From Acidimicrobiaceae bacterium (GTDB taxonomy: Bacteria > Actinomycetota > Acidimicrobiia > Acidimicrobiales > RAAP-2), in assembly GCA_003163875.1 (NCBI GenBank), contig PLRK01000122.1:1-48046 (forward strand): DNA of 48,046 nucleotides, in the 5' to 3' direction. Below the pieces are notes generated by a model. That model did no database searches and was not told the DNA's origin. It saw nothing but the letters and a program-made list of their open reading frames with translations. The position numbers were made by a program, and so were the translations under genes. This document shows positions 1 to 48,046 of the stretch, piece after piece; position 1 is the stretch's first letter, and the number at the start of each line of letters is the position of its first letter.

Positions 1-853
1 GGCCCAAAAGCACGAGGGCGAGCAATGTAACGAGATAGGGCAAGGCGTCGAGGAAGTACTGATTTACTTGCACCCCATGCGCCTCAAGCACTGAAGCGGC
101 AGCGAGGGCGACGCCAAAAAGATACGAACCGGCGAGAACGAGGAGCGGTCGCCATGCCGCGAACAACACGACCGCTACGGCGATGAAACCGTACCCATTG
201 GTCATGTCGTCAGACCAGTTGCCGACGTAGCCCACCGACAGTTGCGCTCCTCCAACACCGGCGAGCGCCGCACCGAACGTTACGGCACCAATTTGGATCC
301 AATCAGGGCGCCGCCCAGCGACCGCGACAACCTCCGGACGTTCTCCGGTCGCTCGTATTACGAGCCCAAGGCGAGTGCGGTAGAGGGCCCACGTCACCAC
401 CGCAACCAGTACATAGCTGACGTAGACGAGTGGGTCGTGGTCGAAGAAAATCGGACCAATCCAGGGGATCGAACCCAAGCCAGTGACTTTAATGACCGGC
501 AGCGGCGTCACGATTGCGCTGACGTAGTTCGCGCCAAGCACCGAGGTAAGTCCGAGCGCGAGAAACCAGAGTACGAGTCCCGAGGCGAGTTGATTCGCAT
601 TTCGTTTCACGACGAGCAGCGCGTGGGCCAAACCGACGACCGCGCCCGCACCGAATCCGGCCAACACGCCCAACCACGCCGAGCCAGTAATCGAACCAAC
701 GACGATGGCGGCGAGGGCGCCACCCAGCATGCATCCTTCGGTACCGAGATTGACGATGCCTGCGCGTTCACCAATCAATTCGCCGAGTGCGGGATACAGG
801 ATGATGGTGCCGCCTTCAATGCCGGTCGTCAAGGTTTGTTCGAAGCCGTTCAT
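1..853 (-). CDS. ABC transporter permease, nucleoside/BMP-type (partial, 3' end outside window)
   Basis: Inner-membrane permease of a BmpA/Nup (YufQ-like) importer, probably taking up nucleosides or related solutes. I translated it by hand from ATG at 853 on the minus strand; about 284 residues are present and the frame is open to the window edge, so the C-terminus is missing. The N-terminus ([15 protein letters not shown]) leads into the family's RAGIVNLGTEG segment, followed by many hydrophobic stretches. The upstream permease ends TGATG, so its stop and this ATG share one base, indicating translational coupling. Substrate is inferred from family resemblance only; a sugar or other BMP-family ligand is possible. 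Confidence 0.85.
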   Translation of the reverse strand, partial: MNGFEQTLTTGIEGGTIILYPALGELIGERAGIVNLGTEGCMLGGALAAIVVGSITGSAWLGVLAGFGAGAVVGLAHALLVVKRNANQLASGLVLWFLALGLTSVLGANYVSAIVTPLPVIKVTGLGSIPWIGPIFFDHDPLVYVSYVLVAVVTWALYRTRLGLVIRATGERPEVVAVAGRRPDWIQIGAVTFGAALAGVGGAQLSVGYVGNWSDDMTNGYGFIAVAVVLFAAWRPLLVLAGSYLFGVALAAASVLEAHGVQVNQYFLDALPYLVTLLALVLLG

Positions 854-1950
854 CAGAACGCTCCCTTTCGACGAGACGTCAGGACGAGCGGCGCGAGCAC
901 GATGAAGGCGAGCAATGCGTCGACCACGTTCCCATCTAGTCCGTAATTAAGTTGCAGTCCCGGAGCGCTGATTGCGATCGCCGCAAAAAGAAGGGCCGCG
1001 AAAGTGACCTTGATGGGATCATTGCGCCCTAGGAATGCCGCAAGGAAGGCAATGTAACCGTACGTCGCGGTACCGCCCGGAAAGAGTTGCAACTGCGTGC
1101 CAGCGAGATAGAGCATGCCGCCGAGTCCCGCGAGCGATCCCCCGACCGCCATTGATGAGATCATGAGGCGCTTCACCGGCAAACTCGCGCGTCGCGCAGC
1201 TTCGGGGTTGCCGCCGACGACACGCAACGCGAAGCCCCAACCGCTTCGCTTGAGGATGTACCAAAGCACGAGCACCGCTGCGAGGGCGATGATGACGCCC
1301 AGATTGATGGAGCTGCCGAAAAGCTTGGGAAGAATTTCGTGCGAACTTAAGGGGCGACTTTCTGGTTGACCACCCCCCGTCGGATCTTTCCAAGGTTGGT
1401 ACAAGAGATAGAGCATGACATCATTAGCAATGAAATTGAGCAACAAGGTAGTCACCGCTTCATTGGCGTTGGCAACGACGCGCAACAAGCCAGCGACGCC
1501 ACCCCACAAGGCACCCGCCGCCATGCCAGCGATTGCCATGAGAATCCAACCAACGAATCCCGGCACGCTGTTGCCGAGTTGCACGCCGACGCCTGTCGCG
1601 GCGACTGCTCCGACAATCAACTGACCCTCGCCACCAACATTGACAAGTCCGGCACGTGCGGGCACTGAGACTGCGAGGGCGGCAAGAACAATGGGGACGG
1701 CGCGCAGAATGACTTCGGGGATTGACCCCGTGCTTAGCAATGCGGAGTGGTAAATCGTGTTGTAGACGCCAAGGGGATTAACCTTCTGCGTCGCTACGAG
1801 CGCGCCGAAGAGAGCAAGGAATACGAAGTAGATAACCAACACGACGCCCAAGCGGCGCCAACCACGAGTTTCGACAAACTTCTTCTTCGCCTCGTCGAAA
1901 CGTTCAGCAACGGTTGGGCTTTGCGACAGCTCGGGCGCGGTGGCGCTCAC
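853..1950 (-). CDS. ABC transporter permease, nucleoside/BMP-type (YufP-like)
   Basis: First permease of the same importer, 365 aa. A cytosolic N-terminal stretch of about 35 residues is followed by a long run of transmembrane segments. The motif [19 protein letters not shown] (about residues 96-114) corresponds to RAGIVNLGTEG in the partner permease, so the two subunits probably form a heterodimer. The start overlaps the ATPase stop (ATGA at 1947-1950) and its stop overlaps the next permease start, so ATPase and both permeases form a tightly coupled operon. No substrate-binding lipoprotein (BmpA-like) lies in the window; it may sit beyond position 1. Confidence 0.88.
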
Positions 1951-3497
1951 TGTGTCTCGGCAGTCATAAGACGTCCTAACGATTGTCGATCAGCTTCCTT
2001 CGCCAGGACGACGCCGCTGACGCGACCGTGCGCGAGTACCGCGATTCGGTCCGACAGAGCAAGAATCTCATCCAGGTCTTCAGAAATCAACACCACGCCG
2101 CACCCTCGATCGCGCGCTTGCAAGAGCAACATGCGAGTGGTCTCGGTCGTCAACACGTCGAGTCCGCGTGTGGGATACGAAACTACGACAACTTTTGCCA
2201 CCCCACCAAGAGCGAGGGCAAGTACGACACGCTGTATGTTGCCGCCCGAAAGCAGTGACAATTGTCTCGACGGCGCGGCGGTCTTGAGCCCGACTCGGTC
2301 ACTGTCATCGCGAAGCTTCCGCGACGCTTTCTTCGTATCAAATCGAATTCGACCTTTGTGACCAGTTGCTTCCCAAAGCGCTGCGTGCTCGCCAACGCTC
2401 AGGCCCGGCACGACGAATTCGCGCAGTGGATCGGCCGCAACCGAGACGACGCCGCCGGCTCGGAACGCCTTTGGATCAGCGGACATCGTGACGCCATCGA
2501 GAGTGACCTCTCCATGATCGGGGTTCGCGACGCCGATCATCACATCAGCCAATTCGCGCTGTCCGTTTCCGGCAACTCCCGCAATTCCGAGAATCTCACC
2601 GGGATACACCTTGAGGTCCACGCCGCGGAGACCTGAGCCCGTCGTGACACCCGAGAAAGAGACACCGCGCAATTCGAGGGCCGGGGTGTCTTCGTCGGGC
2701 ATTTCTCCCGTGTTACGAACGGGCGCAACGCTTTCGCCGACCATCGCAGTCACAAGGTCGTCGTTGCTGATTGACGTCTGAGCGATGTCGCCAACGACAA
2801 CTCTTCCCGCTCGTAACACGGTCACTCGGTCCGCAATTTCGCGGACCTCACGCATCTTGTGCGTGATGATGACGATCCCCGAACCTCCATCACGCAATGT
2901 GCGAACGATGTTGAAGAGTCCGTCAACTTCCTGGGGCGTAAGGATACTCGTAGGTTCATCCAAAATTAAAATCTTCGCCCCCGCAAGTAGGACTTTGAGG
3001 AGTTCGACACGCTGCCATTCACCAATCGAAAGGTCGGCCACCAGAGCCTTGGGATCGACTTGGAGACCGTATCGCTCCGACGCTTCGGTGATCATTGTCT
3101 CGATAACTTTTGGACGAAGAATCTGCTTCGTCTCGCTTAAATGCAACGCGACGTTTTCCCACACGGTGAGAGCAGGAATGAGTCGCAGATCTTGGAAAAC
3201 CATTCCGAGCCCAAGTTCACGGGCTGCGAGTGGTGAACTAATGTTTCGCACTTCGCCGTCGATTGCAATCGAACCACCGTCGGGGTGGTAGACGCCATAA
3301 AGCATTTTGACAAGAGTGCTCTTTCCGGCGCCGTTCTCACCGAGAAGCGCGTGAACCTCGCTGCTGCGCACAGTGAAGTGCACGTCATCATTCGCGCGAA
3401 GTGGTCCAAATATTTTCGTAAGGCCACGCACGTCGAGAAGAGGAGTGAAAGTCAGGGGTGGACTTTCCGTAGTTTGCGTCGCTACCTTCGTTACCAC
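1947..3497 (-). CDS. ABC transporter ATP-binding protein with two nucleotide-binding domains
   Basis: Energy-coupling subunit of the nucleoside/sugar-type importer, 516 aa, with two fused ABC domains as in the RbsA/YufO families. Domain 1 (about 20-260) has Walker [10 protein letters not shown] at 53-61, signature [13 protein letters not shown] and Walker [10 protein letters not shown]. Domain 2 (about 270-510) has a degenerate Walker A (GVAGNGQRE) and signature [10 protein letters not shown], the usual asymmetry of this family. The start overlaps the end of the GntR-family gene by 7 bases, so regulator, ATPase and permeases are one transcription unit. A start a few codons downstream is possible because the first 17 residues are not conserved domain. 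Confidence 0.9.
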
Positions 3498-4210
3498 GAA
3501 GCGTCTCTCTCGCCCACAGACAACATGCGCTCGAGCACGTTGGCCACTGCTTGCTCGACGACTGTCTGAGATTCACAAATGTGCCGGTCAAGCATCGTCG
3601 CTGCTTGACTCGTTTTTCGCGCCAAGACTGCTTCGACGATCGCTAGATGCTGCTCGATCGTCGCAGCGATTCGGCCTGGGTTCATGAAATCATGACTGCG
3701 AACCGGGCGAATCCTTTCATTCACTTTTCGAAGCTGTTCAGCAAGTTGTGGATTGCCCGCCGATTCGGCCAAGCGTCGATGGAAGTCCTCGTCAAGAAGA
3801 ACGAATTCAGCGTCAATTGCTGACTCGCCGCCATCGAGCGCGCGCCAATCTTCACGCAACTCAAGAAGTCCATCGCGATCGCGAACGAAATGGGGATCCG
3901 AGCGACGAAGCGCATGTAGTTCAAGGGCGCGGCGAATGTCGTAAAGCTCACGCATTTTCTGGACGCTCGGATTGATAACGCGATAACCGCCTTCGGAATG
4001 GCGCTCAAGAAAGTGCTCCGCATGCAGGCGCAACAGCGCTTCGCGAACTGGCGTACGTGACACGTTCATTCGTTCAGCCAATCTCTCCTCGCGAAGTCGC
4101 GCTCCAATTGGTACGTCACCCATCAATACGAGGGTTTTTAGGGCTTGATACGCCGTTGAACTGGCAGTATTCGAATCGGTATACAGATCAGTACGCGATG
4201 ATGTGTCCAC
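3491..4210 (-). CDS. GntR/FadR-family (FCD) transcriptional regulator
   Basis: DNA-binding regulator, 239 aa, first gene of the importer operon and presumably its ligand-responsive repressor. Residues about 15-75 form the GntR winged helix ([27 protein letters not shown]). Residues about 85-220 form the all-helical FCD ligand domain, with the acidic/His positions that often bind a metal ([27 protein letters not shown]). The start is GTG at 4210: the hexamer TAAATT ends exactly six bases before it, matching the leaderless arrangement of several other genes here, and an imperfect palindrome sits just upstream. The ligand is unknown. Confidence 0.88.
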
Positions 4211-4216
4211 GCACGA

Positions 4217-4241
4217 AATTTAAGTATTCAATGTTGCATAC
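4217..4241 (-). promoter_or_regulatory. Probable -10 box and overlapping palindromic operator of the GntR/importer operon
   Basis: On the minus strand TAAATT (4222-4217) lies six bases before the GTG start at 4210. Immediately upstream, 4224-4241 reads GTATTCAATGTTGCATAC on the plus strand, whose half-sites GTATTCAAT and GTATGCAAC (reverse complement) match at 7 of 9 positions. A palindrome in the promoter spacer is what an autorepressing FCD-type GntR protein would use. No convincing -35 was seen. Confidence 0.5.
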
Positions 4242-4453
4242 ACGTTTCTTAACGGTAAATCGTCGATGAATCGATTGGGTGACGGCAGCTGCGCTTCGAA
4301 GATGCTTCAACGGTGATCTCTTCAGACCCCACGAGTCGGATTACGGTTGGCCCATTGCTCGCGGTTATCGTGGAGCGAGTCAATCGGTACTTCCTCGCAT
4401 TCGTGCGTTTGTACTCATTGGCGCTACTCCATCCAACGAATGTGAGCATCAAC

Positions 4454-5038
4454 ATGGCCGAGGCCAGACGAAAGCAAGACCAAGTCCTTGGTGGCCCCTT
4501 GGCGAATGCCGCACGCCCAAGCACCGACGACCGTGCGGGCGCACTTCGTGGACCCACGCCAATTCGAGTGGGTCGAAGGTTCTGGCTGGTGGTGGGCGCA
4601 CTCGTCATCGTGGCGGTGTTCGCGGCATTGATCATCACGACCGTGTCGGCGGCGTCTGACAATGCACGGATCACGCGAATGAAGGATCACGGCATGGGCG
4701 TCGCTCTGACGGTGGCGTATTGCACGGGGAATCTGAGCGGAAGTGGGACGAACATCGCGAGCTATTCGTGCGTCGGTGATTACAGCGTTGACGGAGTGAA
4801 ATATCGAGAACTCGTCGCCGGAATGACCACCTACTACGCCACAGGAACGACAGTGCACGGGATCGTCGATCCATCCAAGCACAGCACCGTCGAACTCGCC
4901 GCCGCGCTTCGAAAGTCGAACGCATCGGTGAAGTCCTACCTTGCGTCCGGCATTCTGCTGCTCACTCTTATTGCACTGACATGGGGATTCGCGCGCGTGC
5001 TCCGTCCCAAGACAACGACGGTTGACGTCACGTCGTAG
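4454..5038 (+). CDS. Hypothetical two-TM protein, DUF3592-like
   Basis: Membrane protein of unknown function, about 194 aa from the ATG at 4454. A basic N-terminus precedes TM1 (WLVVGALVIVAVFAALIITTV). An extracytoplasmic domain of about 75 residues follows, containing SYSCVGDYSVDGVKYRELVAG and a later HGIVDPSKHSTVEL; this resembles the DUF3592 pattern of a short beta-rich domain ending in a Y-D-P motif. TM2 is YLASGILLLTLIALTWGFA near the C-terminus. The frame is open from a GTG at 4313, and the extra 47 residues are partly hydrophobic, so the start is uncertain; no good Shine-Dalgarno was seen for either. Divergent from the importer operon. Confidence 0.6.
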   Translation: MAEARRKQDQVLGGPLANAARPSTDDRAGALRGPTPIRVGRRFWLVVGALVIVAVFAALIITTVSAASDNARITRMKDHGMGVALTVAYCTGNLSGSGTNIASYSCVGDYSVDGVKYRELVAGMTTYYATGTTVHGIVDPSKHSTVELAAALRKSNASVKSYLASGILLLTLIALTWGFARVLRPKTTTVDVTS

Positions 5039-5078
5039 TCCCAAGGACAAGCAACGTCTCGGCGGCGCTGCCGTGTTC

Positions 5079-6038
5079 CTATCGAATCTGTGACGGGGCC
5101 GGATGGGGGGCATCGTCGATCGTCGGCATGAGATAGCCAAAGAAAGCCGTACTCGCTCCTAAGAACATGATCACCATGCCGATCAAACGCAGTGAGTGGG
5201 CGTAACAGAGCAGCCCGCCCAATCCCCCGACGCCAAGGCCAATCAAGCCCACGATCGCGGCGACGCGCTCAATGCGACCTTGGCGCCACGCGAGGGAGAG
5301 AATGACGAGTCCGGCGAATCCGAGTACCGAACCGAGGGCGCCGTGCACCAACGTGATCGCCTCGCCCTGGGTGATGACGAAACCGTTTGGTCGGTCGAAT
5401 GACACCGACAGCATCTCGCCAAATCCCAACAACATTTCGAGGAGGGTGAGCAACATCATCGCCGACCACGCACGTCGACTCACAACTGGCAGGACAGCAC
5501 TAGCAGCACGAGAGGTTCCGTCAAAACCTTCGACAGATGAATCAGGCGTCCGCGAACCGTTCGTCAACGTTGGCGCAACAACCTCCGCGACGTGCACGAG
5601 GACGTTGTAGGTGATGAGCGCGATCGTCAGATGCATGGCTGCCAAAATGCCAACACCTCCGGAAGGTTCGCCTTTCGCCAGGAGCCACACGTCGGGTGCG
5701 AACAACAGGACCGACACCGCAATTGCCATACGGAAGAAGAGCCACCGGGGTCTCTCGCAGATGCGCGTCGTCACGTACCAAGCGACACACGCGGCGCCAA
5801 CGCCAATGATTGTCAACGTCCCATAGTCAACGAAACGAAAATGTGCGTAGTGACGCAGCGAGGACACTTGCATACCAAGTCGAGCCAGCGCCCAGTTCGC
5901 ACCCAGCGACAAAAGCACGGCACAAAGTGATGCGACGAACATTCGTCGCATCGAGGGAGGCTTGTCGTTGGGAGAACTCGAGAGCCCTGATCCTTCGATG
6001 ATTCGGCTCAACGCTGAAGGGTGCTGCGTCACAGCCAC
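5079..6038 (-). CDS. Hypothetical polytopic membrane protein (DUF6069-like N-terminal half)
   Basis: Integral membrane protein, 319 aa, with about eight TM segments in two sets of four. The first set (residues about 30-150) has the look of actinobacterial DUF6069 proteins. After a hydrophilic linker (about 155-185) a second four-TM set follows, including LLEMLLGFGEMLSVSF and VHGALGSVLGFAGLVILSLAW. The start is GTG at 6038 or the in-frame GTG at 6032; a GGAAGG lies just upstream and suits the second better. It is 87 bp downstream of the alpha/beta hydrolase on the same strand. No function can be assigned. Confidence 0.6.
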   Translation of the reverse strand: MAVTQHPSALSRIIEGSGLSSSPNDKPPSMRRMFVASLCAVLLSLGANWALARLGMQVSSLRHYAHFRFVDYGTLTIIGVGAACVAWYVTTRICERPRWLFFRMAIAVSVLLFAPDVWLLAKGEPSGGVGILAAMHLTIALITYNVLVHVAEVVAPTLTNGSRTPDSSVEGFDGTSRAASAVLPVVSRRAWSAMMLLTLLEMLLGFGEMLSVSFDRPNGFVITQGEAITLVHGALGSVLGFAGLVILSLAWRQGRIERVAAIVGLIGLGVGGLGGLLCYAHSLRLIGMVIMFLGASTAFFGYLMPTIDDAPHPAPSQIR

Positions 6039-6125
6039 GAACCTTCCACTCGACTCGGACTCTTCCTCACCTTACCGGTCTTGTCGTACTCGTTGAGTTT
6101 CCATGAGAGACGCCGAAATCGTCGC

Positions 6126-7028
6126 TCAGTCGTCGTGAGCTCGTAAGAACTCATCAACCACTGCGATGAAACGATCCTTCTCTTCAATGAACGGCATGTG
6201 ACTCGACGATTCAAAGATCTCCCATCGCACGTCGTCAATGCCGTCATAGAAAGGTTGCATGGTGGGAGGCGTCGCTTCGTCGAACCGACCAGATATCAAC
6301 AGCGTCGACACGTTGATGGCGTCGAGTCGCTCGATGATTGACCAGTGTCGTAGGGTGCCTACGCAATAGAACTCGTTCGGTCCGTTCATGACGTTGTACA
6401 CCGTCGAATCCTGCTGCATGTACTGCATAGTTCGAAGAAGTTCTGGCGGATTGGGAATCACGCGACACACGTGTTCGTCGTAATAGATCTGCGTCGCTTC
6501 CAGATATGCGGGATCGCTGATCGTGCCGGCAGCCTCGTGTCGGTCAAGAATGTCAGCAACGCGTGGATCCATCTGCGAGCGGAGTATCCGCGCTTCACTC
6601 GACCAAAGTTTCATGGACGCCGGAGAATTGCTAAGGATCAACGACGCGAGCCCCGCGGGCCGACGCACCGCATGCTCGGCGCCGAGCATGCCGCCCCATG
6701 ATTGACCCAGCAGGTGATAGTGGTTCGAAATCCCCAAGTGGGCGAGCAGATTGTCCAGTTCTGCGAGGAAGAGTTCAACAGTCCAAAAATCGGCCCCCTT
6801 CTCGGGAAGTCTCGTGGAGCGACCAGCGCCGAGTTGGTCGTAATGCACCACCGCCCGATCAGCTGACGACAACGCGACGAGGTTGTCTAAGTAGTCGTGC
6901 GTGCATCCGGGGCCTCCGTGCACCACGATCAATGGCGCGCGCGCTGATGAAAGATTGCCGCTGACGCGGTACCACGTGTTGTAGGCGCCGAAGGCAGCGA
7001 CGTCCTCGTGTTGCTCGAGTGTTGACAT
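6126..7028 (-). CDS. pip: Proline iminopeptidase-type alpha/beta hydrolase (S33 family)
   Basis: Cytosolic serine hydrolase, 300 aa, most like proline iminopeptidase or related amino-acid amidases that release an N-terminal residue from short peptides. The oxyanion motif HGGPG is at 37-41, the nucleophile elbow GQSWGG at 108-113 (Ser110), and the acid and His are probably Asp250 (ISGRFDEATPP) and His277 (SSHMPF). Length and motif order fit the family. The ATG at 7028 is preceded by TAAACT exactly six bases upstream, so the mRNA is probably leaderless. Substrate (peptide or amide) is inferred. The ABC permease gene is divergent, 127 bp away. Confidence 0.85.
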   Translation of the reverse strand: MSTLEQHEDVAAFGAYNTWYRVSGNLSSARAPLIVVHGGPGCTHDYLDNLVALSSADRAVVHYDQLGAGRSTRLPEKGADFWTVELFLAELDNLLAHLGISNHYHLLGQSWGGMLGAEHAVRRPAGLASLILSNSPASMKLWSSEARILRSQMDPRVADILDRHEAAGTISDPAYLEATQIYYDEHVCRVIPNPPELLRTMQYMQQDSTVYNVMNGPNEFYCVGTLRHWSIIERLDAINVSTLLISGRFDEATPPTMQPFYDGIDDVRWEIFESSSHMPFIEEKDRFIAVVDEFLRAHDD

Positions 7029-7034
7029 CCGCTG

Positions 7035-7040
7035 AGTTTA
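7035..7040 (-). promoter_or_regulatory. Probable -10 box of the proline-iminopeptidase gene (leaderless)
   Basis: TAAACT on the minus strand, then six bases (CAGCGG), then the ATG at 7028. The spacing puts the transcription start at or next to the A of the start codon. Confidence 0.45.
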
Positions 7041-7155
7041 GAACTCACCATCACAAGTAATTCACTGGTGATTCTTACGACTGTCTTAACGAAACTTCGT
7101 CATTTTATAGAAGTGCCAAAGAATAATTGCCGCACTCCGGTAGAAAGGGCACTTC

Positions 7156-8544
7156 GTGAACGCTGTACGCCGAGGCATTCGCAATGCCTTTCGAAATTCA
7201 ATGCGCACCGTCGGAGTTGTCGTCATCCTGGCGGTCGCGATCGCTCTCTCAATTTCAATGTTGATCGCACGAGACGCCGTGACCAACAAGATCAACACCG
7301 TCAAGGCCTCCACCGGCACGACGGTCAGTGTGTCGCCGAAGGGTTTCTTTGGCTTCAATGGCGGCGGCACACCGCTCTCCATGACCACGATCGATGCGCT
7401 CTTGAATCTTCCCAACGTCACCGCGGTCCAAGAATCATTCAGTGAGGAACTTTCCTCTTCCAAAACGTCGCTCACGTCGCCCACGCCCGCCGGCCAACTC
7501 GGATCGCAATTTGGTAACGGCGGCGGCTTCGGCGCCTCGGGTAGTACGACGTTCGTCATTCCCGTTCGAGTGATCGGTACCAACAGCCCTGGTAACGCCG
7601 TCGTCGGCGGGGCGAACGGCGGCGGCACCGAGAAACTCACGTCGGGGGTTGCGTTCTCGCCGACCTCAACGGCAGACGTCGCCATCGTTGGCAGCACGCT
7701 CGCAGCCAAGAACAACTTGAAAGTAGGTTCCACCTTTACTGCGTGGAACACGAAGATAACCGTCGTGGGCATCTTCAATGCGGGATCCACGTTCACCGAC
7801 GCGAGTGTCTTGATGCCCCTCGCCACCGTGCAGAAACTTGCGGACGCGCCCAACGAAGTCACCTCAGCAACCGTCATCGTCAACACGATTGGCAACGTCT
7901 CGAGTGTCGATACAGCCGTCACGAAGGCACTCGGCTCATCCGCGGACGTCACCTCGACCCAAGCGACCACCGAAGCGGCATTGTCGCCCCTCAATTCCGT
8001 GAAGACGATTTCCACCTACACCTTGATTGGATCGGTCATTGGCGCCGCGATCATCCTTCTGTTGTCGATGTTGATGATCGTTCGCGAGCGTCGACGCGAA
8101 GTTGGTGTCCTCAAAGCACTCGGCGCACCGAATCGCAGCATCAACTCGCAATTCATCGCCGAATCGACGACGTTCACAATTCTGGGCGCGATCGTCGGCT
8201 TCGTTGTCGGTATCGCCATCAGCAGTCCCATAACGTCAGCACTCGTGAGCGCCTCAGGCGGCTCGACGTCTTCGAACACAGGTGGGTTCGTGCGACGGGC
8301 GGGTGGATTCGCACCCGGTGGTAGCGGTTTTTCACCTCCGACCGGCGCCTTCGCCAACCGAGGTTCCGGTGCCTTTCACTTTGGCGGATTCTCCAACACC
8401 ATCACGCAGATCCATACGTCGGCGGGTTGGTCGACGCTCTTCTTTGCCCTCATCGCCGCAGTCGTCATCGCGGCCCTCGGAAGTACGGTCGCCGCAGCCA
8501 CCATTGTTCGAATCCGACCCGCCGAAGTCCTGAGGAGTGAGTAA
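7156..8544 (+). CDS. MacB/FtsX-type ABC transporter permease
   Basis: Membrane subunit of a MacB-like export or mechanotransmission ABC system, 462 aa. TM1 (VGVVVILAVAIALSISMLIA, about 19-38) is followed by a large extracytoplasmic MacB_PCD-like region rich in Gly, Ser and Thr. Three TM segments follow (IGSVIGAAIILLLSMLMIV; TFTILGAIVGFVVGIAISS; TLFFALIAAVVIAALGSTV) and the end is RIRPAEVLRSE, typical of this family. Unusual is a Gly/Phe/Arg-rich insert (about 375-415) between TM3 and TM4. GTG start with AAAGGG six bases upstream. Its stop overlaps the ATPase start (TAATG). Confidence 0.88.
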   Translation: MNAVRRGIRNAFRNSMRTVGVVVILAVAIALSISMLIARDAVTNKINTVKASTGTTVSVSPKGFFGFNGGGTPLSMTTIDALLNLPNVTAVQESFSEELSSSKTSLTSPTPAGQLGSQFGNGGGFGASGSTTFVIPVRVIGTNSPGNAVVGGANGGGTEKLTSGVAFSPTSTADVAIVGSTLAAKNNLKVGSTFTAWNTKITVVGIFNAGSTFTDASVLMPLATVQKLADAPNEVTSATVIVNTIGNVSSVDTAVTKALGSSADVTSTQATTEAALSPLNSVKTISTYTLIGSVIGAAIILLLSMLMIVRERRREVGVLKALGAPNRSINSQFIAESTTFTILGAIVGFVVGIAISSPITSALVSASGGSTSSNTGGFVRRAGGFAPGGSGFSPPTGAFANRGSGAFHFGGFSNTITQIHTSAGWSTLFFALIAAVVIAALGSTVAAATIVRIRPAEVLRSE

Positions 8545-9218
8545 TGCTCAAAGTTGAGAACCTTGACAAGACGTTTCGCACCGGAGCGGGTGACGTGCAC
8601 GCGGTGCGTGACGTCTCGTTCGAAGCGAAGGATGGTGAGCTCGTCGCGATCATTGGCGCCAGTGGGAGTGGGAAGTCGACGTTGCTCTCGTTGCTCGGAC
8701 TTCTTGATGCGCCCGACAAGGGAAGTATCGACCTCGACGGCATAGAGTTGGCGAATCTCGATTCGCCCGGTCGCACGCAGTTCCGCTCGCGCCAGGTGGG
8801 TTTCGTGTTCCAACAATTTAACTTGATACCTAATCTCAGTGCGCGAGAGAACGTGAAACTCGCACTGGAATTCGCTCACTGGCCCAAGAACGATCGCGAT
8901 GCCCGAGCGCACGAGATGTTAAACCTCGTCGGACTCGACGCCAGCAAAGCCGATCGGCGACCCGCGAAACTCTCAGGCGGCGAGCAACAACGCGTTGCTA
9001 TCGCGAGAGCGTTCGCCGCGCAACCGCAACTCATCCTCGCTGACGAGCCCACCGGAAGTCTCGACAAAGCGACGGGCCAGAAGATCGTCGAGTTGCTCCG
9101 CAAAGTCGCCAACACCCAAAAGGCGACCGTGCTCGTCGTCACCCACGACGAGAAAATCGCGAAGAAGGCTGATCGGCGACTCGAGATCGACGACGGCATC
9201 TTGAAGGAAATCACCTAG
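8544..9218 (+). CDS. ABC transporter ATP-binding protein, MacB/LolD type
   Basis: ATPase partner of the preceding permease, 224 aa, a single ABC domain. Walker [10 protein letters not shown] begins near residue 38, then the Q-loop ([13 protein letters not shown]), signature [14 protein letters not shown], Walker [13 protein letters not shown] and H-loop VVTHDE. The start shares one base with the permease stop, so the two are co-translated. No periplasmic adaptor or outer-membrane partner is nearby, as expected for a Gram-positive. Cargo unknown: lipoprotein, peptide or drug efflux are all possible. Confidence 0.9.
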
Positions 9219-9258
9219 CGGGTGGGTCAAAATTCCTCTGGAGTAACCTCGTTACGCC

Positions 9259-10338
9259 ATGGCACTCACAATCGGAATCGTCGGACTCCCCAACGTCGGT
9301 AAGTCGACCCTGTTCAACGCCCTCACCAATAATCACGTCCTCGCGGCGAATTATCCCTTCGCCACGATCGAACCCAACGTTGGCGTCGTGTCGGTACCGG
9401 ACCCCCGACTTGCGATCCTTGCGGAACTCTTTCATTCCGAGCGCATCGTGCCTGCGTCGGTCACTTTCGTCGACATCGCCGGCATCGTTCGCGGAGCCTC
9501 CGAGGGCGAGGGACTGGGCAATCAGTTCTTGGCGGCTATTCGAGAATCGAACGCCATCTGCGAAGTCGTGCGAGTCTTCCACGATGACGACGTCGTTCAC
9601 GTTGATGGCAAGATTGATCCAGCCAGTGACGTCGCGACCATCGAGACCGAACTGATCTTGGCGGACCTCCAGACTGTGGAAAAGGCCGCCTCACGATTAG
9701 AGCGCGACGCCAAACGAGGCGGTGACGCTGCGTCGAAACTGGCTGCGATGCGAAAGGCTCAGGCGTTGCTGAACGAAGGCCGAGTCATCTCGAGCGTGGG
9801 CAAGGAGCTCGATCGCCAGGCGCTCGCCGATCTGCATCTGTTGACGGACAAACCCTTCATCTACGTCTTCAACGTGGACGAGTCGACTCTCGGGGACCAG
9901 GCGCGCATTGACGAGCTACGAACGTCGGTGGCGCCCGCGCCCAGCGTGGTGCTCTGCGCCAAGGTTGAAGCCGAGCTCGCCGACCTTGATCCCAGCGAGG
10001 CGCTCGAACTCTTGCGCTCCTTTGGTCAGCAAGAATCTGGTCTCTCACAACTCTCTCGCGTGGGCTTCGCGACGCTCGGGCTCGAAACGTTCCTCACCGC
10101 GGGTCCCAAAGAAGCACGGGCGTGGACGATTCGCCACGGCGCAACTGCCCCCGAAGCCGCTGGCGAAATTCACACGGACTTCCAGAAGCATTTCATCAAG
10201 GCCGAGGTGGTCGCTTTCGAGGACCTCGTCGCTGCCGGAACGATGGTCGCGGTGCGCGCCGCCGGCAAGGCTCGCATCGAAGGCAAGGACTACGTGATGC
10301 GCGACGGTGACGTCGTTGAGTTCCGTGTGAACGCGTAG
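9259..10338 (+). CDS. ychF: Redox-regulated ribosome-associated GTPase/ATPase YchF (OLA1 family)
   Basis: Universally conserved P-loop NTPase, 359 aa, the normal family length; acts in the cytosol on ribosome or stress-related functions. G1 is GLPNVGKST at about 8-16, G2/switch [12 protein letters not shown]3 [20 protein letters not shown], a helical coiled-coil insert (about 125-200), and a C-terminal TGS domain ([14 protein letters not shown] through GDVVEFRVN). YchF has a changed G4 motif and hydrolyses ATP in well-studied members; the FNVDE segment here fits that. No Shine-Dalgarno precedes the ATG; TAACCT lies nine bases upstream, so a very short or absent leader is likely. Confidence 0.96.
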
Positions 10339-10355
10339 AGCAGTACCATACAGAG

Positions 10356-10382
10356 AGGCGGCAACGACAGAGGTCGACGCCT
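10356..10382 (+). other. Hairpin in the ahcY leader
   Basis: AGGCG (10356-10360) pairs with CGCCT (10378-10382), and within it GAC-AGAG-GTC forms a small inner stem (10366-10375). It sits 30 bases before the ahcY ATG, just upstream of the Shine-Dalgarno. Its place before an S-adenosylhomocysteine-consuming gene suggests a possible ligand-responsive element, but it does not clearly match the SAH riboswitch as I know it. Confidence 0.35.
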
Positions 10383-10411
10383 GGAGACCAACTCACACAA
10401 CTAGGAGCATC

Positions 10412-11857
10412 ATGACCTCTGCCACATTTGATTTCAAAGTCGCTGATCTTTCCCTCGCCGACTTCGGTCGCGCCGAGATAACCCTCGCCGAACACGAGAT
10501 GCCTGGACTCATGGCCATGCGCCTGGAGTTCGGCGCGAGCAAACCGCTCAAGGGTGCACGAATCGCCGGTTCGTTACACATGACCATCCAGACGGCCGTG
10601 CTGATCGAAACCCTCGTCGAGTTAGGTGCCGACGTGCGTTGGGTGAGTTGCAACATCTTCTCGACCCAGGACCACGCTGCGGCAGCAGTCGTCGTCGGTC
10701 CCAACGGATCCGTCCAGGATCCGGCGGGCGTGCCCGTGTTCGCGTGGAAGGGTGAATCGCTCGAAGAGTACTGGTGGTGCACCGAGCAGCTGCTTCGTTG
10801 GCCCGGCTTCGACGGTCCCACCATGATCCTCGACGACGGCGGGGACGCGACACTGCTCGTGCACAAGGGTTTGGCGTTCGAACGTGCTGGCTTCGTGCCC
10901 GCGCCCGAAAGTGCGGACTCCGAGGAATACCGTGTCATCCTCGCCCTCTTGCACAAGATTGTCGCCAGTGGCGAGAAGATCTTCGAGCCAATGGCGAAGT
11001 CGATCATCGGGGTTTCCGAGGAGACGACGACCGGCGTGCACCGTCTCTATGAGATGGAGCGCGACGGGGTCTTGCTGTTTCCCGCAATCAACGTCAATGA
11101 CGCGGTGACCAAGTCCAAGTTCGACAACAAATACGGCTGTCGCCATTCGTTGATTGACGGCATCAATCGCGCCACCGACACGTTGATTGGCGGCAAAGTT
11201 GCGGTCGTGTGTGGGTACGGCGACGTTGGTAAGGGGTCGGCCGAATCACTTCGGGGACAGGGTGCGCGGGTCATCATCACCGAGATCGACCCCATCTGTG
11301 CGCTCCAGGCAGCAATGGATGGGTTCCAAGTGACCACCCTCGAAGAAGCCCTGCCGTACGCGGACATCATCATCACGGCGACCGGCAACAAGGACATCGT
11401 AAGTGTGGCCCACATGCAAATGATGAAGCACCAAGCGATCCTTGGCAACATCGGGCACTTCGACAACGAGATCGACATTGCGGGGCTCACCGCGTTGCCG
11501 GGCGTCAAGCGCGAGAACATAAAACCCCAGGTTGACAAGTGGATCCTGCCGAGTGGCCGGGCCATCATCGTGCTCTCCGAAGGTCGCCTCCTCAATCTCG
11601 GCAACGCCACCGGACACCCGAGTTTCGTGATGAGTAACTCGTTCACGAACCAGACCATGGCTCAGATGGAGCTCTTCGCCAGTGCCGCCAACTACGAAAA
11701 GAAGGTCTACGTGTTGCCCAAGCACCTTGACGAGAAGGTGGCGCGCCTCCATCTCGACGCCCTGGGCGTGAAACTCACCACACTGTCCAAGGTCCAAGCG
11801 GACTACATCGGCGTCTCGGTCGACGGGCCCTACAAACCCGACTCGTATCGCTACTAG
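10412..11857 (+). CDS. ahcY: Adenosylhomocysteinase
   Basis: Splits S-adenosylhomocysteine into adenosine and homocysteine, clearing the inhibitor left by methyltransferases; cytosolic NAD-dependent homotetramer. 481 aa, the long form of the family. Visible are the N-terminal [15 protein letters not shown], the substrate region [13 protein letters not shown], the [13 protein letters not shown] segment, the NAD-binding [20 protein letters not shown] and the invariant C-terminus PDSYRY. ATG at 10412 has AGGAG (10402-10406) five bases upstream. A cysteine-synthase-family gene follows 85 bp later, so the homocysteine may pass to transsulfuration. Confidence 0.97.
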
Positions 11858-11942
11858 GAAGAGCGCCGCCACGCGCACGTCGTTTATTTGACAGTATGAG
11901 GTGGGTCTCGTTAGTGACGATTCACCGTTCGAAAGGACCATC

Positions 11943-12899
11943 GTGGCAGAACGTGCACATACGCCGACCGTCCTCGACGCGATTGGTTCCACCCCTCTGA
12001 TCGACGTCGACGGGTTGTGGCTCAAACTCGAGTACCTCAACCCATCGGGCTCCATCAAAGCCCGCATGGCGCGTTACATCATCGAACGTGCCGAGCGCGA
12101 GGGCCTATTGCATCCTGGTGACACGATCGTCGAAGCGTCGAGTGGCAACACCGGCAACGCGATGAGCATGGTCGCCGCGGTAAAGGGCTACACGATGCTC
12201 GTCGTGATGCCAGTTGGTCTCAGCCCCGAGCGCGCCGCCATCTCGACCGCATTTGGGGCCCAACTCGTCAACGTCGGCGACTTCCACGTGAATGAGGCAC
12301 TCGCCCTCGCCTCCGAACTCGGTGCTCGACCCGGCCACTTCGCTCCTCATCAATTCGAATCCGAATGGAACGTCGAAGAGAACCGGACCTGGCTGGGACC
12401 CGAAATCCTCCAACAGCTCGGCGATCGCCTACCCGACGCTTTCGTGATGGGCGTGGGCACTGGTGGCACCCTCATTGGGGTTGGTCAGGCGTTTCGAGCG
12501 TCGAACCCGGACGTTCTCATCGTGGGGCTCGAGCCGAGTGAATCCTGCACGATTCAGTGTGGCGACACTGGACTTCACCGAATCGAAGGTATCGCCGACG
12601 GCTTCGTACCAGCGATCTACCAGCGCCATCGTGACATCGTGGACCGTGTCGTCGCCGTGCACAGCGACGACGCCGTCGCCGAGATGCGACGCCTCGCCAA
12701 GCACCATGGCCTCCTCGTTGGTCCGAGCACGGGCGCAAACGTCGTCGCGGCTCGGCGACTCATGGACGAGCAACCAGACTTACAGACCGTCGTGACGATT
12801 TGCTGTGACGAAGGAGAGAAGTATCTCAGTGAGTACTTCATCCCCGATGTACGCGCCGTGGATGCGTCGACTCTCGCGCCGGCCCGTCGAGCGCAGTAA
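11943..12899 (+). CDS. PLP-dependent cysteine synthase / cystathionine beta-synthase family enzyme
   Basis: Fold-type II PLP enzyme, about 318 aa. The PLP lysine is in PSGSIKARMA, the substrate loop is SSGNTGNAMS, the phosphate-binding loop GVGTGGTLIG, and the C-terminal part has GPSTGANVVAA and CDEGEKYLSEYF. The start is GTG at 11943 because GAAAGGA (11931-11937) lies just upstream; the open frame begins at 11901. A possible promoter is TTGACA (11888-11893) with a weak TAGTGA 18 bases on. It could be an O-acetylserine sulfhydrylase, but its place after ahcY makes cystathionine beta-synthase (homocysteine + serine) an alternative. It lacks the C-terminal CBS domains of eukaryotic-type enzymes. 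Confidence 0.85.
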   Translation: MAERAHTPTVLDAIGSTPLIDVDGLWLKLEYLNPSGSIKARMARYIIERAEREGLLHPGDTIVEASSGNTGNAMSMVAAVKGYTMLVVMPVGLSPERAAISTAFGAQLVNVGDFHVNEALALASELGARPGHFAPHQFESEWNVEENRTWLGPEILQQLGDRLPDAFVMGVGTGGTLIGVGQAFRASNPDVLIVGLEPSESCTIQCGDTGLHRIEGIADGFVPAIYQRHRDIVDRVVAVHSDDAVAEMRRLAKHHGLLVGPSTGANVVAARRLMDEQPDLQTVVTICCDEGEKYLSEYFIPDVRAVDASTLAPARRAQ

Positions 12900-12914
12900 A
12901 CGAACGAGCGCTGC

Positions 12915-13679
12915 TTAGAGCGGTGTGACGTACGCGCCGTTGATGCCACCGTCGACGAGGAACGTGGACGCGGTGATGAACGACGAGTCATCGCTCGCGA
13001 GAAAGAGAACCGCGCTCGCGATCTCGTCAGGCTCGGCGAAGCGGCCCATCGGGATGTGAATCAGTCGGCGCGCGGCGCGCTCGGGATCTTTTGCAAACAA
13101 TTCTTGTAAAAGTGGCGTGTTCACCGGTCCCGGACACAGCGCGTTCACGCGGATACCCTCGCGCGCGAACTGCACGCCGAGCTCTCGACTCATCGACAAC
13201 ACACCCCCCTTGGACGCGGTGTAGGAGACCTGCGACGTCGCCGAACCCATCACTGCCACGAAGGATGCGGTGTTGATGATCGAACCACCGCCGCGACGTT
13301 GCAGGTGCGGGATCCCGTAGCGACAGCACAAGTAGACCGACGTGAGGTTCACCTCTTGGACCCGACGCCACGCGTCGAGTCCGGTCGTGAGTATCGAATC
13401 GTCGTCCGCGGGCGATATACCCGCGTTGTTAAAGAGAATGTCGATACCCCCATAGACGTCGGCGGTCGTCGTGTACAACGCCTCCACGCTGTGTTCGTTC
13501 GCGACGTCGACGTGCACGTAGGTGCCGCCAATCTCTGCGGCGAGCGCGGTGCCCGCGTCCTCGGCAACGTCCGCGACCACGACGTGCGCGCTTTCGCTCG
13601 CAAATCGCAGGGCCGTCGCGCGACCAATGCCACTCGCGGCACCGGTGATGACCGCAACCTTGTTCTCCAGACGACCCAT
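12915..13679 (-). CDS. Short-chain dehydrogenase/reductase
   Basis: NAD(P)-dependent oxidoreductase, 254 aa, classical SDR. Cofactor motif TGAASGIG near residue 14, NNAG (LFNNAGISP), catalytic Ser and YxxxK in SYTASKGGV, and the C-terminal FITASTFLVDGG. Last gene of the glutamine-synthetase-like / ALDH / SDR operon; its ATG at 13679 overlaps the ALDH stop (TGATG). An ATG one codon earlier (13682) abuts GGAGGA and is too close to use that Shine-Dalgarno, so 13679 is preferred. Likely oxidises or reduces an alcohol/carbonyl intermediate of the pathway; specificity unknown. Confidence 0.88.
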   Translation of the reverse strand: MGRLENKVAVITGAASGIGRATALRFASESAHVVVADVAEDAGTALAAEIGGTYVHVDVANEHSVEALYTTTADVYGGIDILFNNAGISPADDDSILTTGLDAWRRVQEVNLTSVYLCCRYGIPHLQRRGGGSIINTASFVAVMGSATSQVSYTASKGGVLSMSRELGVQFAREGIRVNALCPGPVNTPLLQELFAKDPERAARRLIHIPMGRFAEPDEIASAVLFLASDDSSFITASTFLVDGGINGAYVTPL

Positions 13680-15040
13680 CATTCCTCCGTTGATAGAAAT
13701 ACGTTTTTTTCTTCGCTGAATCCAAGTAACGCATCGGGACCTAATTCACGACCAATCCCCGACTGCTTGAAGCCGCCAAAGGGCGTTGCGTAGCGAACTG
13801 AGGAGTTGGAATTTACCGATAACGCTCCGGTCTCGACACCGCGCGCGACTCGCAGGGCCTTACCGAGATCGCGAGTCCAGATCGAACCCGATAGGCCGTA
13901 GGGCGTGTCGTTGGCGATGCGTAGCGCGTCTGCCTCGTCACCGAAGCGAACCACCGACACAATTGGTCCAAAGATCTCGTCGCGGAATGCTCGACTCGAT
14001 TGGTCGGGAGTTTCGAGCACCGTGGGTGCAAACCAATACCCCGGTCCCTCGGGGGCGCTGCCGCGAAAGGCCACGTTGGCTTCTTCGACGTAGGACGCCA
14101 CACTGTCGCGCTGAGCGCTGGTGATGAGCGGACCCATCTCGCTGTCGTCCCTTGACGGATCGAGCACCTTGACGCCCTTGACGGCGACTTCGAAGAGTTC
14201 CATGAACTTGTCGTACACCTTGTCCTCCACCAAGATTCGCGAACGCGCGCAGCAATCTTGACCCGCGTTGTCGAACACCGCGTACGGTGCCATCGCGGCC
14301 GCCTTCTCGAGATTCGCGTCAGCGAAGATGATGTTGGCACTCTTTCCACCGAGCTCCAGCGTGACGCGCTTCACCTGTTCGGCGCATCCCGCCATGATCT
14401 TTCGCCCCACTTCGTTGGAGCCCGTGAAGCAGACCTTGCGCACCGCGTCGTTCGTCACGAACCGGTACCCCACCGACGCCCCGTCCCCGTTGATCACTTG
14501 AAACACCCCTTCGGGTATCCCGGCGTCCAAGGCCAGTTCGCCAAGTCGAATCGCGGTGAGTGGGGTGAGCATCGCGGGCTTCAAGACGACCGTGTTGCCG
14601 GCGGCGAGCGCGGGACCCAGTCCCCACCCGGCGATCGGCATGGGAAAGTTCCACGGCACGATGATGCCCACGACGCCCAGTGGCTCGTAGAACGTGATAT
14701 CGACGCCCCCGGCGACGGGGATCTGACGTCCCGAGTGACGTTCGGGCGCACCGGCGTAGTAGGCGAGCACGTCGCGCACATTGCCCGCTTCCCATCGTGC
14801 GTTGCCAATGGTGTGACCTGAATTGGCGACTTCAAGTTGTGCCAATTCCTCAATGTGCGAGTCGACGACTTCGGAGAAACGTCGTAGCAATCGAGCGCGA
14901 TCGGCGGGATTCACGGCACGCCACGCGGGAGCGCTCGCTTTCGCTCGAGCAATTGCCGCATCGGTCTGTTCGACGCTGAGCATTTCGACAGAGGTAATTT
15001 CTTCCTCGGTCGAAGGGTTAATAATCGAGAACGTGCTCAT
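13679..15040 (-). CDS. Aldehyde dehydrogenase (NAD(P)+-dependent)
   Basis: Oxidises an aldehyde to the acid, 453 aa, ALDH superfamily. Visible are VPWNFPMPIAGW, the cofactor segment KPAMLTPLTA, the catalytic Glu in LELGGKSAN, the nucleophilic Cys in GQDCCARSR, FGP (DEIFGPIVSV), and the C-terminal FGGFKQSGIGRELG. The ATG at 15040 overlaps the stop of the glutamine-synthetase-like gene (ATGA), which decides the start over an in-frame one at 15070. In the PuuABCD-type route the equivalent enzyme (PuuC) oxidises a gamma-glutamylated aminoaldehyde; that role is inferred from the neighbour. Confidence 0.93.
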   Translation of the reverse strand: MSTFSIINPSTEEEITSVEMLSVEQTDAAIARAKASAPAWRAVNPADRARLLRRFSEVVDSHIEELAQLEVANSGHTIGNARWEAGNVRDVLAYYAGAPERHSGRQIPVAGGVDITFYEPLGVVGIIVPWNFPMPIAGWGLGPALAAGNTVVLKPAMLTPLTAIRLGELALDAGIPEGVFQVINGDGASVGYRFVTNDAVRKVCFTGSNEVGRKIMAGCAEQVKRVTLELGGKSANIIFADANLEKAAAMAPYAVFDNAGQDCCARSRILVEDKVYDKFMELFEVAVKGVKVLDPSRDDSEMGPLITSAQRDSVASYVEEANVAFRGSAPEGPGYWFAPTVLETPDQSSRAFRDEIFGPIVSVVRFGDEADALRIANDTPYGLSGSIWTRDLGKALRVARGVETGALSVNSNSSVRYATPFGGFKQSGIGRELGPDALLGFSEEKNVFLSTEE

Positions 15041-16401
15041 AGTCGTTCGAATCCTCGGTAGCGTTCCCAATCCGTCACGGCGGCATTGAAGGCATCGACT
15101 TCCACGCGTGCTGCTCGTACGTAGTGCTCGACGACCTCGTCGCCAAACGCGTCGCGTGCGACTTCGCTTTGCTCGAAGAGCGCGAGTGCTTCAGCGAGCG
15201 TCGTCGGCACTCTCGGCGCGTCCGCGATGTACGCGTTACCTATGAACGCCGGCGCCAAGGCCAAGGATTCCTCGACCCCGCGAAGTCCGGCCGCGACCAG
15301 CGCCGAGATGGCGAGATATTGATTGACGTCCCCGCCGGGGATGCGGCACTCGACGCGAATCGACGAACCGTGTCCCACCACTCGGAATGCGCAGGTTCGA
15401 TTGTCAATCCCCCACAACATTGCGGTGGGGGCGAAGGAGCCTTCGACGAAGCGCTTGTAGCTATTGATATTCGGCGCGAGGAACAGCGAAAGTTCTCGGG
15501 CGTACGTGATCTGCCCCGCAAGGAAATGCTGGAAGATCGGCGAGAATCCGTGCTCCTCGTCACCCGCGAAGACGGGCTTGTCATTCTGATCGCGAAGCGA
15601 CAAATGGATGTGACACGAATTTCCCTCTCGCGCGTCGTACTTCGCCATGAACGTCACGCTCACGCCTTCTTGGGCAGCGATCTCCTTGACGCCGAGTTTG
15701 AAGAGGCCGTGCTCGTCGCATTTGTCGACCAAGGTGCTGTACTTAAAGGCGATCTCGTGTTGTCCGAAGTTGCACTCGCCCTTCACCGATTCGACGAACA
15801 TCCCCGCGTGCGTCATTGCGCGTCGCATCCGCCCTAAGAGGGGCTCGATTCGCGACGTGCCCTGGAGCGAATAGTCGACGTTGTATTGATTCGCGGGCTC
15901 CATGTTGCGATAGCCGTTGGTCCACGCTTCTTCGTACGTGTTGTTAAAGACAATGAATTCCAATTCGGTGCCCGTGAGTCCCGTCCACCCGCGTTCACTC
16001 AATCGCGAAACCTGGCTTTGAAGAATCTGGCGCGGCGACGGGGCGACGGGCTCGCCGGTCACCGTCTCGACGTCCGCGAAGACAATGACCGTCTTTTCAT
16101 GCCAGGACACGCGTCGAATCGTCGTGAAGTCCGGTCGAAATGCGATGTCACCGTACCCTCGCTCCCAGGACGTCAGATCGAAACCATCCACGGTCGCCAT
16201 GTCGACGTCGGAGGCGAGCAGGTAACTACACCCCTCAATAACGCCCGCGCCGATGTCGTCGACGAAGAAGTTCGCGTCAAGACGCTTTCCCTGTAGGCGT
16301 CCTTGCATGTCGGTGATCGCCACAATCACCGTATCGACAGAACCTTCACGAATCTCGGACAGAAGTTGTTCGTAGTCGAGACGAGGACTCGTGGTTGGCA
16401 T
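15037..16401 (-). CDS. Glutamine synthetase-like gamma-glutamyl-amine ligase (PuuA/GlnA3-like)
   Basis: Glutamine-synthetase-fold enzyme, 454 aa, that probably joins glutamate to an amine other than ammonia. Visible are the N-terminal beta-grasp (VIVAITDMQGRLQGKRL), the metal/glutamate residues of GTELEFIVFN, GECNFGQHEIAFKY, the HIHLSL metal site, and NSYKRFVEGSFAPTAMLWG and RVECRIPGGDVNQYLAISA. Coupling to an aldehyde dehydrogenase and an SDR is the reason to prefer amine catabolism (polyamine, ethanolamine or similar) over nitrogen assimilation. ATG at 16401 has AAGGAG eight bases upstream. No PuuB- or PuuD-like gene is present here. Confidence 0.85.
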   Translation of the reverse strand: MPTTSPRLDYEQLLSEIREGSVDTVIVAITDMQGRLQGKRLDANFFVDDIGAGVIEGCSYLLASDVDMATVDGFDLTSWERGYGDIAFRPDFTTIRRVSWHEKTVIVFADVETVTGEPVAPSPRQILQSQVSRLSERGWTGLTGTELEFIVFNNTYEEAWTNGYRNMEPANQYNVDYSLQGTSRIEPLLGRMRRAMTHAGMFVESVKGECNFGQHEIAFKYSTLVDKCDEHGLFKLGVKEIAAQEGVSVTFMAKYDAREGNSCHIHLSLRDQNDKPVFAGDEEHGFSPIFQHFLAGQITYARELSLFLAPNINSYKRFVEGSFAPTAMLWGIDNRTCAFRVVGHGSSIRVECRIPGGDVNQYLAISALVAAGLRGVEESLALAPAFIGNAYIADAPRVPTTLAEALALFEQSEVARDAFGDEVVEHYVRAARVEVDAFNAAVTDWERYRGFERL

Positions 16402-16661
16402 CCGTTTGCTCCTTGCTCACTGGTCCATCCGATAGTAACTACCGCGCTTCAACTTACCCAAAACCACGTAGGTACACCTGCGGTGCTGCCCGCCAACCTC
16501 GGCGAAGCAATTCGCCACCACCGAACAAGCCTGGTGTCGGTTCGCTGGAAGCATCGTTCATTGAAACATGTTGGAAATGGACGACATTGAAGCGCCGAAC
16601 AGAATTGACACAACGAGATGAGACGTGAAGACTGTTCAAAATTCGCGGAGAGTTGGTGGGG

Positions 16662-17429
16662 ATGGCTGGACGGATTGCGGGCAAGGTGTGCGTGGTCACC
16701 GGAGCTGGTTCGGGTATCGGTCGTGCGACCGCGCTGCGCTTCGCCCAGGAGGGCGCGAGTGTCTTGTGCGCCGATATCAACCGTGCGGCAGCCCACGACA
16801 CGGTCCAACAAGCCACCGCTTCGGGAGGCGTCGCCCACGCTCGTGAGGTCGACGTCAGTGATTCCTCGGCCGTGGACGCGATGATCGAAGATGCGGTCCG
16901 TACGTATGGTTCGCTCGACGTGCTCGTCAATAACGCAGGCGTGAATATCCCAGGCGTCTTGCACGAGGTGAGTGATGACGTGATCGAGCGAACCCTCGCC
17001 GTCAACGTCAAGGGGCCGATCTACGGATGCCGCGCCGCGATCCCGCACATGTTGAAGCAGGGTCAAGGCTCGATCATCAACATCTCGAGCGTAAACGGCA
17101 TCGTCTCGGAGCCATTTCTCGCCGTCTACTCCGCGTCCAAGGGTGCCACGGTGATGTTGACCAAGGGCGTGGCGCTCGACTACGCCAAACAGGGAATCCG
17201 TTGCAACGTCGTCTGCCCGGGTTGGGTGGACACGCCAATCAACTACGCGCACGCCGACATGCTCGGAGGGCTCGAGCACGTCTACGCGACGATTGATTCG
17301 TTTCAACCCATTGGTCGACCTGGCGAACCAAGCGAGATTGCAAACGTCATTTTGTTCCTCGCGTCCGATGAAGCGAGTTTCATGACCGGTAGCGTCGTCG
17401 CCGTCGACGGGGGTATGACGTCCCAGTGA
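16662..17429 (+). CDS. Short-chain dehydrogenase/reductase
   Basis: Classical SDR, about 255 aa, divergent from the glutamine-synthetase-like operon and probably part of the same pathway. Cofactor motif TGAGSGIG, NNAG (LVNNAGVNIPG), catalytic Ser in NISSVNG, YxxxK in YSASKGA, and C-terminal FMTGSVVAVDGG. ATG 16662 is preferred over in-frame TTG 16653 and GTG 16656 because GGAG (16647-16650) is correctly spaced. A TTGACA at 16605-16610 is a possible -35, but the -10 is weak. A 14-bp palindrome overlaps the stop codon. Confidence 0.88.
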   Translation: MAGRIAGKVCVVTGAGSGIGRATALRFAQEGASVLCADINRAAAHDTVQQATASGGVAHAREVDVSDSSAVDAMIEDAVRTYGSLDVLVNNAGVNIPGVLHEVSDDVIERTLAVNVKGPIYGCRAAIPHMLKQGQGSIINISSVNGIVSEPFLAVYSASKGATVMLTKGVALDYAKQGIRCNVVCPGWVDTPINYAHADMLGGLEHVYATIDSFQPIGRPGEPSEIANVILFLASDEASFMTGSVVAVDGGMTSQ

Positions 17430-17439
17430 CGTACGTCAC
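17426..17439. repeat. Perfect 14-bp palindrome at the SDR stop codon
   Basis: GTGACGTACGTCAC is self-complementary over all 14 bases and contains the TGA stop of the upstream SDR. It has no T-tract, so it is not a standard terminator; it could be a regulator site or chance. Confidence 0.4.
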
Positions 17440-17502
17440 CAAACGTGGACGAACTCGTCGGCGCGCGCACGATCGCCCTGGCGTGCAACTGCGCTGAAGG
17501 GG

Positions 17503-18369
17503 CTATACGTCCTGGTCGCGGTAGCCAGCGAAGATGTCGGTCACGACGCCCACGTTTTGGGGATTGGTGACGCGACGAAACCATTCAGTTCCCATCACTT
17601 CTTTGAATTGCTGGCGATCCATCTTGAGAAAGAAACTCTCCGCCATTTGCGACGCGTGTGCGGCGAGTGCGTCGTATTTCGCGTCAGTTGCGCTACTCAC
17701 GTCGATGACTGCGCTAATGAGCTCGTCGGGGGTCCCGAGATCGATCTCGGGTTCATCGGACACTGGTGACCCGGGCTCGACGATGCCCTTCGCTTCGTTC
17801 GCCGCCTTCTGTTCTCGCTCCTCTTGCTCCCAACGTTCTCGCCAGCGCCCCATCACCGAATTCGGTATCGCGTTGTAATACAACGTTGGCTCATAATCCA
17901 ACATCGCAAGGGCGGCCAACGTCACACGGTTCGCCTGAATGTGATCGGGGTGACCGTAGAACCCAATCTCGTTGTAAGTCACGATCACCTGAGGATGTTC
18001 CTCTTCGATGATCGAGGCGAGTCGCTTCGCGGCGTCTTGGACCGGCGTGGCCCAAAAGCTGTCGGGGTCTTGATTTTGCGGCCAGCCCATCATCCCCGAG
18101 TCGCGATACCCGAGCCGGATGAGTCGATCGATGCCGAGAATCTCGACGGCCTGATCGAGTTCCTTCGCACGGATCTTCGCCACTTCGTCGCCGTCGTGGT
18201 GACCAGTGTTGGGTTTCGCCCCGTCGAGGGCGTCGCCACACTCGCCGTTGGTGCACGTCACGAGCACCGTGCGAACACCTTGGTCGGCAAGGAGTCGGTA
18301 GATCCCTCCGGTGGAACTCGCTTCATCGTCGGGATGCGCGTGCACGGCGAGAAAAGTGAGTTGCTCCAT
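17503..18369 (-). CDS. mca: Mycothiol conjugate amidase-type PIG-L deacetylase
   Basis: Zinc hydrolase, 288 aa, that in actinobacteria cleaves mycothiol S-conjugates to release a mercapturate for export. The LmbE/PIG-L motif AHPDDE is at about 11-16, with CTNGECGD, the family segment LGYRDSGMMGWPQN, and the second metal-binding HPDH (YGHPDHIQANR). The dense acidic/Gln-rich C-terminal half matches Mca better than MshB, but the two are hard to separate by eye. Its ATG abuts the stop of a second PIG-L gene (TAA at 18372-18370, ATG at 18369), so they are co-transcribed. Confidence 0.82.
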   Translation of the reverse strand: MEQLTFLAVHAHPDDEASSTGGIYRLLADQGVRTVLVTCTNGECGDALDGAKPNTGHHDGDEVAKIRAKELDQAVEILGIDRLIRLGYRDSGMMGWPQNQDPDSFWATPVQDAAKRLASIIEEEHPQVIVTYNEIGFYGHPDHIQANRVTLAALAMLDYEPTLYYNAIPNSVMGRWRERWEQEEREQKAANEAKGIVEPGSPVSDEPEIDLGTPDELISAVIDVSSATDAKYDALAAHASQMAESFFLKMDRQQFKEVMGTEWFRRVTNPQNVGVVTDIFAGYRDQDV

Positions 18370-19182
18370 TTACAGTCCTCCAAAAAGATCGTGTTCGTCG
18401 CCCGATACCGTCGTTCGACTCCAGCCGCGCTGGTAATACTCAGTACCGAACAACATAGAAAACAGGTCGGGCGCCATCGTCACGAGTTCCGCATTGTCGA
18501 TTTGCGATGCGTGCATGGCAATCGTTTCTTGTTTCTGTTTCGCGTACGACGAGACGTCCATAACACAGGCTATGAGGTCGTCGCGAGTCCCAGGCACGGC
18601 GTCATGCACCCACGCTGGCAGATAGACATTTTGCTGGCTTGCGTTCTTCGTGAAGGTCGCAAGGACCCCCTGGGGAATGACCGGATAATAGAGACGTTGC
18701 GTGCTCGCACTTAACTCGACCGCCCGACGAGTCACCTTGTTCGCCATGACGTGATCGGGGTGTCCATAAAAGCCGTTCTCATCGTAGGTGACCACGACCG
18801 TCGCGCCCACCTCGTCGAAGATCCCCGCAAGAACTCTCGCGACCGCGTTGATGTCGACGTTCATGAATGAGTTCTCCTCATGATTCTGTCGCCAACCCGC
18901 CATGCCTGAGTCGTCATAGCCCAGGTTGACGACGCGATGAAAACCTGCGTGTCGAGCAGCGCGCTGTAGCTCCGCAGCTCTCGTCGCCACCGTCTGTTCG
19001 GCGTCGTGGTCTCGATGGGATCCTGGTCGAGCGTGTGCATCGAGCCCCAGGCGCCCGTTGGTGCAGGTGACGAGCACAACGCGATGACCACGAGCACGGT
19101 AGAGCGACGAGATGCCAGCAGTGAAGAGCGCTTCATCATCGGGATGCGCATGCACGCACACGAGCGTTGGCCGAAACGTCAT
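18370..19182 (-). CDS. PIG-L family deacetylase (MshB/Mca paralogue)
   Basis: Zinc-dependent N-deacetylase fold, 270 aa, paralogous to the next gene: AHPDDEALFTAG near residue 11, CTNGRLG, LGYDDSGMAGWRQN, and YGHPDHVMANK. It could be the mycothiol biosynthetic deacetylase (MshB) or a second conjugate amidase. The tandem arrangement with a Mca-like gene suggests duplication followed by specialisation. It begins nine bases after the NRAMP stop, on the same strand, so it probably belongs to the same transcript. Confidence 0.75.
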   Translation of the reverse strand: MTFRPTLVCVHAHPDDEALFTAGISSLYRARGHRVVLVTCTNGRLGLDAHARPGSHRDHDAEQTVATRAAELQRAARHAGFHRVVNLGYDDSGMAGWRQNHEENSFMNVDINAVARVLAGIFDEVGATVVVTYDENGFYGHPDHVMANKVTRRAVELSASTQRLYYPVIPQGVLATFTKNASQQNVYLPAWVHDAVPGTRDDLIACVMDVSSYAKQKQETIAMHASQIDNAELVTMAPDLFSMLFGTEYYQRGWSRTTVSGDEHDLFGGL

Positions 19183-19191
19183 TCGAAGAGA

Positions 19192-20772
19192 CTAGGAGGT
19201 GGCGAGCTGAATCACGCGAACGAGCAGAAGGACGCCCGCAATCAATAAGTAGCCACTCTGGCAGCGCATGAGGATGGTGCGCGGCCTCGATCGAACCATT
19301 GGCTCAAGCAAACTGAGACGTGGTGTTCGCCAGTCGCGCCGGTCGATGTCGTAGTCACGAGGGGGCTCAACGCGGCGAAGACCAATGGGCAAGCCTAGAA
19401 CGAGGCCAATTCCCGCGGCGCTGCCTAGAACCTCTAACAGATCAAGAACATTGACGGAGCTGAACAGCGTGGAGATCATCAACGTGAATGACAGGACCAC
19501 GAGAGCGACGATGATGATAATCGCCACTACGTTCAACCATTTGCTATTGACCCAAGGACCCATGACTTCACGGTCGTTGCACAATAAGAGGACGATGATC
19601 GTCGTGCTTGGCAACATCAGCCCACAAATCGCTTGCACCGCGAGCGTGATCAGTCCGAGCGGCGCTCGAGGAATGAGGGCGACCGTTCCCGCGAGCACCA
19701 GCAGACCCGCGAAGACACCATAGAAGGCCTTCGCTTCAAAGAAACGAGCGTTCAAACCCTTGTGCGTATTGGAGAGGTCGCCAATGGCGTACGAGCTCGC
19801 GAGCGTCACCGCGGCAGCACCAATCACCGAGGCATTGAGCAAGAGAATCGCGAAGAGCGCGCCGGCACCGTGGCCAAGATGATTCGAGAGTCCCCGAGCG
19901 ACGCCCAAGGCATTCGTGTAGGCGTTCGTGCCACCGCGCGAAGAGAGTCCAACCGCGCTAATCGCCACCAGCGCTCCGGCGCTGATGACCACGATGAAGG
20001 AACCAAGAATGGTGTCGACTCGCTCGTAATTGAGCCACCGCGGGGTGATCTTCTTGTCGACGATGTTGGACTCTTGAAAGAACAGCTGCCACGGCGCGAT
20101 GGTGGTTCCGATGATCGAGATGATAAGGAGTACTGAGCTCGACGTCGCGCCGCCGCGGATGCCGGGAATAAACGAATGGTGCACTATTGATGAGAAGTGA
20201 GGCTTAGCAATGATGACGAGCGGCACGACGAAGAGATTGATCGCGACGAATAACATCATGAATCGTTCCCAGCGACGAAACGACCCCGTCGCGGTGACGC
20301 AGAACAATAAAATCACCGCGACCGGCACCGAAAGGTATTGCGAGACGCCGAAGTACTCCATTGAGAGCGAGACGCCAATGAACTCGGTGATGATAATCAG
20401 AAAATTCAAGAAGAGAATCGAGAAGATCGAAAGATTGCCCCAGTACTTGCCAAAGCGTTCGCGAATGAGCCGCCCGTGACCGACCCCCGTTACCGCACCG
20501 AGTCGAGCAACCATCTCTTGGATGATGATGAGCACCGGTATGAGTAATGGCAGAGTCCACAAAAGCGTGTAACCAAAGTTCTGACCAGCTTGCGCGTAGG
20601 TGGAGACCCCGCCGGCATCATTGTCACCAACCATGACGATCAGACCCGGACCAATGATGGCGAGCAGGGTCAAGAAACGCGCACGCGCGCCACGGCGAGT
20701 TCCTACGTCGAACTCCTTGATGGTGCCAAAGGCACCGGAAATCTGGTGGCTTTCTAACTTTTCGCCAGGCAC
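19192..20772 (-). CDS. NRAMP-family divalent cation transporter with atypical metal-site motifs
   Basis: Integral membrane cation transporter, 526 aa, about 11 TM segments with an extended C-terminal cytosolic stretch and a last TM. TM1 reads GPGLIVMVGDNDAGG: the usual DPGN is D52-A-G-G. TM6 reads GTTIAPWQLF, so the Met of the MPH motif that binds soft transition metals is Ala226. Loss of that Met is the pattern described for NRAMP-related magnesium transporters, and the upstream gene encodes MgtE-N/CBS domains, so Mg2+ (or Mn2+) is a better guess than iron. GTG start with a perfect AGGAGGT five bases upstream and a strong hairpin before it. Confidence 0.88.
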   Translation of the reverse strand: MPGEKLESHQISGAFGTIKEFDVGTRRGARARFLTLLAIIGPGLIVMVGDNDAGGVSTYAQAGQNFGYTLLWTLPLLIPVLIIIQEMVARLGAVTGVGHGRLIRERFGKYWGNLSIFSILFLNFLIIITEFIGVSLSMEYFGVSQYLSVPVAVILLFCVTATGSFRRWERFMMLFVAINLFVVPLVIIAKPHFSSIVHHSFIPGIRGGATSSSVLLIISIIGTTIAPWQLFFQESNIVDKKITPRWLNYERVDTILGSFIVVISAGALVAISAVGLSSRGGTNAYTNALGVARGLSNHLGHGAGALFAILLLNASVIGAAAVTLASSYAIGDLSNTHKGLNARFFEAKAFYGVFAGLLVLAGTVALIPRAPLGLITLAVQAICGLMLPSTTIIVLLLCNDREVMGPWVNSKWLNVVAIIIIVALVVLSFTLMISTLFSSVNVLDLLEVLGSAAGIGLVLGLPIGLRRVEPPRDYDIDRRDWRTPRLSLLEPMVRSRPRTILMRCQSGYLLIAGVLLLVRVIQLATS

Positions 20773-20795
20773 GCTCCACCTCCTTTCGTCTCGTT

Positions 20796-20927
20796 GTGGT
20801 CGTTCGGCGAAACAACCACGCAGAGACTGGAGGCGGGCTTAGCCAGTCTTTTCAGTCAATCGAGGTTGTGTCGTTACGTCGCTAGCCATGCGGCTGGTAC
20901 TAGGGGGTTTCAGAAAGGCCCCCTTAG
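20796..20927 (-). promoter_or_regulatory. Hairpin-rich leader between the PRC/CBS gene and the NRAMP gene
   Basis: Three inverted repeats lie in the 184-bp gap. The first is AGGGGG/CCCCCT at 20902-20924 (extendable to 20900-20927 with one bulge). The second is AGACTGG/CCAGTCT, seven perfect pairs, at 20824-20849. The third, at 20796-20819, has ten consecutive pairs including two G-U in the mRNA and a four-base loop, 11 bases before the NRAMP Shine-Dalgarno. None has a U-tract on the minus strand. The arrangement suggests a regulatory leader for the transporter, perhaps metal-responsive; it does not match the M-box or yybP-ykoY consensus as I know them. Confidence 0.45.
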
Positions 20928-20956
20928 AACATGACCTACGACACGGCGGCGCATCA

Positions 20957-22216
20957 CTATTCCTCCACCGCACTCATGCCAAACTCGCGACGCCAGCCCT
21001 GGGGCAGGAGTTCCTCGAGTAGGTCGTCGACCGTCACGACGCCAATCATCTCTTCGTGTTCGCCGTCCAGGACCGGCAGCACCGTGAGATTGAAGTCGCT
21101 CATCTTTCGAGAGACTCGGTGCAAATCCCAGTGTGGATGCACGTGCGCGAGTTGCGTTTGGGCAACGCTCAAGGCGAGCTCGCCCTCGCGAGCGCGCACC
21201 AGCGGCGCGATGGCGGCCGCGCCAATGGGCTGTCCCTCGTCATTCATGATGAACACGGCATGTAATGACTCAGCGGGAACTGAGGAAGTGCGAATGGCGT
21301 CGAGCGCGTCACCGACGGTCGCTGTCGCGGGTACCGCCACGAAGTCGGTATTCATGAGCCCCCCGGCGCTGTCGGCGTTGTAGGACAGGAGTTGGCGGAC
21401 CTTGGTCTGCTGGGTGTCGGGGAGATTATCGAGCACCGTGAGGCGGCGGTCTTGGTCGATCTCATTGATCAGGTCGGCGGCGTTGTCTGGTTCCATTCTC
21501 GATAACAACCTCGCCGCCTCGGTGTCACTTCGAGACTCGAGGAATTCCAATTGGTGCTCGGTGTCGAGTTCCTCAAAGACGTCTGCTTCAAGTTCGCGGT
21601 CCAGTCCGACCGCTTCAATGATCTCTTCGCCTTCTTCGTGACTCGCCTGTTCGACAAGGTCAGCGATCTGTGCGGGGTGTAGGCGCGACAGTTTTCTATA
21701 GGGAATGCGCAACTTCGCTGTAGGGACGTGTGACACGAAGGGTTCAATCGAGGCGAAGTCCACGATTCCTTCAGCCTTCACCCGTTGGCCCATCTTTTGT
21801 CCGAGGACCCGTCGAAAGAATGGGCGCCGTCCAGGGTCGACCCCCACGACCTCCCACTTCCCATCGACTTGAGCGATCTCGATCTCATTGGCGATGATGA
21901 GACGTCCTCGCACCAAGTTAATAAGGTGTCGCGCGAGCAAGTCTTCGGCGAGGAGCAACTCGCCCGGACGACGCTCGAAGCGCCGAAGGTCGACCTTGCG
22001 ACCTTCGAAGGTCATGCGTCCCGCCTCCAAGCCGCCGATCTTTCGTATCGGAACGAAGAGATTCCGTCCCTCGATCTTTATGACGGCGCCCACAATCGGC
22101 GGATGGGCGTCATCACCAAGTCGCGCGACCAGGTCCTGGACGCGTCCTATTCGGTCGCCGTCAGAGTCGAAGATCGGACGACGCAGAAACGTGGAGAGGT
22201 GGAGAATTTCGGTCAT
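20957..22216 (-). CDS. Soluble PRC-barrel / MgtE-N / CBS-domain protein
   Basis: Cytosolic regulator-like protein, about 419 aa from the ATG at 22216 (frame open from a GTG at 22234). An N-terminal PRC-barrel (LHLSTFLRRPIFDSDGDRIGRVQDLV) and a second half-barrel-like region lead to the MgtE N-terminal superhelix (about 190-290: HPAQIADLVEQASHEEGEEI, MEPDNAADLINEI). Two CBS motifs follow (MNTDFVAVPATATVGDALDAI; DLHRVSRKMSDFNLTVLPVLD). There are no TM helices, so this is the Mg2+-sensing half of MgtE without its channel. It precedes the NRAMP gene on the same strand and probably gates or senses for it. Confidence 0.82.
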   Translation of the reverse strand: MTEILHLSTFLRRPIFDSDGDRIGRVQDLVARLGDDAHPPIVGAVIKIEGRNLFVPIRKIGGLEAGRMTFEGRKVDLRRFERRPGELLLAEDLLARHLINLVRGRLIIANEIEIAQVDGKWEVVGVDPGRRPFFRRVLGQKMGQRVKAEGIVDFASIEPFVSHVPTAKLRIPYRKLSRLHPAQIADLVEQASHEEGEEIIEAVGLDRELEADVFEELDTEHQLEFLESRSDTEAARLLSRMEPDNAADLINEIDQDRRLTVLDNLPDTQQTKVRQLLSYNADSAGGLMNTDFVAVPATATVGDALDAIRTSSVPAESLHAVFIMNDEGQPIGAAAIAPLVRAREGELALSVAQTQLAHVHPHWDLHRVSRKMSDFNLTVLPVLDGEHEEMIGVVTVDDLLEELLPQGWRREFGMSAVEE

Positions 22217-22333
22217 GGTACGCCTTGAAACCACTCAAGGCTACCGCCCCTGCACGGTAGTGACCAGTCGCCAGACGTGAAATCCGTGCGAACAACCCAC
22301 GAACGATGGCAGCGAGCACGTCGCGGTGAAACT

Positions 22334-23347
22334 TTACAAGTGAGCAAGAATGTCACTGACGAAATCGACGTCGTCGTCGTTCACCCCGAGGTGCGTGACG
22401 AATCGCACCCGTCGAGGGGCCACGGTCCCACCCAACACACCCTTGCTCGAGAGTTCCTCCACGATGTCGCGAGCCCGAGGATGATCAAAGGCCACGATGT
22501 TGGTGCGACACGACGAAGGGTCGTAGCTCGACTCGGGAAACGCCTTCGCGAATTCCTCGGCGAGCACACGAGCTCGAACGTGGTCGTCGCCAAGGCGCTC
22601 AATCATGGTCTCGAGGGCGACGATTCCTGCGGCGGCGAGGAATCCCGCTTGACGCATGGTCCCGCCAAGACGCTTGCGCTCAATCGACGCTCGATGCATC
22701 ACGTCAGTTGGACCGGCGAGGAGCGAACCAACGGGTGCACCAAGACCTTTCGAAAGACACGCCGTGACCGTCGTCGCGGGCGCACTAAGGTCCGAAGCGG
22801 AAATTCCTGTGGCGACCGACGCGTTGAAGAGGCGCGCCCCGTCCAGGTGCAAGGGAAGCGAGCCAATGGCGCGTTTCAGCGCATTGACGTCGTCGAGTTC
22901 CCATGGCGTCCCGCCCGACAGCATGTGCGTGTTCTCGATGGCGACTATCGCCACGTGGGGCTGATGGTCGTGTTCGGCGTCGATGACGTCGAGGACCTCG
23001 TCCGCGCGAAGAATTCCTTTGGCGTCGTCGATCAATGCGAACTGCACCGAGGAGTTCCTCGCAGACGCCCCCATCTCAAAACTGACCACATGTTGACTTC
23101 GACCCGCAACGATCACGTCGCCCGGCGAGGTCAAGACTCGAACGGCTATTTGATTGGCCATGACACCAGACGGCACGAAGATGGCCGACTCCTTGCCAAC
23201 AATGCCCGCGAAGCGGCGCTCCAACTCGTTGATCGTGGGATCTTCGTCGTAACCAACGTCGCCCACGACCGCCTTGGACATTGCTTCACGCATGGCGTCC
23301 GTCGGTTGGGTAACCGTGTCGCTTCGTAGGTCAACGCGCCGAGGCAT
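22334..23347 (-). CDS. ltaE: Low-specificity L-threonine aldolase
   Basis: PLP enzyme, 337 aa, that cleaves (allo-)threonine to glycine and acetaldehyde. N-terminal VDLRSDTVTQPT, GYDEDPTINELE, PSGVMANQIAV, HLDGARLFNA with the PLP Asp, and the Schiff-base Lys in CLSKGLGAPVGS, followed by RKRLGGTMRQAG. Length and motif order are standard. The ATG at 23347 is preceded by TAACCT exactly six bases upstream, indicating a leaderless transcript; the PaaI-like gene starts divergently 33 bp away. Confidence 0.94.
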   Translation of the reverse strand: MPRRVDLRSDTVTQPTDAMREAMSKAVVGDVGYDEDPTINELERRFAGIVGKESAIFVPSGVMANQIAVRVLTSPGDVIVAGRSQHVVSFEMGASARNSSVQFALIDDAKGILRADEVLDVIDAEHDHQPHVAIVAIENTHMLSGGTPWELDDVNALKRAIGSLPLHLDGARLFNASVATGISASDLSAPATTVTACLSKGLGAPVGSLLAGPTDVMHRASIERKRLGGTMRQAGFLAAAGIVALETMIERLGDDHVRARVLAEEFAKAFPESSYDPSSCRTNIVAFDHPRARDIVEELSSKGVLGGTVAPRRVRFVTHLGVNDDDVDFVSDILAHL

Positions 23348-23353
23348 AACGAG

Positions 23354-23374
23354 AGGTTACCCACGCTTTAGAAT
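23354..23374. promoter_or_regulatory. Interleaved divergent -10 boxes for ltaE and the PaaI-like gene
   Basis: The 33-bp gap holds TAACCT on the minus strand (23359-23354), six bases before the ltaE ATG, and TAGAAT on the plus strand (23369-23374), six bases before the thioesterase ATG at 23381. Each polymerase footprint would cover the other promoter, so the two genes probably compete. Confidence 0.5.
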
Positions 23375-23380
23375 GAACCA

Positions 23381-23800
23381 ATGACCGATACGCAACACAT
23401 TCCTCCTTCGAGAGGAATGAACGTCCATGAGTTGCTCGGCGTCGAAACGGTGCTGATGTCGAAGGACAAGGTCATCGTGCGCGTCGAAGTTGGACCGAAG
23501 GTCCACCAACCCTATGGAATCCTCCACGGAGGCGTGTCGGCGCTGCTCGCCGAAAGTGCCGCGTCAATGGGTGGGGCCGTCAGTGTCGGACCAGACTTCA
23601 TCGTCGTGGGCACGGAACTCAATTGTTCGCATCTTCGCTCGATGTCGGGCGGCTTGCTCACTGCGACCGCGACGCCCCTTCGAAAGGGACGCAAGGTCCA
23701 CGTATGGAATATCGAACTTACTGACGAGTTAGAAAGACTGATTTGCGTGGCGCGCTGCTCGCTGCAGGTTTTACCCGCGCCTGAAGCGCCAAGCGCGTAA
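23381..23800 (+). CDS. PaaI-type hotdog-fold thioesterase
   Basis: Acyl-CoA thioesterase of the 4HBT/PaaI group, 139 aa. The central helix motif is HGGVSALLAESAASMGG, with upstream GPKVHQPYGILHGG and downstream GTELNCSHLRSMSGG typical of MenI/PaaI-like enzymes. The substrate could be a phenylacetyl-, hydroxybenzoyl- or naphthoyl-CoA; nothing nearby decides. TAGAAT six bases before the ATG suggests leaderless transcription. FabH follows 43 bp downstream on the same strand. Confidence 0.85.
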   Translation: MTDTQHIPPSRGMNVHELLGVETVLMSKDKVIVRVEVGPKVHQPYGILHGGVSALLAESAASMGGAVSVGPDFIVVGTELNCSHLRSMSGGLLTATATPLRKGRKVHVWNIELTDELERLICVARCSLQVLPAPEAPSA

Positions 23801-23843
23801 CACCTAGACTTCCCTCAAGACGAAGTAACGATAGGGGTCGACG

Positions 23844-24767
23844 ATGGGAGTTCGTTTCAGGGGTTGGGGCATCGCGGTGCCCGATCGCATCGTCACCAAC
23901 GAGGAATTAAGCCAAACTCTTGAGACGTCTGATGAGTGGATCACCGAGCGCACCGGCATTCGCGAGCGACGCATTGGCGGCTCCGCCAAGACCCTCGGCG
24001 TGCTGGCGGGACAACGGGCCATGGATGACGCCGCGGTCAGCGCCGAAGAAATTGACTTCCTCGTCCTCGCCACGACGACGCCGGACCGAATTGCCCCCGC
24101 GACGGCGACGATGGTTGCCCACGAGCTCGGCATGTCGTGCCCCGCGATGGACGTGAACGCGGCCTGTAGTGGGTTCATGTACGCCATTCGAACCGCGCAA
24201 GGTTTGCTCGAGACGGGCAACAAGAGAATTCTGGTGATCGGCGCCGAACATCTTTCACGTTGGGTTGATTGGAGTGACCGCAACATGGCCGTACTCCTCG
24301 CCGACGGGGCGGGCGCGGCGGTACTCGAATTCGATCCCAATGGCACCGACCTCTTATCATTCTCGCTTGGGGCCGATGGCTCGGCAGCGGACCTGCTCAC
24401 GTGCGAGCACGGCGGTTATTTCGAAATGGACGGCAAGGAAGTGTTCCGTCGTGCCGTACGATTCGTCGTCGATTCTGCAGAAAAGGCATTGGTATCGGCC
24501 GGCATTTCATCCGACGACTTGAGTCTGGTGATTCCCCACCAAGCGAACATCCGCATCATTCAAGCCGCGACACAGCGACTCGGGATTGAGATGGATCGAG
24601 CAGTCGTGGTCCTCGATCGATACGGCAACACGTCGAGCGCATCGATTCCTCTCGCATTCGACGACGCGCGGGCGAACGGGCGAATCAAGTCCGGCGACTA
24701 CGCACTTCTGACCGGCTTCGGAGCGGGGATGACGTGGGCGTCGGCGGTCGTGCGGTGGTCTCGATGA
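23844..24767 (+). CDS. fabH: 3-oxoacyl-ACP synthase III (FabH-type thiolase-fold enzyme)
   Basis: Condensing enzyme that starts fatty-acid chains by joining acyl-CoA and malonyl-ACP, 307 aa. The catalytic Cys is in NAACSGFMYA, His in VIPHQANIRII and Asn in YGNTSSASIPLA. It is somewhat short for FabH and stands outside a fab cluster, so a related KAS III-like role (for example alkyl-ketone or secondary-metabolite condensation) remains possible. AGGGG lies seven bases before the ATG. Its stop overlaps the nucleotidyltransferase start (ATGA), so the two are coupled. Confidence 0.88.
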   Translation: MGVRFRGWGIAVPDRIVTNEELSQTLETSDEWITERTGIRERRIGGSAKTLGVLAGQRAMDDAAVSAEEIDFLVLATTTPDRIAPATATMVAHELGMSCPAMDVNAACSGFMYAIRTAQGLLETGNKRILVIGAEHLSRWVDWSDRNMAVLLADGAGAAVLEFDPNGTDLLSFSLGADGSAADLLTCEHGGYFEMDGKEVFRRAVRFVVDSAEKALVSAGISSDDLSLVIPHQANIRIIQAATQRLGIEMDRAVVVLDRYGNTSSASIPLAFDDARANGRIKSGDYALLTGFGAGMTWASAVVRWSR

Positions 24768-25603
24768 ACGGTCCGTCATTGGTGATTCTCGCCGCGGGGC
24801 GAGCGCGACGATACGGAGGTCTCAAGCAACTCGCGCCCATTGGCGTGAACGGTGAAGCGGTCATCGACCTCATTGCGTCAGACGCCATCGCAGCTGGTTT
24901 CACGGACATCGTCATCGTCATCAATCCCGACACCGGTCCTCAGATACAAGAGCACGTCGAAGCGACGTGGCCCCAAAAGACCAAGGTCGCCTTCGCTCTA
25001 CAACACGAACCCCGAGGGACCGTGGACGCGGTGCTCGCGGCGCAACATCTGGTTGACGTCACCAAACCATTTGGAATTTCGAACGCAGACGATCTCTACG
25101 GACGCGACGCGCTCGCACTACTTGGACGCCACCTCGTGACCAAAAGCACGTGCTGTCTTATTGGTTTCCAACTCGACCGTGCGCTCGTCGGCGATTCACC
25201 CGTCTCGAGGGGAATCTGTCACGTCGTGAACGGCCATCTGACTGACATATGGGAGCGACGTCAGGTCCACACCTTTGAAGACGGCTACGTATCTGAAGAC
25301 GGCGAGTCGCCTGTCTTTCTCGAGCCAAATTCAATTGTCTCGATGAATCTTTGGGGATTCCAGCCAGCCATGTGGCCCCTGTTGCACCAAGAAATCGCCA
25401 CGCACGACTTCGAACACGAGCCCGAATCCCAGTTGCCAGTGATGGTAGGAAAGATCCTGCATCACGTTCCCCTACGCTTTGACGTTTTGCCAACCGTGTC
25501 ACGCTGCGTTGGTGTGACCCACCAAACCGATCTCGCGCTCGTGCAAGCTGACGTGCGTCTTCAGGTGAGTTTGGGCGAACGCCCCGCACACGCGTTCGAC
25601 TAA
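24764..25603 (+). CDS. Nucleotidyltransferase-like (NTP transferase) protein
   Basis: GT-A fold nucleotidyltransferase, about 279 aa from the ATG at 24764, which overlaps the fabH stop (ATGA) and so decides the start. The N-terminal LVILAAGRARRYGGLKQLAPIG is the NTP-binding loop, and the metal-binding Asp pair is in GISNADDLYGRDAL. The middle LEPNSIVSMNLWGF is typical of sugar-1-phosphate nucleotidyltransferase relatives. No acyltransferase left-handed-helix repeats follow, so it is not GlmU-like. Substrate unknown; coupling to fabH is unexplained. Confidence 0.75.
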   Translation: MNGPSLVILAAGRARRYGGLKQLAPIGVNGEAVIDLIASDAIAAGFTDIVIVINPDTGPQIQEHVEATWPQKTKVAFALQHEPRGTVDAVLAAQHLVDVTKPFGISNADDLYGRDALALLGRHLVTKSTCCLIGFQLDRALVGDSPVSRGICHVVNGHLTDIWERRQVHTFEDGYVSEDGESPVFLEPNSIVSMNLWGFQPAMWPLLHQEIATHDFEHEPESQLPVMVGKILHHVPLRFDVLPTVSRCVGVTHQTDLALVQADVRLQVSLGERPAHAFD

Positions 25604-26064
25604 CAACGCGCTTCACAACGCGACGCCGCACTCGCCGCACCGTGACGCTTCATCGTGGTCGTTGGCGGGTTCGAACGTTCTTCCCTCACACGACGCACCT
25701 TCTTCGTACGAACGTGACTTCGCACAAGGATGTCGTCACGTAGTCGTGCGTTTGTAAGACCTTCTCTCGAGCCAACGTCGAAGGCACGTGCACACCAACA
25801 GCACAACGACGTCGTTTTGCGTTACATCGCGTCCCGTAGCACGGGCAAAGAGCGAATCCGCACTATCTCGACTAGTGCACATGCATCATTCAGCACGAGT
25901 GACGTCAACCACGTAGTGCGTTCGCGCCATTTGAGAATAGACAACCCTTCCCAATCGTTTTAGACGAGAACGCATCATGACGCGGAGCGGGCGAAATCCG
26001 ACAATGGACTCACGTTCAAAGGGTGGTCCTTGAACGAGACGAGTACCCGAAAGGAGGTCGACAG
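25604..26064. other. 461-bp intergenic region before the first S53-RCC1 gene
   Basis: No convincing gene: short frames here lack recognisable proteins. It contains a 10-bp palindrome TTCGTACGAA (25703-25712), a strong hairpin at 26013-26036 and the Shine-Dalgarno AAAGGAGGT (26050-26058). A promoter for the peptidase must lie here, but no clear -35/-10 pair stands out. Confidence 0.6.
26013..26036 (+). other. Leader hairpin of the first S53-RCC1 gene
   Basis: CGTTCAA(A)GG pairs with CCTTGAACG around a GTGGT loop: nine pairs with one bulged A. It ends 14 bases before the Shine-Dalgarno of the gene at 26065 and may control mRNA stability or translation. There is no T-tract. Confidence 0.4.
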
Positions 26065-28527
26065 ATGCGAAAAGTTCTTCACACATTTATCTTCAGTTCA
26101 CTTGCCGTTGCCATCTGCGTCCTCGCGCAACTGTCCATATCGAACTCGGTGACGGTGCCCAGCGCCTTTGGCACCACGGCGTCAAGCCACGCTGCAGGTG
26201 CAACCAACCACACGCAAGTGGGCGCTACGGAGATTGCAAAGCTCTCCTCGTCCGACGACTCCTACGCCGTTTGTTCAAACATCGTGGCACCCGGAACAGC
26301 GCACTGCAATGCGCTGGTCCGCCGCGGCCCGTTGTCGCCCAAGGGCCAGAATTCTGGCGCCACCGACCACACAGCCGGGGCCCTGGGCGACAACGGGGCA
26401 TATTCGCCCAAGTACCTGCAATCTGCCTACAACGTGCTCTCCCTCGAGAGCCAGGGAAACAACGGTAACGGCCAGATCATCGCGGTAGTCGACGCTTACA
26501 GCAACCCGAATTTGGTCGCCAACCTCAACTACTACCGCAACTACTTCGGGCTTGCGGCGTGCCACGTCGGCACGGTGTCGAGTGCGGCGTCAGGCTGCGT
26601 GATTCAGCAAGTCAACGAAAACGGAGGCACCACCTTGCCCACGGGCTCAGCCAGTTGGGGCATGGAAGAAGCAATCGACGTCGACATGGTCAGTGCGATA
26701 TGCCCAAACTGTCAGCTCCTCGTCGTTGACGCCAACAGCGCTCAAATCCCCGACTTGGGCACCGCCGTCAACACGGCAGTGAAGATGGGCGCCGTCGTGG
26801 TGACCAATAGCTACGGAACCAGCGAGTACCCCTCAGAAGTAAGTGACGCCACGCAGTACTACAACCACCCCGGCGTTGCGATCGTGGTCGCCGCTGGGGA
26901 CACCGGCTATGGCGTGCAGTTCCCCGCAGCGGCTCCTAGCGTCATTGCCGTGGGTGGTACCGCACTGGTGCAGAACACGCAAAACGGTACGCGCAATGGT
27001 TCAGAGACCGCGTGGAGTGGCACGGCGTCGGGCTGCAGCGCCTACGAGCCCAAGCCATCCTGGCAGCACGACACCGGTTGCAAGGGCCGTTCAGTCGCTG
27101 ACGTCGCTGCGGTCGCTGACCCCAACACCGGCGTGTGGATCTACGACACCTTCGGACAGCCCGGCTTGATGATCGCGGGCGGCACGAGTGTCGCTGCACC
27201 AATCGTTGGCTCCTTGTACGCACTCGCCAACACCACACTGCCCGCCACGAGCCAGCCTGCATCGTTCCTCTACCAGAACGCGAGCTCCTTGGTGCCGGTC
27301 ACGTCAGGATCCGACGGATCGTGCGGCACGTACCTCTGCAATGCTGCCGACAGCGTGAACGGCTACAACGGCCCTACCGGCATGGGCACGCCAGGTGCGA
27401 CGCCTAATAGCATCGCCGCGCTCACTGGTTCTTCAACGTCGATGACGCCGGGCCAGCCAAGCGAAGGTTCGCTCAACGCCAACGTGAGCACTGGAGCAGT
27501 CGCCGCCCACGTCAGCGCGGGTACAAACTTCTCGTGCTCATTGTTACAAGGTGGGACCGTTGAGTGCTGGGGAATCAACAGTGATGGTCAGCTTGGCAAC
27601 GGCTCGACGCTCGCGAGCACCACGCCAGTCATCGTCGCGGGACTCAGCAACGTAGCGAAGCTCTCCGTGGGCGCCGATCACGCCTGTGCCGTGCTGCAAA
27701 GCGGCGTCGTGAAGTGCTGGGGTAACAACGCGAATGGCCAACTCGGGCTCGCCAAGATTCAAGACGCGACGCGACCAGTCACCGTGAGGACCAGTGCGCC
27801 CGCCACCTCAATCGCGTCGGGCTATGACTACACCTGCGCGGTCCTCACGACCGGCAACGTGGAGTGCTGGGGCGGCAACGCCTTTGGACAAACGGGCAGC
27901 GCTTCGACCTCTGCAAAGGTTGCTCCCCAGATTGTCAGCGGCGTGAGTGGCGTGCAACAGGTCGCCGTCAATCTCAATCACACCTGTGCGCTCTTGACGA
28001 ACGGATCAGTCGACTGCTGGGGTGCGAACAACTACGGACAGCTCGGCAACGGCTCGACGCAGAACTCTCACACCCCGGTCCAAGTGACGGGCCTCAACTC
28101 GGTCGTGCAAGTTGCGACCGGTTCGTCTAGCAGCTGTGCGATCCTCAGCGGCGGCAGCGTCGAGTGCTGGGGCTACAACGGTGACGGCGAATTGGGCAAC
28201 AACAGCATCGCCAACTCGTTGACGCCCGTCGCGGTCGTTGGTGTCAGCGGCGCGTCCCGCTTGTCGATGAGTTCCTACAGCGCGTGTGTGCTCAGCGCGA
28301 GCGCTTCGCTGAGCTGCTGGGGCTACGCCGCTGGCTCTCTGTTCGGCGGTACGAGTACGAGCAACGTGCTCCAAGCCAGCATCGTGAGTTCCTTGAGCGC
28401 GGCGACCGAGGTCGCGCTCGGCAACGGCGACGACTGCGCGCTCGCGAGTAACGGCTCGGTGCAGTGCTGGAACCAAGGATCCCTTCAGGCGACCTCGGTA
28501 CAGTTCATCTCACCCACCACGCGATAG
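26065..28527 (+). CDS. Secreted S53 (sedolisin-like) peptidase fused to seven RCC1-like repeats
   Basis: Exported protein of 820 aa. ATG 26065 is set by AAAGGAGGT six bases upstream and is followed by a signal peptide (residues 1 to about 36). The S53 domain (about 105-460) shows Glu201 and Asp205 (GMEEAIDVDM), oxyanion Asp279 (AAGDTGYG) and nucleophile Ser375 (GGTSVAAP), with the C-terminal GYNGPTGMGTP seen in the family. The N-terminal part is much shorter than a normal pro-kumamolisin activation domain. Residues about 490-815 form seven repeats of about 48 aa of the type CALL..G.V.CWG.N..GQLGNG, expected to close a seven-bladed RCC1-type propeller. Each repeat has two Cys, suggesting one disulfide per blade outside the cell. 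Sedolisins work at acid pH. Paralogue at 44240-47560. Confidence 0.88.
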   Translation: MRKVLHTFIFSSLAVAICVLAQLSISNSVTVPSAFGTTASSHAAGATNHTQVGATEIAKLSSSDDSYAVCSNIVAPGTAHCNALVRRGPLSPKGQNSGATDHTAGALGDNGAYSPKYLQSAYNVLSLESQGNNGNGQIIAVVDAYSNPNLVANLNYYRNYFGLAACHVGTVSSAASGCVIQQVNENGGTTLPTGSASWGMEEAIDVDMVSAICPNCQLLVVDANSAQIPDLGTAVNTAVKMGAVVVTNSYGTSEYPSEVSDATQYYNHPGVAIVVAAGDTGYGVQFPAAAPSVIAVGGTALVQNTQNGTRNGSETAWSGTASGCSAYEPKPSWQHDTGCKGRSVADVAAVADPNTGVWIYDTFGQPGLMIAGGTSVAAPIVGSLYALANTTLPATSQPASFLYQNASSLVPVTSGSDGSCGTYLCNAADSVNGYNGPTGMGTPGATPNSIAALTGSSTSMTPGQPSEGSLNANVSTGAVAAHVSAGTNFSCSLLQGGTVECWGINSDGQLGNGSTLASTTPVIVAGLSNVAKLSVGADHACAVLQSGVVKCWGNNANGQLGLAKIQDATRPVTVRTSAPATSIASGYDYTCAVLTTGNVECWGGNAFGQTGSASTSAKVAPQIVSGVSGVQQVAVNLNHTCALLTNGSVDCWGANNYGQLGNGSTQNSHTPVQVTGLNSVVQVATGSSSSCAILSGGSVECWGYNGDGELGNNSIANSLTPVAVVGVSGASRLSMSSYSACVLSASASLSCWGYAAGSLFGGTSTSNVLQASIVSSLSAATEVALGNGDDCALASNGSVQCWNQGSLQATSVQFISPTTR

Positions 28528-28555
28528 TCCTCGATTGTCAAACCAGTACCAACGT

Positions 28556-29278
28556 TCAGTCGTCGAGCTCAATGATGTTGTCGCGCGTGGCAATCGCGAC
28601 GGCTTCTAGTTTCGAATGAGCACCGAGTTTGGTAAGGATCTTGCTCACGTGATTTCGAACGGTGTTGGCGGAAATGAAGAGTCGATCGGCGATGGTTTCG
28701 GTGGAGAATCCCCTCGCGAGTAGTTGCAGCACCTCAAGCTCTCGCGCGGTGAGCCACTGCGCATCCTGATTCGAACCTTGACGAAGATGACCCAGCAGCA
28801 TGCCGATCTCGTCAGCTCGAAAGACGAGTTCGCCGCGAGCGGCGGAACGAATTGCCGCCAGAACGTCTTCCATCGGGCGGTCCTTCGCGAGCATGCCGGC
28901 ACAACCGGCTTCAATCGCTCGCGCGAGCAGGTCTTGATCTCCAGAGCCCGACAGCATCACGATGGCGACGTTGGGCCATTGTCGAAGAATCATTCGTACG
29001 GCTTCGATACCGTCACCATCGGGCAATCGGTAATCCATGAGCACGACGCTCGGTTGCTCTTGTTCAACCAGTGCGATTGCCTCGACGACACCGTGCGCCG
29101 TTCCCACGAGTCGCATGTCCGCCTCTTTGTCAATCAAGAGCGAGAGCATTTCGGCGACCATGAGATGATCATCTACGACAATGACGGATATCTCTTCTTC
29201 GATGAGTCCCCCTCTGCCAGTGAGACTAGCCATCGCGACGACGAAGTGCACGTCATCGTTCGCGTCAAAGGACGTCAT
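28556..29278 (-). CDS. NarL/FixJ-type response regulator (REC + LuxR HTH)
   Basis: Two-component transcription regulator, 240 aa as drawn. Receiver: acidic pair Asp36-Asp37, phospho-acceptor Asp82 (VVLMDYRLPDG), Ser/Thr switch in VMLSGS and Lys132 (LAKDRP), all intact. The LuxR HTH is at about 170-235 (LTARELEVLQLLARGFSTETIADRLFISANTVRNHVSKIL). It resembles the regulator at 30122-30808 closely, and both end in a LGAHSKLEAVAIA segment. Start uncertain: ATG 29278, ATG 29233, or a non-canonical ATC at 29203 preceded by GAGGGGGA. It is convergent with the S53-RCC1 gene. A 21-bp inverted repeat lies upstream. Confidence 0.9.
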   Translation of the reverse strand: MTSFDANDDVHFVVAMASLTGRGGLIEEEISVIVVDDHLMVAEMLSLLIDKEADMRLVGTAHGVVEAIALVEQEQPSVVLMDYRLPDGDGIEAVRMILRQWPNVAIVMLSGSGDQDLLARAIEAGCAGMLAKDRPMEDVLAAIRSAARGELVFRADEIGMLLGHLRQGSNQDAQWLTARELEVLQLLARGFSTETIADRLFISANTVRNHVSKILTKLGAHSKLEAVAIATRDNIIELDD

Positions 29279-29307
29279 GAATGAATTGGCGAAGACAAAA
29301 CCGACTT

Positions 29308-29328
29308 AATTTAGTATTCTGCTAAATT
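29308..29328. promoter_or_regulatory. 21-bp AT-rich inverted repeat between a response regulator and the TMEM175-like gene
   Basis: AATTTAG (29308-29314) and CTAAATT (29322-29328) are perfect inverted copies separated by seven bases, in an AT-rich island 30 bp before the regulator's upstream start and 129 bp before the channel gene. Candidate operator for the adjacent NarL-type regulator. Confidence 0.45.
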
Positions 29329-29456
29329 TCCACCGTGCTCGCCGCTCGAGGTTCATCACGTCAGCCTGCTCGACCACGTCGAAGGTCACGTTGTGCGGAG
29401 AAGACCCTCCGCCACTTTCGGACAGCGTCCACTTCGTGAGCACCCCCGTTGCAATC

Positions 29457-30035
29457 ATGGGCTCGGATCGACTGGAATCTTTCAGCGACGGCGTCATCGC
29501 GGTCATCATCACACTCATGGCCTTCGAACTCAAGGCGCCGGCGACCGCTACGTGGCGTGGCTTGACGCACCTCCTGCCCCTGCTCTTGGTCTATATGGTG
29601 AGTTTCACCTTCGTCGGCATCTACTGGGTAAACCACCACCACTTGCTTCGCGCCGCTGAGCACATCAACGCAGCCGTCATGTGGGCTAACTTGCACCTTC
29701 TATTTTGGCTCTCGCTCATTCCCTTCGCCACTGCGTGGGTCGGCGCGCAATACGGTCGCCCTCTTCCGGCGGCGTCGTACGGCGTCGTGGGTCTTGGTGC
29801 CGGGCTCGCGTACACGTTGCTCGGCTGGATGTTGCTTCGAGCAAATCCGCACGATACGACATTGGCCCAAGTAGTGGGCAGAGACGTGAAGGGTCGTGTT
29901 TCGACGGTCCTGTACCTCCTTTCCGTTCCACTCGCGTACGTGACGCCGTATTTGTCCTACGCCGTGCTCGTCGTGATCGCCGTCCTATGGTTCATTCCCG
30001 ACCGCCGTCTGGAGAAAAGTACCAGTCAGGTCTAG
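29457..30035 (+). CDS. TMEM175-family (DUF1211) potassium channel-like protein
   Basis: Small polytopic membrane protein, about 192 aa, six TM segments. The family signature RxxxFSD is RLESFSDGVIAVIITLMAFEL in TM1, followed by the HHHLLRAAEHIN segment after TM2. Bacterial TMEM175 proteins assemble as tetramers and conduct K+ (with weak selectivity), so a role in potassium balance or membrane potential is likely. ATG 29457 is chosen because it starts just before the conserved motif; the open frame begins at 29391 (TTG) and no Shine-Dalgarno was seen. It sits between two similar response-regulator genes on the opposite strand. Confidence 0.82.
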   Translation: MGSDRLESFSDGVIAVIITLMAFELKAPATATWRGLTHLLPLLLVYMVSFTFVGIYWVNHHHLLRAAEHINAAVMWANLHLLFWLSLIPFATAWVGAQYGRPLPAASYGVVGLGAGLAYTLLGWMLLRANPHDTTLAQVVGRDVKGRVSTVLYLLSVPLAYVTPYLSYAVLVVIAVLWFIPDRRLEKSTSQV

Positions 30036-30121
30036 GACGACCCGAGCGACCAAGGTCGACGATGACCCTTGATTGGCTCGTACGAGGCACGGAGAGGTCG
30101 CGGCGAAGCGATTGTCCTCAC

Positions 30122-30808
30122 TCAGTGGTGCAGCGTTACCAACTTGTCGCGCGCCGCAATCGCGACCGCTTCGAGCTTGGAGTGCGCGCCAAGCTTCATC
30201 AAAATCTTGCTGACGTGATTGCGCACGGTATTGATGGAGATGAACAATTTCTCCGCGATGCCATCGGTCGACACGCCCTCGGCGAGCAGTTGGAGGACTT
30301 CAAGTTCGCGTGTCGTAAGACCGTCCGCGTCGTTGCTCGGACTTTTTCGAAAATACGTCAGCAGCTTGTTCATTTCGTCGGCTCGAAACACCAACTCACC
30401 CTTCGAGGCAGAACGAATGGCGCCAAGTAATTCATCCATTGGGCGATCCTTCGCGAGCATGCCGACGCAACCGGCTTCAATCGCTCGCACCATCAGGTCG
30501 TGGCTCGAATCACCCGAGAGCATGACGATGCGCGTCTCGGGCCACCGCTGAAGAATGTTCTTTACTGCGTCGATGCCGGTGCCGTCGGGAAGGCGATAGT
30601 CCATGAGTACGACGTCGGGGTGTTCCTTGTCCACGAGTTCCGACGCCGCGGCCACGCTATTGGCGGTTCCGGCGAAGCGCATGTCGGACTCACCTTCGAC
30701 CATCTTGGATAACATCTCCGCAATGAGAAGGTGATCGTCAACGACGGCGACGTTAATGACGGCTTCGATGGCAATCTCCCTCGTCTCTCGTACAACCCAC
30801 TTTTTCAA
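30122..30808 (-). CDS. NarL/FixJ-type response regulator (REC + LuxR HTH)
   Basis: Two-component regulator, 228 aa as drawn, paralogous to the one at 28556-29278. Receiver residues intact: Asp24-Asp25, phospho-acceptor Asp70 (VVLMDYRLPDG), Lys120 (LAKDRP). HTH: LTTRELEVLQLLAEGVSTDGIAEKLFISINTVRNHVSKIL. The only conventional in-frame start before the receiver is TTG 30808, without a Shine-Dalgarno; GAGGGAG lies six bases before an ATC at 30769, so a non-canonical start is possible. An AGTCA/TGACT inverted repeat at 30838-30852 lies upstream. It may answer to the PAS kinase at 32927-33958. Confidence 0.9.
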   Translation of the reverse strand: MKKWVVRETREIAIEAVINVAVVDDHLLIAEMLSKMVEGESDMRFAGTANSVAAASELVDKEHPDVVLMDYRLPDGTGIDAVKNILQRWPETRIVMLSGDSSHDLMVRAIEAGCVGMLAKDRPMDELLGAIRSASKGELVFRADEMNKLLTYFRKSPSNDADGLTTRELEVLQLLAEGVSTDGIAEKLFISINTVRNHVSKILMKLGAHSKLEAVAIAARDKLVTLHH

Positions 30809-31068
30809 CTACTACTGCGTCCCACGCACCAACTTTAAGTCAAATGATGACTGAAATACGGGGTAATTACGTACTTCGCCCTGATATCGATCTACGCGTC
30901 ATTTAATGGCTTTCAACCATCGCAACACGATGTATTTGGACATCTCGAGTCACTCACGTCCGTGTGGGGTGATGGTTCCACCGATTTCGCCCAATCGACG
31001 AACCAACGACGTACCTTTGGTGCTTGCGGCGAGGCCCACTGCCAATATTTATATGGATTGATATGGCG

Positions 31069-31398
31069 CTACGTCGAGGGGATTCCCAGACCGCGCAAGA
31101 GGACGGTCGCATCAGAAAGATCACCCTGCACTCGCGCCACCGGACGAGGACTCATCTTGATCAATGTTGGAGTCTCGGTGATTTGTAGTTCCTCCGCGAC
31201 GTCGGGCATCGCCGCGAGGTCAATCACTTCAATGCGATAGTTCTCGGCGAGATACGTGCGACATATCCACTCGAGCGTCGCGATCGCACGTAGCGACGTA
31301 ATCGTGTCGCTCGCAACGTAGAGGTGCAACTCCCACTTCGCACCATGACGATGTAGCTCTCCTTGGCGGGATTCCGACGGTGTTTCAGGGTCCGACAT
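31069..31398 (-). CDS. kaiB: KaiB-family protein (stand-alone)
   Basis: Thioredoxin-like KaiB fold, 109 aa from ATG 31398, close to the 102-108 aa of cyanobacterial KaiB. Core motifs follow KaiB along its length: WELHLYVASDTITSLRAI (22-39), RIEVIDLAAMPDVAEE (55-70), ETPTLIKMSPRPV with the cis-Pro (75-87) and GDLSD (92-96), ending near LRGLGI. In cyanobacteria KaiB switches fold and binds KaiC; KaiB domains also open the kinase SasA. No kaiC or kaiA is in the window, and the neighbours are response regulators and a PAS kinase, so a signalling or stress role is inferred. An ATG at 31431 would add 11 residues. Confidence 0.85.
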   Translation of the reverse strand: MSDPETPSESRQGELHRHGAKWELHLYVASDTITSLRAIATLEWICRTYLAENYRIEVIDLAAMPDVAEELQITETPTLIKMSPRPVARVQGDLSDATVLLRGLGIPST

Positions 31399-31553
31399 AC
31401 GTTGCCCGCTCCGCGGCGCGCATGATGACATAGCACGACAGTTCAGTCGCTCCGTACCCGTCGACGCAAAAGAGCGCAGAGAATTTCAAGAGCGCACGAC
31501 CGGGTACGTTAAAGGAGACCGCGGCCACATCATTGGATCCCCTCTCGCCACTC

Positions 31554-31837
31554 ATGGGCGACGCATTATTTTCAGCCACTTTAATGGCGGACCACTGCGA
31601 AGATTGCGATAGTCACGTCGCACGAATGGACGCGAGTCTGAAATCGGCGGGCGTCACGCTGCATGTGTTCGACGTCCCAGGACAACGTCGCGACATCGCA
31701 ATGTCGAGATAAATAATACGCTGCGCTTCGTTGCCCATGCGGTCGGAACCAAGCGCGCGATTCCATACTCGTCAGGTTTCATCGTGAGCGCCCGTCCGCA
31801 AGTGCGTGACGTAGGTCGAGGTGAAGAGAGTCGCTAG
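31554..31837 (+). pseudogene. Possible frameshifted thioredoxin/glutaredoxin-like remnant
   Basis: From ATG 31554 a 52-codon frame (stop TAA 31710-31712) contains HCEDCDSHVARMDASLKSAG then VTLHVFDV, a CxxC-helix-strand pattern like the start of a thioredoxin fold. Moving into a second frame after about 31700, the sequence continues as FVAHAVGTKRAIPYSSGF then RPQVRDVGRG to a TAG at 31835-31837, resembling the cis-Pro half of such a fold. One frameshift would join them. This is by eye and could be chance. Confidence 0.25.
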
Positions 31838-32556
31838 GACGATTCGTAGCTAATGACGACGACGCACTGGACGATGCCGAAGGCAATCACGGGCACGTAG
31901 ATACCGTGCGCTTGGAACTTCGCATGATCCTTCTTGACGTCGGTGAAGTCGGCTTCCCAGGTGCGACCCAGCGAGAGTTGCTCCATCATCTCAGACGTCA
32001 GGTCGAGTGCGCCAGGACCAACGCCGACTTCATCGAGCTTTTGTCCGACCACTTCCTCGGCAGTCCATCCGTAGAGGACTTCTGCGCCCTCGTCCCAACC
32101 AAAGATGGTTCCGAAACGATCGACGACTCGCACCGCCACCGTGGGATTTTCTTGACGAAGTGAATCGACGACCTCGCCGTTTTGTTGCATCACCTGACGA
32201 ACGACACTCACGAGATCCTTCGCAGCGGCGTCCTTCAACAAAAATGCCGTCGCGCCGGCTTCGAGGACCGCTTCCTTCGTCCCGCGAATCAAGGACGCGG
32301 AGATCGCGATCACGCGTGGAGGGTTCGCCATGAGACGAACGCCTTTGCACACCGCGACCCCACCACCGCCGGGCATCCACACGTCAGTCACGACGAGGTC
32401 AGGGGACAATGAGGTGATGAGGCTGAGTGCCTTTGACACATTGGCAGCGAGACCAACGACCTCGAGGTCATCTGCCGCGTTCAAGAGATCAGTGATAGCC
32501 ATACGCATGGCCTCATTGTCGTCAGCTACCACGATTCGAATTGGGCCGGTACTCAC
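31834..32556 (-). CDS. Receiver-PAS protein without a DNA-binding output
   Basis: Signalling protein, 240 aa: REC domain (about 5-125) with Asp12-Asp13, phospho-acceptor Asp58 (LVVTDVWMPGGG) and Lys108 (FLLKDA), followed by a PAS domain (about 140-238; GTIFGWDEGAEVLYGWTAEEVVGQKLDEVG). No HTH, kinase or cyclase domain follows, so its output is probably protein-protein. GTG start at 32556 with AAGGAG eight bases upstream. It lies downstream of the PAS kinase on the same strand, 370 bp apart, and upstream of kaiB. A partner role to that kinase is inferred. Confidence 0.85.
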   Translation of the reverse strand: MSTGPIRIVVADDNEAMRMAITDLLNAADDLEVVGLAANVSKALSLITSLSPDLVVTDVWMPGGGGVAVCKGVRLMANPPRVIAISASLIRGTKEAVLEAGATAFLLKDAAAKDLVSVVRQVMQQNGEVVDSLRQENPTVAVRVVDRFGTIFGWDEGAEVLYGWTAEEVVGQKLDEVGVGPGALDLTSEMMEQLSLGRTWEADFTDVKKDHAKFQAHGIYVPVIAFGIVQCVVVISYESS

Positions 32557-32609
32557 TACGTTCGCTCCTTGATCATTCTTGAATTGCCCTTCACGTCAAT
32601 GACATCGGG

Positions 32610-32640
32610 CGACGCCTTGGACCGACCAAGCCTGGCGTCG
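32610..32640 (-). other. Two-part hairpin upstream of the receiver-PAS gene
   Basis: Outer arms CGACGC and GCGTCG (32610-32615, 32635-32640) and inner arms CTTGG and CCAAG (32616-32620, 32626-32630) around a five-base loop, with a four-base bulge on one side: eleven pairs in all. It ends 53 bases before the GTG start and has no T-tract on either side, so it is more likely leader structure than a terminator. Confidence 0.45.
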
Positions 32641-32815
32641 CACCCCCTCAACCTTGTTGCCATCATCAACGTTCCTGGCTTCTTTCTCTGATCCGCAAAC
32701 CCGCCCTCTGCAAAGGCGATCTCGCGGCAACTGCGAAATCCTACTGCTCGGTAAGCGAATCCCAAATGTTACAGAAAGTAGACACCCACCGCACATCGAG
32801 GAACACATTCGAAGA

Positions 32816-32829
32816 GAACTTTAAAGTTC
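32816..32829. promoter_or_regulatory. Perfect 14-bp palindrome, candidate operator
   Basis: GAACTTTAAAGTTC is fully self-complementary and AT-rich in its centre, about 100 bp past the kinase stop and 260 bp before the receiver-PAS start. A dimeric regulator site is the simplest reading. Confidence 0.4.
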
Positions 32830-32926
32830 ACCTCCCTCGCCGGTGTCTCGACGGACCCTCTGGCATCGCCGGTTCGCAAACATTATGACGCGTCGTACGT
32901 GAAGCACCTGATGACACTCGGCCCAC

Positions 32927-33958
32927 TCAACCCATACGCGGTATCCACACGCTGACTTTCGTGCCCGACACCGAATCGCTGGCGAACTCCAAGTGCCCGC
33001 CGTCTTGTTCCGCCCGGTCGCGCATGGTCTGGATCCCGAAGTGGCTCCGCTTTGCTCGCTGGGGCGCCATACCAATCCCGTCGTCGCTCACGGTAAGTTG
33101 CAGGCCACCGTAGGCGTCGACGATACTGACGCGAATAGTCGAGGCGCGGGCGTGTTTCAGCGAATTCGTGATTGCTTCTCGCCCAATGCGATAGAGCGTG
33201 GACGCGTTCTGCGACGACATCGAAGGGCACGGGAGGTCTTCGAGGATCAACTCGGTGTCGAGGGACATGTCGTGAAGTCGATCGAAATGCTCGCCGAGCG
33301 CTTCGAGTACTCCTCCGTACTCGAGTGCCGACGGTGCGACTTCGAACATGATGGAACGCAACTGTTGAATGGTTTCGGAGATCGATGCCTCGATCGATTC
33401 CAAGGGCTTGGCGACATTCGGCGAGTCCATCGACTGCAGCAGCATCTTGAGGCGCAGCGAGTTCGCGATGAGCTCTTGAAGTACCCCGTCATGGATGTTG
33501 GACGCAATCTGCTTGGCGACTTCGTCTTCAAGACTCAAGAGCCGCCGCGAGAGGTCGGCGCGCGCAAGTTCTGCTTCGCGAAACTTGGTTATGTCGCGTG
33601 ACACCGCGGACAAACCAATCAATTGACCGTCCTCGCCTCGCATTGGCGAGAAGCGAACCGACACGGTGAGCATGGTCCCGTACTTCATCATGCGCGAGGT
33701 TTCGACGGCGGCGACGTTTTCTCCCGAGTCGAAGACCAGCACGCTGAGGGCAAGTTTCGATGCCCAAGGCCCCGGATAGTTCTCATCGACCTTGTGACCA
33801 ATGACTTCGGACGCACGAAAACCATAGAGTTGTTCGGCGGCCTTGTTCCAATAGACGATCGTGCCATCAAGGTCGATCGCTGAAATGGCGTCCTCGAAGC
33901 TCAAGAGCATCGACTTGTAGTCGGGCAGTGTGTCTTGGACCTCTGAATTGGGGCTCAC
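32927..33958 (-). CDS. PAS-domain sensor histidine kinase, NarX/DesK type (HisKA_3)
   Basis: Cytosolic sensor kinase, 343 aa, no TM segments. PAS domain at about 15-125 (SAIDLDGTIVYWNKAAEQLYGF through GLSAVSRDITKF). The dimerisation/phosphotransfer helix has the H-box in ASNIHDGVLQEL with His156, and the HATPase_c domain has REAITNSLKHA and SDDGIGMA and ends SGTKVSVWIPR. Kinases of this class pair with NarL-type regulators, of which three lie in this window. GTG start at 33958 with GGAG seven bases upstream. The signal is unknown; PAS domains bind small ligands or haem/flavin, and no cofactor residue is obvious. Confidence 0.9.
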   Translation of the reverse strand: MSPNSEVQDTLPDYKSMLLSFEDAISAIDLDGTIVYWNKAAEQLYGFRASEVIGHKVDENYPGPWASKLALSVLVFDSGENVAAVETSRMMKYGTMLTVSVRFSPMRGEDGQLIGLSAVSRDITKFREAELARADLSRRLLSLEDEVAKQIASNIHDGVLQELIANSLRLKMLLQSMDSPNVAKPLESIEASISETIQQLRSIMFEVAPSALEYGGVLEALGEHFDRLHDMSLDTELILEDLPCPSMSSQNASTLYRIGREAITNSLKHARASTIRVSIVDAYGGLQLTVSDDGIGMAPQRAKRSHFGIQTMRDRAEQDGGHLEFASDSVSGTKVSVWIPRMG

Positions 33959-34168
33959 GTTGCTTCTCCAGTGTTGTCGCTCAAAATCTTCGAACTGGGT
34001 TCATAGACCAAAATCGTGATATCAATGCCACGCACATTGACGCGGGGACTTCGCTGTGTACCGCTCACTCACTGACGTGGGCCAATTGTAGCCCTCCACG
34101 AATTTGGCTCGAGTATCGGTCGCCAGCAGTCGTGGGTGTCAGAAATCAGCCAAACCCGAAGGCCCGCC

Positions 34169-34603
34169 TCAACGAGTGTCAATCTCCATCCATCGCTCGG
34201 GTTTCGCGAGCGCCCGAAAGCCCAATCGCTCGTAGACGCCATGAGCGTCGCGAGTTGCCAAAATCGCACGCTTCAGACCTATCGACGTGCACCACGTCAC
34301 CGCCTCGCCCACCATCCACGTGCCAATACCGCGGGCGCGAAACGCCTCGTCGACGAACACGTCGCATATCCAAGCGAACGTCGCCTCGTCCGTGACCACG
34401 CGACTGCACGCGACTTGTTGGTCGCCCACGTACACGCAAAACGGTCTCGAGTTTTCAAACGATGTCCGCACCGTTGCCATGCTTCGACCTTTGGCCCAGT
34501 AGCTCTCGACCGCGATCCAGCGATAGACGATCTCAAAGTCGATCCGCGACAACTCGGAACTGACGACGAATCCCTCGCTCTCGAGCGACGTGAGGTCGTG
34601 CAC
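34169..34603 (-). CDS. GNAT-family N-acetyltransferase
   Basis: Acetyl-CoA-dependent acyltransferase, 144 aa. The acetyl-CoA loop is DVFVDEAFRARGIGTWMVGEA and the C-terminal part has HGVYERLGFRAL, typical of small amino-acid or antibiotic acetyltransferase-like GNATs. GTG 34603 is chosen: GGAGG is eight bases upstream and the start is one base after the nitrilase stop. Last gene of the imuA-imuB-dnaE2-nitrilase-GNAT series, all on one strand with short gaps. Substrate unknown. Confidence 0.82.
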   Translation of the reverse strand: MHDLTSLESEGFVVSSELSRIDFEIVYRWIAVESYWAKGRSMATVRTSFENSRPFCVYVGDQQVACSRVVTDEATFAWICDVFVDEAFRARGIGTWMVGEAVTWCTSIGLKRAILATRDAHGVYERLGFRALAKPERWMEIDTR

Positions 34604-34604
34604 G

Positions 34605-35450
34605 TTACGCACCTCCGTCGAGGTCACCGTAGAGGTCGGGTCGTCGACGTCCGAGCACGTTGATCTGTGATCGGCGCGTCGCGACGTCATCGAGGTCAAT
34701 CGACGCCACCAGCACTTCCTCGCCGCTCGACGTGGCTTCTCGAAGGACCTCGCCCCACGGGTCGATGACCATCGCGTGACCATAGGTCGAAAGCCCTTCG
34801 CTGGTGGTGCCCACTTGCGTCGCCGAGAACACGAAGGCGTGATTCTCGATCGCTCTCGCTCGCAGCAGCACCTCCCAGTGCGCCGGACCGGTCGCCGCGG
34901 AAAATGCTGCGGGGACGGCGAACGCGCTCGCGCCGTGCAGTGCGAGGTGGCGGTAGAGTTCGGGAAAGCGAACGTCGAAGCACACGCTCATGCCGAGAGC
35001 GAACTCGTCGAGCGTCGCAACGACCAGGGCGTCGCCCGCGCGTATCGCGCGCGATTCGTGGTACGAAATCTGTTCGGGCACTTCGATGTCGAACAGATGC
35101 GTCTTTCGATAGGTGAATCGCGGCGCACCGCTCGTGTCGAGCACCACGCTCGTGTTATAGGACTTCTCAGACTCGGGCGATATCTCGAGCATGCTGCCAA
35201 TATGGACGTTCACGTGTCGCGCACCTGCGATCTCGCCCAGTCGCGTGGTGGTGGGTCCGGGGATCGTTTCGCGAACGTCAGCGAACGCCGACGCGGGGCC
35301 GTAGAAATTGAAGTACTCGGGCAGTTGGATGTACGTCGCACCCTGGTCCGCCGCTTCGTGCACGAGCGCGCACGCGATCTCCAGGTTCTTGTGCACGTCG
35401 GTGCCCGAGCACATCTGGATGACGGCGATTGTCGCCGCTCGTTCGCCCAC
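34605..35450 (-). CDS. Carbon-nitrogen hydrolase (nitrilase superfamily, omega-amidase/Nit-like)
   Basis: Amide hydrolase, about 281 aa, with the Glu-Lys-Cys triad visible: Glu in QLPEYFNF, Lys in TYRKTHLFD, Cys in GMSVCFDVRFPELYRHLA. The RFPELYRHLA segment and length fit Nit1/Nit2-like deaminated-glutathione amidases or omega-amidases rather than true nitrilases. GTG 35450 is preferred because AGGGAG is four bases upstream and the protein then starts directly with the conserved IAVIQM strand; an ATG at 35480 is the alternative. It follows dnaE2 closely and abuts the GNAT. Confidence 0.85.
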   Translation of the reverse strand: MGERAATIAVIQMCSGTDVHKNLEIACALVHEAADQGATYIQLPEYFNFYGPASAFADVRETIPGPTTTRLGEIAGARHVNVHIGSMLEISPESEKSYNTSVVLDTSGAPRFTYRKTHLFDIEVPEQISYHESRAIRAGDALVVATLDEFALGMSVCFDVRFPELYRHLALHGASAFAVPAAFSAATGPAHWEVLLRARAIENHAFVFSATQVGTTSEGLSTYGHAMVIDPWGEVLREATSSGEEVLVASIDLDDVATRRSQINVLGRRRPDLYGDLDGGA

Positions 35451-35502
35451 GTTGCTCCCTTTCGCTCGTCTGCTCATCATTCTTCACCAAGGGTGACGGG
35501 CC

Positions 35503-38500
35503 TTATCGCCAGTCCCTCGAAGGAGCAGTCGCCCCGAGCTCTAAAGCCTCAACACTTTCTGCCATCAGGGCCAGTGTCCCTTGACCGCGCTGCAAGGAAC
35601 CACGAATCACGAGAGCCGGCGACGAACGCGCCTCGCTCGACCATCGCGTCCACGCTCCCTTCGAGAAGATCACGTTCACGTGACCAGTCTCGTCCTCGAG
35701 GTTCAAAAACACCGCCCCGTTCGCGGTCTCGGGGTGTTGGCGGTGCGTCACCACCCCCGCCACGTGTACCCGCGCCCCTTCGACGCTCGCCAGCGCGGCG
35801 GCCCGCGTGACGCCCCGCGCGTCGAGCGACGCCCGCACGAGTGCGATAGCCGTTGCTTCGGTGGTGAGTCCCATGGACCACAGATCGTCAGCGACCCGCT
35901 CCATCTCACTGGGCGTGGGGAGTTCGGGCGCCACGAGACCAGTGACCACGCCCGCCAGGCGATCGGGCGTTGCTTGGGCGGCGGCTCCCGCGGCCCAGGC
36001 TTGCGCGCGACGACTCGTCCCAAAGCAGTCGAGGGCCCCCGCGGCGGCGAGTGACTCGAGATGATGTTGTTGCACACCGGCACGACGCACCAAGTCCTCG
36101 GGCCCCTCCCACGGCGCGCCCTGAGCGATTCGCGACGCCAACTCAGCGCCAATGCCACGCAGCGCCTCTAAGCCGAGGCGCACCTCGGGATCATCGCGCG
36201 ATCCCTCGAGCGTGGCGAGCGCTCCCGAGCGATTCACGTCGGGACGCGAGACACGCACGCCGTGACGTTTCGCGTCGGCGACCAGACTCTGGGGTGACCA
36301 GAACCCGAGGGGTTGTGCGTTCAACAGGGCGACGAGGAACGCCGCTGGGTAGTGGTGCTTGATCCACGCCGAGCAGTAGACCAGGTGTGCGAAGGACACC
36401 GAATGCGATTCGGGGAAACCAAAGTTCGCGAACGCGGCGAGCGCATCGAAGAGGTGATCGGCGTCGGCGCCCACGATGCCGTTCTGTGCCATGCCCGAAT
36501 AGAAGCGACTCTTCAGTTTCAACATGCGTACTTCGGATCGTTTGGACGCCATGGCTTGACGCAGTTCGTCCGCTTCGGCGGGTGAGAACCCCGCCACGGC
36601 GACCGCCATCTCCATCAGTTGTTCTTGGAAGAGCGGTACGCCGAGTGTGCGCGAAAGAATCGGCTCGAGTCGCGGGTGCAAGTAGGTGACCGCTTCGTCG
36701 CCGCGACGTCGACGGATGTAGGGATTCACGGCGTTGCCCTGGATGGGCCCCGGACGGATAAGGGCTACCTCGATGACGAGGTCATAGAAGCATCGTGGTT
36801 GCACGCGAGGTAGCGTCGCCATCTGGGCGCGCGATTCGACTTGGAAGACACCCACGGTATCGGCCTCACAGAGTAGGTCATAGACCGCGTCCTCTTGTTC
36901 GAGCGCACCCAACTCGATTGTCGTCTCGTGAAAAGCCTCCACCTGGTCAACGGCGCGATGCAACGCGTCAAGCATCCCGAGCCCGAGAAGGTCGAACTTC
37001 ACGAGTCCAATGCTCGCGCAGTCGTCCTTATCCCACTGCAAGACGCTACGTCCGGGCATGCGCCCCCACTCGACCGGACAGACCTCTAAGACCGGTCGAT
37101 CACACAACACCATGCCCGCCGAGTGGATCCCGAGATGACGTGGTCGGTCCAAGAGCTCATTCGCCATTTTCACCACCAACGCAGAAACCTCACTGGTCTT
37201 CGCGGTCATGGCGTGACGATCGACGCTGTCGCGCAACACGTTCGCCTGTTCTTCGCTGTAGCCGAAGGCGCGCGCCACGTCGCGTAGTGCCGAGCGCGGT
37301 CGATACGTGATCACAGCCGCGACCTGGGCCGCGTGACGGCGTCCGTAGCGTGCGAACACGTACTGGATCACCTCTTCGCGTCGCCCCGACTCGATATCCA
37401 CGTCGATATCGGGGGGACCATCGCGCGCGGGCGACAAGAACCGCTCGAAGAACAAATTAAGTTTCACCGCGTCAGCGTTCGTGATGCCCAGTGAGAAGCA
37501 CACCGCCGAATTCGCTGCCGAACCGCGACCTTGACAGTAAATGTTCTCTCGGCGACAGAATTCGGTGATGTCCCAAACAGTAAGGAAGTACCCGGCAAAA
37601 CCGAGTGCCTCAATCACCGAGAGTTCGTGATCGATCTGGCGCCACGCACCAGGGACGCGCTCGTTCTCTCGTGTGCCGTAGCGCACGCTCGCCCCCTTCG
37701 TCACGATGAACTCGAGATAGGACTGCTCGTCCATCCCCTCGGGGGTGGGGAATCTCGGCAAGTTCGGTGCCACGAGGCGAAGGTCAAAGGCGAGTTGCGC
37801 ACCGAGCTCGCCCGCCTGGTCAACGACGCCGGGCCAACGAGCGAAACGTCGACGCTGTTCGGCGTCGCTTCGTAGATGCGCGAGCGGTGACGCGTTGAGC
37901 CAACCCTGCATCTCGTCGAGGCTCTGGCGCGAACGAATCGCCGAGAGGACGTTGGCCCTCGCAAACGCGTCGGGCGTCGCGTAATGCACGTTGCCCGTCG
38001 CCACCACGTCCACGTTCGACGTGACCGCAAGTTGGGCGAGGACGTCATTGCGCGCCACGTCGTCCGGACTGCCGTGATCCCAGAGTTCGACGGCGAGTGC
38101 GTCACGACCAAAAGCGCTCACCAGACACTCGAGTTCACGGCGCGCCGCTCGAGGGCCCTCGTCCATCAGTGCGCGCGTGAGGGGTCCCTTGCGACAGCCC
38201 GAGAGGACTAGCCAATCCTTCGCGTGTGCGGCGACGCCCTCGAGGCTGAAGCGTGGTGCACCTTTTTCTCCTCGCTCGAGGTGCGCTTCACCCAGCATCG
38301 TTGCGAGATGACGATATCCCTCGGGCGAGCGCGCGAGTACGACCACGTGCGAACCCGAAGGATCGGCGACACCCACTCGATCGTCAGTGCCGTTGAGCGT
38401 CAGCTCGCAACCAAAAATGGTGGGTAACCCACACGCCCTCGCCGCGTCGGAAAAACGCACCACTCCGTAGAAGCCGTGATGATCCGTGAGAGCGAGCCCC

Positions 38501-38604
38501 GAGAGTCCGAGACGGGCCGCCTCGCCCACGAGTTCTTCGGGGTCACTCGCGCCGTCAAGGAAACTGAAACCCGAGTGCGCGTGCAGTTCCGCGTACGTTG
38601 CCAT
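35503..38604 (-). CDS. dnaE2: Error-prone DNA polymerase DnaE2 (ImuC)
   Basis: C-family polymerase of the SOS mutasome, 1033 aa, that copies past lesions with ImuA and ImuB. PHP domain at the N-terminus (AELHAHSGFSFLDGAS, ALTDHHGFYGVVRF); polymerase palm with GRGSAANSAVCFSLGI and PDIDVDIES; helix-hairpin-helix region; C-terminal OB domain (VHVAGVVTHRQHPETANG). The ATG at 38604 overlaps the imuB stop (TGATG) and starts at the PHP domain, so 49 upstream in-frame codons are excluded. Under LexA control through the upstream imuA promoter if the operon is intact. Confidence 0.96.
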   Translation of the reverse strand: MATYAELHAHSGFSFLDGASDPEELVGEAARLGLSGLALTDHHGFYGVVRFSDAARACGLPTIFGCELTLNGTDDRVGVADPSGSHVVVLARSPEGYRHLATMLGEAHLERGEKGAPRFSLEGVAAHAKDWLVLSGCRKGPLTRALMDEGPRAARRELECLVSAFGRDALAVELWDHGSPDDVARNDVLAQLAVTSNVDVVATGNVHYATPDAFARANVLSAIRSRQSLDEMQGWLNASPLAHLRSDAEQRRRFARWPGVVDQAGELGAQLAFDLRLVAPNLPRFPTPEGMDEQSYLEFIVTKGASVRYGTRENERVPGAWRQIDHELSVIEALGFAGYFLTVWDITEFCRRENIYCQGRGSAANSAVCFSLGITNADAVKLNLFFERFLSPARDGPPDIDVDIESGRREEVIQYVFARYGRRHAAQVAAVITYRPRSALRDVARAFGYSEEQANVLRDSVDRHAMTAKTSEVSALVVKMANELLDRPRHLGIHSAGMVLCDRPVLEVCPVEWGRMPGRSVLQWDKDDCASIGLVKFDLLGLGMLDALHRAVDQVEAFHETTIELGALEQEDAVYDLLCEADTVGVFQVESRAQMATLPRVQPRCFYDLVIEVALIRPGPIQGNAVNPYIRRRRGDEAVTYLHPRLEPILSRTLGVPLFQEQLMEMAVAVAGFSPAEADELRQAMASKRSEVRMLKLKSRFYSGMAQNGIVGADADHLFDALAAFANFGFPESHSVSFAHLVYCSAWIKHHYPAAFLVALLNAQPLGFWSPQSLVADAKRHGVRVSRPDVNRSGALATLEGSRDDPEVRLGLEALRGIGAELASRIAQGAPWEGPEDLVRRAGVQQHHLESLAAAGALDCFGTSRRAQAWAAGAAAQATPDRLAGVVTGLVAPELPTPSEMERVADDLWSMGLTTEATAIALVRASLDARGVTRAAALASVEGARVHVAGVVTHRQHPETANGAVFLNLEDETGHVNVIFSKGAWTRWSSEARSSPALVIRGSLQRGQGTLALMAESVEALELGATAPSRDWR

Positions 38605-39683
38605 CAGTCGTAGATCCCCACCAACCACCAACGTCCCGACTCGGCGACGAGCAACACCGCTTCGCCGAGTGCGAGCACCACTTGTAAGTGCGCGCGACGT
38701 CGGCCGCGACTCCACCACCGCTCGACGAGAGGCCAGGGTCCCGCGTGCCAAAGAATGGTCCGTCGGGCGTAGTGGGTAAGCAGCAACGTCGTGGGCTCAG
38801 CGCTCAGTACGCCGCGGGCGTCAAAGAGGACCGGCGCGTCGTTCGCGTCACGCAACTGCACCACGACTGGATGGAGCAATGTCGTCGCCGGTGAAGGGGC
38901 ACGAATCTGCCCAGGCCAGGGGGCGCGATCACGGCTCTCGACGAGCGGCGAGCCCCACGGCACGAGTGTGGCTCGATCCTCGGGGACCCTTCCTCCTTGC
39001 AACGACGCAACGAGCAGGGCGTCGGCGCCGAGTCGGCGCCGCACGCGATGTGCGGCGGCGAACGCCCGATCATCGCCAGCACCGCGCTGTCCGAAGAAGC
39101 CGAGTTGTTCACTACCCTGCTCGTGCTCACCTCGCAGGTTACGAAGTCGCTGGGCGAGACGCAGGTCGCGCTGCCCAGCCAATTCGCCAACCTCGCCGCG
39201 AGCAACGCGATGCAGCTCGAGCGCGTGTTTGTTGAAACGCTCCCCCACTCGCGCTGGTGCCACGTCCGCGAAGGAACCCAGCGTGTATAGCCCTAGACGC
39301 CGACACGTCGTGGTGAGGTCCTTTCGCCCGAGTACCTCAAGGGACTGGGCCCGACGAAACGATGCCGTCGCACCCGGCGCCAGTACACGCTGCTCGCGTG
39401 CAGCGAGTTCAGCGCAGAAGAGTCCATCGGCGATTCCCACGCGGGCTTCGTAGCCCGTAACGTCGTGCACGGTGTCACTCGCCATCGCGACGACCTTCTC
39501 CTCGCCACCGAAGAAGCGGCTCGGACCCCTCACCGGCAACACATACAGGCCGAGTCGCACGATCTCGGCGAAAGGACAGAACACACACAGCGCGTCAAGT
39601 AGCGCCAAGGAGTCGCGCAACGTTGAACCATCCGGTTTCTCGCGCGATAACTCCTCAACCCAGATCGCGAGAAGTCGTTCCAT
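38604..39683 (-). CDS. imuB: ImuB-like inactive Y-family polymerase
   Basis: Adaptor subunit of the ImuA-ImuB-DnaE2 mutasome, 359 aa, shorter than the roughly 500 aa of many ImuB proteins. The Y-family core is recognisable (SRFFGGEEKVVAMASDTVHDVTGYEARVGIADGLFCAELAA; LGLYTLGSFADVAPARVGERFNKHALELHRVARG), and the C-terminus RWWLVGIYD is typical of ImuB. The catalytic acidic residues are absent: the first strand is LAIWVEEL and no SxDE follows. ATG 39683 directly follows the imuA stop (TAGATG). It is expected to bridge DnaE2 and the beta clamp; a clamp motif was not identified. Confidence 0.88.
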   Translation of the reverse strand: MERLLAIWVEELSREKPDGSTLRDSLALLDALCVFCPFAEIVRLGLYVLPVRGPSRFFGGEEKVVAMASDTVHDVTGYEARVGIADGLFCAELAAREQRVLAPGATASFRRAQSLEVLGRKDLTTTCRRLGLYTLGSFADVAPARVGERFNKHALELHRVARGEVGELAGQRDLRLAQRLRNLRGEHEQGSEQLGFFGQRGAGDDRAFAAAHRVRRRLGADALLVASLQGGRVPEDRATLVPWGSPLVESRDRAPWPGQIRAPSPATTLLHPVVVQLRDANDAPVLFDARGVLSAEPTTLLLTHYARRTILWHAGPWPLVERWWSRGRRRAHLQVVLALGEAVLLVAESGRWWLVGIYD

Positions 39684-40343
39684 CTACGTCGCCGCCGCTC
39701 GGCCTTTTCGATTCGGCAGTATCACGACGTGCTCGCTCGCGCGCCCCGCTTCACCACGTCCGCTCACGCGAACGTTGAGATAACGCGCGTCGAGTCGCGA
39801 CGACGTGGCCCAACGCGCCTCGGTGATGGCAAAGCACAAATCGGGAGGAAGCGGCCAGGATGCGTGCGGCTCACTCAACACGATCAGCACCGTGCCACGC
39901 TCTCGCACGCGATCCATGATCTTTCGCGCGACGCCGTGTGACGCGCGCGAAGGTGGACGCACCACCACAAGATCGACCCCGTCGAGCAGGTCCGCCACGG
40001 ATTCGGCCCACGCGCCACGCGGGCGAGGTACGAAGAGGACTCGACGAAGATCCATCCCGAGTTCCGCCATCGCCACGACCCCTGGATCATCCACCCCCAC
40101 CACACCAGCCCAGTGACCATTCGCGCTCGAGGCGGTGAGCAGGCTGAGGGCCAAACTCAACCCACCGAATCCCGGTGACGCTTCGACGACCACAGTGGCG
40201 CCACGGCGCAGTCCACCACCGGGCACCAACGCCTTCCAGGGCTCACCAAGGGGCAGCATGCGGCTTTTCGCGAGGGTGACCGGGCGAAGTGAGGCCACCA
40301 GATTCTCAGGCAACGTAGGACGTGTAGAAGAAAAAGCGAACAT
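39684..40343 (-). CDS. imuA: ImuA-like RecA-related mutasome protein
   Basis: RecA-like accessory protein, 219 aa from the ATG at 40343. It has a RecA-core-like pattern (EASPGFGGLSLALSLLTASSANGHWAGVVGVDDPGVVAMAELG), but the P-loop is degenerate (no GKT/S), as in other ImuA proteins. The open frame continues to 40667, but those codons lie inside the inserted element and are an artefact. ATG 40343 sits inside a LexA box, nine bases after a TACTCT -10 box, so the transcript has almost no leader; GTG 40298 or ATG 40259 are alternatives. Neighbouring imuB and dnaE2 support the identity. Confidence 0.85.
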   Translation of the reverse strand: MFAFSSTRPTLPENLVASLRPVTLAKSRMLPLGEPWKALVPGGGLRRGATVVVEASPGFGGLSLALSLLTASSANGHWAGVVGVDDPGVVAMAELGMDLRRVLFVPRPRGAWAESVADLLDGVDLVVVRPPSRASHGVARKIMDRVRERGTVLIVLSEPHASWPLPPDLCFAITEARWATSSRLDARYLNVRVSGRGEAGRASEHVVILPNRKGRAAAT

Positions 40344-40350
40344 ATGTTCG
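40337..40350. promoter_or_regulatory. LexA/SOS box of the imuA-imuB-dnaE2 operon
   Basis: CGAACATATGTTCG is a perfect 14-bp palindrome matching the Gram-positive/mycobacterial LexA consensus (CGAAC-N4-GTTCG). It spans the transcription start region and the imuA ATG, just downstream of the -10 box, so LexA bound here would block initiation. Confidence 0.85.
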
Positions 40351-40352
40351 TA

Positions 40353-40381
40353 AGAGTAGCGGGTGACGTGTAACTTGACAA
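40353..40381 (-). promoter_or_regulatory. Hybrid imuA promoter: -35 from the IS end, -10 from the chromosome
   Basis: On the minus strand TTGTCA (40381-40376, inside the element's left terminal repeat) is followed after 17 bases by TACTCT (40358-40353, target site and flank). The pre-insertion sequence, rebuilt by joining the flanks and keeping one target copy, reads TTGTCG, 17 bases, TACTCT. Confidence 0.6.
40354..40361. repeat. Left 8-bp target-site duplication of the IS element
   Basis: GAGTAGCG directly precedes the left terminal repeat and recurs as 43091-43098 directly after the right one. Confidence 0.95.
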
Positions 40382-40386
40382 ACCCA
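40362..40386 (+). repeat. Left 25-bp terminal inverted repeat
   Basis: Perfect reverse complement of 43066-43090. Read inward it carries TTGACA (40375-40380), the -35 of the transposase promoter; read outward it carries TTGTCA, which serves imuA. Confidence 0.95.
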
Positions 40387-40403
40387 TAATTCCGTGGGAC
40401 AAT
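40375..40403 (+). promoter_or_regulatory. Transposase promoter (leaderless)
   Basis: TTGACA at 40375-40380, 17 bases, GACAAT at 40398-40403, then six bases to the ATG at 40410. Confidence 0.6.
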
Positions 40404-40409
40404 TAGGTC

Positions 40410-41411
40410 ATGGAAAAAATCACCTTCGGCAACATGGCCCTTCAAATCACTAGTGAGGCAGACGCCTACGAGTACATGGAAACCCTTCGCTGGCCTAACG
40501 GTGAGGTCGTATGCCCCCACTGTGGCGTCCTCGGGAGCCACTACTACCTGAACCCTGACAATGGAGTGTCCCGCACCACGACCCGAGGCAAGCAGTCCCA
40601 ACGCCGAGTCTGGAAGTGCAAGGACTGTCGAAAGCAATTCTCCGTCACCACCGGCACGATCTTTCACGGCTCGAAGGTGTCGCTTCGAATCTGGCTCTTC
40701 GTGTTCTTTGAGATGTGCGCCAACAAGAACGGGATTGCCGCCCGTGAGATCGCCCGTAAGTACGACGTGGCCCCAAAGACCGCGTGGTTCATGACGCAGC
40801 GGATTCGTGAAGCGATGGCGAATGACTCCTCAGGCAAGTTGTCCGGCAACATCGTTATGGACGAAACGTACATCGGCGGCAAGCCTGAGAACTGGCACGC
40901 CAACGACCCGCGCAGGGCTAAGACTGGTTTCACCACGGCGCGAAAGACTGCGGCCATCGCTCTCATTTCAGAAGTGACCGGCGAGATCCGCACCAAGGCC
41001 GTTACAAACGTGACCGGCACCGTCATTCAAAACATGGTGCGCGACAATGTCATGCCAGCCGAGACGACCCTTCACTCAGACTCAGCACCGCTCTATCGCA
41101 CGATTGCGAAAGAACTGAAGGCTCACCACGTCGTGAACCACCACGCGGGGCAGTACGTCACGGAGCTGTCAAGTGGCACCAACAAGGCCGAGAATTTCTT
41201 TAGCCAGTTGAAGCGATCCATTGACGGTACGCACCACTGCATCAGCCCTATGCACGTTCAGCGTTATTTGACCGAATTTGCTTTCCGTCACTCGACGCAC
41301 GACCTCACTGACACCGAGCGAATGTCTCGACTTATGGGCCAAGTCCCTGGAACTAGACTTAGTTACCGGCCCCTAACTTCGCGAATACTTGACTCCACGA
41401 GCTTTGTCTGA
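40410..41411 (+). CDS. IS1595-family (ISXO2-like) transposase
   Basis: DDE-type transposase, 333 aa. N-terminal zinc ribbon with CPHC (about 32-35) and CKDC (about 70-73); helix-turn-helix region around GIAAREIARKYDVAPKTAWFM; catalytic acidic residues in NIVMDETYIGGK and TLHSDSAPLY, and the third motif NKAENFFSQLKRSI, where IS1595 enzymes use Asn/Glu variants. Length is normal for the family. The frame is complete. Promoter is in the left terminal repeat. Confidence 0.95.
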   Translation: MEKITFGNMALQITSEADAYEYMETLRWPNGEVVCPHCGVLGSHYYLNPDNGVSRTTTRGKQSQRRVWKCKDCRKQFSVTTGTIFHGSKVSLRIWLFVFFEMCANKNGIAAREIARKYDVAPKTAWFMTQRIREAMANDSSGKLSGNIVMDETYIGGKPENWHANDPRRAKTGFTTARKTAAIALISEVTGEIRTKAVTNVTGTVIQNMVRDNVMPAETTLHSDSAPLYRTIAKELKAHHVVNHHAGQYVTELSSGTNKAENFFSQLKRSIDGTHHCISPMHVQRYLTEFAFRHSTHDLTDTERMSRLMGQVPGTRLSYRPLTSRILDSTSFV

Positions 41412-41433
41412 TATGGGCAGTTAGGATGAAATC

Positions 41434-41673
41434 ATGAGCGAACTCGAGAAGCTTTTTAATTGGTACATAGAGCACCAGGCGGAACTCGTCGAAAAGTTTG
41501 ACGGACGCTACATTGTCATCCACGATGACGCTGTAGTCGGCAACTTTGAATCGGAGTTGGAAGCGTACGAGTTTGCAAAAGAGAATTGCGAGCCTGGAAA
41601 ATTCATGATTCAACTGGTGAGCCCTGGAACCAGTAATTACACTCAAACGTTCCACTCACGAGTTGTAATTTGA
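41434..41673 (+). CDS. Small DUF5678-like passenger protein
   Basis: 79-aa protein. The segment EKFDGRYIVIHDDAVVGNFESELEAYEFAKEN followed by PGKFMIQLV looks like the DUF5678 pattern (Y-V-A-hydrophobic...G..V..G....EA...A), a small alpha/beta domain often found beside retropepsin-like proteases in bacteria and archaea. TAGGAT lies exactly six bases before the ATG, so it has its own leaderless promoter. Its TGA overlaps the TTG start of the protease gene. Function unknown; it may be a partner or substrate of the protease. Confidence 0.75.
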   Translation: MSELEKLFNWYIEHQAELVEKFDGRYIVIHDDAVVGNFESELEAYEFAKENCEPGKFMIQLVSPGTSNYTQTFHSRVVI

Positions 41674-42209
41674 CATTTAAGCCTTCAAATTCCCTAACTA
41701 TCACGGGCAACGGAATACTCCGAGAGTTACGTTGTCCAATTGTGATAAGTGACGCGATGTCTGATCCCTTAACCGCGACGCCGGGACGATTCGCAAACTT
41801 TGAAGCAATTTGGGATACCGGCGCTACGGGTTCCGTAATAACTCAAAAAGTTGTTGACGCGCTTCAAATTTCACCTGTTGGGCTAACACGAGTGCTTGGC
41901 GTGAATTCGTCACAACTCAGCGAGGAATATCTCGTGAATTTCGTACTGCCTAGTCAAGTGGGGATCCGGGGTGTTCGAGTAACACTTGGACAGTTGCCGG
42001 GTGGGATAGAAGCCTTGATTGGAATGGACATCATCAACTTGGGCGACTTTCATATTTCAAATGTCGCGGGCAACACAGTGATGTCGTTTCGCGTTCCTTC
42101 TCTTGAGGTCATTGACTACGTGAAAATTGGAGAGGCACGGCAAAAGACACAAACTTCCAATCCACGTGGAGGTCATCGACCAAACCCAAAAAAGCCAAAA
42201 CGACGGTAA
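41670..42209 (+). CDS. Retropepsin-like aspartic protease (passenger)
   Basis: 179 aa. The aspartic-protease motif FEAIWDTGATGSVITQKVV carries the catalytic DTGAT, followed by the expected hydrophobic strands and ALIGMDIINLGDFHISN, the usual closing feature of single-domain retropepsins that act as dimers. A basic low-complexity tail (RGGHRPNPKKPKRR) could bind nucleic acid. TTG start at 41670 overlaps the upstream stop (TTGA), giving translational coupling with the DUF5678-like gene. Being inside a transposable element is unusual for this pair. Confidence 0.8.
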   Translation: MTFKPSNSLTITGNGILRELRCPIVISDAMSDPLTATPGRFANFEAIWDTGATGSVITQKVVDALQISPVGLTRVLGVNSSQLSEEYLVNFVLPSQVGIRGVRVTLGQLPGGIEALIGMDIINLGDFHISNVAGNTVMSFRVPSLEVIDYVKIGEARQKTQTSNPRGGHRPNPKKPKRR

Positions 42210-42218
42210 AATTTATCT

Positions 42219-42338
42219 ATGCCCCGTGACGCCTTTGAAGGATACGACGAACCGGTCAATATCGACATTGACCCGGAAGAGGGCTTGAAAATCTTGCTTC
42301 AGGTTCAGCCTTGCGAAGATGAATCCGAGCCGAATTAA
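42219..42338 (+). CDS. 39-aa acidic peptide (passenger)
   Basis: Encodes a peptide starting MPRDAFEGYDEPVNIDID and ending EDESEPN, strongly acidic with a short hydrophobic stretch GLKILLQV. TAAAAT lies exactly six bases before the ATG, the best -10 match in the element, which argues that this short frame is a real gene. Its stop overlaps the end of the convergent two-TM gene. I recall similar short acidic ORFs next to DUF5678/retropepsin pairs, but could not search. Function unknown. Confidence 0.55.
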   Translation: MPRDAFEGYDEPVNIDIDPEEGLKILLQVQPCEDESEPN

Positions 42339-43045
42339 TCAGATTCAAGGGCGCAGGGCGAGAAGACTACCTTGAAGGTCGTAACTTCTCGGAGGTAGCC
42401 CAAAACGGTCACACGTCTGCCTCGGGGCAGCATGGTGAATTGCTCACGATAATCCTCACTGAAGTGACCATGGACATCCACCGAGTTGAATGTTGCGAGA
42501 AATCCAGCCCTGAATTTGACATCGAGGTAGTCAGGCTCGAAATATCCCCGGCTTGGCTTAACGTCCTTTATTACCCCCTTGAATCGCAGAAGTCGTTGTG
42601 CATAGGGGGCGCTCATTTCTTGAGCTCGAATATTGGTGTTCCTTTTAAACATTCGTACGAATTTGTAGGGCTTTACGTCGATACGCGGGAGCGAGGACGC
42701 AAATTTTTCCCCTGGCACTACCGATTCAGGCTGGTCTTTCGAAACTTCGGGAATCTCAATATGTGGAGGGTCATTTCGCGATTTCGCCTCACTCTCCCTT
42801 CGCCAGTTTCGCCAGCCCAAAAATAGGGCGCGCAAAAAACAGACAAACGCGATTCCCTCTACAACAAATCCGAGTTGGAACCATCCGTATGACCACAGAT
42901 CTTGGCGACTTCCAGCTTTGCTGAATTGAGCCAGAGCGATTTGAATGCAAAGAACGCCAATCACAGCGATAAACGCAGTTGCGCCGAACCAATAGCCGGC
43001 TCGTTCGAAATGGGTAGCCCTAGTCGAACCGCCAGAAGTAGACAT
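42335..43045 (-). CDS. Two-TM passenger protein with OB-like C-terminal domain
   Basis: 236 aa. TM1 is about 21-40 (ATAFIAVIGVLCIQIALAQF), TM2 about 55-73 (GFVVEGIAFVCFLRALFLGW), then a charged linker and a cytosolic beta-rich domain (about 150-232) with RLLRFKGVIKDVKPSRGYFE and PRGRRVTVLGYLREVTTF, resembling the tRNA_anti-like OB fold of small membrane proteins. Expressed inward from the right end: TATGCT is six bases before the ATG at 43045. Role in the element unknown. Confidence 0.65.
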   Translation of the reverse strand: MSTSGGSTRATHFERAGYWFGATAFIAVIGVLCIQIALAQFSKAGSRQDLWSYGWFQLGFVVEGIAFVCFLRALFLGWRNWRRESEAKSRNDPPHIEIPEVSKDQPESVVPGEKFASSLPRIDVKPYKFVRMFKRNTNIRAQEMSAPYAQRLLRFKGVIKDVKPSRGYFEPDYLDVKFRAGFLATFNSVDVHGHFSEDYREQFTMLPRGRRVTVLGYLREVTTFKVVFSPCALESD

Positions 43046-43065
43046 TTCACAAGCATACGGCGAGT

Positions 43066-43090
43066 TGGGTTTGTCAAGTTACACGTCACC
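43066..43090 (-). repeat. Right 25-bp terminal inverted repeat
   Basis: Perfect reverse complement of the left repeat at 40362-40386. It also carries an outward TTGTCA, which could supply a -35 to genes on its right. Confidence 0.95.
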
Positions 43091-43098
43091 GAGTAGCG
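43091..43098. repeat. Right 8-bp target-site duplication
   Basis: GAGTAGCG, identical to 40354-40361. Confidence 0.95.
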
Positions 43099-43538
43099 AG
43101 ACTGTGTGCCACCGACAACTTGGGACAAATTCTCGCCCTTTTACTGCAGTTTTTGCTCCCCGCGTACACGACCATGCCCAACTACCGACCCTCATATGGG
43201 TCGATGAACCCTCGAGGTCCTCACTCGTGGTGCTTCGTGAGGAGATTTTCGGCCTCGAAGCAACAGCACTTCGTGACGTCCTGCTCAACATCACGCGACA
43301 CGGTTCGTTCGTGAATGAAGGGGCGTCGTCGCGTGTCGAAGTCCCCTCGTGATCGCGCGAGAATATTTGACGTGTTCAAAGCTTCCTGAACCTTCCCGGC
43401 CAAGGTTGGAGTAGCGCCAAGGACATCTACCAAACCGTCACACGAATGTCATAAAGGGAGCCCCAAACCCCTGTTGTGCAGGGCGTCGTCGCACGCCTTC
43501 ACCAAGGCAAATCCAAGACCCGCCGTTAGCCTCAAGTA
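43099..43538. other. 440-bp region right of the IS element, no supported gene
   Basis: Before insertion this was the space upstream of imuA and the regulator at 43539. It contains the displaced original imuA -35 (TTGTCG on the minus strand, 43112-43117) and, near 43527-43532, the TAGCCT -10 of the regulator. A short plus-strand frame ending at 43352 has fairly coding-like triplets, but its only long start lies inside the IS repeat; I do not call it. Confidence 0.6.
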
Positions 43539-44189
43539 ATGAGTCGTTGCACGAGCGAGATGATCACCCTTCTAGTCGTCGATGACCACCCCACGTTCGT
43601 CAATTCCTTCCAATCGCACATCGCGACCGAGTGCGATTTTCATCTCACGAACGTCGTCAACAGCGTCTTCGAAGCGGCGAATCTTGTTCGTCGAGATCAG
43701 CCACACGTTGTGCTCATGAATGAGCACTTGTCAGATGGCAACGGGCTCGAAGCGGCAAAATACATCGTCCGCTCGATGTGCGAGACGAGCGTGTTGATGA
43801 TGACCGAGCACGAGAACAACGAGATGCTTCGTCACGTCCTCGAAGAAGGGTGCGCGGGACTAGTGACGAGGGACAGTTCTCTTGAGCACATCATTGACAC
43901 ACTGCGCGATGCCGCGCACGGCGACCTCGTCGTCAAGTTTCGAGAACTTCCCAGGCACGTAGGGTCGCTCCAGCACGAAGAGGGCACGATGAGTTCGCGT
44001 CTGACGGCACGGGAACGTGACGTCTTGGAGTGCCTGCTCGCGGGTGAATCAACGTCGATGATGTCCGAGAAGCTCTTCATCTCAATGAGCACCGTTCGCA
44101 ACCACGTCAACAGCATCCTCGCGAAATTGGGTGCCCATTCGAAATTAGAAGCCGTCACCATTGCGAATCGCGAGCGCTTGATCGCTTAA
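43539..44189 (+). CDS. Atypical NarL-type response regulator lacking the phospho-acceptor Asp
   Basis: 216 aa, REC + LuxR HTH. The acidic pair Asp15-Asp16 is kept, but the phospho-acceptor position is Asn61 (VVLMNEHLSDG against VVLMDYRLPDG in the two paralogues) and the conserved Lys is Arg111 (LVTRDSS). The HTH (LTARERDVLECLLAGESTSMMSEKLFISMSTVRNHVNSIL) and the LGAHSKLEAVTIA tail match the regulators at 28556 and 30122. It probably works without phosphorylation, by ligand or by dimerising with a paralogue. TAGCCT lies exactly six bases before ATG 43539, supporting that start and a leaderless mRNA. Convergent with the second S53 gene. Confidence 0.88.
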   Translation: MSRCTSEMITLLVVDDHPTFVNSFQSHIATECDFHLTNVVNSVFEAANLVRRDQPHVVLMNEHLSDGNGLEAAKYIVRSMCETSVLMMTEHENNEMLRHVLEEGCAGLVTRDSSLEHIIDTLRDAAHGDLVVKFRELPRHVGSLQHEEGTMSSRLTARERDVLECLLAGESTSMMSEKLFISMSTVRNHVNSILAKLGAHSKLEAVTIANRERLIA

Positions 44190-44239
44190 GGCTCACCCTG
44201 TGCCGTCGCACTTGGTTTCTGACCGACGACGACGCCGCC

Positions 44240-47200
44240 TCAGCTCTTTCGAGCCACGGCGGACGGGTTAGTGGTGATATTTGACGCGTTCGGATTCGCA
44301 ACGTTGGGAAACCACAAGACGGTCACGGTGGGTGCACCATCGACCCAACATTCGACGCTCTGATTCTTCAAGAGTGCGCACGAGTAGCCCGAGTCCAGCG
44401 ACAGGTTCAACTCGCCCGGAAGGCTGAGCGCCGGCGCCGCCGGCGCCGCTGCCGTGGTGGTGTTCGCGCTAAGCGCGGAAGCACTGTTCAGCCCCCAGCA
44501 ACTCACCATGCCGCTCGCCAGCTTGGCGCAACTATTGAAGTTGCCGACTGCGAGACTCGTCGCACCACTGATTCCCGTGACGACGACGGGCGCGGTCGAA
44601 CCCGTGGTTGACGCGTTACCCAACTCGCCGTCACCGTTGTAGCCCCAGCACTCGACGGAGCCAGTACGAAGAAGCGCACACGTGTTGGAGAAGCCAACAC
44701 CGATCGCGCTCGCCGCGCTAAGGCCTTGCACGATAACGGGGACTCGCGACACCGTGGTCGTTCCGTCACCGAGCTGACCGTACGAGTTGGCACCCCAGCA
44801 CATGGCCGTGCCATTGGCGAGAATCGCGCACGTGTGGTCTTCGTCAACCTCGATCGAGGTCGCGCCACGAAGATTCGTCACCGCGACCGGTGTCTTCTCA
44901 GTCAGGAACGTGCCGTTTCCAAGTTGTCCGTTATCGTTGTAGCCCCAACATTTGGCGGTGCCACCAACAATGAGCGCGCAGCGGAAGTGGAAGCCTGACG
45001 TCAATTGGCGAACGCCAGTGAGCCCGCTCACCGTCACCGCGGTCGTCTCGTTCCCTGTTGAGCCGTTACCCAATTGCGAGAAGGTGTTGGCGCCCCAGCA
45101 CTTGACGGCACCACGAGCGACCACCGCGCAGGCGCTGTCAATGCCGGTGGAGATTTGGGTCGCGCCACTGACGCCGCGCACTTGGACTTGCGTCGCAGAA
45201 CTGAGGAGGGTTCCGTTTCCTAGTTGGCCGTAGGTGTTGTTGCCCCAGCACTTCACGCTCCCACCGACGAGCAACGCGCAGGCGAAGTTGTTACCAGCAC
45301 TGACCAATCGTGCGGGGGTGTTGGTCGCGACGAGCACGCGCGCCGATCGCACGGACGGACGACTCGTTCCCGCCGCGCTGCTTGACGTGACACTGAATCG
45401 ATAGCTATCGCCGTTGGTGAGATTCGCGATCGTGCACGAATCGGGGTCGGTGTCGGTCACGACGAGATGACAGGTGTGGGTTGGTCCATCCGAAGCGGTG
45501 TAGCTGGTAATCGCGGAGCCTCCGTCGGCCAACGGCGGCTGCCAATTGACGGTGATGCTCTGATCGCCCGATACGCCCGTGACGTGGATCGGCGGCGCCG
45601 GTACGCGGCCAGGGTTCACCGACGTAGAACTGCTCGACAATGGACTGGTGCCGGCGGCGTTGGTCGCACTCACCGAGAAAACGTAGCTTTGTCCGTTGGT
45701 GAGCCCGTTGATCGTACAGGTGTTCACCGGACCAGTACCCACGACGTCAGTGCAGGATGCACCTTGTTGATCTGAGGCGACGTAATTCGTAATGGGCGAA
45801 CTACCCGCCGACGTAGGGGTCGACCACGAGACGACTGCCAGCGCGTTGCTGGTACTCGCGACGACGTCACGCGGGGCGCTCGGGGCGCCGCTCGATGACG
45901 ATGAAGGGGTTGCAGACAGCACGTTCGAGGGCACTGAGGTTCCTTCGTCGCTTTGCGCTTCGACACTGAAGTTGTACTTTGTGCCGCTCGTCAGTCCGCT
46001 CACGACGTAGGTGGTCGACGTGATCTCGTTGGAATTGATGGGTGGCGGCGCGGGTGCCTGCGTTGCGACGCCTTCGAGGACGTCATAACCGCTGGGCGCC
46101 GTGCCAGATCCCGACGGCGCGATCCACGTCAGCGTCACACTGCCGCTCGAGGCCGTGGCGCTCACTAAAACAGGCGCGGTGAGTGTCGTCGGCGCGATGG
46201 TGCCCGTTCCTGGTCCGGTACCCGTTCCCGTGCGCGAGTTCGGTAGGGCGCTAAAGGCGCTGGCGCTGTTGGGCGAGGCGGTCGGCGTGCCATCACCAGT
46301 CGGTCCGTTGTAGACGCCCTGACTGCTCGGTGCGTTGCACAGATACGTCCCGCAGGTCCCATCGCTGCCCTGGGTCACCGGGGTGAGGTCGTTCGTATTC
46401 GCGTAGAGATACTGCACGGGATAGTTGGCATGATCCATAGGTGCAGCCAGCGCGTACAGCGCGCCGATGATGGGCGCTGCGACACTCGTGCCACCGGCGA
46501 CGATGAGCCCACCGTAGTTATACGTGTCGTACGCCCAGACGCCCGTGGACGGGTCGCCCACGGCGGCGACGTCGTTGTCGGTTCGATTTGCACAGCCGGT
46601 GTCGTCTTGCCATGCGGGCTTGGGCTCGTAGGCGCTGCATCCCCCCGCAGTGTCGGACCAGACGGTCGAGGAACCGTCGCGCACACCATTGGCACTGTGT
46701 TGGATGAGCGAGGTGCCGCCCACCGCAATAACGTCAGGCGAGGCGGCGGGGAATTCCACGCCGTAGCCTGTGTCACCGGATGCCGCCACGATCGGGATGC
46801 GCGGATGATTAAAGTACGCATTCGAGTCATTGACTTCACTGGGGTATTCCGTCGAACCGTAACTGTTGGACACCACCGTCGCGCCCAACGCGACGGCTGT
46901 GTTGACGCCGACACCGAGGTCGGCGATTGCGGCGCTCGGCGCTTCGACGAGCAGGATCTGACAATTGGGGCAAATCGCGCTGACCATGTCGATGTCGATT
47001 GACTCTTCGAGGGCCCAACTCGAACTTGCGCTAGGCAGCGGTGCCGTCGCGCCCGCGCTATTGACGATTTCTATCTTGCAACTCGTGTTGGCACTCGAGA
47101 CCGTCCCCGCAGGACAGGCGCCCAATTTGAAGAAACTCCGGTAGTAGGCGAGGTCGCTGACGGTGGTGGGACTGCTGTACGCATCAACGACGGCGACGAT

Positions 47201-47560
47201 TTGTCCGGCGCCGTTTCCGACGGCCTGGACCCACGAGGCGACGTTGTACGCCGACTGTAGGAATGCGGGAGAGTACGCGCCGTCATCACCTAACGTCGAG
47301 ACCGCGGGCGTGCTCACTCCCACCTGGTTCGGGAGCACCGCTGGCTGGATGCCGAGGACCGAGTTGCAGTGTGCCGTTTGTGCGGGTACGTCTTGGGAAC
47401 AGACATCCTGACCTTGACTGGCGAGTTGGGGTTGTGAACTCGAAGAACCCGTTGATCCGCTCGACGAGGTCGTGACGGCGTTGGCGTCGCCAACGACGCT
47501 CAGTGAAACGAGGAAAGTGGCGAAAAAGAACGTCACTGCCAAGCGAAGAGGGGTCCGCAT
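44240..47560 (-). CDS. Secreted S53 (sedolisin-like) peptidase with three FN3 domains and seven RCC1-like repeats
   Basis: Exported protein of 1106 aa, paralogue of the 26065 gene with FN3 domains inserted. Signal peptide about 1-28. The S53 domain (about 90-430) has Glu185 and Asp189 (ALEESIDIDM), oxyanion Asp263 (ASGDTGYG) and Ser359 (GGTSVAAP). A Thr/Gly/Pro-rich linker follows, then three FN3 domains (about 460-745; ITNYVASDQQGASC and ITSYTASDGPTHTC in the second and third). Seven RCC1-like repeats follow (about 750-1075), each with the paired Cys of CALL...CWG. No full pro-kumamolisin domain. ATG 47560 is followed by MRTPLRLAVTFFFATF; AGGTG lies six bases upstream. Confidence 0.88.
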   Translation of the reverse strand: MRTPLRLAVTFFFATFLVSLSVVGDANAVTTSSSGSTGSSSSQPQLASQGQDVCSQDVPAQTAHCNSVLGIQPAVLPNQVGVSTPAVSTLGDDGAYSPAFLQSAYNVASWVQAVGNGAGQIVAVVDAYSSPTTVSDLAYYRSFFKLGACPAGTVSSANTSCKIEIVNSAGATAPLPSASSSWALEESIDIDMVSAICPNCQILLVEAPSAAIADLGVGVNTAVALGATVVSNSYGSTEYPSEVNDSNAYFNHPRIPIVAASGDTGYGVEFPAASPDVIAVGGTSLIQHSANGVRDGSSTVWSDTAGGCSAYEPKPAWQDDTGCANRTDNDVAAVGDPSTGVWAYDTYNYGGLIVAGGTSVAAPIIGALYALAAPMDHANYPVQYLYANTNDLTPVTQGSDGTCGTYLCNAPSSQGVYNGPTGDGTPTASPNSASAFSALPNSRTGTGTGPGTGTIAPTTLTAPVLVSATASSGSVTLTWIAPSGSGTAPSGYDVLEGVATQAPAPPPINSNEITSTTYVVSGLTSGTKYNFSVEAQSDEGTSVPSNVLSATPSSSSSGAPSAPRDVVASTSNALAVVSWSTPTSAGSSPITNYVASDQQGASCTDVVGTGPVNTCTINGLTNGQSYVFSVSATNAAGTSPLSSSSTSVNPGRVPAPPIHVTGVSGDQSITVNWQPPLADGGSAITSYTASDGPTHTCHLVVTDTDPDSCTIANLTNGDSYRFSVTSSSAAGTSRPSVRSARVLVATNTPARLVSAGNNFACALLVGGSVKCWGNNTYGQLGNGTLLSSATQVQVRGVSGATQISTGIDSACAVVARGAVKCWGANTFSQLGNGSTGNETTAVTVSGLTGVRQLTSGFHFRCALIVGGTAKCWGYNDNGQLGNGTFLTEKTPVAVTNLRGATSIEVDEDHTCAILANGTAMCWGANSYGQLGDGTTTVSRVPVIVQGLSAASAIGVGFSNTCALLRTGSVECWGYNGDGELGNASTTGSTAPVVVTGISGATSLAVGNFNSCAKLASGMVSCWGLNSASALSANTTTAAAPAAPALSLPGELNLSLDSGYSCALLKNQSVECWVDGAPTVTVLWFPNVANPNASNITTNPSAVARKS

Positions 47561-47579
47561 GTAGCACCTACTTTTCGCA

Positions 47580-47596
47580 CGATCATTTGGTGATCG
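47580..47596 (-). other. Small leader hairpin of the second S53 gene
   Basis: CGATCA and TGATCG form a perfect six-pair stem with a five-base loop, 20 bases upstream of the ATG. The first S53 gene also has a leader hairpin, of different sequence. Confidence 0.35.
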
Positions 47597-47762
47597 AGAT
47601 AATCAAACCAGCGTCGAGGCGTCCGGGGTGGGCGACAACCAACTGCTCTCGCAGACTACGCACAAAGGTGCCGGGCAGTGTTGCCCTTCTTTCCTAGGCA
47701 AGACGACCTAGGTGGAACGATTCGTCACTCGCGGCGTATCGTTTGGCAAGGAAAGGAGTGCC

Positions 47763-48046
47763 ATGTGCGGTCGAGTCGCCCTCTTCACACCTCCCGTGCG
47801 CCTCGCGAAGTTGCTCGACGCCACTCTCGCCGCGGGCGTCGAGCCTGAGGGACATCCGAGTTGGAATGTCGGTCCTCAGCGACGACTCTTCGCCCTCACG
47901 CTCGATACGGGACGAGTCCTCGATTCGTATCGCTGGGGACTCCTCCCCAGTTGGGCCAAGGATCCATCGATTGCGAACCGGCTCTTTAACGCCCGCGCGG
48001 AAACGGTGGCGGAAAAACCTTCCTTTCGCAGCGCCTTCGCGAAGCG
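47763..48046 (+). CDS. yedK: SRAP/YedK (HMCES-like) abasic-site DNA-protein crosslinking protein (partial, 3' end outside window)
   Basis: First 94 residues are present. The protein starts MCGRVALF, with the catalytic Cys2 that becomes the N-terminus and links to abasic sites in single-stranded DNA. Further SRAP signatures are PSWNVGPQRRLFAL (the N-x-P strand), WGLLPSWAKDP, NARAET with the catalytic Glu, and KPSFRSAF. ATG 47763 has AAAGGAG five bases upstream. It is divergent from the second S53 gene. Its function in lesion protection goes with the imuA-imuB-dnaE2 cassette nearby, though the two are not in one operon. Confidence 0.93.
   Translation, partial: MCGRVALFTPPVRLAKLLDATLAAGVEPEGHPSWNVGPQRRLFALTLDTGRVLDSYRWGLLPSWAKDPSIANRLFNARAETVAEKPSFRSAFAK

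Follow-up and report, generated by a model that had tools for sequence, protein, structure and literature searches.

We find that the 48,046-nucleotide window (the whole stretch of Acidimicrobiaceae DNA analysed) contains a passenger-carrying IS1595-type transposon, probably one of a group with a recurring backbone, changeable cargo and, within the genus, a strong preference for a single SOS promoter. Repeated insertion at that promoter is the most unusual feature of the element, and was missed in the initial annotation; its interpretation was right about IS1595 membership, exact ends, mobility and the presence of passenger genes, but not right about the number of passengers, and its OB domain is not supported. 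The copy in the window (Table 1) is likely an intact, recently moved member of the IS1595 family.

The ends of the element are sharply defined. The perfect 25-bp terminal repeats that had been described are complementary at 25 of 25 positions, and the 8-bp target duplication is present as GAGTAGCG on each flank; the left repeat holds two hexamers, TTGACA facing inward (40375-40380) and TTGTCA facing outward (40376-40381, minus strand). Mobility, for which an empty site in a sister genome had been named as the check, is supported by G120, the nearest sister: the window flanks, joined with one copy of the duplication, align through the junction to its empty site (88.5% over 1804 bp, 44 bp of these beyond the junction), and a second block aligns further on (75.6% over 1264 bp). 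Assembly G010 has both an empty contig (C41) and a filled contig (C58), which are identical for the 59 bp up to the duplication, the very end of the filled contig, and then diverge. The element's own genome, an assembly 90% complete in 134 contigs, yielded no second copy.

The transposase frame, as claimed, is full, running for 333 aa without interruption. It matches PF12762 (DDE_Tnp_IS1595; 5.5e-31, 108 bits) and, in its N-terminal zinc ribbon, PF12760 (1.5e-14, 54 bits), both above cut-off, as well as NCBIfam NF033547 (163 bits, cut-off 75). IS1595 elements with passenger genes are already known, and Siguier and colleagues reportedly described such members in 2009. The window element has in common with them a DDE and zinc-ribbon transposase, an 8-bp duplication and GG-ended inverted repeats; passenger genes, known in other members of the family, are also shared. 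In an excerpt of PMC8101967, an 8-bp target duplication is given for the IS1595 family and a terminal GG for the related Merlin elements; the window element combines the 8-bp duplication with inverted repeats.

Table 1. Features of the element and of its insertion site in the window.
Feature	Position	Strand	Evidence or remark
imuA', first gene of imuA'-imuB-dnaE2 cassette	39684..40343	-	directly downstream of insertion
LexA-box-like GAACATATGTTC, contains imuA' start codon	40338..40349	.	sequence
Putative -10 of imuA', TACTCT	40353..40358	-	17 bp from TTGTCA of inserted repeat; promoter role inferred from sequence
Target duplication GAGTAGCG, left copy	40354..40361	.	overlaps putative -10 of imuA'; same 8 bp occupied in sister genomes
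Left terminal inverted repeat, 25 bp	40362..40386	+	near-identical or identical ends in sister genomes
IS1595-family transposase, zinc ribbon and DDE domain	40410..41411	+	Pfam, NCBIfam
DUF5678 protein, cargo, 79 aa	41434..41673	+	PF18929; homologue in G009 element
Retropepsin-like protease (predicted), cargo, DTGA motif	41670..42209	+	PF13650 (Asp_protease_2)
Conserved acidic microprotein, 39 aa, backbone gene	42219..42338	+	protein sequence conserved in relatives
Right-end membrane protein, two hydrophobic helices, C-terminal part unclassified	42335..43045	-	convergent to other element genes
Right terminal inverted repeat	43066..43090	-	perfect complement of left repeat
Target duplication GAGTAGCG, right copy	43091..43098	.	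flank sequence

Ends with at most one mismatch occur in 8 of 99 genomes of the genus, and seven of the eight located copies occupy the same octamer, located between -35 and -10 in the LexA-controlled promoter of imuA'-imuB-dnaE2 (imuA' matches NCBIfam NF058630 with 116 bits, cut-off 65). Both flanks were read in G000, G067, G017, G063 and G071, and the SRAP-side flank only in G010 and G015; the transposase end points towards imuA' in four copies and the other end in three. In all five complete copies the two target duplications agree; the window has GAGTAGCG and the other four share GAGTAGCC. The remaining copy, in G009, lies away from imuA' at GAATCTCC, a site that resembles the main one by eye (AGAATCTCCAC vs AGAGTAGCCAC). 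Repeat-like sequence at the imuA' site of G064 was left uncounted, because no transposase matched in the 12 kb read and the neighbouring gene is the same as in the window; G069, G070 and G094 have ends with two or three mismatches, located elsewhere, and are outside the eight. In this genus the element would insert preferentially, in either orientation, at one 8-bp site of the promoter. The octamer alone is insufficient for this preference, since GAGTAGCS occurs 110 times in the element's own genome, which has one copy. Outside the genus subgroup the sites differ (ATTCAGAG in L038, TGACGGCG in G135, GCTTGGCC in G143), and SOS boxes beside other insertions are only suggestive, because one perfect box (G135, at a DUF222-like gene, in another family) was found among the 16 flanks scanned outside the window.

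The imuA' tree, comprising 91 of 93 loci (G105 and G113 were too short), indicates how often the site has been entered. For the five loci whose flanks were both read, five changes are required, all of them forced by well-supported (starred) branches; adding G010, whose row is its empty contig, and the probable G072, with 5 bp of repeat before the contig end, raises this to seven changes, at least six of them forced. Partial imuA' hits (G002, G100:C45) and eight weak hits were not used, imuA' was not found in G015, and at the site itself G068 has an N and the contig of G020 ends. With seven of eight copies at one site, two orientations and five forced changes, independent insertion there has been repeated. 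Could these loci instead descend from a single insertion at imuA' that was passed down vertically and then lost precisely many times, inverted by recombination between the repeats and later given other cargo? Seven genomes do share the site, and transposase and imuA' are similarly diverged (mean third-position identity 0.54 vs 0.48, correlation about 0.5 over 21 pairs), as old vertical inheritance would also produce, such that divergence alone cannot separate vertical from horizontal descent. But a single insertion demands many footprint-free excisions, given the five forced changes at the complete loci, G010 has an empty beside a filled contig, and the duplications, matching within each element, differ between the window and the other four. 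This history is disfavoured, and we regard it as highly improbable.

Insertion at the octamer would cut off the native -35 of the imuA' promoter, and the outward half of the terminal repeat would supply a new one, TTGTCA, exactly 17 bp from the resident TACTCT. TTGTCA-17-TACTCT is present in all five readable filled loci, the first hexamer coming from the element tip and the second being the resident -10, and both ends of the element carry the same outward -35; among loci not labelled filled, the commonest native -35 is TTGGCG at 18 bp (43 of 87). This spacing suggests that transcription of the SOS operon probably continues, still under LexA control, from a putative hybrid promoter. IS elements with an outward -35 in their repeat are known to form hybrid promoters, and the window group likewise joins such a hexamer to a resident -10; unlike them, it forms the junction at the same base position in one species after another, with the LexA box kept.

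The same junction is what selection, rather than targeting, might leave behind, if the element inserts widely and copies in the imuA' promoter are kept since TTGTCA at 17 bp raises the SOS mutasome. The new hexamer and spacing, present in all five filled loci, would be nearer consensus than the native TTGGCG at 18 bp, and an outward -35 at both ends would explain both orientations. Yet insertions fall at one base position, whereas a promoter with a 16- or 18-bp spacer would be expected to work almost equally well. Random insertions should also mostly land in neutral DNA, and still just one of eight copies is found away from the promoter; that one, in G009, sits at a site resembling the main one. 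We consider selection unlikely as the explanation, and infer that the transposase would choose the site.

Beyond its insertion site, the preferred reading of a backbone with changeable cargo concerns the architecture of the group. The backbone would comprise the 25-bp ends, the left-end transposase, an acidic microprotein of about 39 aa and, in most cases, a right-end gene that runs convergently and encodes a membrane-anchored protein; the middle would be a cassette slot, filled in the window by a translationally overlapping DUF5678-retropepsin pair. Cargo varies among copies (DUF5678 with retropepsin, Panacea, NYN/HEC-09, DUF3467 and others), several cargo genes matching no family, while the acidic peptide persists and the slot layout is similar. 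The cargo genes tested and the peptide are under purifying selection, as judged by pN/pS. Microprotein, membrane-protein slot, interchangeable cargo and preference for one SOS promoter all set the group apart from known IS1595 members, and none of the four was found for IS1595 in the titles and abstract openings of the literature searched.

Of the passengers that the initial annotation had named, two hold up well. The DUF5678-like protein matches PF18929 (28.5 bits, cut-off 23.2; pN/pS 0.24), and the retropepsin-like protease matches PF13650 (28.7 bits, cut-off 24.3), scoring below cut-off against PF13975 (26.5 bits, cut-off 28.2). By this family match and its D-[TS]-G motif (WDTGATG) the latter is a retropepsin-like aspartyl protease of predicted activity; its TTG start overlaps the DUF5678 stop (TTGA), and its pN/pS against the G009 copy is 0.12. 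That cargo and transposase recur as a unit is confirmed by G009, where transposase, DUF5678, retropepsin and peptide lie between the same ends. The pair is not peculiar to the window element and recurs in other bacteria: of 29 further DUF5678 loci read across the phylum, 19 have it (the match G993:C34, having no locus, was left out), and it is also present in IMG/VR contig L175 and, with the partner judged by eye, probably in a Leptospira phage. The retropepsin weakly matches PADLOC model PDC-M08B (1.6e-5; G009 copy 2.2e-4); PDC-M08 calls for both components and only this one matched, and the pair is at most a candidate member, because DUF5678 of the window and G009 elements matched no PDC-M08 model. 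Several cargo proteins had no PADLOC match. We did not take PADLOC matches as proof of defence, and treat them as weak evidence, because two of ten host control proteins matched as well. Some cargo genes resemble candidate virus-defence genes, and may have a role in defence or addiction.

The other two supposed passengers were placed differently. The 39-aa acidic peptide exists as described, with pN/pS of 0.14-0.53 (28 pairs), and belongs to the backbone because it reappears in elements that carry otherwise unrelated cargo, including elements found in other families, which is why a count of four passengers is not right; it had no Pfam or NCBIfam match, and none was seen next to the related transposases of L039, L040 and L042. 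The right-end gene, described as a two-TM OB-domain protein, does encode two hydrophobic helices; the OB domain is not supported, no OB family being among the Pfam matches and the C-terminal part of a single-sequence AlphaFold model (no alignment) having pLDDT below 50. Its best Pfam match, Phage_holin_3_6 (E 0.007), is below cut-off, and the gene is likewise a recurring slot, although its sequence varies from copy to copy.

The passengers might instead be neutral hitch-hikers without common function in an ordinary IS1595 transposon, the hot spot being a by-product of open promoter DNA. Such a view accords with the known passenger-carrying IS1595 elements and with the cargo genes that match no family; it accords poorly with purifying selection on the cargo genes tested and a similar slot layout, and a by-product hot spot sits badly with 110 GAGTAGCS sites and one element copy in the one genome searched. 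We think it improbable in this form, noting that it overlaps the transposon reading preferred here and that our probabilities for the two are not exclusive. A bolder reading, possible if doubtful, is that a DDE lineage evolved to dock in the SOS-mutasome promoter, rebuild it with its own end and use this DNA-damage-controlled locus as a neutral harbour for interchangeable defence or addiction cassettes, the microprotein being part of the transposition or addiction machinery; were docking true, the G135 element beside its perfect SOS box would extend the targeting to SOS promoters more generally.

Tn7 at attTn7 is the familiar transposon with a preferred safe site, and the window group similarly uses one chromosomal site repeatedly with little apparent damage to the host. 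It differs from Tn7 in that the site is inside a promoter and both orientations occur, and none of the element genes was recognisable as a targeting protein like those of Tn7. We know of no IS1595 element that prefers one chromosomal site, nor did the titles and abstract openings of the literature searched mention one. A small transposon that lands between -35 and -10 without destroying an SOS promoter would be an uncomplicated natural model of how a DDE transposase picks its target, and possibly of a coupling of mobile DNA with a mutagenic repair operon; the swappable middle could help to uncover small defence or addiction modules that are still uncharacterised, and the microprotein represents a family of small proteins outside Pfam and NCBIfam. 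Tn3-family transposons with toxin-antitoxin pairs, as excerpted in PMC7157771, likewise hold small accessory gene modules; they differ in transposase family, the modules of the window group include protease, Panacea, NYN and DUF3467 genes, and a toxin-antitoxin role for these is a candidate only.

Among genomes sampled from the order, 3 of 397 had matching ends; the peptide turned up in 4 of 395 sampled from the class and in 1 of 396 from the phylum (own genome included each time), and we rejected the idea of an element general across order or phylum. Carriage by phages or plasmids was likewise rejected: viral contigs yielded one transposase of 36% identity, which lacked the peptide, and a fragment at a contig end (32 residues, 84%) too short to judge, and plasmid transposases were below 60% identity in all 328 records, 15 of which were listed. 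Complete elements with peptide, cargo and target duplication are present in other families, in G135, G143 and G545. The hosts of the element group are uncultured soil bacteria.

The element beside the imuA'-imuB-dnaE2 cassette is 2729 bp long, ends in perfect 25-bp terminal inverted repeats and is flanked on both sides by the duplication GAGTAGCG; its transposase scores over the IS1595 cut-offs of Pfam and NCBIfam, so that the exact IS1595-like element of the initial annotation holds in ends, target duplication and transposase. It is inserted directly upstream of imuA' (NF058630, 116 bits), after which come a divergent imuB-like gene and dnaE2. The protein in the imuB position reaches no better than E 0.28 against the Y-family polymerase domain and is therefore either highly divergent or catalytically inactive. 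A search of the element's own genome (G000) found no second copy, and the six nearest transposases in a genome contig search (74-85%) were all from Acidimicrobiaceae records, five of them with palsa or bog in the isolate name.

Coordinates of the element, its neighbours and related loci
Feature	Sequence	Coordinates	Remark
Passenger-carrying element	window	40362-43090	
Protein in imuB position	window	38604-39683	
Secreted-looking protein near element	window	44240-47560	1106 aa; fibronectin-like and repeated CWG motifs by eye
Repeat-like imuA' promoter	L160 (G064:C89)	1152-1176	
Related 3.9-kb element, other family	L163 (G135:C166)	3608-7535	flank 7563-7578
DUF5678-retropepsin pair	L175 (IMG/VR contig)	3009-3793	
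Retropepsin relative, Leptospira phage	L206 (KF114879)	2753-3513	most of protease lacks an annotated gene in the record

The sequence upstream of imuA' was read at 93 loci, in 91 of the 99 genomes of the genus (the imuA' search matched 92). The typical native promoter comprises TTGGCG, 18 bp, TACTCT and then the box GAACATATGTTC with the start codon inside; among the 87 loci not labelled filled, which include the empty contig of G010, G020 (contig cut at the site) and G068 (N), 57 have TACTCT and 43 have TTGGCG at 18 bp. By pattern, 71 of the 93 have an SRAP-like start no more than 400 bp away, and the single SRAP-like protein tested was SRAP (6e-72). The imuA' promoter of genome G064 resembles the terminal repeat (8/25 mismatches, ACTTGACAAA in common), with no transposase nearby; it is either a relic or a coincidence.

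Element ends with at most three mismatches occur in 11 of the 99 genomes, and with none or one in eight (G000, G009, G010, G015, G017, G063, G067 and G071). Seven of these eight copies occupy the same octamer, between the -35 and -10 of the LexA-controlled imuA' promoter; both flanks were read in five, and G010 and G015 were placed from the SRAP-side flank. The G009 element lies elsewhere, and the imuA' site of that genome is empty. GAGTAGCS occurs 110 times (52 + 58) in the window's own genome, including the element's two copies, and therefore more than the octamer is involved.

Transposase and imuA' have diverged to a similar degree, which alone would be compatible with vertical inheritance of the element at imuA'. 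We argue against this, as it conflicts with empty sisters, two orientations (transposase end towards imuA' in G000, G063, G071 and G015, other end in G017, G067 and G010), two variants of the duplication, whose copies match in all five elements complete at the site, and the empty and filled contigs of G010. The initial annotation had looked to a sister genome for an empty site, and G120 provides it: the window's flanks plus one duplication copy align through the junction at 88.5% over 1804 bp, 44 of them beyond it, another block follows at 75.6% over 1264 bp, and the imuA' proteins are 94% identical. In G010, contigs C41 (empty) and C58 (filled) are identical over the 59 bp that end C41, duplicated bases included, and diverge after; we read them as both alleles within one population, an assembly error being possible. 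In a tree of imuA' DNA with 91 rows, none of them from G015, well-supported branches force all of the five changes that the five complete loci require; each of 500 shuffles gave a number as low, so the complete filled loci are not clustered. If G010 and G072, which shows 5 bp of the repeat before its contig ends, are counted as filled, there are seven changes, at least six of them forced.

In all five filled loci with a readable imuA'-side end, TTGTCA of the repeat lies 17 bp from TACTCT, whichever the orientation, because both element ends are alike; repeat TTGTCA and resident TACTCT would form a putative hybrid promoter. This spacing raises the alternative that selection may retain insertions at the imuA' promoter, against which stand two points: all of these insertions fall at one base position, and the site used in G009, away from imuA', looks by eye like the main one. 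IS1595-family transposases act by a DDE mechanism, and the element is most likely moved in this way, with a probable preference in this genus for the SOS promoter site and a putative -35 restored by its inserted end; TTGACA, pointing inward at both ends, could drive the transposase and the right-end gene. In the literature searched, largely open-access papers, no IS1595 element with an SOS promoter as its target was found. The G135 element stops 27 bp short of TCGAACGCGTGTTCGA, a perfect SOS box that covers the start of a DUF222-like gene (PF02720 2.6e-4, under cut-off) and is the sole perfect one in 180 kb scanned. G069 and G070 (L157/L158) share another site, with a 2-mismatch repeat copy, the acidic peptide and a 198-aa membrane protein, and no transposase match in the stretches read (one with an N run, the other cut at a contig end).

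The cargo is interchangeable. DUF5678 and retropepsin form the middle in the window and in G009, so the same cargo does accompany the transposase elsewhere, the co-occurrence that the initial annotation had proposed to look for; the middle is Panacea in G067 and G094 (Pfam) and G015 (by eye), includes NYN in G071 and G135 (PADLOC HEC-09, 2e-40 and 3e-24), and comprises unclassified proteins in G143 and G545. DUF5343 is found in the G135 element and DUF3467 in that of G017; in G187 an M78 protease (capP, 3.7e-22) adjoins the transposase, locus L038 has an RHH protein and G063 has two unclassified proteins. PADLOC gave no match for Panacea (G067, G015), DUF3467 or the G063 proteins. Of 16 right-end proteins, taken from 14 elements, 15 show one or more hydrophobic segments by hydropathy, usually close to the N terminus; the exception is the XRE protein of G135, which shows none. 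In sequence these proteins form several unrelated groups. Similarity is confined to sets such as G015/G063, G017/G143/G545 and G069/L037, except that the window's protein has a brief, weak match to that of G017 (E 0.009). A search of 61 genomes for the gene of the window's protein gave no match in the remaining 60. The window transposase is nearest to that of G067, yet the retropepsin pair is common to the window and G009, which suggests reassortment of modules and backbones. By resemblance, the simplest reading of the passengers is as self-serving modules of a defence or addiction kind.

The acidic peptide (~39 aa) recurs in the window, G009, G015, G017, G063, G067, G071, G069/G070, L038 and G094, at E-values of 3e-5 or better, valid for the small set of loci searched. 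It is divergent in L037 and G135 and was not found in a search of L039, L040 and L042, loci with related transposases; in G010, G072 and G187 the contigs end before its expected place. A profile search of the class sample found it in 4 of 395 genomes: the window's own, G143 and G545, complete elements of the same layout (the G545 ends moved one base by hand, giving duplication CAGACCGG), and G741, of which 7 kb were read without any match to a transposase. Its pN/pS is 0.14 to 0.53 (28 pairs); between the window and G009 the values are 0.28 for the transposase, 0.24 for DUF5678 and 0.12 for the retropepsin, and these low values indicate that all four are maintained as proteins.

In the phylum sample, 21 of 396 genomes, among them the window's own, carry DUF5678, which the literature searched named only in unrelated work. 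A protease, defined as a D-[ST]-G frame or protease match, lies just downstream on the same strand in 19 of 29 other DUF5678 loci read (18 by pattern, L184 by tblastn; L199 and L204 hold the same protease), with one further pattern hit on the opposite strand. In the Leptospira phage a retropepsin relative at 33% follows an 80-residue protein that resembles DUF5678 by eye only, the DUF5678 sequence search giving no match to it. The IMG/VR contig carries both genes, at 46% and 48%, with the same 4-bp overlap between their frames that the window shows.
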